Positions 1-52,893 of a stretch of 52,893 bases of DNA are shown here, piece by piece. The DNA lies in assembly GCA_017883235.1 (NCBI GenBank), contig JADGNY010000032.1:1-52893 (forward strand), given 5' to 3'. The stretch's first letter is position 1. Every line of letters begins with the position of its first letter. This DNA comes from Thermoanaerobaculia bacterium. GTDB lineage: Bacteria > Acidobacteriota > Thermoanaerobaculia > Gp7-AA8. The notes under the pieces are model-generated. The model made no database searches. It saw nothing but the letters and a program-made list of their open reading frames with translations, and was not told where the DNA came from. The position numbers were made by a program, and so were the translations under genes.

Positions 1-63
1 CGAGAGCGCTCGAAGGCGCGCGAATGACGTACGCGTGAAACGCCCCCTCATCCGCCTTCGGCA

Positions 64-99
64 CCTTCTCCCCCAGCTGAAAAGCGCTGGGGGAGAAGG
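64..99. repeat. Perfect 14-bp inverted repeat
   Basis: Arms at 64-77 and 86-99 are perfect reverse complements (CCTTCTCCCCCAGC and its complement) around an 8-base loop. No thymine run follows, so it is more likely a dispersed palindromic repeat than a classical terminator. Nothing else is recognisable in 1-222. Confidence 0.6.
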
Positions 100-222
100 C
101 TCTCGACGAGTAACAGGATGCCGACGATTCCAGTGAGGTGTGAGAAATGTGGCTATCGCGCGTTGTCGGTACTCAACGCTCGTTGGTAATCTCCGGCATC
201 CAATCCCGCGGTGTTGGATTAA

Positions 223-290
223 CGACCACGCGCGCCGCAGCGCGCAGACAACCGACAACGCGCGAAGCGCAGACAACGCGCGAAGCGCAG
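223..290 (-). repeat. GACAAC/TTCG-hairpin repeat, copy A
   Basis: Member of a dispersed family in this window built from GACAAC units alternating with short hairpins that have TTCG or GAA-type loops. Other copies are at 13698-13747, 21961-21999, 29549-29617 and 30977-31054, with a short related run at 46701-46731. This copy lies 8 bases after the stop of the reverse-strand gene at 299-523, in the same orientation relative to that gene as the other copies. Confidence 0.6.
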
Positions 291-298
291 TGCGTCGT

Positions 299-523
299 TC
301 AATCGTGGACGATTTCCGACCAGGGGAGCTTGCGAACCTGCAGCACTTTCTCGTCGATCTGCTGCTGCGTGGCGCGATCGCCGAGGACCCGTCGAAGGTA
401 CTCGACCTCGGGCGAGACGAGCTTGTTGTGTTTCGGCAGCAGGCGGAGGGCAGCGCTTTGCAGGTTGCGTTCGGACACGGAAACGGTCTTCGAAACTTTC
501 GTGGCCTTGTCGCTCATAAGCAT
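299..523 (-). CDS. Small hypothetical protein
   Basis: Encodes 74 residues from an ATG at 523; a second ATG at 517 is equally possible, and neither has a clear ribosome binding site. The product is charged and helix-rich, with segments such as LLPKHNKLVSPEVEYLRRVL and a C-terminus PWSEIVHD. I recognise no domain. It sits 40 bases downstream of the zinc-ribbon gene on the same strand and may be co-transcribed with it. The protein-like composition of this segment, unlike the Arg/Ser-rich translation upstream in the same frame, is the main reason for calling it. Confidence 0.5.
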   Translation of the reverse strand: MLMSDKATKVSKTVSVSERNLQSAALRLLPKHNKLVSPEVEYLRRVLGDRATQQQIDEKVLQVRKLPWSEIVHD

Positions 524-563
524 GGCAACGGCGATGAAGGCCCAAGTAATCCTGACGGCACGC

Positions 564-734
564 CTACCTCTTCCGGCCCATTCCGGCGGTTCGAACCGCC
601 AGCGTGGTACGGAACGCCAGCGACTGCTGCACCGCCGCCGGCCGCTCCGACGCGCAGCGGCAGAGCGCGCAGTGCACCCCATCGACGTGTGCCGCCCGCG
701 AATGCCCGCAAACTTCGCAAAGCCGTTTCTCCAT
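564..734 (-). CDS. Small zinc-ribbon protein
   Basis: Encodes 56 residues. Near the N-terminus it has a CxxC-x12-CxxCxC pattern (CEVCGHSRAA followed by HCALCRC), which suggests binding of one zinc ion. I chose the ATG at 734 because an AGAAGGA ribosome binding site lies about 9 bases upstream; an in-frame ATG at 743 has no room for one. The C-terminal half is low in complexity and basic. Its role is unknown. A structural or regulatory zinc-finger role is only an inference from the cysteine pattern. Confidence 0.55.
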   Translation of the reverse strand: MEKRLCEVCGHSRAAHVDGVHCALCRCASERPAAVQQSLAFRTTLAVRTAGMGRKR

Positions 735-910
735 GACACTCATCCTTCTCAAAGTTCGTGCCGGAAAATTGTCGCCGAGGTGCGGCGGGGGATGACGAAA
801 CTCTGCAATAGGTGGAATGGGGCCAGCTGCAGGGCCCCCCGGCTGCGCTCGCCCTTAGACTGTGCGGCCGCTTTCGCAGACAATGGTGTTTCTCCACGGG
901 GTAGAGGCGC

Positions 911-1555
911 ATGTCGGAAGATCTCTTCGAAGCCATCCGTAACAACGATGCAGCGGCGGTCGCGGCGCTGCTCGATGGGGATCGCTCGCTGATCGGTGCG
1001 CGGCAGGATGGCATTACGCCGATTCTCTTCGCGGTTTACAACGGACATGCGGAGCTGGCGCGGCTCTTTCTCGATCGCGGTGCTGTATTGACGTTTGGCG
1101 AGGCGTGCGCGCTCGGTGACTCGGCGCTGGCGTTGCGGATGCTCGATGGCGACCCCGCGCTGCTCGATGCGTATTCGGAGGATGGGTTTCCTTCGGTCGG
1201 ACTGGCAATCTTCTTTCGCCAGCCGGAGCTGGCTCGGACGCTGATCGAGCGCGGGGCGGACGTGAATGCGGCCGCGCGCAATGCCTTTCGCGTGGCGCCG
1301 GTTCATGCCGCGGCTGCCGTCCGCGACGCCGCCACGATGACGATGCTCCTCGACCGCGGCGCGGACGCAACCGCCCGTCAGCAGCTTGGATACACCGCCT
1401 TGCACACCGCCGCGCAGCTTGGCGACGAAACCATCATCGATCTTCTCCTCGCCCGCGGCGCCGATCCGCGCGCCGCCGGTGATGACGGCAAGACTCCCAT
1501 GGATCTCGCCGCCGCACATGGACATGTTGCAATCGTGAAACGTCTTTCTTCCTGA
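911..1555 (+). CDS. Ankyrin-repeat protein
   Basis: Encodes 214 residues made up almost entirely of ankyrin repeats. Signatures include GITPILFAVYNGHAELARLF, LARTLIERGADVNAAARN, LGYTALHTAAQLGDETIIDL and GKTPMDLAAAHGHVAIVKRL. There is no signal peptide or membrane segment, so it is probably a cytoplasmic protein-protein interaction module. An AGAGG motif precedes the ATG. The next gene starts 20 bases downstream on the same strand, so the two may be co-transcribed although the next product is secreted. The binding partner cannot be deduced. Confidence 0.93.
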   Translation: MSEDLFEAIRNNDAAAVAALLDGDRSLIGARQDGITPILFAVYNGHAELARLFLDRGAVLTFGEACALGDSALALRMLDGDPALLDAYSEDGFPSVGLAIFFRQPELARTLIERGADVNAAARNAFRVAPVHAAAAVRDAATMTMLLDRGADATARQQLGYTALHTAAQLGDETIIDLLLARGADPRAAGDDGKTPMDLAAAHGHVAIVKRLSS

Positions 1556-1575
1556 ACCGTCTGAACGACATATAT

Positions 1576-4500
1576 ATGCGAAAACCAGCCATCGCCTTTG
1601 CCCTGACCGTTTCTCTGACCATTTGCGCGGCTGCCCACGCCGCGATCACCGGTTCGGTCGTCGATCTGGAAGGGAAACCGATCGCGGGCGCCACCGTCCG
1701 CGCGTTCGCGGCCGAGGGGTCGGACGCCATGCGCGCGCGGCTGGTGGCCGGCAAGATCGAGCGCGACCCGGTGGCCTCGGTACAGTCGGCCGAAAACGGG
1801 TCATTTACGATCGAGCTGAAAACTCCGGGCGCCGTCGACGTGACGATCGACGCCCCCTCTCGCCGCCGCACGACGATTCCGACCGTCGACGGCGACGACC
1901 TCGGCTCGATCGTTCTCGCCTCTCCGTCGACCCGTACCGCACGCGTCACCAGCGGCGGCAAGCCTGTGGCGAATGCGATCGTCGTCTCCGGACTCGACGT
2001 CGAGCGGACGAACGCGTCGGGCGAAGTGCCCGCGGAGGTTGGTGGGAGCTACGTCGTCGTCCATCCCGACTACGCGATCTCGACCCGCGGCAGTTTGGCG
2101 AACGCGACCGAGATCAAACTGAGCCGCGGTGTCGCCGTTCGCGGCCACGTCGTCAAAGGAGCCGATCCGATCGCTCACGCCATCGTTTCGATCAACGGCT
2201 GGCCGCTGGCGGAGACGGGTGACGACGGGACGTTCGCGATCGCCCACGCTCCCGACGGCTGGCAGTCGATCTCCGCCGTTCACGGCAGCGACGTCGGATC
2301 CGCCAACCGCTCGAAGGCGGCGTCCGTCGAGATCCCCCTCGCCGCGGGGGCCACGTTCACCGGCACCCTGCGCGAGATCAAGCGCGGTGTGGCCGTCTCC
2401 GGCGCGCGGATGGCGCTGAATGGGCCGGACGATACGTCGGCGATCGCGGTCACCGATGCGAAGGGGAGCTTCACGTTCGCTCCGCTTCTCCCGCGCTCCT
2501 ATTCGATCAGCGGGATGCATCCTTCGTATGCCATCGAGCAGGCCGGCATCGCGCTCCCGGCGAAGCGAAGCCGTGTCTTCACGGCGCAGGCGTTTGCGCG
2601 TGCGCGGGGGCATGTCCTCGATGAGGACAAAAAACCGGTGGCGGGAGCAGTCGTCTCCGCGGGCAGCCCCGGCCTCGCGCGCGCTCGACCGACATCGACG
2701 AATGCGGCCGGCGAATTTGCCGTGCGTGTCACGACAAGTGCGTCCTTCTCGCAGCCGTTGCCGGTCTATGCCTGGAAGCGCGACTATGTCACCGGCAACT
2801 CGCCGTCGCGAATCTGGCAGCCGGGCGAGGTCCGCGACAACGTCAACATCACGCTCGTGCACGGCTTCGTCGCGCAGGTGCGCGTCCTCGACAAGCGCGA
2901 ACGTCCCGTGCCCAACGCGCAGGTGAACGTTACCCGCAGCGCGGGGCAGGGAGCGGACCGTTCTTTCATCGCGTGTGCCGATCCTTCCCTTCCCGACTGT
3001 CACCGCACGAACGCGGATGGCCTGGCCGCCGTCAGGACTACCGAGGGACGCCACGATCTGATGGTGTTCGGTGATGACGTGGCGCCGGTGCGGATGCCGA
3101 ATCAGGTGCTGTCCGCGCGTGCCGCGACAATCGTCGTGCACGTTGACCGCGGCGTCGAGATCAGCGGGCGCGTCGTGCTCGCCGACGGCACGCCGGTCGC
3201 CGACGCCATCGTGGAGACGCCGACGGGGATCATGCCGCGGAATGCCAACACCGCTTCCGACGGGACATTCAAGATCGCCGGCATCGCCCCCGGCGCGACG
3301 ATGGTCACGGCGTTCTCCAGCGATCGCCGGCTTTCGTCAACGCCGCGGTCCGTCACCGCGCCGGCCAGCGATGTGACGATCACGATGCCTCGGGGGGCAC
3401 GCATCGAGGGGCGCGTCCTCGATCGGGCAACGCAGCAGCCGGTCACCGACTTCACGATTCTCCTGCCGGCGCGCGCCAACGCGAACGTCATCGGTCCCGG
3501 GAGCTCGTTCCAGGGCGGTCAGCCGATCCATGCGGACGATGGCCACTACGCCCTCGACAATGTTCCTCCCGGCCAAGTGCAACTCATGGTTCATGCGACC
3601 GGGTATGTGGCCGCCACGCGCGGCGACATTACGGCCGAGGATGGAAAGACAGTCAGTGGTATCGATATCTCTCTCGACCGCGGTGCGTCGGTCTCCGGCC
3701 GCGTCACCGCGGCTGGCGCCCCTGTGGCCGGCACGCAGGTACGCCTGGCCTTCCAGCGCGCGGCGTTCGTCGGCAATGCCACGACGGACGGCGACGGGTT
3801 GTACACGCTCGAAGGGTTGGCGGAAGGGGATCACACGATCGAGTTTCAGAAGCAGGGATTCGTCCTCCTGCACAAGCCGGTCACGATCACGGCAGGGAAG
3901 GATCTGAATCTCGATGCGGAGCTCGATCCCGGCCACGAGCTGCACGGCCGCGTCGTCAACCACTCGGGCCAGGGGATCGCCATGGCGAATGTAGCCACGG
4001 CCGGCGGCGATGGGCGGCCGCTGGCGATGGTGAGCTCGGACGGCGAGGGGACCTTCGTCATGCAGGGGCTGGCGGACGGCAGCTACAAGCTGACGGCGCG
4101 GAAAGAGGGGTACGTAAGCGCGGAGGCCAGCGATGTCGTTCTGCCGCAGAGCGGAGCGGTCACGCTGACGATGGAGACCGGCGCGACGATCAACGGTCAC
4201 GTGGCCGGCATTCCGCCGGAGCAGTTCACCCAGGTGACGGTCACAGCGTCGGGCAATGTCACGCGCAATCAGGCTTATGTCGACTCCTCCGGCAACTTTA
4301 CACTCAGTGGGATGCCCGACGGCCGGGTACGGGTCGACGCCTTTCTGAATGCGGCGGGCCAGCGCCGCACCGCGCCTTACAAGACGATCACCATCGAGAA
4401 CGGCGTTGCGCCGCCGGTGGAGATGAATTTCGACGAGGGGATTACCGTCAGCGGGCATGTGACCCGAGCCGGCGGTCCGGTGACGATAGGCAGCGTCACC

Positions 4501-5421
4501 TTCATGCCGAAGATGCAGCCGGGCGTCCCGCCATCGGCGGACCGGCAGGTGGCCAATGCCATGATCTCGTCCGACGGCAGCTACGTCGCTTCCGGCCTCT
4601 CCGCGGGGGACTACGACGTGCGCGTCAATGCTGCCAACATCGCCTTTGCGACGAAATACACGGCCGCCGCGAGCGGACCGTTCGACATCGATATCCGCGG
4701 CGCGCTGCTGCGAGGCCATGTCGTCGATGCCTCCACCGGCGCGCCGGTGTCGAACGCGCGCGTCGCGGTCTTCTCCCGATTGCCGGCATACGGGACGGCA
4801 AGCACCGATTCCGACGGCCGCTTCACCCTCGATGCGCTCGCCGACGCCACGTACGATATGAATGTGAGCAGCGATTCGTACGTCATGTCGTCCCAGCAGA
4901 TCGTCGTCGCCGGCGGCGCGGTGCCGGACGTGGAGGTACGGCTGGAGCAGGCGCCGGCCGTGCTCATTCACCTCGTCGACGCCACAACCGGCGCGCCGGT
5001 CGACGGCAATGTGGCGGTCACCGACGCGGCGCACAAGTTCAACGGCCAGGCGACGAAGGTCGATAACGGCATCTTCAAAGTGTCGCTCAAGCCGGGAAGT
5101 TACAACGCCAACGCCTATGCGCGCGGATACGTCCCCAGGATGATGAGCTTCACGACGCCCCCCGCCGACGTGAGCATCGCCCTCTCGCGCTCCGGTTCGC
5201 TCCTGATCCGCGCCCGAAGTGCGCAAATCGTCAGACTGGATGTCCCCGGCGGCGTGACGCAGCGATTTCTAGGCCCCATCCAGATCGGGCTGAACGGCCC
5301 CTACGACTCCCTCCCGCCCGGCTCGTACCTGCTTTCGACGGTCGGCGCCGACCGGACCGTCATACGCAGCCTGCCGGTGACGATCGTTGCAGGGGAGACG
5401 GTGAACATCGATCTGCCTTAG
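1576..5421 (+). CDS. Secreted multi-domain carboxypeptidase-regulatory-like protein
   Basis: Encodes 1281 residues. An N-terminal signal peptide (MRKPAIAFALTVSLTICAAA, cleavage near AHA) is followed by about a dozen repeated beta-sandwich domains of the CarboxypepD_reg type, each with a pattern like G.V.D..G.P..GA.V, for example ITGSVVDLEGKPIAGATVRA, then SDGTFKIAGIAPG and SDGEGTFVMQGLADGSYKLT. No catalytic domain and no membrane anchor are visible. It is probably exported and acts as a surface or periplasmic scaffold. Proteins of this build are abundant in Acidobacteriota. The gene ends just before a palindromic repeat that separates it from the converging hydrolase gene. A second protein of the same kind lies at 38361-41483. 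Confidence 0.9.
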   Translation: MRKPAIAFALTVSLTICAAAHAAITGSVVDLEGKPIAGATVRAFAAEGSDAMRARLVAGKIERDPVASVQSAENGSFTIELKTPGAVDVTIDAPSRRRTTIPTVDGDDLGSIVLASPSTRTARVTSGGKPVANAIVVSGLDVERTNASGEVPAEVGGSYVVVHPDYAISTRGSLANATEIKLSRGVAVRGHVVKGADPIAHAIVSINGWPLAETGDDGTFAIAHAPDGWQSISAVHGSDVGSANRSKAASVEIPLAAGATFTGTLREIKRGVAVSGARMALNGPDDTSAIAVTDAKGSFTFAPLLPRSYSISGMHPSYAIEQAGIALPAKRSRVFTAQAFARARGHVLDEDKKPVAGAVVSAGSPGLARARPTSTNAAGEFAVRVTTSASFSQPLPVYAWKRDYVTGNSPSRIWQPGEVRDNVNITLVHGFVAQVRVLDKRERPVPNAQVNVTRSAGQGADRSFIACADPSLPDCHRTNADGLAAVRTTEGRHDLMVFGDDVAPVRMPNQVLSARAATIVVHVDRGVEISGRVVLADGTPVADAIVETPTGIMPRNANTASDGTFKIAGIAPGATMVTAFSSDRRLSSTPRSVTAPASDVTITMPRGARIEGRVLDRATQQPVTDFTILLPARANANVIGPGSSFQGGQPIHADDGHYALDNVPPGQVQLMVHATGYVAATRGDITAEDGKTVSGIDISLDRGASVSGRVTAAGAPVAGTQVRLAFQRAAFVGNATTDGDGLYTLEGLAEGDHTIEFQKQGFVLLHKPVTITAGKDLNLDAELDPGHELHGRVVNHSGQGIAMANVATAGGDGRPLAMVSSDGEGTFVMQGLADGSYKLTARKEGYVSAEASDVVLPQSGAVTLTMETGATINGHVAGIPPEQFTQVTVTASGNVTRNQAYVDSSGNFTLSGMPDGRVRVDAFLNAAGQRRTAPYKTITIENGVAPPVEMNFDEGITVSGHVTRAGGPVTIGSVTFMPKMQPGVPPSADRQVANAMISSDGSYVASGLSAGDYDVRVNAANIAFATKYTAAASGPFDIDIRGALLRGHVVDASTGAPVSNARVAVFSRLPAYGTASTDSDGRFTLDALADATYDMNVSSDSYVMSSQQIVVAGGAVPDVEVRLEQAPAVLIHLVDATTGAPVDGNVAVTDAAHKFNGQATKVDNGIFKVSLKPGSYNANAYARGYVPRMMSFTTPPADVSIALSRSGSLLIRARSAQIVRLDVPGGVTQRFLGPIQIGLNGPYDSLPPGSYLLSTVGADRTVIRSLPVTIVAGETVNIDLP

Positions 5422-5427
5422 AACCCA

Positions 5428-5500
5428 ATCCGCAGATGACGCAGATATTACGCAGATAAGACCGGTCTTTCATCTGCGTTCATCTGCGTCATCTGCGGAT
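5428..5500. repeat. 19-bp-arm inverted repeat (CGCAGATGACGCAGAT family)
   Basis: Perfect 19-bp arms at 5428-5446 and 5482-5500 carry CGCAGATGACGCAGAT and its complement. It lies exactly between two converging genes, so it could act as a bidirectional transcription end. A second copy is at 8960-9030 and a half copy at 49906-49938. Confidence 0.7.
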
Positions 5501-5505
5501 GAACG

Positions 5506-6593
5506 TCACTTCTCGACCGCGGCGAGAACGTGTTCCGCGATTAGTTGTTCGACCAGCGGGTGGGCGTTGCGGATGTTGTAGTTGGTCGTGGTGACGACCA
5601 CGGCCATGTCCAGCGTGGGGAAGCCGAGGATCTTGTTGCCGCCGGTGCCGGTCATGTACCAGGCGAAGCTGGCCGGATCGTTCTTGCGGAAGGCACGCAT
5701 CCACAGCAGGTAGCCGTACTCGTTGTCGTCGTCGATGCGCGCATGCGGTTGGAGCGACTGCGCCACCCAGGCGGCGGGAACGATCTGTTTTCCTTCCCAC
5801 TTGCCGCCATTCAGGTAGAGCAACGCCAGCTTGAGCAGATCGCGGCTGCGGAGACTGAGCCCGCCGCCGGTCATGGCCTCGCCCAGCGGGGAGAACTGCC
5901 ACTCCGCCTTCTGGATGCCGAGGGGAAGGAAGAGATTGCGGCTGGCGAAGTCGGGGATCGGCGTCTTGGTGGCGCGCTCGATCACTCTGCCGAGGACGAA
6001 GACGCCGGCCGTGCAGTAACTGAAAGCGCGGCCATGAGGGGAATCGGCCGGTTTCTTTGTCCACGCCGGAAAGCCCTTGATCGGAAGATCGAGATAGAAG
6101 CGGCTCCAGTCTTCGATCAGGTACATCCCCTCCTCGTTGCCCCGCGAGTGATCGTTCCAGTCGTCGCATTCGAGGAGGGAGCTCATGGTCAGCAGGTTCT
6201 CGACGGTGATCTGCTCCTTGCGCTTGTCGGGATTGGCCAGCGGCAGCTTGTCCTTGAAGAAGGGGAGGATGGGGGTGCTGACACCGGCGAGCTGGCCGCG
6301 GTCGATGGCGATGCCGGCCAGCATGCCGGTGATGGTCTTCGTGGCGGAGCGTGTGTTGCGAAGTTCTTCCGCGCCGCCGGTGTCGAAGTAGGCCTCATAG
6401 ACAGCTTCCCGTGCCGTTCGATCAGCACGCTGGTGATGCTCTTGAAGTCGCCTGCCTTGATGGCCGCGGCCATCTTCTCGAGCCGGGCGGCGTTGAGACC
6501 GGCCGAGGCGGGGTCGGCTGTCTGCCAGTCATCGGCGAAGGCGGGGAGTGCGAAGGCGGCGGTAAGGAGAAGGGCAATCAGGACGCGGCGCAT
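5506..6593 (-). pseudogene. Serine hydrolase (class C beta-lactamase family), frameshifted
   Basis: The reading frame starts at 6593 with a signal peptide (MRRVLIALLLTAAFALPAFA) and runs to about 6401, where it goes out of frame after IERHGKL. The rest continues in another frame with YEAYFDTGGAEEL, the SxxK nucleophile motif SATK, then YCTAGVFVLG at the Tyr motif position and GTGGNKILGFP at the K/HTG position. Adding one base near 6401 restores a protein of about 362 residues, normal for periplasmic serine beta-lactamase/esterase-like proteins. As written, the catalytic part lacks its start and secretion signal. The cause is either real decay or a sequencing indel; two more indels lie within 2.2 kb. 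Confidence 0.85.
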
Positions 6594-6668
6594 GCCGACA
6601 CAATAGAGCCGTGAATCGTGGCCGTCTTGTGCAAACGAAACATCGTAGGGCGCGCAGCGCCGTACGCC

Positions 6669-6775
6669 GGAGCGCTGGCGTCTCGCCGGCTGGCTCGGCG
6701 GCGTCTCGCCGCTGAGGGGGTTACAAGCAACTGTGGGGTGTCTCGCCAGACCGGAGGCGAGACGCCTCCGGGCCA
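6669..6775. repeat. GGCGTCTCGCC-type dispersed repeat, incomplete copy
   Basis: Starts with the same 26 bases (GGAGCGCTGGCGTCTCGCCG...) as the complete element at 18109-18236 and continues with the same internal hairpins (GGCGGCGTCTCGCCGC, then a GGAGGCGAGACGCCTCC palindrome). The terminal right arm is missing; after it the 22-bp tandem array begins. Confidence 0.65.
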
Positions 6776-6798
6776 GAATTTCCGGAACCGGCAACACC

Positions 6799-7039
6799 GT
6801 ACCCCAGTGGGACACCTACCGTACCCCAGTGGGGTACACACCGTACCCCAGTGGGACACCTACCATACCCCAGTGGGTACGCACCTTCCCCCAGTGGGGT
6901 ACGCACCGTACCCCAGTGGGGTACACACCGTACCCCAGTGGGGTACACACCGTACCCCAGTGGGGTACACACCGTCCCCCAGTGGGGTACCCATCGTCCC
7001 CCAGTGGGGTACGCACCGTCCCCCAGTGGGGTACAGAGT
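6799..7039. repeat. 22-bp tandem array of palindromes (11 copies)
   Basis: Eleven head-to-tail units of 22 bases (one of 21) share the core GTACCCCAGTGGGGTAC, an odd-length palindrome with one central base, followed by a 5-base spacer such as ACACC. Units differ by one to a few bases. The period is not a multiple of three and every frame stays open, so open frames here are artefacts of the repeat. It fills most of the 568-base gap between the hydrolase and the ABC ATPase genes; 7040-7161 holds nothing I recognise. Confidence 0.95.
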
Positions 7040-7161
7040 TAACCCGTGGGGCCACACCTTCGTTTTTCGACCACGTGTAAGTTCCTGAAAGGGAAGTGCT
7101 TCTCGCTCTCTGATGCGACGACTGACGAGAGTCGCGGGTTATTCGCCTCAGCATTGTCGTT

Positions 7162-7818
7162 TCAACGTGTTTCCTGCCACCTGCCATCGGCCATGGAAAG
7201 CACGCGATCGACACGGGGAACGATTCGGGTGTCGTGGCTGACGATGATCACGGCCTTGCCGTGCCGCCGCGCTGCGTCGCAGAGGAGGCGAATGGTGGCC
7301 TCGCCGGCCTGGGAGTCGAGGCTGCCGGTCGGCTCGTCCGCGAGAAGAATGCCCGGATCGTTGGCCAGCGAGCGGGCGATGGCCACGCGCTGCTTCTCGC
7401 CGCCGCTCATGGCATGGGGCAGAAAATCGGCACGTTGCCGGACGCCGAGCTCGTCGAGAAGCGTTTCCGCCCGGTCCGGATCGGAATCGTGGGCCAGATC
7501 GAGGACCAGTTGCACGTTTTCGCGTGCGGTCAAGGCGTTGAGAAGGTGAAAGCTCTGAAAAATGAAGCCGATGGTACGCAGCCGGAAGCCGCACCGGGCC
7601 TGCTCGCTCATCGCCGTCACGTCTGTGCCGGCGATCAGCACCCGGTCCGACGTCGGTTGCAGGAGGCCGCCGAGCATCGACAGCAGCGTGGTCTTCCCGC
7701 TTCCGTTCGGCCCGAGGATGAGGACCGCTTCTCCGGACGCTACGCCGACAGAGACGCCGTCCACGGCGCGGACGTCGCCGAAGGTGCGGGTCAGCGATTC
7801 GCCGGCCAGGACGGTCAT
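7162..7818 (-). CDS. ABC transporter ATP-binding protein (LolD/MacB type)
   Basis: Encodes 218 residues with Walker A GPNGSGKTT near residue 36, a Q-loop (FIFQSFHLLNALTARENVQL), the signature MSGGEKQRVAIARSL, Walker B GILLADEPTG with the adjacent SLDS, and the switch histidine in VIIVSHD. Size and motifs fit ATPases of FtsX-type export or lipoprotein-release transporters. Its ATG overlaps the stop of the permease gene (ATGA), so the two are translationally coupled. The ATPase itself is intact although its partner permease is frameshifted. Confidence 0.95.
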   Translation of the reverse strand: MTVLAGESLTRTFGDVRAVDGVSVGVASGEAVLILGPNGSGKTTLLSMLGGLLQPTSDRVLIAGTDVTAMSEQARCGFRLRTIGFIFQSFHLLNALTARENVQLVLDLAHDSDPDRAETLLDELGVRQRADFLPHAMSGGEKQRVAIARSLANDPGILLADEPTGSLDSQAGEATIRLLCDAARRHGKAVIIVSHDTRIVPRVDRVLSMADGRWQETR

Positions 7819-8913
7819 GCCCGAAAGACCTCCGCCGGATAGACGCGGCGCAGCACACGCAGAGGGATGACCGACGCCAGAGTGCCGACGACCACCGTCC
7901 CCACCAGCACGGCAAGCGCGGCCTGCCACGTATACCGCAGCGAGAGTTGAGGGACAAATCGTTTGAGAAGAGGATTGGAGATCCCCGCCAGCAAAGCGCC
8001 CCAAACGAAGCCAAGCGTCGATGCGATCAGTGCCTGGCGCATGACCAGCCCGGCGAGATAGCGGTCCGACGCACCGATGGCCTTGAGCATGGCGTAGTCC
8101 TCGCGGCGCTCGAGGATGGAGCCGTAGAGCATCAGCGCGACGATGAGGCCCCCGACCAGCGCCCCGACGACCCGACGGCCGCGAAGACGGGCAGGACTCC
8201 ATCCATCTGGTCAAGATTGTTCTGTTCGAACGCGGCGCGCGGAAAGACGGCAACGTTCGGAAGCCGGGCCCGGATGCGCCGTTCCACCGCGTCAGCGCCG
8301 GCGCCGCGGGCGCCCTTCACCAGACAATAGCTGATGATGCCGTGTATGCCGAGAAGGGTCTCGGCATCGTCGCCGCGGACGAAGGCGTATTCGGAAACAA
8401 GGGTATTGGTGCCGTCGCTGAGGCCGACGACACGGAACGGAACGCCTTGCAGGCCTACGGTCGAGCCCAATGCCAGCCGGTACTCGGCGGCAAAGGTGCG
8501 GTCGAGGACGATTTCGTGGGGCTGGAGCTCCGTCGTCCCGGCGGTCAGCGTTCGCGGCCGCCCAGTTTCCTGGAGGGATCGAATCCGAAGAGGAAGAGCG
8601 TCGACGTCGTGCGCCCTCCGACCGTCGCTGTCGCGAACAGCCGGGAGAGAGGCGCGGCAACGGCCACGCCGTCGATCGAGGCGATTTCATCGACGACGCC
8701 CGCCGGAAGATACGAGGAGCTCTTCAGCAGGTTGTTCGCGTTTTTCTGACAGACCCAGAGGTCGGCATCCGTGGTGTGAACGTAGCGCGTAACACCGTCT
8801 TTGACGCCTTCGTACACTCCGAAGAGAAAGAGGAGAAGGCACACCGTCGCTCCGACGGCTCCGATCGTGACGAAGAGTCGTCCCTTCTCACGCAGCAGAA
8901 GGCGTCGGGCCAT
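7815..8913 (-). pseudogene. FtsX-type ABC permease (DevC-like), two frameshifts
   Basis: Translation can begin at 8913 or 8922: MARRLLLREKGRLFVTIGAV gives one transmembrane helix, followed by a periplasmic domain. Frame is lost near 8554, after FDPSRKLGG, and continues in the next frame as RTLTAGTTELQPHEIVLDRT. It is lost again at 8170, after LPVFAAVG, and continues as a FtsX core (LERREDYAMLKAIGASDRYL, ALIASTLGFVWGALLAG) to the stop at 7815. Restored length is about 366 residues, close to DevC-type permeases. Both breaks are mended by one added base each. It would pair with the downstream ATPase and, in known systems, with a membrane-fusion protein that is not seen here. Confidence 0.85.
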
Positions 8914-8959
8914 CGGAACCATCGGGTGGCCATGGTAGCGCCATGGTCCACAGAGGACT

Positions 8960-9030
8960 ATCCGCAGATGACGCAGATGAACGCAGATAAGAGACCGTCT
9001 CATCTCCGTACATCTGTGCCATCTGCGGAT
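8960..9030. repeat. CGCAGATGACGCAGAT family inverted repeat, copy 2
   Basis: Same family as 5428-5500, with slightly diverged right half (CATCTGTGCCATCTGCGGAT). It lies between the start of the permease and the start of the divergently read TIR gene. Confidence 0.65.
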
Positions 9031-9139
9031 CAAGTCTTTCACGCGAAGGCGCGAAGGGAGTCGGCGCTGGGTCAATATTGAGGCCGCCCTTCCATCCCGC
9101 TTGGCATTTCGTTAATATCGTAAACACGATTTAACCAGT

Positions 9140-9637
9140 GTGAGAGCCGCCGTCCGTTTCTTCACCTCCTATGCCCACGCCGACCAGCGAATGGCGGACG
9201 ATCTCATCCTGCGATTGCAGCAGCAGATGACGCCGTCGGCGAAGTATGAGTACACGCTTTGGCGCGACACGACGATTCTCGTCGGAGAGCGGTGGCTCCA
9301 GGAAATCGTCCAGGCAGTCGAGGGGTGCGACGTCGGATTGCTTCTCGTCAGCCCGGCCTTCCTCGGGTCCGGCTTCATCGATCGCGAGGAGTTGCCGCGA
9401 CTCATCGGTCAAACCACCAAGCCGATCGTTCCGGTCATGCTGCGGCCGGTCAATCTCGAGCGCCACGATCTGAAGGGGCTCCTCGATTACCAGATCTATC
9501 GACTCGATCGACAAAAGTCTTACAGCGAATGCAACGGCGATCTCGTTCGGAGCCGTTTCGTCGAAGCGCTGTTTCTCGAGATCGAGCACCGGCTCGACCG
9601 GATCTTCGCATCGAGGAGCGAGGGACCAGATGCCTGA
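9140..9637 (+). CDS. Stand-alone TIR-domain protein
   Basis: Encodes 165 residues from a GTG start; no in-frame ATG lies before the conserved first strand. A TIR fold is indicated by RFFTSYAHADQRMADDL at the N-terminus, a WRDTTILVGERWLQEI segment in which the Glu is a candidate NADase catalytic residue, CDVGLLLVSPAFLGSGFID, and EELPRLI. The end carries YQIYRLDRQKSYSEC, a motif shared with the TIR domain of the next gene. The stop overlaps the next start by 8 bases, so the two form an operon. The likely role is an effector or adaptor of the NACHT protein; NAD cleavage is inferred from the family, not shown. Confidence 0.92.
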   Translation: MRAAVRFFTSYAHADQRMADDLILRLQQQMTPSAKYEYTLWRDTTILVGERWLQEIVQAVEGCDVGLLLVSPAFLGSGFIDREELPRLIGQTTKPIVPVMLRPVNLERHDLKGLLDYQIYRLDRQKSYSECNGDLVRSRFVEALFLEIEHRLDRIFASRSEGPDA

Positions 9638-12600
9638 GCGAATTCGAGTGGTCATGAAGCCGGCGGATGTTCGCAGGCGTATGAGCGCATTGACCGAGCA
9701 CGTCAGCGCGGAAGACTATAAGCGCCTCGACAGGCTCCTAGCTGCCTTCGCGAACAATCCCCGGGCGCGGCTCTCGGATTGCCTGGCGGTGGTCACGACA
9801 GGCAGGAAGGGAGAAGACCAGCTCGCGAGCTTCCGGGCTTTTCGTCAACGGCTGGCAAGTGGTGCGAAAGCGGCGGGCCTCGGTTGGACTCTGGAGGTCG
9901 ACACGAAGAAACGCTCGGAGCCGGCCGACAGGGAGTGCTGGTTTCTGGCGCCTCCCTACGACAGAGCCGCGGAAAGCGCCGCCGAGCTCTCCCGACAGGA
10001 GACGGCTGTCATCCAGCAGCAGCGTTTCGTCCCCCAGCGTGGCCTGCCGACCATGGGGCGCCGCCCGGTGCGGTTCTTTGTTTCGTACGACGATAAACAC
10101 GACGCCAAGAGCGCAACGTCGTTGCTCGACGATCTCGAAGCGAGTTTTCGCGGGTCGAGCAGCTACGAATATGAGGTCTGGCACCAGGGGAAGATCCTCG
10201 CCGGCGAGATCAAAGGCCGCCAGATCGAGGAGGCACTCGACCGATCGGACTTCGGTCTCCTCCTGCTCAGCATTCATCGGCTTGGAGGCTCCGGGGCGGA
10301 TGTCGATCTGCGCGAGCTGATCGAGTCTGCGCGGCCGCTCATTCCGGTGGCGCTCGGCAATCTGTCCGAGCGTTTCGACCTTCATGGCATAGCGGATCAT
10401 CAGATCTTTAGATCGAACCGTCGGAGCTTGTCTGAATGCCGAGGTAAGGCCCAGAAGGAGGCGTTCACCAAAGAGCTCTTCGAGGAGATCGAAAGAAGGC
10501 TCGATCGGTGGTTCCAGGAGACGGAAGGGCAACCCATCCAGCGGACGACCGGGATCTACGGCCTCGCTCGATACGAAGACATGGCTCGGGGGCTGATGTC
10601 CGCTTACGAGCGCAGGGCGTTGAGCGACTTCGTCCACGCCAGCGGCGCCGAAGCGAACCTTGCGGAGGATCTTGACCGCGTCAAACCGGATCGTCCCGAG
10701 GCGCGCGCGGTCGACATGCTCGACGCACTCGAACGTTGGGTTCGCGACCCCGCTGGCACGCGCTACGCCGCGATCCTCGGCGAGTACGGAATGGGAAAGA
10801 CCACCCTGCTCCGGAAGCTGACCGACGACCTTTTGCGTCAGCGCGAGTCCAACCCCTCCCTCCCGCTGCCGATCTTCATCGATCTCCGGTACTACAGCGA
10901 AACGATCCAGAAAGAGGCGCGGGTCCCGAGAAACATCGAGGCGCTGTTGAAGGAGGCATTGGACCGTGCCTGGCGAGGCACGGCTCCCGAAGTCGATCCT
11001 GAGGACATCCTTCGCCTCGTCCGTGAGGAAGGGGCGATCCTGATCTTCGACGGCCTCGACGAGAAGCTCGTTCACCTGACCGAGGCGCAGGGACAGGCGT
11101 TCATCCGAACGCTCTGGCAGGCGTTGCCGCCCCGCGGTTCTGATGAGCGACAGAGCGAAGCGGTTTCCGGCAGGTTGATCTTCTCTTGCCGGTCGCACTA
11201 CTTCAAGACGCTCCGATCTCAGAGTGCCCTGTTCCTCGGCGAGGATCGCGAAGGGCTGCGCTCGACCAGCTATCGGGCCTGGGTCCTTCTCCCCTTCGAC
11301 GAACAGCAGATCCGCGTCTACCTTGCCAACGTCCTCGGTGAAGAGAGGGTCGACGCGGCCATGGAGCTGTTCAGCGCCGTTCACAATCTTCGCGACCTTG
11401 CGCAACGCCCCTATCTGCTCTCGGTGATCGTCGACCACATCGACGCTCTCGAACGCAAGCGAATGCGAGGGGAGACCGTCCAGGGGGTGACGATTTACAA
11501 CCTCCTTGTGGAGCGCTGGCTCGAACGGGACAATGGAAAGCACAAGCTCCGGCCGGAGGACAAGCTCCGGGTGATGGAAGAGATTGCAGGGACGATGTGG
11601 GCTCAGGGTGACCGATCCTGGCCGTGGGAACGGCTGCGGGACTGGCTCGGCAGGTGGCTCGCCGGAGACGAAGTACTTCGGACGCGCTACGCGAACGTAG
11701 CCTCAGAGGTTCTCGAGGAGGACATCCGAACTGCTACGTTCGTGCTCCGGCCTGATGACAGCGAGCGGGAGTTTCGCTTCGCACACACCTCACTGCTCGA
11801 GTTCTTTCTGGCGAAGCATCTGTTCCGAGCGTTAGCGCACGGCGTGACCGAGCCTTGGAACATGACCGCTCGTGTGAATCCTTCGCCGGAGGCATTCGAC
11901 TTCCTCGGTCAATTGATCATGATCCAGTCCGATTCGCGAATCCGCGAGAGGTGCCTCGCGACAATGTCCACGCTGCTGAGCGGAGACCATCCAGATGCTG
12001 CCGGTGCGGCCTTTCGCTACTCGGTGCTGGCGATTCAGCGAGGATTGCCTACGCCACGACCTCCTCGCGTCGATCTGCGTGGCGCCGATCTGTCGAACCT
12101 CGTCGTTCGAGGACGTTCCGCGGCCGAGCGTTTGAATCTGAGCCGCGCCGACCTCTCCGGCGCAAAGCTCGTCGGATCGGTCTTGCAGGACGTCGACCTC
12201 TCGGGCGCGAGTCTCGCCGGCGCGCTTGCCGAGCGCGCCGAGTTTCAGAGCGTACTGGCGAGGGACATCGACGTGAGCCAAGCTGACCTCACCGGCGCGA
12301 TCTGGCGTGGATGTGACGCACGCGGGTTGCGCGGCGTCGAGTCCGCCAAATGGTACGGCTGTCGCTGGATCGATTCCCTCATCGACCTCGAATCGCTTCC
12401 ACCTCGGTTCGGGCGATTGGGCACGGTGAGCTCTGGACCCGCTTGCGCCAGCGGAATTCCGATCTTCGATGCTCGCGAGCAGACCGTCCAACGTCCGGTG
12501 CTCGGTGCCGCATCGGGCCACAGCGGTGAGGTCTCTGCGTGTGCGTGGTCGCCAGACGGGACGCAACTGCTCTCCGGCTCAAAGGACCAGACGTTGAAGG

Positions 12601-13703
12601 TGTGGGACGCGCGGACGGGCGAGGTGCTACGGACGTTCGCGGGCCATAGCGATTTGATTCTTGCCTGTGGGTGGTCGCCGGACGGGACGCAACTGCTCTC
12701 CGGCTCGTTGGACCACACGCTGAAGGTATGGGACGCGCGCACGGGCCAGGAGCTGCGGACGCTCGCGGGCCATGGCTCTGCGGTCTCTTCCTGTGGGTGG
12801 TCGCCGGACGGGACGCAACTGCTCGCCGGCTTGTGGGACACGACGCTGAAGGTGTGGGACGCGAGGACGGGGGAGGAGCTGCGGACGCTCGCGGGCCATG
12901 GCGATTCGGTTTTTGCCTGCGGATGGTCGCCGGACGGGACGCAACTGCTCTCCGGCTCGTGGGACACGCTCAAGGTGTGGGACGCGAGGACGGGGGAGGA
13001 GCTGCGGACGCTCGCGGGCCATGGCTCCCCGGTTGATGCCTGTGCATGGTCGCCGGACGGGACGCAACTGCTCTCCGGCTCGTGGGACAACGCGCTGAAG
13101 GTGTGGGACGCGCGAACGGGCCAGGAGGTGCGGACGCTCGCCGGCCATGGCTCTCCGGTTGATGCCTGTGCGTGGTCGCCGGACGGGACGCTCCTGCTCT
13201 CCGGCTCGTTGGACCACACGCTGAAGGTGTGGGACGCGCGCACGGGCCAGGATCTGCGGACTCTGGCAGGCCATCGCAATAGGGTTAATGCCTGTGTGTG
13301 GTCGCCGGACGGGACGCTCCTGCTCTCCGGTTCAGATGACAACACGTTAAAGGTGTGGGACGCGCGGACAGGCCAGGAGCTGCGGACACTCGCCGGCCAT
13401 GGCGATTCGGTTTCTGCCTGTGCGTGGTCGCCGGACGGGATGCAAGTTCTCTCCGGCTCAGAGGACAACACGCTGAAGGTGTGGGACGCGCGGACGGGCC
13501 GTCTGAGGTTGACACTCACACACCTGCCTAATCGCGAATCCGCCGCCCTCGACCTTGCCAACAACCGCGTCGTCTGGGCTTCGCCGGGAGCCTGGCGTTA
13601 CCTCGGCTGGCAGTTCTACGACGAGGACGCAAAACGTCTGCGCGTCCTCCCCGCCGAGCACTTCGGGCCCCTACCGGGTTCGCGAGATCGCGAGCCTCAC
13701 TGA
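9630..13703 (+). CDS. TIR-NACHT-pentapeptide-WD40 STAND protein
   Basis: Encodes 1357 residues. Order: an unassigned N-terminal region (1-140); a TIR domain (about 146-300; RRPVRFFVSYDDKHDAKSAT, SDFGLLLLSIHR); a NACHT NTPase with Walker A GEYGMGKTT at 384-392 and Walker B ILIFDGLDE at 470-478, then SCRSHYF and HTSLLEFFLAKHLF; pentapeptide-like repeats (about 812-910; LSRADLSGAKLVGS); eight WD40 repeats (963-1297); and a 60-residue tail. This is the build of a STAND/NLR-like sensor: the WD40 part senses, NACHT oligomerises on nucleotide binding, and TIR acts as effector. Similar bacterial proteins act in antiphage defence; that role is inferred here. The stop codon falls inside a dispersed repeat. 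Confidence 0.93.
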   Translation: MPERIRVVMKPADVRRRMSALTEHVSAEDYKRLDRLLAAFANNPRARLSDCLAVVTTGRKGEDQLASFRAFRQRLASGAKAAGLGWTLEVDTKKRSEPADRECWFLAPPYDRAAESAAELSRQETAVIQQQRFVPQRGLPTMGRRPVRFFVSYDDKHDAKSATSLLDDLEASFRGSSSYEYEVWHQGKILAGEIKGRQIEEALDRSDFGLLLLSIHRLGGSGADVDLRELIESARPLIPVALGNLSERFDLHGIADHQIFRSNRRSLSECRGKAQKEAFTKELFEEIERRLDRWFQETEGQPIQRTTGIYGLARYEDMARGLMSAYERRALSDFVHASGAEANLAEDLDRVKPDRPEARAVDMLDALERWVRDPAGTRYAAILGEYGMGKTTLLRKLTDDLLRQRESNPSLPLPIFIDLRYYSETIQKEARVPRNIEALLKEALDRAWRGTAPEVDPEDILRLVREEGAILIFDGLDEKLVHLTEAQGQAFIRTLWQALPPRGSDERQSEAVSGRLIFSCRSHYFKTLRSQSALFLGEDREGLRSTSYRAWVLLPFDEQQIRVYLANVLGEERVDAAMELFSAVHNLRDLAQRPYLLSVIVDHIDALERKRMRGETVQGVTIYNLLVERWLERDNGKHKLRPEDKLRVMEEIAGTMWAQGDRSWPWERLRDWLGRWLAGDEVLRTRYANVASEVLEEDIRTATFVLRPDDSEREFRFAHTSLLEFFLAKHLFRALAHGVTEPWNMTARVNPSPEAFDFLGQLIMIQSDSRIRERCLATMSTLLSGDHPDAAGAAFRYSVLAIQRGLPTPRPPRVDLRGADLSNLVVRGRSAAERLNLSRADLSGAKLVGSVLQDVDLSGASLAGALAERAEFQSVLARDIDVSQADLTGAIWRGCDARGLRGVESAKWYGCRWIDSLIDLESLPPRFGRLGTVSSGPACASGIPIFDAREQTVQRPVLGAASGHSGEVSACAWSPDGTQLLSGSKDQTLKVWDARTGEVLRTFAGHSDLILACGWSPDGTQLLSGSLDHTLKVWDARTGQELRTLAGHGSAVSSCGWSPDGTQLLAGLWDTTLKVWDARTGEELRTLAGHGDSVFACGWSPDGTQLLSGSWDTLKVWDARTGEELRTLAGHGSPVDACAWSPDGTQLLSGSWDNALKVWDARTGQEVRTLAGHGSPVDACAWSPDGTLLLSGSLDHTLKVWDARTGQDLRTLAGHRNRVNACVWSPDGTLLLSGSDDNTLKVWDARTGQELRTLAGHGDSVSACAWSPDGMQVLSGSEDNTLKVWDARTGRLRLTLTHLPNRESAALDLANNRVVWASPGAWRYLGWQFYDEDAKRLRVLPAEHFGPLPGSRDREPH
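12516..13520 (+). repeat. Eight near-identical 126-bp WD40-coding repeats
   Basis: Units begin at 12516, 12642, 12768, 12894, 13017, 13143, 13269 and 13395; the fourth is one codon shorter (123 bp). DNA identity between units is very high. The frame WSPDGTQLLSGS and TLKVWDARTG is nearly invariant, while residues just after the GH and around the WD-loop position vary. Confidence 0.95.
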
Positions 13704-13747
13704 CAACGCGCGAAGCGCAGACAACCGACAACGCGGCGAAGCCGCCC
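13698..13747 (-). repeat. GACAAC/TTCG-hairpin repeat, copy B
   Basis: Same family as 223-290. It contains the stop codon of the TIR-NACHT-WD40 gene and directly abuts the 3' end of the reverse-strand M13 tail remnant at 13749. Confidence 0.65.
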
Positions 13748-13748
13748 T

Positions 13749-14022
13749 ACCACGCCCGAACCCTCTCCCCCGGCGCCAGATACAGCTTCTCTCCCGCCTT
13801 CACATCGAACGCCGCATACCACTCGTCGATATTGCGCACCGTGGCGGCGCGGTACTGCCCCGGCGCGTGCCCATTGGTCATCAGCGAGTTTCGCAGCGCC
13901 TCGGGGCGGAGTTTCGAGCGCCAGACTTGGGCGAAGGCGAGGAAGAAGCGTTGGTCGCCTTTGAAGCCGGAGGCTGAGGGGGCGGCTTGTCGCCGTAGGC
14001 GCGGCGGTAGCCGTCGTAGGAG
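13749..14022 (-). pseudogene. 3' tail remnant of an M13 peptidase gene
   Basis: About 274 bases align almost end to end with 15455-15730, the last 90 or so codons of the intact M13 peptidase gene. I estimate nearly 90 percent identity by eye. The remnant has at least one single-base deletion (near 13985), so the frame is broken after the YDGYRRAYGDK segment. It has no catalytic region and no start. It probably remains from a second M13 paralog whose body was lost when the DinD segment arrived. It accounts for most of the gap 13704-14046. Confidence 0.9.
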
Positions 14023-14046
14023 ATAGCTACCGGGGCGCCCTCCACT

Positions 14047-14511
14047 TCACGACGCTTTTCTAGCTTCTGTTTCGAGGCGGCCAAAGTCCGCTGGTGGCTC
14101 ATCCACAGCTTGGGTACCGGCGGCGTGGCCCATCTCCAACAGACCGAACGTGTTAGGTGCAGTACGGACGAATACCTCGCCTTTGCGCGCGTACGCCCCA
14201 AGCGCGCTTGTCAGGGACGCTCGCGCGGCTCTGTCGTCACGTTTTCCGAGTCCTTTCAGGACGTCGTTGATATGGAGCGGGCGCCCGGCGTCGATGATCA
14301 TCTCGCGGGTACGCTTCGCGGCGCTTCCCGCGCGGAACATGGCTTCAGGCCGGGTCTCCGAGCTTTCCCGAGGAAGCGATTTCAGCATGTCCTGGTAGGC
14401 CTGGATGTAAGCCTCGGCGCCTGCTTTTGCCAGCTCGAATGCCCGCTCCATCGCCACCAGCTCGGCTTGCTTCTTCTCGATCTTCCGAATGGCATCTTCG
14501 CGAAATCCCAT
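14047..14511 (-). CDS. Winged-helix (HARE-HTH-like) protein
   Basis: Encodes 154 residues from an ATG at 14511. An N-terminal coiled-coil-like helix (EDAIRKIEKKQAELVAME) is followed by a segment resembling a HARE-HTH or winged-helix fold: EMIIDAGRPLHINDVLKGLG, then a SLTSALGAYARKGEVFVRTA turn and FGLLEMG. This suggests DNA binding. It is divergent from DinD, with a 112-base shared promoter region. Base composition is visibly lower in GC than the flanking M13 sequence, as expected for acquired DNA. The family assignment rests on pattern only. Confidence 0.65.
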   Translation of the reverse strand: MGFREDAIRKIEKKQAELVAMERAFELAKAGAEAYIQAYQDMLKSLPRESSETRPEAMFRAGSAAKRTREMIIDAGRPLHINDVLKGLGKRDDRAARASLTSALGAYARKGEVFVRTAPNTFGLLEMGHAAGTQAVDEPPADFGRLETEARKAS

Positions 14512-14591
14512 GTTTTGCTCCGAGACCAATAGTAACAAAGCGTGTGAGATGTGTAAAGATACAACTAGCTGTAACTCGAGCGAGCGTGACG

Positions 14592-14597
14592 TATAAT
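14592..14597 (+). promoter_or_regulatory. Possible -10 element of the dinD-like gene
   Basis: An exact TATAAT hexamer lies 26 bases before the ATG in an unusually AT-rich intergenic stretch for this window. The position for a -35 box shows only a weak match. No LexA-type operator that I know is visible. Confidence 0.45.
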
Positions 14598-14623
14598 CGT
14601 CATGGCTTGCGAAAGGCGGCAGA

Positions 14624-15433
14624 ATGAGTGACATCACAAAACGTGAAGCCGGCATCTTTGATGAGATCCGCAGGGTTACTTCTGCTGGTGCAGAGTACTG
14701 GCACGCGAGAGAGTTGCAGCCGTATCTCGGTTACCTGACTTGGGAGAACTTCGAGAAAGCCATACGGCGAGCAATCGATGCCTGCGAGGGGTCCGGGGTG
14801 CCATCGTCACATCAATTTCGTGAGACCACGAAGTTGATACGACACGCGAATGAGGGACAACGGAGCGTGAAAGACTACCAACTTTCGCGATACGCCTGTT
14901 ACCTAATCGCGATGAACGCCGAGCCAACTATAGCCAAGGTCGCACTTGCGCAATCCTACTTCGCTGTCCAGACGCGCCGGCAGGAGCTAGCCGACGCGAT
15001 GGCAGAAGACGATAAGCGGCTTGAGATCCGCGAGCGGGTGAGGGAATCGAGTACCGCGCTGAACAGCACCGCCAGCCGTGCGGGGGTTACTGAGTTCGGC
15101 TTCTTTCACGACGCCGGATACCGAGGCATGTACAACGCATCTCAGCGCACGGTCAAGAAAATGAAGGGGATCAAGCCGCACGAAGAGTTTCTCGACTGTG
15201 TGGGACCGCTCGAGCTCTCGGCAAACGAATTCCGCATCAGGCTCACCGAAGAGAAGATTCGAGTTGATGGCGTGAAGGGTCAGGACCGGGCTGAGGGAGT
15301 CCACACCTCCGTCGGAGCAAAGGTCCGAAAAACTGTGATCGAGGAGATCGGGCGCCCGCCGGAGAAACTCCCTCGTGCAGAATCGATCAAGAAGATCGAG
15401 GGACGAAAAAGGAAAGAGTTGAAGGGCAAGTAG
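14624..15433 (+). CDS. dinD: DNA damage-inducible protein D (DinD)
   Basis: Encodes 269 residues, full length for DinD. Recognisable segments are the N-terminal GAEYWHARELQPYLGYLTWENF, described here as AEYWHARELQPYLGY followed by TWENFEKAI; then the LSRYACYLIAMNAEP core and SYFAVQTRRQELA, which are hallmarks of the family. The ATG is preceded by GAAAGG. In E. coli, DinD is an SOS gene product that modulates RecA filaments. Whether this copy is SOS-controlled is not visible. Lower GC than its neighbours and its placement between an M13 tail remnant and an intact M13 gene point to horizontal transfer. Confidence 0.9.
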   Translation: MSDITKREAGIFDEIRRVTSAGAEYWHARELQPYLGYLTWENFEKAIRRAIDACEGSGVPSSHQFRETTKLIRHANEGQRSVKDYQLSRYACYLIAMNAEPTIAKVALAQSYFAVQTRRQELADAMAEDDKRLEIRERVRESSTALNSTASRAGVTEFGFFHDAGYRGMYNASQRTVKKMKGIKPHEEFLDCVGPLELSANEFRIRLTEEKIRVDGVKGQDRAEGVHTSVGAKVRKTVIEEIGRPPEKLPRAESIKKIEGRKRKELKGK

Positions 15434-15452
15434 CGAACTACCCCACCGTTCC

Positions 15453-17507
15453 TCACCACGCCCGCACCCTCTCCGCCGGTGCCAGATACAGCTTCTCTCC
15501 TGGCTTCACATCGAACGCCGCATACCACTCGTCGATGTTACGCACAGTGGCGGCGCGGTACTCACCCGGCGCGTGGCCGTTCGTCATGAGTGAGTTTCGT
15601 AGCGCCTCGGGGCGGAGTTTCGAGCGCCAGACCTGGGCGAAGGCGAGGAAGAAGCGTTGGTCGCCTTGGAATCCTGATGCTGAGGGGGCGGGTTTGTCGC
15701 CGTAGGCGCGGCGGTAGCCGTCGTAGGAGGCGGAGAGGCCGGCCACGTCGGCGATGTTCTCGCTCAGCGTCAGCTTGCCGTTGACGTGCAGGCCGGGGAG
15801 GGGCTCGTACTTGTCGAACTCGGCGGCTAAGCGGTCGGCGGCGTCGCTGAAGTGGGCGAAGTCGTCTTTCGTCCACCAGTTCAGCAGGCGTCCCTCGGCG
15901 TCGAACTGGCTGCCCTGATCGTCGAAGCTGTGGCTGATCTCGTGGCCGATCACGGTGCCGATGGCGCCGTAGTTCACCACCGCGTCGGCGTTCGCATCGA
16001 AGAACGGCGGATTGAGGATCGCGGCGGGGAAGTTGAGCGCGTTCTGCAGCGGAAGGTTGACGGCGTTGACCGTCTGCGGGGTCATCGACCATTCCGATTT
16101 GTCGACCGGCTTGCCGAGCTTGGCCAGGCTGGCGTGGTAGTCGAAGAACTCCGAGCGCTGGCGATTGCCGAGAGCGTCGTCGCGCGTGATTTTGAGGCCG
16201 GCGTAATCGCGCCAGTGCTCGGGATAGCCGATGCCGATGTAGAGCGTGCTCAGTTTTGCCTTCGCCTTCGTGCGCGTTTCGGGCGACATCCAGGCGAGGT
16301 TGTCGATGCGGCGGCCGAAGGCGGCCACGATGTTCTTCACCATCGTCTGCGCGGCGGCCTTCGCGGCGGGGGGGAAGTAGTGCTTCACGTAAAGCTTGCC
16401 GACGGCATCGCCGAGGGCGAAGCCGGTGGCGCTGACGGCGCGCTTCCAGCGGGCGCGCTGCTGCGGCGCGCCGGTGAGCGTCGTGCCGTAGAACTTGAAA
16501 CTCTCGTCGGCGAACGCTTTCGGCAGCAGGCCGGCGGCGCGGTCGAGGGCGTGGAAGGTGAGGTAATCCTTCCAGACCGGAAGCGGCTCGCTGCCGGCCA
16601 GCGCGGCGATGCCGGTGACCGCGGAGGGCTGCCAGACCATGATCGCCGGCTGGTTGGAAAGATCGGCGCCTTTGAAGTAGTCCGCCCAATCGAGCCCCGG
16701 CGCCTTCGATGAAAACTCCGCCAGCGCCCAGCGATTGTTCGCTTTGTGGACATCCTCCGAGTCGACGCGGCTCACATGCGCCTCTGCGATCTTGTGCTCG
16801 AGGTCGTAGATGCGCGCCGCGCGGCCGGCGGCGTCGGAGATGTGGGCGAGCGTCAGGATGGCGGCGATGTGCTCGCGGTACTTCGTCTGGAGTTTGACGT
16901 CCTGGGGATCCTTGCCGAGATAGTTCTCGCGGTCGGGCATGCCGAGGCCGCCCTGCAGAAGGTAGGCGACATTCTGGTCGGGACGGTCGAAGTCGGGGGA
17001 GACCCAGAGACCAAAGAGTCGATCGGTGTGGAAGTTCGTGTTGTTGAGAGCATCGACGTCGGCGCGCAGCTCGCTGCCGAGGACGTGGGCGAGCGACGGC
17101 TTGTCGCCGATCGCGGCGATCTGGTCGAGCTCGGGCTGAATGGTCTTCAAGCCGCGCGATTCGATGGCCTTTTCATCCATGAAACTAGCGTAGTAGTCGC
17201 CGATCATGCGGGTCTCGGAGCCGGCGGGCGCCTTTGCCTTGTCCGCCTCCTGGATGAGGTCCGACGTCCGCTTGTTCGCTTTTTCCTCGAGGATGGTGAA
17301 GACGCCGTAGCTCGATCGGTCGGGCGGAATGGGCGTGTTCTTCGCCCAGGTGCCGTTGGCGTAGCCGTAGAAGTCGTCGCCGGGCTTGATGCTTTTGTCC
17401 ATGGCGGGGAGATCGAGGCCGTGCGACTTCGTGGGCGGGGTGGCGGCCGGAGCGATGAAAGCAGTCAGTAACAATGCGGCCGCGAAGAGAGGCTTGAGCG
17501 AGTGCAT
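15453..17507 (-). CDS. M13 family zinc metallopeptidase
   Basis: Encodes 684 residues with a signal peptide (MHSLKPLFAAALLLTAFIAP). The zinc motif HEISH lies in VIGHEISHSFDDQGSQFDAE, and the third ligand is in SENIADVAGLSASYDG (ExxAD). The substrate-binding NALNFPAAILNPPFF segment is also present, as in neprilysin/PepO peptidases. Length is normal. It is exported, probably periplasmic, and degrades oligopeptides. It ends 19 bases from the stop of the converging dinD-like gene, with no recognisable terminator. The last 276 bases are duplicated, in decayed form, at 13749-14022. Confidence 0.95.
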   Translation of the reverse strand: MHSLKPLFAAALLLTAFIAPAATPPTKSHGLDLPAMDKSIKPGDDFYGYANGTWAKNTPIPPDRSSYGVFTILEEKANKRTSDLIQEADKAKAPAGSETRMIGDYYASFMDEKAIESRGLKTIQPELDQIAAIGDKPSLAHVLGSELRADVDALNNTNFHTDRLFGLWVSPDFDRPDQNVAYLLQGGLGMPDRENYLGKDPQDVKLQTKYREHIAAILTLAHISDAAGRAARIYDLEHKIAEAHVSRVDSEDVHKANNRWALAEFSSKAPGLDWADYFKGADLSNQPAIMVWQPSAVTGIAALAGSEPLPVWKDYLTFHALDRAAGLLPKAFADESFKFYGTTLTGAPQQRARWKRAVSATGFALGDAVGKLYVKHYFPPAAKAAAQTMVKNIVAAFGRRIDNLAWMSPETRTKAKAKLSTLYIGIGYPEHWRDYAGLKITRDDALGNRQRSEFFDYHASLAKLGKPVDKSEWSMTPQTVNAVNLPLQNALNFPAAILNPPFFDANADAVVNYGAIGTVIGHEISHSFDDQGSQFDAEGRLLNWWTKDDFAHFSDAADRLAAEFDKYEPLPGLHVNGKLTLSENIADVAGLSASYDGYRRAYGDKPAPSASGFQGDQRFFLAFAQVWRSKLRPEALRNSLMTNGHAPGEYRAATVRNIDEWYAAFDVKPGEKLYLAPAERVRAW

Positions 17508-17528
17508 ACGCTATCGTAACCCGCCGCC

Positions 17529-18089
17529 ATGCTCGCGTTTCTGGCCCTCTGTGCCGTTCTTGTCGACGATCCGCAAACGGCGCCGCCGGCGGTTTCCGAC
17601 ACGATCGCGAATGTGACGCTCTCCTCGACTCCCGCGCTCATCACGCGCCAGCGTCAGAACCTCGGCAGCAGCCGTTCGCGCGGCGCGGAGGTCGATGCCG
17701 AGAAGCGCCTGACCCGGCAATGGCGCCTCTCCGCCGGATACCTTTTCTGCGACGCCCGCGTGACGACCGGCGATCTGGCCGGCAAGCGCCTGCCGCAGGT
17801 GCCGCGCAACACGGCCACGCTGCAACTCGCCTTCACCCCATCGCGCGGCAGCGCCGGCGTGCAGGGCCGCTGGTCGTCGATGCAGTTCGACGACGATCTG
17901 AACCAGTTCCCCCTCCGGAGTTACGCGGTGGCCGATCTCTTCGCCGCCTACCCGATCGCACCTCGGTTCGACGCAACGGTGTCGGTCGAAAACGCCACCA
18001 ATCGCCGCGTCGAAGTGAGCGCCACGCCGGTCGTCACACTGGCCACGCCTCGCACGATGAGGGTGGGAGTGCGGTATGCGTTGCGGTAA
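17529..18089 (+). pseudogene. TonB-dependent receptor with large internal deletion
   Basis: An open frame of 186 residues joins a start (MLAFLALCAVLVDDPQTAPP, signal-peptide-like) directly to the C-terminal strands of a TonB-dependent outer-membrane receptor. The latter part shows SRGAEVDAEKRLTRQWRLSA, VADLFAAYPIAPRFDATVSV, ENATNRRVE and the terminal MRVGVRYALR. The plug domain and most of the barrel, usually 500-700 residues, are absent. It cannot form a normal 22-strand barrel, so I regard it as a remnant of an in-frame deletion. It starts 21 bases from the divergent M13 gene. Confidence 0.8.
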
Positions 18090-18108
18090 CGCGATTTGAC
18101 GGCAGTCG

Positions 18109-18236
18109 GAGCGCTGGCGTCTCGCCGGCTGGCTCGGCGGCGTCTCGCCGCTGAGGAGGTTACGAGCAACGGTATGGAGTCTTGCCGGTTCGGGGGCGAG
18201 ACGCCCCCGGGCCAGCCGGCGAGACGCCAGCGCTCC
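18109..18236. repeat. 128-bp element with 26-bp perfect inverted ends
   Basis: Left arm 18109-18134 and right arm 18211-18236 are perfect complements (GGAGCGCTGGCGTCTCGCCG...). Inside are a GGCGGCGTCTCGCCGC hairpin and a GGGGGCGAGACGCCCCC palindrome. An incomplete relative is at 6669-6775. It carries no gene and resembles a small non-autonomous element. Confidence 0.8.
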
Positions 18237-18374
18237 GTCGCGTGTGATTCAGCTCACACTGCGAGTGCCGGTCGGCCCGGGGTGTGCATTCGCCAAGTCG
18301 ACTAATCCAAGCCGCGGGTTTCAATTCCTGAACTCCCGCAGACAACTGTTTGACTTCGCATCGAGGAGGAAAGT

Positions 18375-19910
18375 ATGCGCCGTCTCCCCTTCATCATCGC
18401 TCTCACGATCATCTCTCTCACCACGTCCGTCGCCTTCGGACAAACTCTCGGGGCTGTTCTCACCGCATCGCAGGAAACTCCGGCGACAACGACCCCGGGC
18501 TTCGGCAATGCCACGGTGACGTTCGATTCGACCCAGACGAACATCACCGTCACCATCACAGCGGCCAACCTCGGCAGCCCCATCAACAACTTTCATATCC
18601 ACAGAGGAGCAGCGGGGGTACCCGGCTCGGTGGTCATCAATCTGATCGGGCTCGGAGGAGCGTTCAACAACGGCACGATGACAGTCACGGTTCCCATCAC
18701 GTCCGCCCTCGCGCAAGAGATTTTGCAGAACCCTGCCAACTTCTACGTGAACGTGCACACGGTGGCATTTCCCAACGGCGCCATTCGCGGCCAGCTCGCG
18801 TTCGCGAGCGGCGGCCCGGTTACCTATTCCGCTGAGTTGCGTGGCGCGAACGAGGTTCCTCCGACCGGCAGCGCGGCGTTCGGCGGCGCGTTCATTACGT
18901 TGGATCCGAACAACAATATTCTGACGTGGGAAGTGAACACGAGCGGGATCGGAACCGCGACGCTCTCGCACATTCACAGGAGCCCGGCCGGCGTCAGCGG
19001 ACCGGTTCTCATCAATTTCGCGACGTCGCCATCGCAAATCCCGAATGGCCGCACGAACGGAAGCATCGACATCAGCAGCCTGGACCCCTCGGACAAGACG
19101 GCGCTGGCAAGTGCATCGACCGCGAGCGGTTACTACGTCAACGTCCACTCCACCGCCTTCCCAGGCGGCGAGGTCCGCGGGCAGCTCGCTGCCGCGAATG
19201 AGTACGACATCCCGGTTGCCGGCCACATTACGAACGGACTGGGTCAGACGTTTGTCACGGACGTCCGGATCTTCAATCCGTCGTACACGGCGAACGTCGT
19301 GGCCCTGGTCGAATATCTGACGGGAGGTGCGACGGCGATGGCTTCGCTGGTGGTGAACCTGGCGCCGCGGGGAACGGCCGTACTCGACGATATCGGCGGG
19401 TCGAGCGGACTCAATGTCTCCGGAACGATCGGCGGTCTGCGGATTTCGAGTGCTTTACAACTTGTCGCGACCTCGCGCATCTATGCGGACCTTCGTTCGT
19501 CCGGCAAGGGAACGCTCGGGCAGTTCGTTCCGGCGCAGCCGCGGGCCAATGGACTCCGCCGAGGAGTGCTGCCGCAGTTGTCGAACCACACGGACCAGAG
19601 CAGTGGTTTGCGTACGAATATCGGATTCTTCAATCCCAATCCTTCCGCGGTGACGGTGCGCCTCGAGCTGCGCGACGGAACGGGAGCGATCGTCGGGCAG
19701 AACGTGATCGCGCTGGCGGCGTTGTCGCAGCAGCAGAACGCGATCGGGATCTATTTCCCGGGAGTCGATTTCACGAACGCCGCGAATCTGACGATGAGCT
19801 TCGACGCCGCTGCGCCGGTCTTCGCCTACGCGGCAGTGAACGACAACGTCTCCGCCGATTCGAGCTTCGTGGCAGCGATCGCCGACGTGGGGGTTGCGGC
19901 GAATCAGTAG
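18375..19910 (+). CDS. Secreted protein with two CHRD domains
   Basis: Encodes 511 residues with a signal peptide (MRRLPFIIALTIISLTTSVA, ending FGQ). Two CHRD domains follow, at about 25-145 and 150-280. Each has the NFHIHRGAAGVPG or LSHIHRSPAGVSGP motif and the closing FYVNVHTVAFPNGAIRGQL or YYVNVHSTAFPGGEVRGQL. The C-terminal 230 residues hold two similar segments (VRIFNPSYTANVVALVEYL and IGFFNPNPSAVTVRLELRD) that look like beta-sandwich domains found in exported Acidobacteriota proteins. The start is preceded by GAGGAGGAAAGT. Function unknown; an extracellular or surface location is likely. Confidence 0.93.
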   Translation: MRRLPFIIALTIISLTTSVAFGQTLGAVLTASQETPATTTPGFGNATVTFDSTQTNITVTITAANLGSPINNFHIHRGAAGVPGSVVINLIGLGGAFNNGTMTVTVPITSALAQEILQNPANFYVNVHTVAFPNGAIRGQLAFASGGPVTYSAELRGANEVPPTGSAAFGGAFITLDPNNNILTWEVNTSGIGTATLSHIHRSPAGVSGPVLINFATSPSQIPNGRTNGSIDISSLDPSDKTALASASTASGYYVNVHSTAFPGGEVRGQLAAANEYDIPVAGHITNGLGQTFVTDVRIFNPSYTANVVALVEYLTGGATAMASLVVNLAPRGTAVLDDIGGSSGLNVSGTIGGLRISSALQLVATSRIYADLRSSGKGTLGQFVPAQPRANGLRRGVLPQLSNHTDQSSGLRTNIGFFNPNPSAVTVRLELRDGTGAIVGQNVIALAALSQQQNAIGIYFPGVDFTNAANLTMSFDAAAPVFAYAAVNDNVSADSSFVAAIADVGVAANQ

Positions 19911-19932
19911 CCGAAATGCAATTCAGCAGAGA

Positions 19933-20121
19933 CACAGCGCGGGCGTTCGCCCGCGCTGTGTGGCGAGTTTGGCTCTGCCACCAGCGCGGCTAACGCCGCG
20001 CGGCACAGACAAGAGTGTCTGTGCCACATTGGACTGCGCTTGCGGCTTGAGCATCGACCAAACAGAAGTGCCTGTGACCAAAAGGCAGGACCGATGTGGC
20101 ACAGACACTCTTGTCTGTGCC
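19933..20121. repeat. Hairpin and paired 28-bp palindromic repeats
   Basis: A perfect 13-bp hairpin (CACAGCGCGGGCG, loop TT) at 19933-19960 follows the CHRD gene and may serve as its terminator, although no T-run follows. At 20002-20029 and 20094-20121 two 28-bp repeats of opposite orientation contain ATGTGGCACAGACA; each forms its own hairpin. A third, identical 28-bp copy lies inside the flavoprotein gene at 51714-51741. Confidence 0.85.
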
Positions 20122-20180
20122 CCGCGCGCGTAGCGCGCGGTCGTTCGCCAACGCTGTGTTCTCTGTGATGAAATACGAGC

Positions 20181-21287
20181 GTGCTCCACCTTCGACGCTT
20201 CGCGCAAACGCTCGCCCTTCTGGCAGTTCTTTCGGCATCCGCCCTTGCCCAGGAAACGGCCCCGCCGGTTCAGGGCGAGCGGCACGTCTTCACCATCGAC
20301 CGCTTTACGTTCGAGAGTGGGGCAACCGTGCCGAACGTGCAGGTGGTCTACGGTACGTACGGCAAGCTGAATGCGAACCGTGACAACGTCATCCTCCTGC
20401 CGTCCCACTACATGGCGGACTTTCACGGGTATGAGCCTTGGATCGGGCCGGCCAAGGCGCTCGATCCGGCGAAATTGTTCCTGGTGGCCACGGAGCTCTT
20501 CGGCAACGGCCACTCGTCGTCGCCGAGCAACACGCCCGAGCCGTTCCATGGACCGCGGTTTCCGGTGGCCACCGTCAGGGACAATGTGGAGGCGGTCCAC
20601 CGGCTCCTGCTCAGTCTGGGGATCACGCATCTCCGGGCAGTGGCCGGCTTCTCGATGGGAGCGGAGCAGGCCTTCCAGTGGGCGGTCAGCTACCCCGACT
20701 TCATGGATCGGATTGTGGCCACGTCCGGGACCGCGAAGTGCTGGCCCCATGGCGTAGTCCGGCTCGAGGCCCAGATCGGCGCCATCGCCCTCGATCCGGC
20801 CTTCAAGGGAGGCGACTACACGGTGCAGCCCAAACAGGGGGTCGAGCTTTTCGGGCTGGTCTGGACCGGCTGGCTCTTCTCGCAGGAGTGGTGGCGGAAG
20901 GAGCTCTGGCGGCAGATGGCGCCGCCGGGAACGACCTTCGAGACTTTTCTCACCTCGATGCGGACCGGCTTCATTCCCGGCGCCGACGCGAACGATCTGA
21001 TTCTGCAGGCCCGCACCTGGGAGCGGCACGACGTCGGTGCCACGAAGGGGTTCGACGGCAACATCGAGAAGGCGCTTGCGTCGATCAAGGTCCCGGTGCT
21101 CTACATGCCGTCAGAGACCGATCTCTACTTCCCGGTCACAGACGCTCGCTACGAGGCGCGCTTCATCCCGCATGTCACTCTGACGCCGGTACCGTCTCTC
21201 TGGGGTCATCCGGCCGGCATCGGGATATCGCCCGAGGACAGGAAGTTCGTGAACGAGAAGATCGCGGCGTTTCTGGCGGGACAGTAG
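20181..21287 (+). CDS. Secreted alpha/beta hydrolase, MetX-like
   Basis: Encodes 368 residues from a GTG start, with a signal peptide (LRRFAQTLALLAVLSASALA). The fold matches the homoserine O-acetyltransferase-like branch of alpha/beta hydrolases: GTYGKLNANRDNVILLPSHY near the N-terminus, nucleophile elbow GFSMGAEQAFQWAV, a candidate acid in MPSETDLYFP and the histidine in SLWGHPAG. True MetX enzymes are cytoplasmic; the export signal argues for another acyl-transfer or esterase activity outside the cytoplasm. It stands alone between repeats. The substrate is unknown. Confidence 0.88.
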   Translation: MLHLRRFAQTLALLAVLSASALAQETAPPVQGERHVFTIDRFTFESGATVPNVQVVYGTYGKLNANRDNVILLPSHYMADFHGYEPWIGPAKALDPAKLFLVATELFGNGHSSSPSNTPEPFHGPRFPVATVRDNVEAVHRLLLSLGITHLRAVAGFSMGAEQAFQWAVSYPDFMDRIVATSGTAKCWPHGVVRLEAQIGAIALDPAFKGGDYTVQPKQGVELFGLVWTGWLFSQEWWRKELWRQMAPPGTTFETFLTSMRTGFIPGADANDLILQARTWERHDVGATKGFDGNIEKALASIKVPVLYMPSETDLYFPVTDARYEARFIPHVTLTPVPSLWGHPAGIGISPEDRKFVNEKIAAFLAGQ

Positions 21288-21381
21288 CGGGTCGCGCGGT
21301 CTCGGGGTTGCCCAGTCTCGCGGTGAATGCGAGGGATTGCCTCTACCCGTTTTACTCAGGGAGACATTCGTATCGGTAAGA

Positions 21382-21558
21382 TCACGTAGCGGACCGTCCC
21401 GTTTCGCGAGAGTCTTCCATGACCTTCAGGTGTTCCTGCCAGTCCGGCTCGGACCCTTCTTCGCGACGATCGCAGGCTTTGAAGAATCTTCTGAGGTCAG
21501 CGGCCGAGGTGATTCTTGCGGGAGCTTTCGGTGCGACGCTGTGTAAATTTGCGGCCAT
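21382..21558 (-). CDS. Small protein, antitoxin-like
   Basis: Encodes 58 residues from an ATG at 21558, with AGGTAGG about 13 bases upstream. The sequence is protein-like: ITSAADLRRFFKACDRREEG, then EPDWQEHLKVMEDSRETGRS. An acidic helix ending in E-D-S-R-x-x-G-R-S is common in small antitoxins, but no toxin gene is next to it. Recognition is by pattern only. The rest of 21288-22000 holds repeats, including a GGGGTTGCCCAGTCTCGCGG motif at 21304-21323 that recurs at 42523. Confidence 0.5.
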   Translation of the reverse strand: MAANLHSVAPKAPARITSAADLRRFFKACDRREEGSEPDWQEHLKVMEDSRETGRSAT

Positions 21559-21624
21559 GGCGCACCAATCCTACCTCGGCACGCCTCCGGCTCGGCGGCT
21601 TCCCGGCGTTTGGACGTTAACGAC

Positions 21625-21867
21625 GCCGCGATAGCGGCACAAAGAGGGTAGCCAGAGGTGCGAGCGCTTTTTGCGAGCACCTCTGGCTACGGTGTGCGTC
21701 GAAATTGTGCCGCGTCAGCGGCACTGGACGAGAGTGACGAATGACGATCGCGACGACTTCCAGTGCCGCTGACGCGGCACGAGATCCACTACATCCGCTT
21801 CCAGGGGTGCTCGCAAAAAGCGCTCGCACCCCTGGCTATCGTCTTGCTGCCGCTATCGCGGCAAATG
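21625..21867. repeat. Nested palindromic element, about 240 bp
   Basis: Outer inverted ends (GCCGCGATAGCGGCA at the left, its complement near 21850-21867) enclose two long hairpins, GTAGCCAGAGGTGC...GCACCTCTGGCTAC and CCAGGGGTGC...GCACCCCTGG, both with loops around GCGCTTTTTGC. In the middle lies a third inverted pair, GTGCCGCGTCAGCGGCACTGG and its complement. No open frame is conserved inside. Confidence 0.8.
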
Positions 21868-21960
21868 AGCCGCCTCCGGCGGCTTTTGAAGCAGACTGCG
21901 AGGTCTGCCTTTGATCCGCGGAAGAGAGCCAGACGCAGAATCGTAGCGGCGCTGTAACGA

Positions 21961-21999
21961 ACCGACAACCGACAACCGACAACGCGGCGAAGCCGCAGC
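21961..21999 (-). repeat. GACAAC/TTCG-hairpin repeat, copy C
   Basis: Three GACAAC units followed by a GCGGCGAAGCCGC hairpin. It ends one base before the stop codon of the RND pump gene. Confidence 0.65.
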
Positions 22000-22000
22000 A

Positions 22001-25000
22001 CTACACCTCCAGCTTGTCCTTCGGCCTTGCCACGATCGCGTAGAGCGCCGGCATCAGAAAGACGCTGATCAGCAGCCGCGAGAACAGTCCGCCGACGATG
22101 ACCAGGGCGAATGGTTTCTGCGTGTCGGAGCCGATGCCGGTCGACAGCGCGGCGGGGAGGAGACCGACGGCGGCGACCAGCGCGGTCATCATGATCGGAC
22201 GCAATCGCAGGATGGCGGCCTCGCGGTTGGCCTCGGCGATCCCCAGTCCGTCGCGGCGCAATTCGTTCGCGTAGGAGATGAAGATGACGGCGGTCTGCAC
22301 CGACACGCCGCACAACGCGATGAATCCGATGCCGGACGATACGGAGAACGGCGTCCCCGTGAGCTTCAACGCCAGGAGACCGCCGACGGGGGCGGAGAGC
22401 AGCACCGCCACGACGGTGATCATCGGGAACTTGAAGTTCGAATAGAGCATGAACAGCAGCATGAAGATCAGCAGGATCGTCACCGGAACGATGACCTGAA
22501 GCTGCTTGCGCGAGGCGGAGTAGTTCTCGTACTCGCCGCCCCACACCATCTGATATCCCGTGGGAATCGAGACCGCTTTCGCCACCTGGCGCTGCGCGTC
22601 TTCGACCGCCCCGGCCAGATCGCGGTTCTTGATCGAGTACTGCACGCCGATGTAGCGCTGGTTGTTCTCGCGGTAGATGAACGACGCGCCGCTGGCCTCG
22701 CGGATGTCGGCGAGCTCTTTGAGCGGAATCTGCTGGCCGCCGGGCGTGGCCACGAGGATGTTGCCGATCGCCTCCGGCGTCTCGCGGAACCTCGGCTCGA
22801 GCCGGACCACGAGATCGAATGACCGCTCGCCCTGCACGACCTGTGTGGCGGCTTTTCCGCCTACGGCCGCTTCGATGAGGCCGTTGATATCGGCGACATT
22901 GAGACCGTACCGCGCGATCTTTTCGCGGTCGGGCGTGACCGTCAGACTCGGCTGCCCCAGCTCGCGCACGACCGAGATCTCATCGATGCCCGGCACTTTC
23001 TGCAGGACGGCTTTGATCGCGTTCGCCCGTTGTTCGAGCACGTTGAGATCGGGACCGAAGATCTTGACGGCGAGCGAGCTCTTGAGGCCGGTCTCCGCCT
23101 CGTCGACGGCATCCTCGGCCGGCTGCGTGTAGTTGAAGACGATGCCCGGGAAGGCCGCCAGCTTCCGGCCGATCGCTTCGGTCAGTTGTGCTTTCGTGCG
23201 GATCGGGCCGGTCCACTTACCGTACGGTTTCAATCCGACGAAGAACTCATCGTTGAAAAACCCTGTCGGATCGGTGCCGTCGTCCGGCCGTCCCAATTCC
23301 GAGGTCACGACGGTGACCTGCGGGAATGAGCGGAGGACGGCGCGAATCTGCGGGGAGATCTTCGAGGCTTCCTCGAACGAGATCGTGGACGGCATCGTGG
23401 CCCGTACCCAGAGCGAGCCTTCGTCGAGATGGGGCATGAACTCGGCGCCGATCGACGGGACCAGAAGCAGCGATGCGGCGAAGATGATTACCGAGGCGAT
23501 GGTGGTGGCCCACGGATGCTTCAGCGCGGCGTCCAGACCGACTGTGTAGATCTGGCGGATCTTGTTGAAGATGACGTTGCGCCGCTCGCGTACGCCGCGG
23601 CGCAAGATCCAGGCACAGAGCACGGGGAGAAGGGTCAGCGCGATCAGCAGCGCGCCTGCGAGCGCGAAGATCGTCGTATCCGCCATCGGCTTGAACAACT
23701 CGCCCGAGGGACCGGTGAGTGCGTAGATTGGAAGGAAGCCGGCGGCGATCACAGCCACGGCGTAGAAGATCGGCCGGTCGACCTCCGCCGCGGCCGAGAC
23801 GATTACCTTCGTCACGCTCTGCGGCTCTTTGCTCTCGCCGTTCAATGCCAGCCGCCGGAAGATGTTCTCGACCATGACCACCGCGCCGTCGACGAGAATC
23901 CCGAAATCGATCGCCCCGATCGACAGCAGGTTGGCCGGCACATTCTTGAGGTCGAGACAGATGAAGGCGAAGAGCAGCGAAAGAGGGATGGTCACCGCGA
24001 CGATCAAGCCGGTGCGGATGTCGTAGAGGAAGAAGATCAGGATGACGATCACCAGCAGCATGCCGCGAAGGAGGTTGTCTTCGACGGTGCGCGTGGTGAG
24101 CGCGATCAGGTCGCGGCGATCGTAGAACGGGCGGATCTTCACGTCCGGGGGCAGAACGGAGCGATTCAGCTCTGCTGTCTTTTTCTCCAGCCGGTCGAGG
24201 ACGACCTGGGCCTGCTCGCCTTTGCGTAGCAGGATCACGCCTTCAACGGCCTCGTCGCGCTCGTTGAAGCCGAATTGCCCAAGACGAGGTGCCGAGCCGA
24301 TGACGACGCTGCCGACGTCCTTGATCAGAACCGGCGTGCCGTTGTGCACGGCCACGACGACGTTGCCGATGTCCTCCGGCTTCTGCAGCCGCCCCAGACC
24401 GCGCACGTAATAGAACTGCCCGCCCTGCGAGTAGAAGCCGCCGCCGGCGTTGCTGTTGTTCGCGCTGAGGGAGTTGACGATCAACGGGACTGACAGTCCG
24501 ACCGAAGCTACTTTCGCCGGGTCGAGCAGCACCTGATACTGCATCGTCGGACCGCCGAGGCCGGAGTCGTCGGCCACGCCGGGAACGGCCTTGTACTGCC
24601 GCTCGACCACCCAGTCCTCGAGTGTTTTCAGCTCCATCGGCGAACGGTCGGGACTCTCGAGCACGTATCGGAAAACCAGCCCCGATGGTGAGAAGAGAGG
24701 GGCGACGCTGGGCGTGACTCCGTCCGGCAGCGTCACGTCGCGAAGGCGCTCGAAGGCCTGCTGGCGGGCGAAGTAGCTGTCAGTGCCGGTATTGAACGTC
24801 AGACGGACGTCGGAGAGACCGTAGAGTGAGATGGAGCGGACGACGGTCATGTTCGGAATGCCGTTCATCTCCACTTCCATCGGCACGGTGATGAGGCGCT
24901 CCACCTCTTCGGCGGCGTGCCCTTCCCACTGCGTGACGATCTCGACCTGGGGCGGGGAGAGATCGGGGTAGGCGTCGACCGGCAGCCTGCGGAACGAGTA

Positions 25001-25168
25001 CATCCCGCCGAAGATCAGCAGGACCGCGAAGAAGAGGATGAGGAAACGCTGGCGCAGCGAGCCCGCGACGACCTTGTTGATGATCGACGTTGCCGTCCGC
25101 TCGCGCGTGTCGGCGCCGTTGCCGTTTCCGTTCTCGTCGAGTGTCTCCGGCGGCTGAGGGTTACTCAT
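22001..25168 (-). CDS. Heavy-metal efflux RND transporter, CusA/CzcA family
   Basis: Encodes 1055 residues, full length for the family. After a short N-terminal extension the first membrane helix is followed by FRRLPVDAYPDLSPPQVEIV, typical of HME-RND pumps. DFGILVDGAVVMVENIFRR is the conserved TM4 motif of metal pumps, and IGFIALCGVSVQTAVIFISY marks the second half. It works as a trimeric inner-membrane proton antiporter with the two genes upstream, pushing metal cations from the periplasm to the outside. Its start overlaps the adaptor stop (ATGA). Which metal it exports cannot be told from sequence alone. Confidence 0.95.
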   Translation of the reverse strand: MSNPQPPETLDENGNGNGADTRERTATSIINKVVAGSLRQRFLILFFAVLLIFGGMYSFRRLPVDAYPDLSPPQVEIVTQWEGHAAEEVERLITVPMEVEMNGIPNMTVVRSISLYGLSDVRLTFNTGTDSYFARQQAFERLRDVTLPDGVTPSVAPLFSPSGLVFRYVLESPDRSPMELKTLEDWVVERQYKAVPGVADDSGLGGPTMQYQVLLDPAKVASVGLSVPLIVNSLSANNSNAGGGFYSQGGQFYYVRGLGRLQKPEDIGNVVVAVHNGTPVLIKDVGSVVIGSAPRLGQFGFNERDEAVEGVILLRKGEQAQVVLDRLEKKTAELNRSVLPPDVKIRPFYDRRDLIALTTRTVEDNLLRGMLLVIVILIFFLYDIRTGLIVAVTIPLSLLFAFICLDLKNVPANLLSIGAIDFGILVDGAVVMVENIFRRLALNGESKEPQSVTKVIVSAAAEVDRPIFYAVAVIAAGFLPIYALTGPSGELFKPMADTTIFALAGALLIALTLLPVLCAWILRRGVRERRNVIFNKIRQIYTVGLDAALKHPWATTIASVIIFAASLLLVPSIGAEFMPHLDEGSLWVRATMPSTISFEEASKISPQIRAVLRSFPQVTVVTSELGRPDDGTDPTGFFNDEFFVGLKPYGKWTGPIRTKAQLTEAIGRKLAAFPGIVFNYTQPAEDAVDEAETGLKSSLAVKIFGPDLNVLEQRANAIKAVLQKVPGIDEISVVRELGQPSLTVTPDREKIARYGLNVADINGLIEAAVGGKAATQVVQGERSFDLVVRLEPRFRETPEAIGNILVATPGGQQIPLKELADIREASGASFIYRENNQRYIGVQYSIKNRDLAGAVEDAQRQVAKAVSIPTGYQMVWGGEYENYSASRKQLQVIVPVTILLIFMLLFMLYSNFKFPMITVVAVLLSAPVGGLLALKLTGTPFSVSSGIGFIALCGVSVQTAVIFISYANELRRDGLGIAEANREAAILRLRPIMMTALVAAVGLLPAALSTGIGSDTQKPFALVIVGGLFSRLLISVFLMPALYAIVARPKDKLEV

Positions 25169-26274
25169 GAGTGCTCCTCGTTCTGGAGGAACAGCCCCCC
25201 TTCGACGACGATCGATTCGCCGGCGGCGAGGCCCGAGCGGATCTCCTGCCGGTCGCCGATGCGCGAGGCGAGATCGACCCGGCGGCGCTCGAAGGTTCCA
25301 CCGGGCTTGGTGACGAAGACGAACGGAAGGTTCTCGTCGTCGCGCAGCACGGCGGAAACGGGGACGAGGATGCCGGTGGCAGGCGCTTGCGAGTGGATTT
25401 CTACGCGGACGTAGAGATCGCGCTTCAGCACCTCCCCGGGATTGGGCACGTCGAGCCGCACGGAGATGGCGCGGGTGTTGGGATCGACGAGCGCGGCGAT
25501 GTAGTCGACGCGCCCCTGCAATGTCTGGCCGGAGCCGGTGACGACGTCAGCCGTGTCGCCGACGTGAACGGAGGGAAGGTCGACCTCGAAGACACTGGCC
25601 ATGACCCAGACGCTGGAGAGATCGGCGACGGTGAAGGCCGGCGTTGCGGGCTGCAGCAATTGGCCCGGTGAGACGAGCCGCTCGACGACGGTGCCGTTGA
25701 TCGGCGAGCGAATCACGCCGCCGAGGTTCTCGACGGGCTTGTTCTGTTCGATGAGGTTGATGGTCTTGTCGTCGACGCCGAGCGCGCGCAACTGCTGCAC
25801 GGTTGCTTCGCGGTCCGATTCGGCGTTGATGGCGTCGGTCTGCGCCTGTTCCAGATCGCGGCGCGCAATCGCATCGCTCTTGAACAGTTGTTCGTCGAGC
25901 GTGGCGATTCTCCTGGCATTCTTCGCCGTTGCCTCGGCTTTCCGCAGCGCGCTGATGTCCGCGGCGAAGTCAGGCGATGCAACGAGTGCCAGCGCTTCTC
26001 CACGGCTGACGCGGCTGCCGACGTTGGCCAGGATGCGCGCCACGGGACCGGAGATCGGCGAGAGCACCTGGGTCGATTTGTTCTGGTTGAAGGCCACCGT
26101 GCCGGTGGCGGCGATCGTCTTTCGGAACGATTGCAACGTTACAGTCTCGGTGCGCACGTTCCGCATCGCCTTCGTGCCCGTGGCGGTCGTTTCGGTCTTC
26201 TCGTCAGCAGCGTCCCGGCAACCGGCCGCCGCCAGGACGAGCAGCATGGCTGCGCAAACGTTGAGCATTCTCAT
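25165..26274 (-). CDS. RND periplasmic adaptor lipoprotein, CusB/CzcB family
   Basis: Encodes 369 residues with a lipoprotein signal ending LAAAGC. Next come the barrel-sandwich half-motif STQVLSPISGPVARILANVG, a helical hairpin, the second half GGVIRSPINGTVVERLVSPG, a beta-barrel domain (VWVMASVFEVDLPSVHVGD) and a membrane-proximal domain. It links the inner-membrane pump to the outer-membrane channel. Both ends overlap neighbours by 4 bases, so it is the middle gene of a translationally coupled operon. Confidence 0.95.
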   Translation of the reverse strand: MRMLNVCAAMLLVLAAAGCRDAADEKTETTATGTKAMRNVRTETVTLQSFRKTIAATGTVAFNQNKSTQVLSPISGPVARILANVGSRVSRGEALALVASPDFAADISALRKAEATAKNARRIATLDEQLFKSDAIARRDLEQAQTDAINAESDREATVQQLRALGVDDKTINLIEQNKPVENLGGVIRSPINGTVVERLVSPGQLLQPATPAFTVADLSSVWVMASVFEVDLPSVHVGDTADVVTGSGQTLQGRVDYIAALVDPNTRAISVRLDVPNPGEVLKRDLYVRVEIHSQAPATGILVPVSAVLRDDENLPFVFVTKPGGTFERRRVDLASRIGDRQEIRSGLAAGESIVVEGGLFLQNEEHS

Positions 26275-27572
26275 GGATGTTGTTCTCCGGCTGGCGGCGG
26301 TGGGAGTGGGGCGCCGGCGGCAAGTTCGAGGGCGGCAAGGGCATCGTTCGCCGCGCCGAGCGCGTCGACGTATTGGCTCTCGGCCGCGAGGAGCGTCCGT
26401 TTGGCGTCGAGAAGGTCGAGGGCGGAAGAGCCGCCAAGCCCGTAGCTGACCGATGCGATGCGATAGACCTCCTGGGCCTGGGGCAGGAGGTGATCGCGGA
26501 TGAACGCTGCTTGTCTTAGTGAGGTTGACGCGTTGGTGTAGGCGGTCTGTATGTCGAGACTGACTTGGGCTCGGATGTCGGCAAGATTCGCGGCGAGCTC
26601 CTCTTCCCGATGTTTCGCCGCCGCCACTTCGCCGCGCTGATGCTGCCAGAAGAAGAGCGGGACGCTGAAGCCGGCGGCGGTGGTGAAGCTCGCCGGCGCT
26701 CCGTCCGGGGCATTGCGAGTGACGCTGAGGTTGACGTCCGGCAGCCAGAACTCGCCGGCCAGTTTCGTCGCGGTCTTCGCTCCCTGCTGTTGGGCCAGGA
26801 GCGTGGAAATCTCCGGCCGCGACGCCTCCGCGAGTTTCTCCAGCGATTCGATCGCGGCGATCCGTCCTGGCACTTCGAGGGTCGTAGTGGTCTCGAGCGG
26901 AGCACCGCCGGTTCTGCCGAGGACGCGGTTGAGTGCCGCGCGCGCCGTGGCGATGGCGCGGTCGCTGGCGAAGAGGTCATTCTCGGCCTGCGCCAGATCG
27001 GTCTCCGCCTTGACCACGTCGACGCGCGCAACCGTGCCGCCGAGGAAGCGCGCCTGCGTCTTCTTCACGAAATCGGACGCAAGCTCCTTGCTCTGCTGCA
27101 GATCGTCGCGGTGCCGCAGCGCCACCAGGATCGCGTCGTACGACTGTGCGGCCTGCGAGGCCACCTGCTGGCGCAACTGCGTGAGATTGAATTCCGCCGC
27201 GCGCAAGTCGGCCGTGGCCACGTCGCGGCGCAATCCCCGCTTGCCCGGAAACGGAAGCGTGATCCCGAATCCCTGGTCGCTGCCGTTGCGGGAAGCGGGA
27301 TTGAGAATGTGGCTCTGTCCGGCGACGTCGGCGACAAAGGTCGGATCGGCGAACGCCGCTGCGGTGACCACATTCGCACGCGCCTCTTCCACCTGCGCGC
27401 GCGCCGCGGCAAGTGTCGGGTTGCGCGCGAGCGCCTCGTCGATGGCCTGCTGGCGGGAAAGCCGCAGCGTCTCGAGCGTTTGTGCCGAGGCGGCGGCAGC
27501 AACGAACAACAACGTCACGGACCAGATCCGGGACCGTTTCAAGAATGGGGTTCCACCACGATGTGGTGTCAT
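26271..27572 (-). CDS. Outer-membrane efflux channel, TolC/CzcC family
   Basis: Encodes 433 residues. A signal peptide (SVTLLFVAAAASAQ) is followed by two OEP repeats: ATRNPTLAAARAQVEEARAN in the form ALARNPTLAAARAQVEEARA, and a second half with LDIQTAYTNASTSLRQAAFI. GAGGAGCTTC precedes the ATG. It is the first of the three pump genes, read from the small gene at 27899 downwards, and forms the trimeric channel that carries metal across the outer membrane. Confidence 0.95.
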   Translation of the reverse strand: MTPHRGGTPFLKRSRIWSVTLLFVAAAASAQTLETLRLSRQQAIDEALARNPTLAAARAQVEEARANVVTAAAFADPTFVADVAGQSHILNPASRNGSDQGFGITLPFPGKRGLRRDVATADLRAAEFNLTQLRQQVASQAAQSYDAILVALRHRDDLQQSKELASDFVKKTQARFLGGTVARVDVVKAETDLAQAENDLFASDRAIATARAALNRVLGRTGGAPLETTTTLEVPGRIAAIESLEKLAEASRPEISTLLAQQQGAKTATKLAGEFWLPDVNLSVTRNAPDGAPASFTTAAGFSVPLFFWQHQRGEVAAAKHREEELAANLADIRAQVSLDIQTAYTNASTSLRQAAFIRDHLLPQAQEVYRIASVSYGLGGSSALDLLDAKRTLLAAESQYVDALGAANDALAALELAAGAPLPPPPAGEQHP

Positions 27573-27614
27573 GAAGCTCCTCGCGAGTCGTCTTCGGTGA
27601 AAAGAGAGACGGCG

Positions 27615-27899
27615 TTACGCGGCGGGAGGAGCGCGCGAGGGGAGGGGGCAGGCGGCGCCGAGGGAGCGATGATGCGGCGCGACGGCGACGAAGAGATCGG
27701 TGACGACGACAGGTGCGACGAGATTGATCCGGACGACGGTGATCTGCTGGGCCGCTACCGCGCACATCGCGCAGACAGCGGGGCTGGCGATGCCGGCGCC
27801 CTCAGCGCTGTTTCCGGCGAGCGGATGCGTGTGAATCACCGGCTCTGCGACGATGATCGTCGCCAGGAGCAGGAGAATCGCCAACCTCATGAATCGCAT
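27615..27899 (-). CDS. Small exported CxxC protein upstream of metal pump (DUF2946-like)
   Basis: Encodes 94 residues from an ATG at 27899 (85 or so from a second ATG at 27890). A signal or membrane segment (MRLAILLLLATIIVAEP) is followed by IHTHPL and the CAMC motif, then a hydrophobic segment INLVAPVVVTDLFVAVA. Short proteins of this type commonly precede metal-efflux operons. The His and Cys residues could bind metal, but this is inference. It lies 42 bases before the TolC-type gene on the same strand and is probably the first gene of the operon. Confidence 0.7.
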   Translation of the reverse strand: MRFMRLAILLLLATIIVAEPVIHTHPLAGNSAEGAGIASPAVCAMCAVAAQQITVVRINLVAPVVVTDLFVAVAPHHRSLGAACPLPSRAPPAA

Positions 27900-28042
27900 C
27901 GCTCTCAGAACACACGCCAATTCGCCCGAGTGGGATGAAATTCCAACCGCCTGCAGGAATCGACCACTTGTAGCAAGAAAACGACAGGTCGCCTCGAATC
28001 GACTCATCCACTAATCTACTGGTCTACTAGTCTACCGACCCC

Positions 28043-28336
28043 ATGGCCTGGCGCATCGACAAGCAAGCAGACGGCAGGTTCGCCATCTACTCCAGCCGGA
28101 TCGGCGACTACATCGTCATCGACGCAGATGAGGCGGAGATCGAGCGGATCTACGCCGAGAAGGGCGTCAAGGTCTACCTCGCCAGCGCCCGTGCCCAGAT
28201 GACGACGCGGGTTACGCCGGTGGCCGCGGAGGGTGAGGAGAAGATCGCAGCGAGCAGACTCCGGGGCTCGACGCCGAAGGAAGGGAAGGTACCGATTGGG
28301 GTGACTGGGTTCACAATGAGCGACGATGAGTCTTGA
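28043..28336 (+). CDS. Hypothetical protein
   Basis: Encodes 97 residues. The first 55 look globular and beta-rich (DKQADGRFAIYSSRIGDYIV, then DADEAEIERIYAEKGVKVYL); the rest is charged and probably disordered. There is no signal peptide. I do not recognise a family. It starts divergently from the metal-efflux operon, 143 bases from its first ATG, after a short run of CTACT repeats. Confidence 0.6.
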   Translation: MAWRIDKQADGRFAIYSSRIGDYIVIDADEAEIERIYAEKGVKVYLASARAQMTTRVTPVAAEGEEKIAASRLRGSTPKEGKVPIGVTGFTMSDDES

Positions 28337-28389
28337 ATGACTCGGCTTTCGGCAACTCACTCTGATCATTCAGCAATCTACATTCGACA

Positions 28390-29547
28390 TTGAACATTCA
28401 ACATTTGTTTCAGGCATCGACGCCCCCGACCGCCGTCGACTTCTCTCCCGTCGCCGTCACCTTCCAGGCGATCGGTACCCTTCTGCTCGCTCTCGTCCTC
28501 GGCCAGATCGCGCGGACCTTCGGCTGGCGCTACGTCCGCCGCTGGGCCTGGGCGTGGGGTGCGATGTTCGTGGCCGTCATGGCCGTGCGGATTCACATCA
28601 CCACGTCCAGTCCCTGGCCGTGGTGGCTGATCTATCTGCTGGCGCAGTGGCTGTTCCTTTTCCTGCTCTTCGCCGGTTGCCGCGATCTGGTCGACGATCC
28701 GCTGCCGGTGAAGGTCCTCGGCTATCTCGTTCCGCTCGCTGTTGCGGCGGCGATCTTCCTCGTCGTTGCCGCTCCCGACTTCGGCGCGCTGTTCATCATC
28801 GAGGCGGCCATCGTCGGCATCGTCATCTTCATCTGCTACCTGGTCCTCGGGCGCATCGAGCTCCACTCGGTGGCGTGGCACATGCTGCGCGTTCCGCTGG
28901 CGCTTCTCGGCATCCTGTACTTCGCTTACGTGCCGTTGTACGCGCTCCAGCGGCGGGGAATCGTCATTCCCTATCTGGACTCCTCTTCGCTTGCCGATCT
29001 CCTCGCGGCAATTCTCCTCGGATACGGGATGGTGCTCATCGCCGCGGAGGCCGCGCATCGCGAGTTGACGGACGCGGTTGCGGCGCTGCAGACCGCGCGC
29101 GATCAGCTTGCCATCAAAGCGAACACGGACCCGTTGACCGCCGCCTTGTCGCGCCACGCCTTCCACGCCATGCCGCGCGAAATGAGCGGCGTGGTGATGA
29201 TGGTCGACGTCGACCGGCTCAAACAGATCAACGACGCCGAGGGGCACGAGGCGGGCGACGAAGCAATCCGTACCGTCGCCAACGCCATCCGCAAACGCGT
29301 CCGCGCCGACGATCTCCTCTTCCGCTGGGGCGGCGACGAGTTCCTGGTGGTCATGCCGCATTCGCCGCTCGACCTGGTCATGCAGAGATTCGCGACGCTG
29401 GACCACGGCATCACCACGCCACGCGGCACGACGCTGACCGTGTCATGGGGCGCGGCGGCCTTCCCGCACGCCGATCAGATCGACGACGCGATCCGCGAAG
29501 CGGATCGGGCGATGTACGAGCGGAAGGCGAGGGCGCGGGCGAGTTGA
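28390..29547 (+). CDS. Membrane-bound diguanylate cyclase (GGDEF)
   Basis: Encodes up to 385 residues. The first half has about six transmembrane helices (for example FQAIGTLLLALVLGQIART, LIYLLAQWLFLFLLFAGCRD). The GGDEF domain begins near residue 240 with NTDPLTAALSRHAF. The active site WGGDEFLVVM is intact, and an RxxD (RADD) I-site five residues before it predicts product inhibition. It makes cyclic di-GMP in response to an unknown membrane signal. The start is uncertain: no ATG is available, so TTG at 28390 or 28405 must be used. A dispersed repeat follows the stop. Confidence 0.9.
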   Translation: MNIQHLFQASTPPTAVDFSPVAVTFQAIGTLLLALVLGQIARTFGWRYVRRWAWAWGAMFVAVMAVRIHITTSSPWPWWLIYLLAQWLFLFLLFAGCRDLVDDPLPVKVLGYLVPLAVAAAIFLVVAAPDFGALFIIEAAIVGIVIFICYLVLGRIELHSVAWHMLRVPLALLGILYFAYVPLYALQRRGIVIPYLDSSSLADLLAAILLGYGMVLIAAEAAHRELTDAVAALQTARDQLAIKANTDPLTAALSRHAFHAMPREMSGVVMMVDVDRLKQINDAEGHEAGDEAIRTVANAIRKRVRADDLLFRWGGDEFLVVMPHSPLDLVMQRFATLDHGITTPRGTTLTVSWGAAAFPHADQIDDAIREADRAMYERKARARAS

Positions 29548-29548
29548 A

Positions 29549-29617
29549 CTGCGGCTTCGCCGCGTTGTCTGCGCTTCGCGCGTTGTCGGTTGTCTGCGCC
29601 CTGCGGGGCGCGTGGTC
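29549..29617 (+). repeat. GACAAC/TTCG-hairpin repeat, copy D
   Basis: Begins two bases after the diguanylate cyclase stop. It reads GCGGCTTCGCCGCGTTGTC, then GCGCTTCGCGCG and CCCTGCGGGG hairpins separated by GTTGTC units. Confidence 0.65.
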
Positions 29618-29648
29618 AGGAGACAACCTCTCCGGGACGGCGCTGGAG

Positions 29649-30260
29649 CTATTTCGGGGGTCTGAGAGCATTCTTGATGTATCCGACAGCATCCGTGAAG
29701 TTGGAGACGAATCGACATCCAGCACCGGAGAGCTCTTCGGACACGGCGGGATCAACAAACGCTTTGAAATCCTGGCTGATGAAGCATTTCCGTTCATCGC
29801 TTTTCTCAGCATGTGATGTTACCGAGGCGAGAACGAGGGTGTCTTGCGATGACAGCGAAAGGTTGAGCTCATGCCACCGCGCCATCCGGAGTACTTCACC
29901 AGTCAGAGGAATCGTGATGCCACGCTCTTCGACCGCCTGTACCGCCGCTTCGAGTCGATGCCTCGCTTCTTGTTCACCCGCGACAAGGGCAGTAATGACG
30001 TCCGTGGATTGCGCGCTCAATCCGCGAAAGGGCTCGGAGCGTGAGATCTCACGGATGTGTTTCCTAAGCGAGTCCTGAAACGTTCGACGCTCTGCCGCAC
30101 GCCGCTGCAAGGTGAACCGTGCTTCCGCCGCAGAAAAGGCCGGCAACGCCAGAGTGATCGCCCCGGCCTTGGCGAAATCGAGGATCAACTCGCAGCTATC
30201 GCATCTCTCCTGCAGATATGCGAGCTCAATGAGAAAATTTGTCTCGACGTAGACGATCAC
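29649..30260 (-). CDS. PIN-domain protein (VapC-like)
   Basis: Encodes 203 residues from a GTG at 30260, chosen because it overlaps the upstream stop (GTGA) and begins exactly at the first PIN strand, VIVYVETNFLIELAYLQE. Acidic residues expected for a PIN nuclease are seen there and in FSAAEARF, and in LSSQDTLVLASV with SQD and the later SHAEKSDERKCFISQDFKAF. It is larger than typical VapC toxins (about 130 residues). It is likely a Mg-dependent RNase, but its target is unknown. Lower GC than the surroundings suggests transfer. Confidence 0.75.
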   Translation of the reverse strand: MIVYVETNFLIELAYLQERCDSCELILDFAKAGAITLALPAFSAAEARFTLQRRAAERRTFQDSLRKHIREISRSEPFRGLSAQSTDVITALVAGEQEARHRLEAAVQAVEERGITIPLTGEVLRMARWHELNLSLSSQDTLVLASVTSHAEKSDERKCFISQDFKAFVDPAVSEELSGAGCRFVSNFTDAVGYIKNALRPPK

Positions 30261-30694
30261 GCGGCGAGATTCAATCGCACGTAGCCATTGCGTACGGAGT
30301 CGGCGAGGCCGGACTCCACTAACCATGGATTCCCGGATTCCGGCACGATGCCGTCCACTAGATCTTCCAACCAGGCTTGGATCAGCATCTCAAAGCCGCT
30401 CTTGCCGAGCGTATCGAGCGGTATGTTGAGTCTCGACAGATACGTTTGAAGCTCTGAGGCGGTATCGGCTTCAAAATCAGGATTTCCTGGTTCTGCCACC
30501 GGCCGGCGCCAGAGATACAAATGGTCTCGCAACGCCAATAGAAAATACTCTGTCGGCTGTATCTGGACGCGCGCAAGGATATTTCGTAGAAAACGCGCCG
30601 CCCACTCGGGAGAGCGTGCGGGGGTATTTCGCGCTTCCACGAGAAGCTGGATTCCCCGCCCCGGTTTCTCGACTGTGAAATCGACTTCCGACAT
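30257..30694 (-). CDS. Possible PD-(D/E)XK-like protein paired with PIN gene
   Basis: Encodes 145 residues, with GAAGG before the ATG at 30694. The segment GIQLLVEARNTPAR followed by WAARFLRNILARVQIQPTEYFLLALRDHLYLWRR (split here only by description) resembles small nuclease-fold proteins in which E-x-R/K and a later YFLLAL strand form the core. The fold assignment is tentative. Its stop overlaps the start of the PIN gene, giving a two-gene operon. It could be the partner or antitoxin of the PIN protein, or a second nuclease. Confidence 0.6.
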   Translation of the reverse strand: MSEVDFTVEKPGRGIQLLVEARNTPARSPEWAARFLRNILARVQIQPTEYFLLALRDHLYLWRRPVAEPGNPDFEADTASELQTYLSRLNIPLDTLGKSGFEMLIQAWLEDLVDGIVPESGNPWLVESGLADSVRNGYVRLNLAA

Positions 30695-30727
30695 ATCGCC
30701 TTCATTCTACTCGCATTCAATAGCGAT

Positions 30728-30895
30728 TCAGACCCTTCTGCGCGTCTTCGCCGCCGCCTTCTCCGTCACGAACTCCTTCTTCAGAGGAAAGGGAATCGAG
30801 TCACGGCTGAGCTCGCGGAATGCCGAGCGGGCCTCGGCGAGCGTGACGTGCTTTCCTTCCTGGTGAGGGTTTGCGATTGAGCGGACTTTTGCCAC
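30728..30895 (-). CDS. Small hypothetical protein with helicase-like tail
   Basis: An open frame of 55 residues from a GTG at 30895, without a good ribosome binding site. It contains LAEARSAFRELSRDSIPFPL, a natural-looking segment. Its last 12 residues (TEKAAAKTRRRV) are identical to the C-terminus of the DEAD-box helicase encoded at 31055-32257, and the last 37 bases differ at only about four positions. It is either a genuine small gene that captured a tail or a remnant of a helicase paralog. Confidence 0.4.
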   Translation of the reverse strand: MAKVRSIANPHQEGKHVTLAEARSAFRELSRDSIPFPLKKEFVTEKAAAKTRRRV

Positions 30896-30976
30896 GCAAA
30901 TAGATTAGCACGCCGGGATCCGAAGTCATGCGCTGCGGCGCGTTAGCCGGACCGAAGTGGCCCCAAAGCCAATACA

Positions 30977-31054
30977 ACCGACCACGCGCCCCGCAGGGCG
31001 CAGACAACCGACAACGCGGCGAAGCCGAAGACAACGCGCCGCGAAGCGGCGCAG
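30977..31054 (-). repeat. GACAAC/TTCG-hairpin repeat, copy E
   Basis: Directly abuts the stop codon of the DEAD-box helicase at 31055. In gene orientation it reads CGCTTCGCGGCG, GTTGTC, GGCTTCGCC, GTTGTCGGTTGTC and CCCTGCGGGG, the same order as copy D. Confidence 0.7.
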
Positions 31055-32257
31055 TTAAACCCTTCTCCGCGTCTTCGCCGCCGCTTTCTCCGTCTCCACC
31101 CACGGCTCGATTCCTGGTGCGGTACATCGCGCAATCTTTTCGCCGAGGATCTCTTCGATCTGGCGAACCATGGGCACGTCCTGCCAGGAGACGATGGTCG
31201 AGACGATGCCCAGCGCGGCGCCGCGGGCGGTGCGGCCGGCGCGGTGGACGTAGTCGTCGGCGTTCTCGGGGATATCAAAGTTGATGACGTGCTCGATGCC
31301 GGGGACGTCGATGCCGCGGCCGGCGATGTCGGTGGCGACGAGGATGCGGTGCTGCCCCTGGCGAAATCCGGCCAGCGCTTCGACGCGGCGTCCCTGTGAA
31401 CGGTCGGCGTGGATGCGCGAGACCGGATGTCCGCGGCGTTGGAGGATGTGGTACAGCCACTCGGCGTCGATCTTCCGCCGCACGAAGACGAGCGTGCTCC
31501 CCAGCTCTTCGGTGAGGAGGGTGATCAGGCAGTTGCGCTTGTCTTCTTCCTTGACGAGGTACAGCCGGTGGGTGATGCCCTCCGCGGCGCCCCCCTCGGG
31601 GGTGATATCGATGCGCACGGGGTCGTGCATGAACTCCTTGGCGATCATCTCGATGGAGTCGGGCATCGTGGCCGAGAACATCATCGTGCGGCGGTTGCGC
31701 GGCAGCAGACGCAGGATGTCGCGCATCTGCGGGAGAAAGCCGAGGTCGAGCATGTGGTCGGCTTCATCGAGGACGAGCTCTTCGATGGCGTCAAGCTTGA
31801 CGTGCCGCTGCCGGACGTGATCCAGCAGACGCCCCGGCGTGGCCACGATGATGTCCGGCTCGCCGCGCAACGCATCGGTCTGCGGCTGCATCTTCACGCC
31901 GCCGATGACGCAGGCCGTATTGAGCTCGTGCTTGACGCCGAAGACGTCGAGAAACGCTTTCGTCTGCAGCGCGATCTCACGCGTCGGCGAAAGGATCAGG
32001 CCGCGCACGCCGCGGCCGTGCGTGAGGCGTTCCGCCAGCGGCAGGCAGAATGCGGCCGTCTTGCCGGAGCCGGTCTGGGCAAGGCCGATGACGTCGCGCC
32101 CTTCGAGCGCGAGCGGGATGACGGCGGCCTGGATGGGAGTCGGATTCTGAAAGCCGATCTTCGTCACGATGTCGAGGATCGGCGCGCTCAGGCCGAGGGA
32201 GGAGAAAGGCTTGTCGGTCGTGGAGACCGGGTGTTGCGGGATCGCTCGAGAGAACAT
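31055..32257 (-). CDS. DEAD-box RNA helicase (RhlE-like)
   Basis: Encodes 400 residues with the full set of motifs: Q motif FSSLGLSAPILD...NPTPIQ, motif I AQTGSGKT, Ia PTREIALQ, Ib TPGRLLDH, II DEAD, III SAT, IV LVFVRRK, V ATDIAGRGID and VI HRAGRTAR. The short basic tail (EKAAAKTRRRV) is typical of RNA-binding extensions. It unwinds RNA in ribosome assembly or RNA decay. Its start touches the stop of the DUF2784 gene with no gap, so both may be one transcript. Confidence 0.96.
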   Translation of the reverse strand: MFSRAIPQHPVSTTDKPFSSLGLSAPILDIVTKIGFQNPTPIQAAVIPLALEGRDVIGLAQTGSGKTAAFCLPLAERLTHGRGVRGLILSPTREIALQTKAFLDVFGVKHELNTACVIGGVKMQPQTDALRGEPDIIVATPGRLLDHVRQRHVKLDAIEELVLDEADHMLDLGFLPQMRDILRLLPRNRRTMMFSATMPDSIEMIAKEFMHDPVRIDITPEGGAAEGITHRLYLVKEEDKRNCLITLLTEELGSTLVFVRRKIDAEWLYHILQRRGHPVSRIHADRSQGRRVEALAGFRQGQHRILVATDIAGRGIDVPGIEHVINFDIPENADDYVHRAGRTARGAALGIVSTIVSWQDVPMVRQIEEILGEKIARCTAPGIEPWVETEKAAAKTRRRV

Positions 32258-32608
32258 TCAGTGAAACACTTTCCTATAAACCGCGACGTTGACCGCGATG
32301 ACGAACACGGCGATGGTGAATTCCATCCCGCGAGTGAGGCCTTGAGGGTAAATCAGACGGAAGATGTGATGGGCGACGAAGCCGCCATCATATCCAGCAG
32401 CGCCCGCTCTGCGCAGCATTGCATTTTCGAGGATCGTGAGCGGGCAGATCCAGCCCCCGATCTCGATCAACGCTCCCCAGATCGCCGCCGGCAGATGAAC
32501 CCACTTGAGCGCCGGCCACCGGAGCACGAGAAAGCCGCCCGCGATGACGAAGATGATGAATGCGAAATGGATGACGGCGGCGAGCGTTGCCGCCGACTGA
32601 TAGAACAT
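32258..32608 (-). CDS. DUF2784 family membrane protein
   Basis: Encodes 116 residues from an ATG at 32608; the in-frame ATG at 32638 would run into the divergent gene. Three to four transmembrane helices are evident: TLAAVIHFAFIIFVIAGGFL, an AAIWGALIEIGGWICPLTIL helix with the conserved GWICPLT motif of DUF2784, and FTIAVFVIAVNVAVYRKVF. Function is unknown. It lies directly before the helicase gene and 28 bases from the divergent phosphatase gene. Confidence 0.85.
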   Translation of the reverse strand: MFYQSAATLAAVIHFAFIIFVIAGGFLVLRWPALKWVHLPAAIWGALIEIGGWICPLTILENAMLRRAGAAGYDGGFVAHHIFRLIYPQGLTRGMEFTIAVFVIAVNVAVYRKVFH

Positions 32609-32636
32609 TGCAGGTTGAACCCTATACTTCCGCGCC

Positions 32637-34367
32637 ATGAAACGGCTTCTCCCCCTCGTTCTCTTCCTTGCCGCGTTTGCCACCTTCGCGGCGGACTCTC
32701 AACCGGTTCATGTTTTCGTGGTCGGGACGACCGATCTGCATGGATCGTATGACAGTCATGTCGCTTCGAAGAATGCGCCAGCATACGGCGGGCTGCCGCT
32801 GATCGCGGGATATCTCGAAATACTGCGCGCCAATCATGAACGTGTCATCGTCGTCGACTCCGGCGATCTTTTCCAGGGGACGCTGGAATCGAACTTCTTC
32901 GAAGGGGAACCGGTCGTCAAAGGGTACAACGCCCTCGGATACGCCGCCGCGGCCGTTGGGAATCACGAGTTCGACTATGGTCCCATCGGTCCCGATTCCG
33001 TGGCCCGTCTGCCGGGCCAGGACTCCCTCGGTGCACTGAAGAAGAACGCCAAAGAGGCGAAGTTCCCGTTCCTCTCGGCGAACCTGACGGAGAAGGCGAC
33101 GGGCAAGACGCCGTCGTGGGCGAAGCGCTACACGATCGTAGACGCCGGCGGCGTGAAGGTCGGCATCATCGGTCTCTCCACGCCGGAGACGCCGGCAGTC
33201 ACGACCTCGGCGAACGTGGCCACGCTTGCGTTCGGCGATCCGGTGGCGGCGACGGTGAGCGCGGCAAAGGAGCTTCGCGCCGCCGGCGCCGAAGCGATCG
33301 TGGTCATCGCGCACATGGGCGGCCGCTGCAGGAACATCGAGCTGAATCCGGAGGACTCATCGAGTTGCGAGAAGGATCAGGAGGCGATGCGGTTTCTCCA
33401 GGCGCTGCCGAAGGGGACGATCGACGCCTACTTCGCCGGCCATACGCACTCGCAGATGCGTCACTACATCAATGGTGTTCCGGCGCTGCAGCCGTCACCG
33501 AACGGCCGCGAGATCGCCATCCTCGACATGACCATCGACCCGTCGCAGCACAAGGTGACGAAGACGGAGATGGGACCGCTGACGATGATCTGCGCGCAGG
33601 TTTACGAGAAGACGGAGACGTGCGATCCGAAGAAGGCGCCTGCCGGCGCATCGCTCGTGCCGCGTATGTTCGAGGGGAAGGCCGTCACCGAGGCGCCAAA
33701 GGTCGCCGCCATCTTCAAGCCGTATCTCGAACAGGTCGCGGCGAAGAAACAGCAGGATCTCGGCATCCGCACCACCGACCGATTCAAGCGCGCCTACTAC
33801 CGCGAGTCGCCGCTCGGCGATCTGCTGACGGATGCGATGCGTACATACATGAAGGCCGACGTCGCCTTCCTCAACTCGGGCGGCATCCGCACCGATCTGC
33901 CGGCAGGGGCGCTTATCTACGCGAATCTGTTCGACGTCTCGCCGTTCGATAACTTCCCGGCGGTCGTGACGATGACCGGCGCTGAGTTGCGGCGCATGCT
34001 GGAGATCACGTCGGTCGGCGGAGGACGCGGGATCCTGCAGACCAGCGGACTCCGTTACACGTTCGACGAAGGGCGCGATGCCGATAAGCCGGCGGCGCAA
34101 CGGAATCGTCTCACTGAGGTTGCGCTGGCCGACGGACATCCGCTCGATCCGGCAGGGCTCTACCGCGTGGCGACGGTCGATTTCCTCGTCACCGGCGAGG
34201 GGCTCGATCCGGTGATGAAACAAATTCCCCCCGAGCGGGTGAAAGTCGACTACGTCCTGCCGATCCGCGAGCTGCTGATCGATGCTCTCAAAGCGATGCC
34301 GCAGCCATTGGTGCCGAAGTTGGATGGAAGGATCAGTGTGTTGAATCCTGTGGGGAGCGGGGAGTAG
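32637..34367 (+). CDS. Exported 5'-nucleotidase / UshA-like phosphatase
   Basis: Encodes 576 residues with a signal peptide (MKRLLPLVLFLAAFATFA). The metallophosphatase domain shows TTDLHGSYDSH, DSGDLFQGT, VGNHEFDYG and GHTHSQ, which bind two metal ions. The C-terminal 5'-nucleotidase domain (ESPLGDLLTDAMRTYMKADV, NSGGIRTDLPAG) binds the nucleotide base. It works in the periplasm on nucleotides or sugar nucleotides. A decayed copy of its last 165 bases is at 42339-42505. Confidence 0.95.
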   Translation: MKRLLPLVLFLAAFATFAADSQPVHVFVVGTTDLHGSYDSHVASKNAPAYGGLPLIAGYLEILRANHERVIVVDSGDLFQGTLESNFFEGEPVVKGYNALGYAAAAVGNHEFDYGPIGPDSVARLPGQDSLGALKKNAKEAKFPFLSANLTEKATGKTPSWAKRYTIVDAGGVKVGIIGLSTPETPAVTTSANVATLAFGDPVAATVSAAKELRAAGAEAIVVIAHMGGRCRNIELNPEDSSSCEKDQEAMRFLQALPKGTIDAYFAGHTHSQMRHYINGVPALQPSPNGREIAILDMTIDPSQHKVTKTEMGPLTMICAQVYEKTETCDPKKAPAGASLVPRMFEGKAVTEAPKVAAIFKPYLEQVAAKKQQDLGIRTTDRFKRAYYRESPLGDLLTDAMRTYMKADVAFLNSGGIRTDLPAGALIYANLFDVSPFDNFPAVVTMTGAELRRMLEITSVGGGRGILQTSGLRYTFDEGRDADKPAAQRNRLTEVALADGHPLDPAGLYRVATVDFLVTGEGLDPVMKQIPPERVKVDYVLPIRELLIDALKAMPQPLVPKLDGRISVLNPVGSGE

Positions 34368-34425
34368 CTGTTGCGGGCAGCCCAGGATGACCGTGAAGTG
34401 ACGTGAGAGTAGTCTGCCAGTGCGT

Positions 34426-35169
34426 TCAGGGAAGTGGCAACCTGAATTTTTCAGAGAAGTCCTGGCGATATCCCGCGGTCAGCGGTCCGCCGATGAGGTC
34501 GAGGACCTCGCGCGTCAGCTCGATCAGGGGAGAAACCGATCCATCCCGGAATAGTCGCGCCAACGCGGTCTGCGCTCGATCGAAAAAAACCGCATCGAGT
34601 CGCTTGACCGATCGAACGAGATAACGCCCCGGGCCGTTAAGCAACTGTCCGTGGCACCGCAAGAAGATGTCCATGATCCTCATATACAGGTCCATTGCGA
34701 TGATCCATCGTTCACTCGTGTCGGCGCATCGTTCCAGATCCGATACGACGGCGCTCACGTAACGGCGCGGCACATCCCAGCTCTGTGGAGGAGGCGGCCC
34801 CGAAGCGATCACCTGACGGGCGACTTCTTTCAACTTCGACGCAAGCTCGCAGGGCTCCGGCAGTACCCGTGCTTGATCGACTTCGCCCGCCAAAATGGAA
34901 AAGCCATTCTTCTGCTCCATTCGCATCATGAAATGCAGGGTTTCCGGATCGTGAACGTGAGCATCGAACAGAAAGCCGTTCGATGAAAATGTTTCGCGAT
35001 ACGCGTTGCCGACCCTGCTCAATATGACGATCACGTCGATATCGGATCCGGCATCTCCCCGGCCAAAGGCGTTGGAGCCAAAGAAGAAACAAAAGAGCGG
35101 CTGGCCATACCGTGCCGAAAGCGTATCCAGGATCAGCTGAGGGTCAGGTGGGTTGAGGTTGGACGCCAT
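34426..35169 (-). CDS. Nucleotidyltransferase-fold (MNT) protein
   Basis: Encodes 247 residues. The N-terminal nucleotidyltransferase motif is complete: FFFGSNAFGRGDAGSDIDVI (GSx10DxD), with a possible third acid in FDAHVHDPE. The C-terminal half is helical and resembles an accessory or HEPN-like bundle (RWIIAMDLYMRIMDIFLRCH). It starts 9 bases after the MurE-like gene and is the last gene of a five-gene operon. It may adenylate or otherwise modify a small molecule or protein. A free-standing MNT antitoxin role is less likely, given the context. Confidence 0.8.
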   Translation of the reverse strand: MASNLNPPDPQLILDTLSARYGQPLFCFFFGSNAFGRGDAGSDIDVIVILSRVGNAYRETFSSNGFLFDAHVHDPETLHFMMRMEQKNGFSILAGEVDQARVLPEPCELASKLKEVARQVIASGPPPPQSWDVPRRYVSAVVSDLERCADTSERWIIAMDLYMRIMDIFLRCHGQLLNGPGRYLVRSVKRLDAVFFDRAQTALARLFRDGSVSPLIELTREVLDLIGGPLTAGYRQDFSEKFRLPLP

Positions 35170-35178
35170 GAAGACTCG

Positions 35179-36663
35179 TCAGTTGGATGGCCCATCAGGA
35201 CGCCGGAAGGCCTCCGCCCCGGATCGACCCAGAATCTCGTACAGCGCGTCTGTCGCTACCTGTCGATCGGCGTTCCTGAGCTCTGTCCCCATCGCGCGTT
35301 TCCCCATGAGGACGACGATGCCGTCGGGCAACGCCTCACGAATGGCGGCGCCGATCGCGATGGGACGATGAATGATCGACTTCCAGCGATCAGGTGCCGC
35401 ATGGCGCAGACCATTGAGCATGTCCATCATGATCGAGGCCGGATGCTCGTCCCGAGGATCGTCACTGGTGAGAATACAGACGTCGGAGCCGTTCATCGCC
35501 GCCCTCGCTCTCAATGGCCGCAGTCCCCTGTCGGCTCCACCGGCGCAGCCGATGACAGAAACGATTCGACGGGGTCCGGCGAACTCCCTCACCGCGGCCA
35601 GTGAGGCCTCGATGTTCGCCGGCGTGTAGGGTTGATCGAGATAAACATCGACGTCTACCGGTGTCGGTAGCCTTTCCAGTCGCCCAGGCAGCGGGCGCAC
35701 GTTCTGCAATTGGACTTCGGCGTCTGCCGATGGCATGACGCCACACACGATCGCGGCGGCCGCCAGGACATTCATGGCATTGTGCTGCCCGATCAACGGG
35801 AAACGAAGGTCGTGGCCATTGAGCCGCATGGAGATGCCTGCGCGGTCGGCCGCGTAGAGCTCCGGCGTGACATCCGCGGCGCCAAAACCGAACGTCACCA
35901 CTCGGCCCAACGACGAACTGGCCAGCTCGCGGCCGGCCGGATCGTCGCTGTTGAACGCACAGAGCGTCGTCGATGACTTATGAAAGGCCGGATCCGTGAA
36001 CAGACGGCGGTTGGAGGACATATGAGCGTCACCACCGGCGGTGCCGTGGTTCGTGAAGGCAAGCGCTTCGAACTGCAGTCCGAGGAGCCGTTCCTGTGCA
36101 ATGCCGTGCGAAGGGAGCTCGAGAACGGCATGGGTACCACCCTGCTCGCGAAGCGCTGCAAGAAAGCCATGGATCGACAGCGAGTCGGATGTCCAACTGG
36201 CGGCAGACCGCTCGGAATCGGGTAAACGGTGTACCAGAGAGCTGATCAGACCGGTCCTGACGCCGGACGCGCGAAGAGCACCCTCAATGAGATGACATAC
36301 GGTGGTTTTCCCCTTCGCACCCGTGACGCCGATGAGCGTGAGATACCGATGAGCATCGCCGAACATCCGCGAGCATGTGCGCGCGTAGGCCCGATTGACG
36401 TCGTCTACGATTGCATAGGGCATGTTCGGGGGAAGCGTTGCCTCTTCTTCGTCTCCGGCCTCCAGCACGACGTACCTGGCTCCCTGGCGAATCGCCTCCG
36501 CCGCGGAGATACGGAACTGCAACGAACGCAATTTGAAAAAGAAGGTGCCCTCCGCGATCTGGCGGGGCTCGACGAGAACCGACAGGATGTCCGGTTCGCC
36601 GCCCGCGCGGAGAATCTTCGTTCCTTCCAGGAGCTGGTGAAGGGGCAGCATACCGGTCATCAT
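35179..36663 (-). CDS. Divergent MurE-like Mur ligase
   Basis: Encodes 494 residues. The N-terminal domain follows MurE (VEPRQIAEGTFFFKLRS), the P-loop is GVTGAKGKTT at 112-121, and later motifs are LELPSHGIAQERLLGL, IGQHNAMNVLAAAAI and TSDDPRDEHPASI, the position where MurE binds the added amino acid (DNPR in diaminopimelate enzymes). The usual FTNLSxDHLDYH stretch is replaced by FTNHGTAGGDAHMSSN, so this is not the ordinary housekeeping MurE. It should couple an amino acid to a carboxylate using ATP. Its start overlaps the upstream stop (ATGA). Confidence 0.85.
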   Translation of the reverse strand: MMTGMLPLHQLLEGTKILRAGGEPDILSVLVEPRQIAEGTFFFKLRSLQFRISAAEAIRQGARYVVLEAGDEEEATLPPNMPYAIVDDVNRAYARTCSRMFGDAHRYLTLIGVTGAKGKTTVCHLIEGALRASGVRTGLISSLVHRLPDSERSAASWTSDSLSIHGFLAALREQGGTHAVLELPSHGIAQERLLGLQFEALAFTNHGTAGGDAHMSSNRRLFTDPAFHKSSTTLCAFNSDDPAGRELASSSLGRVVTFGFGAADVTPELYAADRAGISMRLNGHDLRFPLIGQHNAMNVLAAAAIVCGVMPSADAEVQLQNVRPLPGRLERLPTPVDVDVYLDQPYTPANIEASLAAVREFAGPRRIVSVIGCAGGADRGLRPLRARAAMNGSDVCILTSDDPRDEHPASIMMDMLNGLRHAAPDRWKSIIHRPIAIGAAIREALPDGIVVLMGKRAMGTELRNADRQVATDALYEILGRSGAEAFRRPDGPSN

Positions 36664-37934
36664 TTGTGATGCGCCTCGGCTTGGCCACAGAAGCGTTGTG
36701 CGAGCTCGTTCAAAATGGCAAACCCCTTAAGCGATACCGGCAGCCGGCGCTGAAAGAGATGCTCACCGTCGTCCCACCAGAAGAGCAACTCATCGTGCTT
36801 CGCTTGTACGCCGAGAAACGCCGCCTGGCCTTGCAACGAAGCATGGCCGACCTCGACGACAGGCCCGCCATGGCCGCGCCGGTCGACGTCGGTTGCTTCA
36901 ATGCGCCTTCCGTCGAGCTCATTAATCCACGCCGCTGCAAACCCGTCCGCAGTCGGCACGACCTGAACTTCCCGGAATTGTCCGGTCACCCGGACATCGT
37001 GGCGGAGTGACGACCATTCCGCATGATCCGGTTGCGCCGGGTCAATGACCGCTGCGTCGATCGTTCCGGTATCGTTCGACAACGCGATGTTCGCATTCCG
37101 CGCCGCGACGATCGCAAGGCGGCCGGCAGGATCGATGGCCGCGTCGAACTGCTGAATGCGCACGTTGCGCAATGTGATCGCATCGACGTGCCCTTCGTCC
37201 GCCAGAAGGTAGAGGGAAAGCCCATCGTGATTCGACAAGAGTGCGATCCGCTTGTCCTGCAGCGGTTGGGCAACCATCCTGCTCGACCTTCTGAAATCCA
37301 TAGGTGGCAAGTGCCACGATCTTGATACTCCGCTCCAGTCCACCTCCCTGGCGATCGTCTCTTCCGGAAGGTAGGTGAGCTCGATCGCACGCGGCTTCTC
37401 ACCCGGAATCACGATCGTCTGCCAGGAATTCGAACGAGTCGTGTCCGTCGCCGCCGGCGGCTTGACATGCGTGGCGCGGGATCCGTCCCTCTTGACGAAG
37501 GTTGTCGCGGCTGCGTCGTCACTGTCGTCGAGTGTTGCGTACCACCAATCCGTCCCCGTGACGACGATCCCATCGCTCAGGGGACTCTCCGTCCAGGTTG
37601 CACGTGGTGTGAGAGGAATTCGAACCCGCACCGGTTCGTCCATTCCTGCCGCTCCGACTTTCGCGATTTCTCGATAGACCGCGCGGCCGCGGCTGGATGG
37701 GACCCCAACCGGAGCTCCCGAGCCCCAATTCGTTGTGATGACGAGGGTTTCCTCATCGGTCGCTGCAACATAATGGATTGGATTTTTATGGATGGGAGTG
37801 GGGCGGACGACGTAGGTGGTCTGCGTAGTGACGAAGCTCGCATTCGTCATTTGCAGCAGAGCACACCAGAGAGCGCCGGAGGAAAGAAGACGGAAGACTT
37901 CCAATAGAAACCTGATGACGATCTCGAGTGCCAT
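36660..37934 (-). CDS. Secreted protein of unknown function
   Basis: Encodes 424 residues. The N-terminus (LEVFRLLSSGALWCALLQMT) is hydrophobic and signal-like. The rest is rich in beta strands with repeated ETLVITTNWGSGAP, DGIVVTGTDWWYATL, IALLSNHDGLSLYLL and DGFAAAWINELDGRR segments, reminiscent of a beta-propeller. No catalytic motif is recognised. It is the third gene of the operon, 72 bases after the Cys-rich gene with a strong hairpin in between, and overlaps the MurE-like gene by 4 bases. Confidence 0.75.
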   Translation of the reverse strand: MALEIVIRFLLEVFRLLSSGALWCALLQMTNASFVTTQTTYVVRPTPIHKNPIHYVAATDEETLVITTNWGSGAPVGVPSSRGRAVYREIAKVGAAGMDEPVRVRIPLTPRATWTESPLSDGIVVTGTDWWYATLDDSDDAAATTFVKRDGSRATHVKPPAATDTTRSNSWQTIVIPGEKPRAIELTYLPEETIAREVDWSGVSRSWHLPPMDFRRSSRMVAQPLQDKRIALLSNHDGLSLYLLADEGHVDAITLRNVRIQQFDAAIDPAGRLAIVAARNANIALSNDTGTIDAAVIDPAQPDHAEWSSLRHDVRVTGQFREVQVVPTADGFAAAWINELDGRRIEATDVDRRGHGGPVVEVGHASLQGQAAFLGVQAKHDELLFWWDDGEHLFQRRLPVSLKGFAILNELAQRFCGQAEAHHK

Positions 37935-37962
37935 GGAGTTACCTGCAAAATTGCCCCGGAGC

Positions 37963-37990
37963 CGGGCTGCGGAGCAAGCTCCGCAGCCCG
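37963..37990 (-). terminator. Strong hairpin between Cys-rich gene and downstream genes
   Basis: Perfect 13-bp arms (CGGGCTGCGGAGC and its complement) around a two-base loop, in the 72-base gap. Only a short TTTT follows on the reverse strand, so it may be a partial terminator or an mRNA stabiliser, which would let the small upstream gene be expressed above the rest. Confidence 0.55.
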
Positions 37991-38006
37991 CGTGCAGTAT
38001 GCACTT

Positions 38007-38315
38007 TTAGCTGCACATACCCCAGCCCCAGCAGAAATAGTCGTCCCATGCGTATTGCTCGCAGTAGCCGTACTCACCCGGGCACGGTTGCGGTGGGTTG
38101 TTTTGGCAGTAGCCGCTGGTTTGACACCACTGACCTTCGTCCATGCCGCCCCAGCAAGCGGTGACTCCTTCATCCATGCCGGACCAACACATGCCCGAGT
38201 TGCCGTAATTCGGGTCTGTCAGACACGTATCACACGCGAGCGCATTGGTCGCCACTGTGGCTGCCACGGCCCCGGCCGCAGCTAACGTCAACATCCTCAA
38301 CTTCTGTGTGTCCAT
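38007..38315 (-). CDS. Secreted cysteine-rich small protein
   Basis: Encodes 102 residues with an excellent ribosome binding site (AAAGGAGAAGG) before the ATG. A signal peptide (LRMLTLAAAGAVAATVATNA, ending LA) is followed directly by a mature part of about 75 residues with ten cysteines, many Trp, Tyr and Gly, and a doubled CW(S/G)GMDEG motif. The last residues are FCWGWGMCS. The cysteines probably form disulfides after export. I know no family with this pattern. It is the second gene of a five-gene operon. It could be a structural peptide, a secreted ligand or a modified-peptide precursor. Confidence 0.8.
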   Translation of the reverse strand: MDTQKLRMLTLAAAGAVAATVATNALACDTCLTDPNYGNSGMCWSGMDEGVTACWGGMDEGQWCQTSGYCQNNPPQPCPGEYGYCEQYAWDDYFCWGWGMCS

Positions 38316-38360
38316 ACCTTCTCCTTTCGTTCTTCACTTGTTCCCTGGGATTCGTCGCAC

Positions 38361-41300
38361 CTACCGCTGCGCGGAGGTGTCGCCGCTTTTCATACTGATT
38401 TCCTGGCTCTCCCCGGCAGCGAGACGGACCTGGGCTACTTTCGGCAGTGCCGCCGCCCCGCCGCCCGCGAGCGCAAAGTAGGCTCCCGCCGAATCGATCC
38501 GCACCACGGACCAGGCTCCCGCGGGAACCTTGGGAAGCGTGAATGGACCATCCATCCTGCGGAATTTGAGCGCGGCCCATGAGAGATCGAAAAGCCCGCC
38601 GTCCGGAGCGAGGAGCCAGAAACGATCCTTGTTTCCGCGGTCCGTCCAATTCGTAAAGGTCACGGCGGCGGTGGCCGAAGGGAGTGTCAAGTTGGCATCG
38701 CTGACCGGAGCGGTGATGAATGTGCCGATTGCGCCATCGGCCGCGGTCACGCCGCACCGCAGCCGCTCGGGCGCCGGCTTCGGGAAGTGAATGGAAAACT
38801 TACCCCAGGAATCGGCCGCGGCGTAGCCAGTGCGAGGAATGTTGTCACTCCCGGTGTAGATACAATCTACCCATGCCATTCCGGCGGGGTTCCCGGCGCC
38901 GTCAATCACGGATCCTTCGAGCGTGGAACCGTCATCGAGGTGAAGAGTGATCGAGGCAGGAGTTGCCGAAGCGATCGTGACCGTTTTTTCGGCAACCGCT
39001 TCATCTTTTCCGCGCGCCTTCACCAGCCACATTCCATCCTGCAGCTCGCCGATCGTCACCTCGCCGATCGAGTCTGTCCGCGCTCTTCGCTCGAGCCGAA
39101 GTAGCTGGTTCTGTTCACTACTGTCACCAAGCATGGTGGCGGTGATCTGCACTTCGGATTCAGGCCGATCGCCGGAAAATACACGGACGGAGAGCGAGCC
39201 TTCAGGCAGTTCGATGCGGACGTCACGAGAAGCGTGATCGAATTGCATCGGGGCAAGCTGTGTGTCTGCGTCCGGCGGCCGTCGCCGCGCTGCAACGGCG
39301 TAATAACCGGGACGGGGCAGGAGTGTCTTAAAGGCCCCGTCCTCGTGCGACATCACTCGGCGAACGATGGCCCCTGGTCCGGGAGGGTCGGTAAACGCGA
39401 TCGAGGCGGACAGTCCGCCGCCATGTGATGTGATGTGACCGGACACGACGAGAGGCTCGATCACCGGTTCGAGCTTTTTTTTGTCGCCCGACTCAATCTT
39501 CAGAGTGGTGACGTCGATCGGCTGGGTCAGGTTGTCCAGACGAACGATCGCGATCACCTGCCAGGATCCCGGAGTTACGCCGGTAAACACGGCGTCCTGA
39601 TGATTGGAAGTCAACTCGACAGACCGGAGATCGGCATTGCTGGCCTTTTTTTCCGGTTGAAGGACGACGGCGATGATCTCGGCATTCGCGTTCTCATTCT
39701 TGAAGCTGTCTTCGAAACGCGGAATCACGGTGATCGATCCAGCCTCCGGCAATGGCAATGGATCAATGATCTCGCGCTTCCCCGGCTCGAGAGTCCGGGT
39801 GACGGTTCCGGCGAGTTTCGTCGAATCCTGAGCCTGGAACGTGATTGTTTCACCGACTGGCAGGCCTTCCATCGTAAGCCAGCCGTCTGCTCGCGCGGTC
39901 CCCTTGGCAACTGCCAAGAACTCGCCGGATCCGCGCTCGACGGAGGCCGTTACCATAGCCTCGGGAACATTGGTTCCGTCCGTCTTATGAACGACGTGAA
40001 CCTGCACCGACGCCGCGCCCTTGAGGCGATGTGTTCCAAGCCAGACCTGTTCGCGGGCGTGAGCCGTTAAACGGACAACCACGGGTGAGAAGCTCTCAAA
40101 GCGCAGCAGCAGCGCGCGGCAGCCGACCAGCACCGGGAGAGCGATATCTCCGCTCTTCCGCACATTGACGGGCAACACGAAACTCTTGTCGCCCTCGCAT
40201 TCGTCGAATCGGGCGTTGCCGTGAGAGGGAAGCGGCGCCTTTTCGGGAACGCTCACGCGCAACGTTCCTTCCGCCTTCGGAAACTTGATTCCCTCGGCCG
40301 CCGGTCCCTGTTCCTGATTCTCCGCGGGCTTTGCTCGCATGAGACCCAGAATGACGTCTCCCTCAGTCGTGAAGAAAACGTCGGACGCAGCATCTGCGTT
40401 CGCGTATAGAACCCGCCCACCGGTCACATTTTCGGACGCTGCCGGGACCTCCGTGTATCCATTGGCCGTGCGCATGAACGCACGCAAGCCGCGCACCTCC
40501 GTCTTGAAGGGCACGCGGATGCGGACGTTTTTCGGCGCCAGCGGCGGGGCATCCGGCAAGGAAACCTTGATTCCCTCGTTGCCGTTTCCGCTCAGGGTTA
40601 CGTGGCGAAGAGTGACAGGTGCCGTAAATCGCCTCGGATCCGGCCAGGTGGCTACGAGGTCGTATTGGCCGGCGGGCATCGATGTCCATTCGACCGACGT
40701 TGTCTGCGCTTCGCGCGCCCAGACCCGGTCTCGCCACTCGACGGGAACGGATGTATCGATGTGGGCCGACGGAACGAGCGTAAGCAGCAGGTCGGGAGCA
40801 GGGCGATTGGTCAGAACGCGCAGCGACGATCCCCGCCGCAGAGTGACCGGCGGCATTTCGCTTTTTTTCGGATCCCACGAAACCCAGGCCGCTTCGTACC
40901 CGGGGGCCTCTACGAGCAAGGAAAGGTCTTTGACGGGTACCCCGAGTTTCCACCAGCCGTTCTCATCCGTTGTTGTCCGCAGGCGGACAGTTTGCCGCGC
41001 CAGATCGCTCATCACACCGAGCAGGGTGGGCGGGACGACCCGGGGATGAGACACCGTGGCACCCTTGACCGGCCGGCCTGCGGCATCGACAACGGACCCG
41101 GTGAGTTCGAACTCTGGCAGCAACTCGAGTGAGGCTTGACTGTTTCTGCTGTTGCCGATTTCGACATTGCGCATCGCCAGATGGTAGGAGGGAGCCTCGG
41201 AGATCATCACATAACGGCCGGGAGGGATACCCTCCCATTTTACGGCGCCGTCAACAATTGCCTCGACGGTGGGGCGATGCGCCGGCTGGTCGAGTGCGAT

Positions 41301-41483
41301 CAACGCCACGTAGACGCCCCGAAGTGCGGCGTGGGTCGAGCGGTCGCTTACGGCGACGTCAAGGCCGCCTCCGATCGGCTGCGCAGCGTACGTACCGCTG
41401 CAGAAAACGACGAGGAGAATAAAAAGCCATAGCCGATGCCTCAATCGGAATCCGACCGCGCTGAGTTCCGTCCGAACCGTCAT
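38361..41483 (-). CDS. Large secreted carboxypeptidase-regulatory-like protein
   Basis: Encodes 1040 residues. I chose the ATG at 41483 because GGAGG lies 6 bases upstream and a signal peptide follows (HRLWLFILLVVFCSGTYAA). Many beta-sandwich domains of the carboxypeptidase-regulatory type follow, for example LTGSVVDAAGRPVKGATVSH, DENGWWKLGVPVKDLSLLVE and LEGSVIDGAGNPAGMAWVDC. No catalytic site or anchor is seen. It is the first gene of the operon and precedes the Cys-rich gene by 45 bases, so the two secreted products may work together. Confidence 0.9.
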   Translation of the reverse strand: MTVRTELSAVGFRLRHRLWLFILLVVFCSGTYAAQPIGGGLDVAVSDRSTHAALRGVYVALIALDQPAHRPTVEAIVDGAVKWEGIPPGRYVMISEAPSYHLAMRNVEIGNSRNSQASLELLPEFELTGSVVDAAGRPVKGATVSHPRVVPPTLLGVMSDLARQTVRLRTTTDENGWWKLGVPVKDLSLLVEAPGYEAAWVSWDPKKSEMPPVTLRRGSSLRVLTNRPAPDLLLTLVPSAHIDTSVPVEWRDRVWAREAQTTSVEWTSMPAGQYDLVATWPDPRRFTAPVTLRHVTLSGNGNEGIKVSLPDAPPLAPKNVRIRVPFKTEVRGLRAFMRTANGYTEVPAASENVTGGRVLYANADAASDVFFTTEGDVILGLMRAKPAENQEQGPAAEGIKFPKAEGTLRVSVPEKAPLPSHGNARFDECEGDKSFVLPVNVRKSGDIALPVLVGCRALLLRFESFSPVVVRLTAHAREQVWLGTHRLKGAASVQVHVVHKTDGTNVPEAMVTASVERGSGEFLAVAKGTARADGWLTMEGLPVGETITFQAQDSTKLAGTVTRTLEPGKREIIDPLPLPEAGSITVIPRFEDSFKNENANAEIIAVVLQPEKKASNADLRSVELTSNHQDAVFTGVTPGSWQVIAIVRLDNLTQPIDVTTLKIESGDKKKLEPVIEPLVVSGHITSHGGGLSASIAFTDPPGPGAIVRRVMSHEDGAFKTLLPRPGYYAVAARRRPPDADTQLAPMQFDHASRDVRIELPEGSLSVRVFSGDRPESEVQITATMLGDSSEQNQLLRLERRARTDSIGEVTIGELQDGMWLVKARGKDEAVAEKTVTIASATPASITLHLDDGSTLEGSVIDGAGNPAGMAWVDCIYTGSDNIPRTGYAAADSWGKFSIHFPKPAPERLRCGVTAADGAIGTFITAPVSDANLTLPSATAAVTFTNWTDRGNKDRFWLLAPDGGLFDLSWAALKFRRMDGPFTLPKVPAGAWSVVRIDSAGAYFALAGGGAAALPKVAQVRLAAGESQEISMKSGDTSAQR

Positions 41484-41545
41484 GTAAACCTCCGGAAAAA
41501 TTGAACGAGACACATACGTATCACACACCAAGGTACAAGGGCGTC

Positions 41546-41575
41546 ATCGTCGTCACGTGAAACCGTGACGACGAT
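41546..41575. promoter_or_regulatory. 12-bp-arm palindrome, possible operator
   Basis: ATCGTCGTCACG at 41546-41557 and its exact complement at 41564-41575, with a 6-base gap, lie in the 173-base region between the divergent operon start (41483) and the nucleotidyltransferase gene. Size and place suit a dimeric repressor site, but it could also be a plain hairpin repeat. Confidence 0.45.
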
Positions 41576-41656
41576 CACTCTTTCGGGAATGGCGGCGAAG
41601 CGGAGGAGGGGGCCGGCTCATTTTGCCTGACCAGGCCGGTGGTAGAGTGCGCGCCC

Positions 41657-42334
41657 ATGAATGACGCGCCATCCATTCTCATCGATCATTCGCTCGACCC
41701 TGTCGTCGAACTGTATAAGCGCGGCATCGATCGAACCGTGATCCGCGAGAATCTTCGCAAATCACACGAAGAGCGCCTTCTCAACCTTGAAAGAAAGATC
41801 GCCTTCATTCAGCGGTGTCATTCACCGGGTACGCCTACGGCGACGACTCAGTTCAGAGCCCTGCTCACCCTTCTCGGCGAGAATGACGCCTCGTTCGTCA
41901 TCGTCGGCGGCGTTGCGGCGGCATTGCATGGCGCTGCGCGGGTCACTTACGATCTGGACATCGTCTACGACCGATCCTTCGAGAATCTTCAACGCGTCGT
42001 TGCGGCGCTCGCTCCACTCAAGCCTTACATTCGCGATGCGCCTCCGGGATTGCCCTTTCGACTCGACGAAGAGACTTTGAAACGTGGTCTGAACTTCCAC
42101 TTCGCCACGCCGAAAGGCATGGTCGACCTCATGGGCGAGTTGGCAGGTGTAGGCCCTTTCCCTATTGTCCGCGCCCATGTGAACGAGGCCGATATTTCCG
42201 GGGCCCGATATCCGTTCCTCGACCTCGACGCACTGATCGTAGCCAAGAGAGTTCCAGGCCGAGCGAAGGATCTCGAGGCAATCGCGGAGCTCGAGACCAT
42301 CCGCGACGAGCTAGGATCGGCTTCCTCGTCATAG
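41657..42334 (+). CDS. Nucleotidyltransferase with fused N-terminal helical domain
   Basis: Encodes 225 residues from the ATG at 41657 (a GTG at 41639 is possible). Residues 1-55 form a helical segment (LDPVVELYKRGIDRTVIREN, LRKSHEERLLNLERK) that I recall as a separate small antitoxin-like protein in other genomes. The rest is a minimal nucleotidyltransferase: FVIVGGVAAALHGAARVTYD with LDIVYD carrying the metal-binding acids, ending in VPGRAKDLEAIAELETIRDE, as in AbiEii/DUF6036-type proteins. It is likely a fused toxin-antitoxin or defence gene. It lies directly upstream of the UshA tail remnant. Confidence 0.8.
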   Translation: MNDAPSILIDHSLDPVVELYKRGIDRTVIRENLRKSHEERLLNLERKIAFIQRCHSPGTPTATTQFRALLTLLGENDASFVIVGGVAAALHGAARVTYDLDIVYDRSFENLQRVVAALAPLKPYIRDAPPGLPFRLDEETLKRGLNFHFATPKGMVDLMGELAGVGPFPIVRAHVNEADISGARYPFLDLDALIVAKRVPGRAKDLEAIAELETIRDELGSASSS

Positions 42335-42338
42335 GCTG

Positions 42339-42505
42339 CGAAGGGCTCGACCGGTGATGAACCAGATCCCCGCCGAACGGATCAAAATCGAATTACGCCC
42401 GCCCGATCCGCGAGCTATTGATCGATGCGCTGAAAGTAATGCCGCAGCCGCTCGCGCCGAAGTTGGATGGGAGGATTACCGTGGTGAACCCGGGGGGGGA
42501 ATGGG
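42339..42505 (+). pseudogene. 3' tail remnant of a UshA-like gene
   Basis: About 165 bases align with the end of the intact UshA-like gene (34203-34365). Translation gives PVMNQIPAERIKIELRP in one frame and PIRELLIDALKVMPQPLAPK with LDGRITVVNP in another, compared with PVMKQIPPERVKVDYVLPIR and the matching end of the intact protein. At least one indel breaks it. It has no start and no catalytic part. Confidence 0.9.
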
Positions 42506-42518
42506 GGCTGATTCGCGG

Positions 42519-42660
42519 TTGCGGGGTTGCGCGGTCTCGCGGGTGGTTTGCTGACTTGCTTGGTTGCTGAGCTTCCAAGCATCGTGGTGCCAGGTGAGCC
42601 TGAGGTTTGCTATTTTGCAACCCAGCAACCCGCGACCGCGAGACTGCGCAACCCCGAGGT
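42519..42660. repeat. Inverted GGGGTTGCGC repeat
   Basis: GGGGTTGCGCGGTCTCGCGG at 42523-42542 pairs, with one mismatch, with a complementary segment ending near 42654. A related motif is at 21304-21323. The 341-base gap 42335-42675 otherwise holds only the UshA remnant. Confidence 0.6.
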
Positions 42661-42675
42661 CTCGGAAACGCAACC

Positions 42676-43746
42676 ATGACTACCATCATCCTCTTCGGCG
42701 GCCGCAGGGATGAGCGGCACGTTTCCGTGGCCTCGGCGCAGAACATCGTCCGGACGCTCGGAGCGCCGCTGGCCTGGTTCTGGGCGCCGAACGGCTCCGT
42801 CTGCGACGTGCATCCCGACGACCTGCTCGCGCATCCTCGGCCGTTCACCAACGATTTCCATCCGTCGCGGCCGGCGATCTGGCCCGATCTGGAGATGGCG
42901 CTTGATACCTTGCCGGTCGACGATCCGGTGTTCCTGCTGGCGCTTCACGGAGGTGAGGGGGAAAACGGAACCGTACAGCGAATGATGGAGGCGCGCGGCA
43001 TTCCGTTCACCGGATCGGGATCTGCGTCGAGTGCCGCGGCCTTCGACAAGGGGCGCGCCAAGGAGATCGTGAAGGAACGTGTGCGCGTCGCGGAGTCGCT
43101 CGTGGTTGATGACGTGAGAGCCATCGATCGGGCAGCCGCGGAGATGCTGGCGCGTTACGAGAAAATCGTCCTCAAGCCTCTTGCCGGCGGCTCATCGCGC
43201 GGGCTCTTTTTTCTCGAGCGGGGCGGGGAGATACCGGCCGTCGAGAACGTTCCCTATATCGTCGAGCAGTTCATCGCCGGCCGCGAGTTGACGGTGGGCG
43301 TTGTCGATGGCGAGGATGGCGCCATCGCACTGCCCGTCCTCGAGATCGAGACCGATCCCGGCCTTTCCTTCGACTATGAGGGGAAGTACCTCGGCAAAGG
43401 AACCCGGGAGATCTGCCCGGCGAGAATCTCCGAAGTTACACGCGACGAGGCGCAGACCGCCGCACTGGCCGTCCACGCTGCCCTCGGGTGCGATGGTTAC
43501 TCACGAACCGATCTGGTCGCCGCGGACGATGGCATCTACTTTATCGAGTTGAATACTCTGCCCGGCCTCACTACCGCGTCGCTCTTGCCGCAGGAGCTGC
43601 GCGAGGCGGGGATCGGGTTTCGGGAGTTTCTGGAACAGCAGATCGTGATCGCTCGGAAAAAACGTTTCACGCGGAGACGCGGAGGCGCGGAGAAAAACCA
43701 GATCGACTCCGCGTCTCCGCGCCTCCGCGTGAAACCGTTCCCCTGA
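42676..43746 (+). CDS. D-alanine--D-alanine ligase family
   Basis: Encodes 356 residues from the ATG at 42676. An ATP-grasp enzyme: LFGGRRDERHVSVASA at the N-terminus, LALHGGEGENGTVQRMMEAR with the serine-loop region, GSGSASSAAAFDKGRAKEIV, KPLAGGSSRG, and the metal site FIELNTLPGLT near the end. It would make D-Ala-D-Ala for peptidoglycan. The last 25 residues (from FTRRRGGAEKNQ) are read from an inverted repeat and are unlike the usual family end, so the gene has run into a repeat. It is not next to mur genes and may be a second, specialised ligase. Confidence 0.9.
   Translation: MTTIILFGGRRDERHVSVASAQNIVRTLGAPLAWFWAPNGSVCDVHPDDLLAHPRPFTNDFHPSRPAIWPDLEMALDTLPVDDPVFLLALHGGEGENGTVQRMMEARGIPFTGSGSASSAAAFDKGRAKEIVKERVRVAESLVVDDVRAIDRAAAEMLARYEKIVLKPLAGGSSRGLFFLERGGEIPAVENVPYIVEQFIAGRELTVGVVDGEDGAIALPVLEIETDPGLSFDYEGKYLGKGTREICPARISEVTRDEAQTAALAVHAALGCDGYSRTDLVAADDGIYFIELNTLPGLTTASLLPQELREAGIGFREFLEQQIVIARKKRFTRRRGGAEKNQIDSASPRLRVKPFP
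43664..43735. repeat. Inverted repeat overlapping the ligase 3' end
   Basis: Arms 43664-43692 and 43707-43735 (GTTTCACGCGGAG repeated as CGCGGAG units) pair over 29 bases with two mismatches. It encodes the C-terminal residues of the ligase and ends 11 bases before the stop codon. Confidence 0.8.
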
Positions 43747-43824
43747 CGTTTCAATCAGTTTATCGCGAGCAAAGGCCTCCTTTTGCTACGATCTCGCCCG
43801 GTTCATGAACCGAAAGGAGTTTCA

Positions 43825-44676
43825 ATGCGCAAGTTCATTGCGATTTGTCTTTTTCTCGTTCCCGCCGCGCTGCCGATGGCGGCGCAGCAGACCGCGCCGG
43901 CGCTCAAGCTGCCGCGCGCGTCGCAGCACGAGGTTGTGACGCAGACCGTCGGCCTGACCGACATCACCATCGACTACAGCCGTCCCGTGGCCAAGGGCCG
44001 CACGATCTGGGGCGGGCTCGTGCCGTACGACAAGGTCTGGCGCACGGGGGCGAACGAGGCCACGCAGTTCACGGTCAGCGACGACGTGACCATCAACGGA
44101 CAGCCGCTGCCGAAGGGGGCCTACTCGCTTCACACCATTCCCGGAAAAGACTCCTGGACGCTGATCTTCAACAAGACCGCGAAACAGTGGGGTTCCTTCA
44201 ACTATGACGCCGCTCAGGACGCGCTGCGCGTCACGGCCAAGCCGCAGAAGGGGCCGTTCGCCGAGGTGTTCACGATCGGGTTTCCCGACGTGACGGGCGA
44301 TAACGCGACGGTCGTTCTTCACTGGGCCGACTTGGCGGTGCCGTTCACGGTCGGCACGAACACGACCGCGGCGGTGATGGCATCCGCAACGGCTGCCGTC
44401 GCCGGTGCCGCGCCCACCGATTTCCAGACGCCGGCGCGCGCCGCCGGTTTTGCCTTCGACTCCGGCAACAACGATCAGGCCATGAAGTGGGTCGATCAGT
44501 CGTTGAAGGTCAAAGAGACGATGAACGGCCTCTACCTGAAGTCCCGTATCCAGGCCAAGAGCGGCGACCGGGCCGGCGCCATCGCCACCGCGCAGTCGGC
44601 GCTCAAGCTTGCTACGCCGCCGAAGGACGACGCGCTGTCAGCCGAGATCAAGCAGTCGATCGACGAATGGAAGTAA
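43825..44676 (+). CDS. DUF2911 domain protein
   Basis: Encodes 283 residues; AAAGGAG precedes the ATG. A signal peptide (MRKFIAICLFLVPAALPMAA) is followed by the DUF2911 domain: TQTVGLTDITIDYSRPVAKG, IWGGLVPYDKVWRTGANEAT and LPKGAYSLHTIPGKDSWTLI. The last 80 residues look like a TPR-type helical pair (NNDQAMKWVDQSLKVKETMN, GDRAGAIATAQSALKLATPP). Exported; function unknown. A mobile-looking repeat follows. Confidence 0.9.
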   Translation: MRKFIAICLFLVPAALPMAAQQTAPALKLPRASQHEVVTQTVGLTDITIDYSRPVAKGRTIWGGLVPYDKVWRTGANEATQFTVSDDVTINGQPLPKGAYSLHTIPGKDSWTLIFNKTAKQWGSFNYDAAQDALRVTAKPQKGPFAEVFTIGFPDVTGDNATVVLHWADLAVPFTVGTNTTAAVMASATAAVAGAAPTDFQTPARAAGFAFDSGNNDQAMKWVDQSLKVKETMNGLYLKSRIQAKSGDRAGAIATAQSALKLATPPKDDALSAEIKQSIDEWK

Positions 44677-44690
44677 GTGAGTTGATTACC

Positions 44691-44917
44691 CTGTCATCCT
44701 GAGCCGCCGGAGCCGCGTAATCGCGGAGCGATTGCGCGGCGCAGGACGGTCGAAGGACCCCCAAGTTGTATCCCGGTTTGGGCGGCGGAATAGTCGACGT
44801 TCCACCGCCCTGTCCGGGTTAGCAGGCTGGGGGTCCTTCGGCGCGCTCTGCCCCGGAGCTTGCCCTGAGCGAGCGCAAGCGAGTCGAAGGGGGGCGGCCG
44901 CCGCCTCAGGATGACAG
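44691..44917. repeat. 227-bp MITE-like element with 13-bp inverted ends
   Basis: Ends are CTGTCATCCTGAG (44691-44703) and its exact complement (44905-44917). An inner inverted pair, CGAAGGACCCCCA and its complement, makes a long hairpin. Its first 80 bases recur without a mismatch at 52814-52893. No gene lies inside. The right end overlaps the last codons and stop of the symporter gene. Confidence 0.85.
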
Positions 44918-46615
44918 TGGTTTTGTTGCCTTCTGCTCAGCAACGAACCTCTGCACCACCAGCGCCGCCCCCACCCCCACCACACACCCGATCACGTTCC
45001 ACCAGAGCCAGGCCATGTCGGTGGCCACCGCGCACCAGACCACGGCGCCTTCTCCGATCAGTGCACCGAAGAAGGCGGCGGTGCCGCTGACGCGCTTCGT
45101 GTAGAAAGCGAGGAGGAAGATGGCCAGGATCGTCCCGTAGAAGAGCGAGCCGAGCTTGTTCACCGCTTCGATGAGTGAGCCGAGGCGGTTGGCGAATTCG
45201 GCGAAGCCGATGGCGAAGACGCCCCAGGCGATCGTCATCAGCTTCGAGAGCCGGACGCACTCCGCGTCGGTCGCATGCGGCTTGCCGAGGCGGCGGAAGA
45301 TGTCCACCACGGTCGTCGAGGCCAGCGAGTTGAGGCCGGACGACGTCGCCGACATCGCCGCGCAGAAGATCGCCGCCAGCACCAGGCCGACCACGCCGGC
45401 CGGGAGGAAGTCGATCACGAAGGTCAGAAAGATGTAGTTTGTATCGCTGTTGTCGGCTCCCGGCTGCGTGCGTCCGATGAGCGCCGCTGCCGCCGCGCGC
45501 GTGGCCGTCTCGCGGGCCTGCACGTGGCGCAACGCGACCGTGGCGGTATCGATGCCGGCGCTGTTGTGCGCGCGCATGGCGGCCAGCAGCGTTTGCACAT
45601 CGGCGCGCTTCTCGACGAATTGCTGGCTGTGCCGCGCTTCGAGAGCGAGGTAGTCGGCGGCGTACGGACTGGTGGCCACCTTCGCCCGCTGGACGCTGTT
45701 GAAGAACAGCGGCGGGGCGATGAACTGATAGAAGACGAAGACCATCGCTCCGACGAAGAGGATGAAGAACTGCATTGGCACCTTGACCATGCCGTTGATC
45801 AGCAGACCGAGACGGCTCTCGGCGGCAGAGGCGCCGGTCAGATAACGCTGCACCTGCGACTGGTCGGTGCCGAAGTAGGAGAGTGCCAGGAAAGCGCCGC
45901 CGATGAGGCCCGACCAGAAGTTGTACGGCGTCTTCAGATCGAACTTGAAGTCGATGGCGTTGAGCCGTCCCATGCGCCCCGCCACGCGAAAGGCTTCCAC
46001 CAGCGTCACGTCATGCGGGAGCGAATGGACGGCGATGATCAGCGCCACGGCCATTCCGCCGAGAGCGATAACGAGCTGGTGAACCTGCGTCCGGCTGACC
46101 GCCTTGGTTCCGCCGGTGGCGGTGTAGAGCACCACCATCAGGCCGACGACGACGTTGGTGAGGTGAATGTTCCAGCCGAGGATCACCGAGACGATGAGGG
46201 CGGGAGCGTAGAGGGTGATACCGGTGGAGAGACCGCGCTGGATCAGAAAGAGGACCGAGGTCAGCGTCCGCGTGCCGACGCCGAAACGGGTCTCGAGATA
46301 TTCGTACGCGGTGAAGATCCGCAGTCGGTGATAGATCGGGACGGCGGTGATCGAGAGGATCACCATCGCGATCGGCAGGCCGAGGTAGAACTGCACGAAG
46401 CGCATACCGTCGGCGTAGGCTTGCCCGGGCGTCGAGAGGAACGTGATCGCGCTGGCCTGCGTGGCCATGATCGACAAGGCGATGGTCGGCCACTTCAGCT
46501 CGCGCCCGGCCAGCAGATAGCCGTCGAGATTCTTCTTGTGGCGCCCCTTCCAGACGCCGTACGCGACGATGGCCACCACCGTCCCGATGAGGACGATCCA
46601 ATCGATCGGCCTCAT
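44906..46615 (-). CDS. Sodium:solute symporter (SSS family)
   Basis: Encodes 569 residues with about 13-14 transmembrane helices. Family signs are the first helix IDWIVLIGTVVAIVAYGVWK, GYLLAGRELKWPTIALSIMA with TQASAITFLSTPGQAYADG, and FGTDQSQVQRYLTGAS in the middle. It takes up a solute with sodium. The substrate is unknown, but the linked exported deacetylase suggests a sugar or amino-sugar derivative. The start overlaps the stop of a small membrane-protein gene. The final residues (KPLSS) and the stop come from the inverted end of a repeat element. Confidence 0.94.
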   Translation of the reverse strand: MRPIDWIVLIGTVVAIVAYGVWKGRHKKNLDGYLLAGRELKWPTIALSIMATQASAITFLSTPGQAYADGMRFVQFYLGLPIAMVILSITAVPIYHRLRIFTAYEYLETRFGVGTRTLTSVLFLIQRGLSTGITLYAPALIVSVILGWNIHLTNVVVGLMVVLYTATGGTKAVSRTQVHQLVIALGGMAVALIIAVHSLPHDVTLVEAFRVAGRMGRLNAIDFKFDLKTPYNFWSGLIGGAFLALSYFGTDQSQVQRYLTGASAAESRLGLLINGMVKVPMQFFILFVGAMVFVFYQFIAPPLFFNSVQRAKVATSPYAADYLALEARHSQQFVEKRADVQTLLAAMRAHNSAGIDTATVALRHVQARETATRAAAAALIGRTQPGADNSDTNYIFLTFVIDFLPAGVVGLVLAAIFCAAMSATSSGLNSLASTTVVDIFRRLGKPHATDAECVRLSKLMTIAWGVFAIGFAEFANRLGSLIEAVNKLGSLFYGTILAIFLLAFYTKRVSGTAAFFGALIGEGAVVWCAVATDMAWLWWNVIGCVVGVGAALVVQRFVAEQKATKPLSS

Positions 46616-46797
46616 GCGAAGGCTTTCGTGAAGGCGTAGAAGACCAGGATGAGGATGGCCAGCTCACCGATGACGACGGCGTAGAGGAGAGGCCAGTTGA
46701 CGTTGTCGGTTGTCGGTTGTCGGTTGTCGGGTTCTTGACCACTCGTTGGTGGCTCCGACCCCCGACCCCCGACTCCCGGCTCCCGCGTCTCCCTCAT
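46612..46797 (-). CDS. Small membrane protein, repeat-derived N-terminus
   Basis: Encodes 61 residues from an ATG at 46797 that overlaps the PIG-L stop (ATGA), and its own stop overlaps the symporter start (ATGA). The C-terminal 28 residues are one clean transmembrane helix, NWPLLYAVVIGELAILILVF followed by YAFTKAFA. The first 33 residues (EPDNRQPTTDN and similar) are translated from a GACAAC repeat and low-complexity sequence. The usual start codon of the helix part seems to have been lost, with translation kept by coupling from upstream. It is probably a small partner of the symporter. Confidence 0.65.
   Translation of the reverse strand: MRETREPGVGGRGSEPPTSGQEPDNRQPTTDNVNWPLLYAVVIGELAILILVFYAFTKAFA
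46701..46731 (+). repeat. Short GACAAC repeat run
   Basis: Four GTTGTCGG units inside the small membrane-protein gene. Related to the 3'-end repeat family but without TTCG hairpins, and in the opposite orientation to the other copies relative to the upstream gene. Confidence 0.6.
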
Positions 46798-49298
46798 TTC
46801 GCCGAAACGAGATTCACGAACATCTTGTACGCGCCCGGAACGCCCGCCGGAAGCTGCCGGAACCAGGCGTAGCTCGTGTAGATGAACGTCCCTTTGCCGT
46901 AGTGCGCGTAAAGCTCGCCGCCTTCTTTGTCCGGTTCGCCGGGATCGTGCGAGGCCAGGACGGTCTGGTATTGCGCGTCCCAATCCTTGACGAAGTACAG
47001 CCCGCGCTCCTGCACCCAGCCGTTGAAATCGGCGTCGGTGATCTTGTTCGGCGTGTTCAGGAGCGGGGAGTCGGGATGGACGAAGCGGACCGGCGCCTCT
47101 TCGACGGTGACGCGTTCGCTGGTGACCTTGAAGGGATACGGGCCGGGGACGTCGACGAGGAGCGGCTGCGGATTGGTGCTGTTGTACTGGACGACCAGCG
47201 TCCCGCCGTTCTTGACGTACTCCATCAGCTTCGGGTGGGCCAGGCGCATGCGCGGGCGGGTGTTGTAGGCGCGGACGCCGGTGACGATGGCGTCGTACTT
47301 GGCGAAATCGCCGCGATCGAGGTCGTCGTCGGTGAGCAGTGTGACGTCGTAGCCGACCTGCCGCAGCGCGGAGGCGACGTCATCGCCGGCCCCCATGATG
47401 TAGCCGACGCGGGTGCCACGCTTCTTGATGTCGGCGCGGACGAGCTTGGCGAACGCGTCGCCGAACACCCGTTGCGGCGGGATGTGGTTGTAGTCGATGT
47501 TGTTGATGCCGTAGTCGAGCTTCTTTCCGTCCGCCAGCTCGACCTGTGCGGCGAAGACGTCCGCGTACTCGCCCTTCTTCGGCGGTGTCACCTGAAAGGT
47601 CGTCCTTGCCTCTTCGCCCTTTTGAGTGAACGTGACCACGGTCGATATCGGATCGGCATTCCATCCCCGCGGAAGGCGCAGCCGCACGCTGACCGGGCCC
47701 TTCACGCTGAAGTTGCGCAGCCACACCGTGACCGGTTTCGGTTGGAGGTCGGGGAAGACGTAGACGCTCGCGCCGAGGTTGGCCGTGACTTCCGGAACGA
47801 CATCGATGTTGCGGACGCGCTCCCCCTGCACGGCGTCGGTCCAGCGATAGACGGCCGGGACCTCGAAGATGATCGTGTGCATGGCGTTGTCGGTCAGCGT
47901 CACGATCATCGGGATGGCGGTGCGGTTTTCGGGGAGGCCGATGAGCTGCTGATCGTCGACGACGTACGAGCCTTTGAGCGGCGGCTTCTGCAGCCAGTAC
48001 GGCTGCGAGATCGGGAAGTCGGGCGGCAGCTTGATGCTGAGGTCCGTCTTGACCGGGACGTTGTTCGTCAGCGGGGCGTTCACCGCCTTGCTCGGATCGG
48101 CGTAACGCGAGGCCACCATGGCCAGCGTGAACGGGTAATCCGAACGATTGACGACCGTGACGCTGACCGGGATGGCGCCGCCCGCGATGACGGAGGAATC
48201 GCCGGCGGCGACGTCGATGGAGATCCCGGCGCAGGCGCGGATGGCGGCCTGCAAGTCGCGCATCTTCACCGCTGCCCACGGATGGCTCGACCATGCGGCA
48301 TTGGCGCTGAGCCGATCGAGGAGATCGTAGGCCTGAAGAAGAAGGGGAATGGTCTTCGACGGATTCTTCGGATCAAACGTGTCGGAGGCCTGCTGCAGAA
48401 CCTTGCCGGCCGCCTCGCCGCCGGCGTAGCGCGACCAGGAGGTGTCGATCCCTTCGAACATATCGGTAGTGGCCGGATCGCCGGCGAGTTGATCGAAGTA
48501 GTTCGGAGAGGTGCCGCGCCGCTCCGCGACGCCGAACCCCTGGCTCTTGTGCATGCTGCGGCTCTCGGCCGCGATCTCGGTGTAGGCGCGGCCGAGGAGC
48601 GGGTTGTATGTGCCGAGGTCGACCAGCAACGATTTGGCGATCGAAGGATCGCCCGGTGGGATCGCCCGAAACGAGAACTTGTTGAAGAACAGCCGCCTCG
48701 GCTGCCACGTGCTGACGTACTTGAGCTGCTCGGGGAACTTCGTCGGATCGGCGGCGGCAGTAAAGGCCTCGCCGGCCAGGATTGCGGAGGCGGTGTGATG
48801 GCCGTGCCCCCCTTCGCCTGTGGTGGGGAAGCGGGTGATGATCACGTCGGGCTGAAAGCGGCGGATGTTCCAGACCACGTCCGCCAGGATCAGATCGTGG
48901 TTCCAGATGGCCAGTGTCTCCGCTGGATTCTTGGAATAGCCGAAATCGAGCGCGCGAGTGAAAAACTGCTCGCTGCCGTCGGTGCGCCGTGCGGCCAGCA
49001 ACTCCTGGGTGCGGATGACCCCGAGCAGCTCCCCCTTCTCATCGCCGAGCAGGTTCTGGCCACCGTCGCCCCGCGTCATCGAGAGGTAGCCGGTGCGGTA
49101 GAGCCGCTCGTTGCCGAGGTAGGCGATCAGAGCGGTGTTTTCGTCATCGGGATGCGCCGCCACATAGAGCGCGCTGCCGACGACCGTGAGTTTCTTGAGT
49201 GCAAGCTGGATCTGCGCGGCATCGAGCGGCTTCTGGGCGAAGAGACCGGCCGGGAGGATGAACAGCGTGATGACGAGAGCGATCGTTCTGCGAAGCAT
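46794..49298 (-). CDS. Exported PIG-L family deacetylase
   Basis: Encodes 834 residues with a signal peptide (LRRTIALVITLFILPAGLFA). The PIG-L/LmbE domain at about 40-300 carries the zinc motif YVAAHPDDENTALIAYLG, RTGYLSMTRGDGGQN and GEGGHGHHTASA. The remaining 500 residues are beta-sandwich-like (LPRGWNADPISTVVTFTQKG) and end in a flavodoxin- or glutamine-amidotransferase-like part (YDAIVTGVRAYNTRPRMRLA). It probably removes acetyl groups from an amino-sugar outside the cytoplasm. It is first in a three-gene coupled operon with the small membrane protein and the symporter. Confidence 0.93.
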   Translation of the reverse strand: MLRRTIALVITLFILPAGLFAQKPLDAAQIQLALKKLTVVGSALYVAAHPDDENTALIAYLGNERLYRTGYLSMTRGDGGQNLLGDEKGELLGVIRTQELLAARRTDGSEQFFTRALDFGYSKNPAETLAIWNHDLILADVVWNIRRFQPDVIITRFPTTGEGGHGHHTASAILAGEAFTAAADPTKFPEQLKYVSTWQPRRLFFNKFSFRAIPPGDPSIAKSLLVDLGTYNPLLGRAYTEIAAESRSMHKSQGFGVAERRGTSPNYFDQLAGDPATTDMFEGIDTSWSRYAGGEAAGKVLQQASDTFDPKNPSKTIPLLLQAYDLLDRLSANAAWSSHPWAAVKMRDLQAAIRACAGISIDVAAGDSSVIAGGAIPVSVTVVNRSDYPFTLAMVASRYADPSKAVNAPLTNNVPVKTDLSIKLPPDFPISQPYWLQKPPLKGSYVVDDQQLIGLPENRTAIPMIVTLTDNAMHTIIFEVPAVYRWTDAVQGERVRNIDVVPEVTANLGASVYVFPDLQPKPVTVWLRNFSVKGPVSVRLRLPRGWNADPISTVVTFTQKGEEARTTFQVTPPKKGEYADVFAAQVELADGKKLDYGINNIDYNHIPPQRVFGDAFAKLVRADIKKRGTRVGYIMGAGDDVASALRQVGYDVTLLTDDDLDRGDFAKYDAIVTGVRAYNTRPRMRLAHPKLMEYVKNGGTLVVQYNSTNPQPLLVDVPGPYPFKVTSERVTVEEAPVRFVHPDSPLLNTPNKITDADFNGWVQERGLYFVKDWDAQYQTVLASHDPGEPDKEGGELYAHYGKGTFIYTSYAWFRQLPAGVPGAYKMFVNLVSAK

Positions 49299-49443
49299 GG
49301 CGGCGAATGGTACTGGGTTCGACGGAGGAATCGTGTTGCGGTGGTGTTGCGGTTGCGTGGTTGCGGGGTTTTGGGCTAGCAGACAAGCGACTTCCCATTT
49401 TCGGGCGGTTTCGAAGTGCCAAATCGCACTTTTGACGCGATTT

Positions 49444-49787
49444 TGACTGCGTAGAATCGATGTCTGACTGCGGAGTATCGGTTGTTGAATGCGGAGTCAC
49501 GATGTCTGACTGCGGAGTATCGGTGGTTGAATGCCGAGTCACGATGTCTGACTGCGGAGTATCGATCCTTGACTGCGGAGTGACGACGTCTGACTGCGGA
49601 GTATCGATTGCTGCATGCGGAGAGAACATTTCTGAATGCGCAGTAACCATTTCTGAGTGCGGAGAGAGGATTCCTCTCTCCGTAGAATCGATCCTTGACT
49701 CCGCAGAATGAATCCTTGACTCCGCAGGATGAATCCCTGACTCCGCAGGATCGATTGCTGACTCCGCAGAATCGATCCTTCACTCCG
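49444..49787. repeat. 21-bp tandem array, 16 units and a partial
   Basis: Units such as TGACTGCGGAGTATCGATCC(T) repeat every 21 bases without phase change; later units carry TGACTCCGCAG. Because 21 is a multiple of three, several frames on both strands stay open as seven-residue repeats, for example SDCGVSV on the forward strand. No start with a ribosome binding site is seen. I treat it as a non-coding minisatellite. 49299-49443 and 49788-49905 hold nothing else but a CCCCACTCTC hairpin near 49817-49851. Confidence 0.9.
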
Positions 49788-49905
49788 AATCGGCATCGTG
49801 ACAGTCGAGCGGTGCCCCACTCTCACCGGCATGCTACGAGAGTGGGGGATCCTGCCGTTCGTATTGCGACAGTTGATCGGGGCGACAGCCGCATAGAAAA
49901 AGGCC

Positions 49906-49938
49906 ATCCGCAGATGGCGCAGATGATCGCAGATAAGA
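49906..49938. repeat. Half copy of the CGCAGAT-type repeat
   Basis: Matches the left half of the inverted repeats at 5428-5500 and 8960-9030 (ATCCGCAGATGGCGCAGATG). It lies 20 bases before the CRISPR array. Confidence 0.6.
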
Positions 49939-49958
49939 CCGATCCCAAGGAAAGAAAG

Positions 49959-50302
49959 GTCGCAATCGCCTTCGAGCGGCGCACTCATTCGGACCTCGTT
50001 CTCAGCGCCAAGCACTGTCTCGAACCCAACAGTCGCAATCGCCTTCGAGCGGCGCACTCATTCGGACTCTTTCCACACTTTTGCAACACTGGACAAAGGA
50101 TGGAACTGTCGCAATCGCCTTCGAGCGGCGCACTCATTCGGACGCGTCTGATGGTTCAGCAGTAGGCAGAGACCGCTTCGGCGGTATCAGTCGCAATCGC
50201 CTTCGAGCGGCGCACTCATTCGGACGAGACACGTAAGCTCCGTGTGGACATCGGTATTCGTTTTTGGTCGCAATCGCCTTCGAGCGGCGCACTCATTCGG
50301 AC
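49959..50302. CRISPR. CRISPR array, five 36-bp repeats, no cas genes nearby
   Basis: Identical 36-bp repeats at 49959-49994, 50032-50067, 50108-50143, 50190-50225 and 50267-50302, starting GTCGCAATCGCC and ending CACTCATTCGGAC. Spacers are unrelated to each other and 37, 40, 46 and 41 bases long. All repeats are identical, so neither end shows the usual decayed last repeat, and direction is unclear. No cas gene is present anywhere in the window. The wide spacer range fits type III or related arrays better than type I-E or II, but this is weak evidence. Confidence 0.95.
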
Positions 50303-50575
50303 CCTGCCAATTCTAACCCATTGATTCGATGCTCCTTGCGGGGCTGATTCAGCAGACCGTGCACGATTCGCATCAGAAGCTCCAGACTCTATCGACGGTC
50401 CGGCTCGCAAGCCGTTCAGATCCAATGAGATGCATGATTTGCAGACCCCTCCTTGAAAATGGAAACAGCCATCCTCTCACAGGATCAGGTACTCCGGGTC
50501 GCTCACTTGCCACCTTCTGAGCTTCGACTTCGATGGCACGGCGAGCGCAGGATTCGCCGCTACAATTACGTTGCG

Positions 50576-50935
50576 ATGCCGAAAAGAGTCTCCGCCTCAC
50601 GGGCCACATTGCCTCGCCGCCGGCGTAACGAGCTGGACGAGATGTTTGCGTCGATCTCGCCCGATGCCGCGACATTCGTTTCGCGCAATCCGGCGTTGAG
50701 GGCGAAGCTGGCGCGGGCGGCGGAGAGGCTGGGCGAGGCGTTTCCGGACCGCGCGCTGCACCTGGTGCTCGCGTTCGATCACGAGTCCGGTGACCGGGAT
50801 TTGTTCGCGGAGATCGAGCGGGCCGGCGATTGGCGCGATGATCATCGCCGGCTGCGCGAGTTCACGACGGAATGGATTCACGATCGGGAGGATCCGAAGC
50901 TCGAAGTCAACTTCGACTTTCATTTTCGCCGATGA
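50576..50935 (+). CDS. Hypothetical protein paired with HEPN gene
   Basis: Encodes 119 residues from the ATG at 50576. After a basic N-terminus comes a helical region (LRAKLARAAERLGEAFPDRA), then LHLVLAFDHESGDRDLFAEI and a C-terminal EVNFDFHF strand. The pattern resembles unnamed small proteins that precede HEPN or similar toxin-like genes. Its stop overlaps the HEPN start (ATGA), so they are coupled. An antitoxin role is inferred only from arrangement. It lies 274 bases from the CRISPR array; that gap has no other gene. Confidence 0.7.
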   Translation: MPKRVSASRATLPRRRRNELDEMFASISPDAATFVSRNPALRAKLARAAERLGEAFPDRALHLVLAFDHESGDRDLFAEIERAGDWRDDHRRLREFTTEWIHDREDPKLEVNFDFHFRR

Positions 50936-51303
50936 GCTTCGACTGGAGCGAATTCCTGCCGGTCGCTGATGCGTTGGCGGCTGCCGATTGGGACGTGGAC
51001 CGCGAGGCGTCTCTCAGAACCGCGATCAGCCGTGCCTACTACGCTGCTTTTGGCGTGGCGCGCCGTGGCGTACGTGCCCTTCGATCAAAGACTCGGCTGA
51101 GTGCGGCGGAGCACGGTGAGGTCGCCGCGTTTTACGCAGCACGGTACGGAGAACGCGGGGAACAGGTCGCCGCGACTCTCGGTCGCCTCAGAAAACGTCG
51201 GAATTCCGCAGACTACGACGATGACGTTGAAGGAGTCGAGGACGTCTGTAATCTGTCGATCGAGGACGCACACAACTTGCTGACCCTCCTTGCCAACCTC
51301 TGA
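50932..51303 (+). CDS. HEPN-domain protein (UPF0332-like)
   Basis: Encodes 123 residues. The HEPN fold is indicated by SLRTAISRAYYAAFGVARRG (the conserved AYYAAF helix) and LGRLRKRRNSADYDDDVEGV, equivalent to the RxxxADYD part of UPF0332/HEPN proteins. The classic Rx4-6H RNase motif is not complete, as an Asp-Tyr-Asp stands there. HEPN proteins are common RNases in toxin-antitoxin and CRISPR-linked systems; activity here is uncertain. It overlaps the upstream gene by 4 bases and the flavoprotein start by 14. Confidence 0.82.
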   Translation: MSFDWSEFLPVADALAAADWDVDREASLRTAISRAYYAAFGVARRGVRALRSKTRLSAAEHGEVAAFYAARYGERGEQVAATLGRLRKRRNSADYDDDVEGVEDVCNLSIEDAHNLLTLLANL

Positions 51304-52546
51304 TCACTACGACCTCGCCGTTATCGGCGCCGGCGCCGCCGGGCTGATGGCCGCCATTTCCGCAAGTCGTGCGGCGCGCGAAAGCGGCATGAAGTTGCGC
51401 ATTGCCGCCATCGACGGCGCAAAACGGATCGGAGCGAAGATCCTCATCTCCGGCGGCGGGCGGTGCAACGTCACCAATGAGGCCGTCCAGGCGGCCGATT
51501 TCAACGGAAGCCGCAACGCCATCGCCAAGGTGCTGCGGACGTTCGACGTCGCTGCCACCGTCGCCTTTTTCGAGGACCTCGGCGTGCCGCTGAAACGGGA
51601 GGAGACGGGAAAGCTGTTTCCCGTCAGCAACCGCGCCCGCGATGTGGTCGACGCGCTGTTGGCCGCCGCGGAGGATGCCGGCGTCGCGATCATCAGCGGC
51701 GTGCGCGTGGACAATGTGGCACAGACACTCTTGTCTGTGCCTGGCTTCGTCATCAACGGCGTGCTGCATGCCGACCGCGTCATCCTCGCCGCTGGCGGAC
51801 GCTCGGTGCCGAAGACCGGCAGCGACGGCTCGGGATACGGCCTCGCCCGCGCCCTCGGGCATTCGGTCACGAAGACCTTCCCGGCGCTCGTGCCGCTGAT
51901 CGTGACGAAGGGACACTGGATCACGGAGATCAGCGGGACGAGTGTCGAGGCGGAGCTGGCGGTGAAGTCGGCCACCGGCCGCGTCCTGCAGCGGAACAGA
52001 GGATCGATGCTCTTCACGCACTTCGGCCTCAGCGGCCCGGCCGTTCTCGACATCAGCCGCCACTGGATCGCCAGCCAGCCGGCCACGCTCGCGGCCAACT
52101 TTCTGCCGGGAGAGACATTCGAATCGATCGATGCCACGCTCGTCGATGCGGCCCAACGCAATCCGCGCGCGACCATCGCCAGCGTCCTGCGGCACCGCCT
52201 CCCCGACCGCCTCCTCGCCCACCTTGCCTCGGATACCCCCCTCGGCCGTATGCCGAAAGACCAGCGTCGCCGCATCGTTCACGATGTCGTCAGCTTCACG
52301 TTACCGGTGATCCGCGACCGCGGCTTCGACTACGCCGAGGTCACCGCCGGCGGCGTGCCGCTGGAGGAGATCGACCTGAACACGATGGAATCGCGCCTCT
52401 GCAAAGGCCTCCACCTCTGCGGCGAGATCCTAGACGTCGACGGCCGCATCGGCGGATTCAACTTCCAGTGGGCCTGGGCCAGCGGGCGGGCGGCAGGGAT
52501 GGGGGCGGCGGTTGCTCGCGAACGAACTCGGAAAGCTTGTGAATGA
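51290..52546 (+). CDS. FAD-dependent oxidoreductase, BaiN/HI0933 (YhiN) family
   Basis: Encodes 418 residues from a TTG start. The dinucleotide-binding motif is YDLAVIGAGAAGLMAAISAS, followed by KRIGAKILISGGGRCNVTNE, the ADRVILAAGGRSVPKTGSDG motif and, near the end, GLHLCGEILDVDGRIGGFNF with QWAWASGRAAG, all typical of this family. The physiological substrate is unknown; the BaiN name comes from a bile-acid enzyme and may not apply. Two oddities: residues about 142-151 (VAQTLLSVP) are encoded by a dispersed palindromic repeat, and the last residues (RTRKACE) come from the first unit of a 21-bp tandem array. Confidence 0.93.
   Translation: MPTSDHYDLAVIGAGAAGLMAAISASRAARESGMKLRIAAIDGAKRIGAKILISGGGRCNVTNEAVQAADFNGSRNAIAKVLRTFDVAATVAFFEDLGVPLKREETGKLFPVSNRARDVVDALLAAAEDAGVAIISGVRVDNVAQTLLSVPGFVINGVLHADRVILAAGGRSVPKTGSDGSGYGLARALGHSVTKTFPALVPLIVTKGHWITEISGTSVEAELAVKSATGRVLQRNRGSMLFTHFGLSGPAVLDISRHWIASQPATLAANFLPGETFESIDATLVDAAQRNPRATIASVLRHRLPDRLLAHLASDTPLGRMPKDQRRRIVHDVVSFTLPVIRDRGFDYAEVTAGGVPLEEIDLNTMESRLCKGLHLCGEILDVDGRIGGFNFQWAWASGRAAGMGAAVARERTRKACE
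51714..51741 (+). repeat. 28-bp palindromic repeat inside the flavoprotein gene
   Basis: Identical over 28 bases to 20094-20121 and to the reverse complement of 20002-20029. It adds nine codons in frame and does not disturb the reading frame. Confidence 0.95.
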
Positions 52547-52688
52547 GCTCTGAAAGCTCATGAACGAACTCGGAAAGCTCGTGAACGAACTCGGAAAGCT
52601 CATGGATGAGGTCGGAAAGCTCGTGAATGAACTCGGAGAGCTTATGAACGAGGTCGGAGAGCTCATGAATGAACTCCGAAAGCTCGTT
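52521..52688. repeat. 21-bp tandem array, 8 units
   Basis: Units such as AACGAACTCGGAAAGCTCGT(G) repeat every 21 bases. Read forward from an ATG at 52560 they give NELGKLV heptads; read in reverse they give ELSEFVH heptads. Both look like coiled coils. The first unit encodes the C-terminus of the flavoprotein. The forward frame stays open to the window end but runs into a known repeat, so I do not call a gene. 52689-52813 holds nothing else recognisable. Confidence 0.9.
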
Positions 52689-52813
52689 CACTGGCAAAAT
52701 TTGTCAACGAACGGTCTCTCCGGCGGTGGGCCGCCGAACCAGCCACCGAGGCCGTCCCTTCCTGCTAGTGTTGCGTCAAGATTGAAATCGGAGATTAGGC
52801 GCCTCTCAATTCA

Positions 52814-52893
52814 CTGTCATCCTGAGCCGCCGGAGCCGCGTAATCGCGGAGCGATTGCGCGGCGCAGGACGGTCGAAGGACCCCCAAGTTGTA
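52814..52893. repeat. MITE-like element, left 80 bp, cut by window end
   Basis: Identical over 80 bases to 44691-44770, starting with the CTGTCATCCTGAG inverted end. The element continues beyond the window. Confidence 0.9.

Follow-up and report, generated by a model that had tools for sequence, protein, structure and literature searches.

The window analysed here is a stretch of DNA of 52,893 nucleotides (contig JADGNY010000032.1) from a Thermoanaerobaculia bacterium, and between a 5′-nucleotidase gene and a D-Ala-D-Ala ligase gene it holds five genes on the minus strand, which are denoted by A to E. The features of the locus are as follows.

32637-34367, plus strand: intact 5′-nucleotidase gene; its 3′ end, 34182-34367, is the left boundary of the insertion described below.
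34426-35169, minus strand: gene E, a solo nucleotidyltransferase of 247 aa with GS-x9-DxD and a C-terminal helical region (weak Polbeta/NTP_transf_2 match).
35179-36663, minus strand: gene D, a degenerate MurE-type Mur ligase of 494 aa (Mur_ligase_M/C, TIGR01085).
36660-37934, minus strand: gene C, a secreted protein of 424 aa from a small family restricted to the bacterium's own family, f1 (alignment A2).
37960-37992, minus strand: GC-rich 12-bp stem-loop after the stop codon of gene B (folding energy z −2.8).
38007-38315, minus strand: gene B, an exported Cys-rich mini-protein of 102 aa with 10 Cys (sequence inspection).
38361-41483, minus strand: gene A, a giant exported protein of 1040 aa with CarboxypepD_reg / transthyretin-like (Ig-like) repeats (Pfam, homolog alignment A1).
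41657-42334, plus strand: gene F, a DUF6036-like nucleotidyltransferase at the far end of the insertion (Pfam E 1e-4).
42322-42498, plus strand: decayed partial duplicate of the 5′-nucleotidase 3′ end, the right boundary of the insertion.
42676-43746, strand opposite to genes A to E: D-Ala-D-Ala ligase gene.

It is noted that the gaps A-B, B-C, C-D and D-E are 45, 72, −4 and 9 bases, respectively, and that none of the five reading frames contains an internal stop; the ORF coordinates therefore agree with the earlier note on this DNA, in which five minus-strand genes with these gaps had been described. The 10-Cys exported peptide with a strong ribosome binding site that was claimed there is also found, with AAAGGAGAAGGT directly preceding gene B and with good Shine-Dalgarno sequences for both A and B. 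The statement that no cell-wall cluster surrounds the MurE-like ligase has to be qualified: D lies outside dcw, but the D-Ala-D-Ala ligase gene adjoins the cluster, which is because the insertion landed there. Judging from their spacing, genes A to E are presumably co-transcribed as an operon. The hairpin 3′ of B gave no terminator call in a consensus scan and the Rfam scan of the window gave no match; the hairpin is possibly an attenuator or an mRNA-stabilising element, and it could uncouple C-D-E from A-B. Moreover, the overlap of 4 bp between C and D suggests translational coupling, and D could thus matter to the module. The GC3 values are 0.67-0.72 across A to E versus 0.78-0.88 in the flanking housekeeping genes. 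These values, the family members of A and C and the dN and dS of C given below count as evidence that the reading frames are coding.

The cluster is an insertion of about 8 kb, 34368-42321, relative to a genome of the same genus (G297), where the 5′-nucleotidase and D-Ala-D-Ala ligase genes are about 70 bp apart versus 8.3 kb in the window. The 5′-nucleotidase gene is found in 13 of the 18 genomes of the family. The right boundary is marked by the remnant of about 178 nt of the nucleotidase end, 42322-42498, which has 79% identity to 34182-34355. No integrase was seen inside the insertion, which was probably gained horizontally. Gene F, of which the DUF6036 match is just under the cut-off, is divergent from A, and its end runs into the nucleotidase remnant.

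Duplicated sequence also borders A-like genes elsewhere. On the bacterium's own contig C105 (L150), an A-B pair is flanked by direct repeats of 82-154 nt with 90-91% identity (13954-14105 / 19383-19534 and 14552-14633 / 19076-19155). In another genome (G254, L093), two partial copies of the 3′ end of rpoC flank an A homolog, and the intact rpoC is further left; the serial insertions behind rpoC are at 2853-3738, 6936-7836 and 11201-11826. It is observed there that each insertion leaves a copy of 0.6-0.9 kb of the rpoC 3′ end, that the first cargo is a gene pair with FG-GAP-like repeats (by eye) and that the second cargo is the A homolog without B. The rpoC insertions suggest a common route for gaining DNA at the ends of core genes. 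For the window and the loci that resemble it, recombination via a gene 3′ end brought by the incoming DNA would produce the duplicated ends.

Gene A matches Pfam CarboxypepD_reg with E 1e-23, and its family also has Big_1, DUF4198 and SpaA-like matches; domains of the CarboxypepD_reg/transthyretin-like kind make up many exported scaffolds. Near-full-length homologs with 28-31% identity are present in four genomes of the family together with two further copies in the own genome, and a profile of A also had hits in f4, f5, f9 and f11, which are further families of the class. Near-empty searches with E, B and D and a single-sequence search with C had first suggested an orphan cluster, a reading that was overturned by the searches with A and with profiles. 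Note that the export-type N-termini of A, B, C and the peptides considered below were called from hydrophobicity and by eye.

Gene B has a signal-peptide-like N-terminus followed by ACxxC, with 10 Cys after the signal sequence, and no family match in Pfam or NCBIfam; weak matches from the B search were discarded as chance after inspection. Being small, exported and Cys-rich, B is expected to be an oxidised mini-protein. Among A to E, no match to a known family of RiPP enzymes or exporters was found, and by inspection the signal of B is of the Sec type; a RiPP system here, if any, would be of a new type. Within f1, the peptides of the A-B pairs align over the signal peptide, the CxxC at its end and scattered later Cys. 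The idea that B evolves faster than A was rejected, since the pairwise identities show that B diverges about as fast.

Gene C likewise has no family match in Pfam or NCBIfam, and its family has 5 members in the 149 genomes of the class, all within f1. In another genus (G300), the C ortholog is 77% identical, with dN being 0.109 and dS being 0.356, implying purifying selection on C; the similarity to the window spans the whole of C and no more, with a different gene next. Another copy of C, without A or B, is present on the own contig C130. Single-sequence AlphaFold gave pLDDT of 37 for C and 42 for E, too poor for structure search.

The homologous trio A-B-C is found in two other genera (G303 and G307), with the C homolog directly 3′ of B in both, while A-B pairs occur also in G297 and on the own contigs C105 and C41. 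At all of these five loci, a small exported Cys-rich ORF lies at most about 50 bases 3′ of A or overlaps it. No C gene is present at the A-B pair of G297, nor was any found outside f1. To the neighbourhood in relatives, for which the earlier note had called, the answer is therefore twofold: A-B(-C) is kept in other genomes, while D and E are absent wherever the adjacent sequence is readable, with several of the loci ending at contig ends.

The pairing extends beyond the family. With a home-made and crude filter (ORF of 45-190 aa, hydrophobic N-terminus, at least 5 Cys, same strand, distance of at most 200 bases), a Cys-rich exported ORF was found beside 17 of 29 A-like genes versus 10 of 234 other long ORFs, giving a Fisher P of 1e-12 that ignores relatedness, the genomes being not independent. 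About 7 of the 10 control cases are peptides already counted, reached this time from the neighbour on their other side, or an A gene that is present twice because two loci overlap; with these set aside, the control rate is about 3 of 230 long ORFs. The pattern is present in families f1, f4, f5, f9 and f11. The peptide is downstream of A in f1 and upstream of A in most of the cases outside f1, and because of this difference the peptides next to A-like genes may not all be homologous, with more than one family among them. No such peptide stands alongside the A homolog of G254 and several weaker A-like genes. It should be noted that contigs often end near A-like loci, where partners can be missed. 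A search of the literature on the A-B gene pair found nothing relevant, which is weak evidence as subscription journals were outside its coverage.

A longer row was observed in a genome of another family (G313, L139, 2633-8470), consisting of a Cys-rich peptide, an A-like gene, a secreted protein of 474 aa, a second Cys-rich peptide and another secreted protein. This row is a longer version of the module, without similarity to C; the secreted neighbours at L129 and L139, when compared with C, showed no significant similarity. Separately, long ORFs of short tandem repeats were observed in the own genome, at L024 11476-12423 (LRFHPRA type) and L089 5648-6391 (EAVNSFP type), which are perhaps repeat arrays instead of genes.

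We now consider gene D, where the altered motifs that had been noticed earlier are confirmed by the motif comparison. Mur_ligase_M/C are matched in Pfam, while the scores fall below the cut-offs for TIGR01085 (247 bits versus 257.3) and NF001126 (250 versus 373). The P-loop is GAKGKTT, in agreement with the GTxGKT of MurE. At the carbamoylation site, D has SNRRLF versus AKR.LF of the homologs, with Asn in place of Lys; the carbamoylated Lys has been reported to be essential for MurD, MurE and MurF, while a glutamate takes its role in MurC and Mpl (PMC3060825). D has PSH for SSH, losing the first Ser and keeping the preceding Glu, and DQPY for DYAH, losing the His. Among the mDAP contacts that have been listed for MurE (PMC9434261), D has DDPR for DNPR, the former being the motif in Thermotoga maritima MurE (PMC9434261), and GKRAM for GKGHE, losing the equivalent of Glu468. 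Of the UDP-MurNAc contacts, TT158 is replaced by WT and S184 by P, and QxR192 is kept. With the carbamoylated Lys and other MurE residues lost, D is not an ordinary MurE. No close relative or ortholog of D was found in 149 genomes of the class and 396 of the phylum. The best match there, with 39% identity (G315), was set aside because it is located in a normal dcw cluster and is thus a canonical MurE. The bacterium's own canonical MurE lies in a complete dcw cluster on contig C188 and is 33% identical to D. D is thus distinct from the housekeeping MurE and has not been copied from it recently. In Mpl and MurT the fold stays active under changes of the Lys or the substrate, so that D may still use ATP to ligate a different substrate; it may also be inert.

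The relatives of gene E, with 22-30% identity and most of them full-length, are on plasmids of several phyla (Rhizobium, Streptomyces, Bacillaceae), standing alone or fused to an acetyltransferase. No Mur ligase was found beside these relatives in the annotated regions (two records are without annotation), nor any conserved neighbour in the annotated ones, and the genome searches found no ortholog of E. The score of E against the MntA model is 18 bits versus a cut-off of 60, and no gene beside E matched a HEPN toxin partner, so that the arrangement of the type VII (MntA/HepT) toxin-antitoxin is not seen here. We infer that D and E are passengers in the inserted DNA.

Based on these data, the reading that we favour, with about even confidence, is a composite one: the insertion carries a recurring exported A-B-C display module together with the passengers D and E. 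That A and B are found together repeatedly suggests an action of B on A or jointly with it, and we infer the function of the uncharacterised exported module from this as follows. A would be exported by Sec as an extended chain of domains of the Ig-like/transthyretin-like kind. B, of which the gene directly follows that of A, would be a disulfide-rich mini-protein, likewise exported by Sec, with C as a further secreted partner of A-B. In the envelope or outside the cell, A would then serve as a scaffold bound by B (and C), displaying a small oxidised Cys-rich head that would take part in binding, recognition or adhesion. D and E would be enzymes of the cytosol, either carried along with A-B-C or added to them, the module elsewhere needing neither, with D probably a Mur ligase no longer fitting mDAP addition and E putatively a nucleotidyltransferase for a small molecule or a protein.

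By contrast, the five genes could work as one system, with E activating a small group, D coupling it to B or to a surface glycan before export, and A and C carrying or displaying the product. The tight spacing, with C and D overlapping by 4 bp and D and E being 9 bases apart, speaks for such a system, and since the P-loop GxxGKTT and the Glu that precedes PSH are both retained in D, ATP use is possible, with MurT being a Mur-type enzyme acting outside mDAP addition. However, D and E are missing from the other readable A-B(-C) loci, D is without the carbamoylated Lys reported essential in MurD/E/F, the stem-loop stands between A-B and C-D-E, and the Sec-type signal is on B and not on D or E, so that we regard this system as quite unlikely. 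Hence, of the new secreted system that the earlier note had suggested, what stands is that A-B-C recur together in relatives, and what does not is the five-gene arrangement with modification by D and E. An opposite proposal, that repeated insertions at one spot joined five unrelated genes by chance, would explain that the locus is an insertion, that D and E are unique to it and that C stands alone on C130. If this proposal were true, it would be difficult to understand that the A-B-C order recurs in other genera, that A-B is found at two further own loci and that Cys-rich peptides are enriched at A-like genes; we consider it very unlikely.

The main functional rival is a module for antagonism, in which B would act as a bacteriocin-like toxin or inhibitor rich in disulfides, with A and C as its carrier, receptor or protector. 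Small Cys-rich exported products, several divergent copies per genome, the patchy occurrence and the insertion-borne position are consistent with it, but a dedicated exporter and a recognisable immunity gene are lacking, and the divergence of B, about equal to that of A, gives no sign of faster turnover; this role seems unlikely to us. Beyond the composite reading, it may be speculated, with low confidence, that an undescribed system is widespread in the class, where an Ig-chain scaffold would present diversified disulfide-rich mini-proteins and would spread via insertions duplicating core-gene 3′ ends, the Mur ligase and the nucleotidyltransferase having been recruited here for modification of the product.

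An important point is that, across at least five families of one class, a large exported Ig-like protein repeatedly comes with a Cys-rich mini-protein that belongs to no known family. Should this pairing be functional, a group of small orphan exported proteins would gain a partner that probably presents them. In addition, D is a candidate for a Mur enzyme that no longer works on the cell wall.

Finally, we compare the gene products with known systems. Like the solo nucleotidyltransferases (PF18765/PF01909, MntA-like N-terminus), E has the DxD core. Like MurE (TIGR01085 / PRK00139), D has the Mur ligase match (247-250 bits), the P-loop and the DDPR of the T. maritima type; it differs from MurE in being a second copy outside dcw, without the carbamoylated Lys, the first Ser of SSH, the His of DYAH and the Glu of GKGHE. 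Among solved structures, the plant PAP11 / MurE-like proteins match the sequence of D best, which is because of common MurE ancestry; PAP11 is also a paralog of MurE in which motifs are altered, and its role lies outside peptidoglycan, but it is a subunit of the plastid RNA polymerase and carries a long extension at its N-terminus, whereas D has neither the extension nor a link to transcription. As in the CarboxypepD_reg / transthyretin-like exported proteins (NOMO, SpaA-type folds), CarboxypepD_reg is repeated in A, which differs from them in having no TonB-barrel match and in being paired with a Cys-rich peptide.
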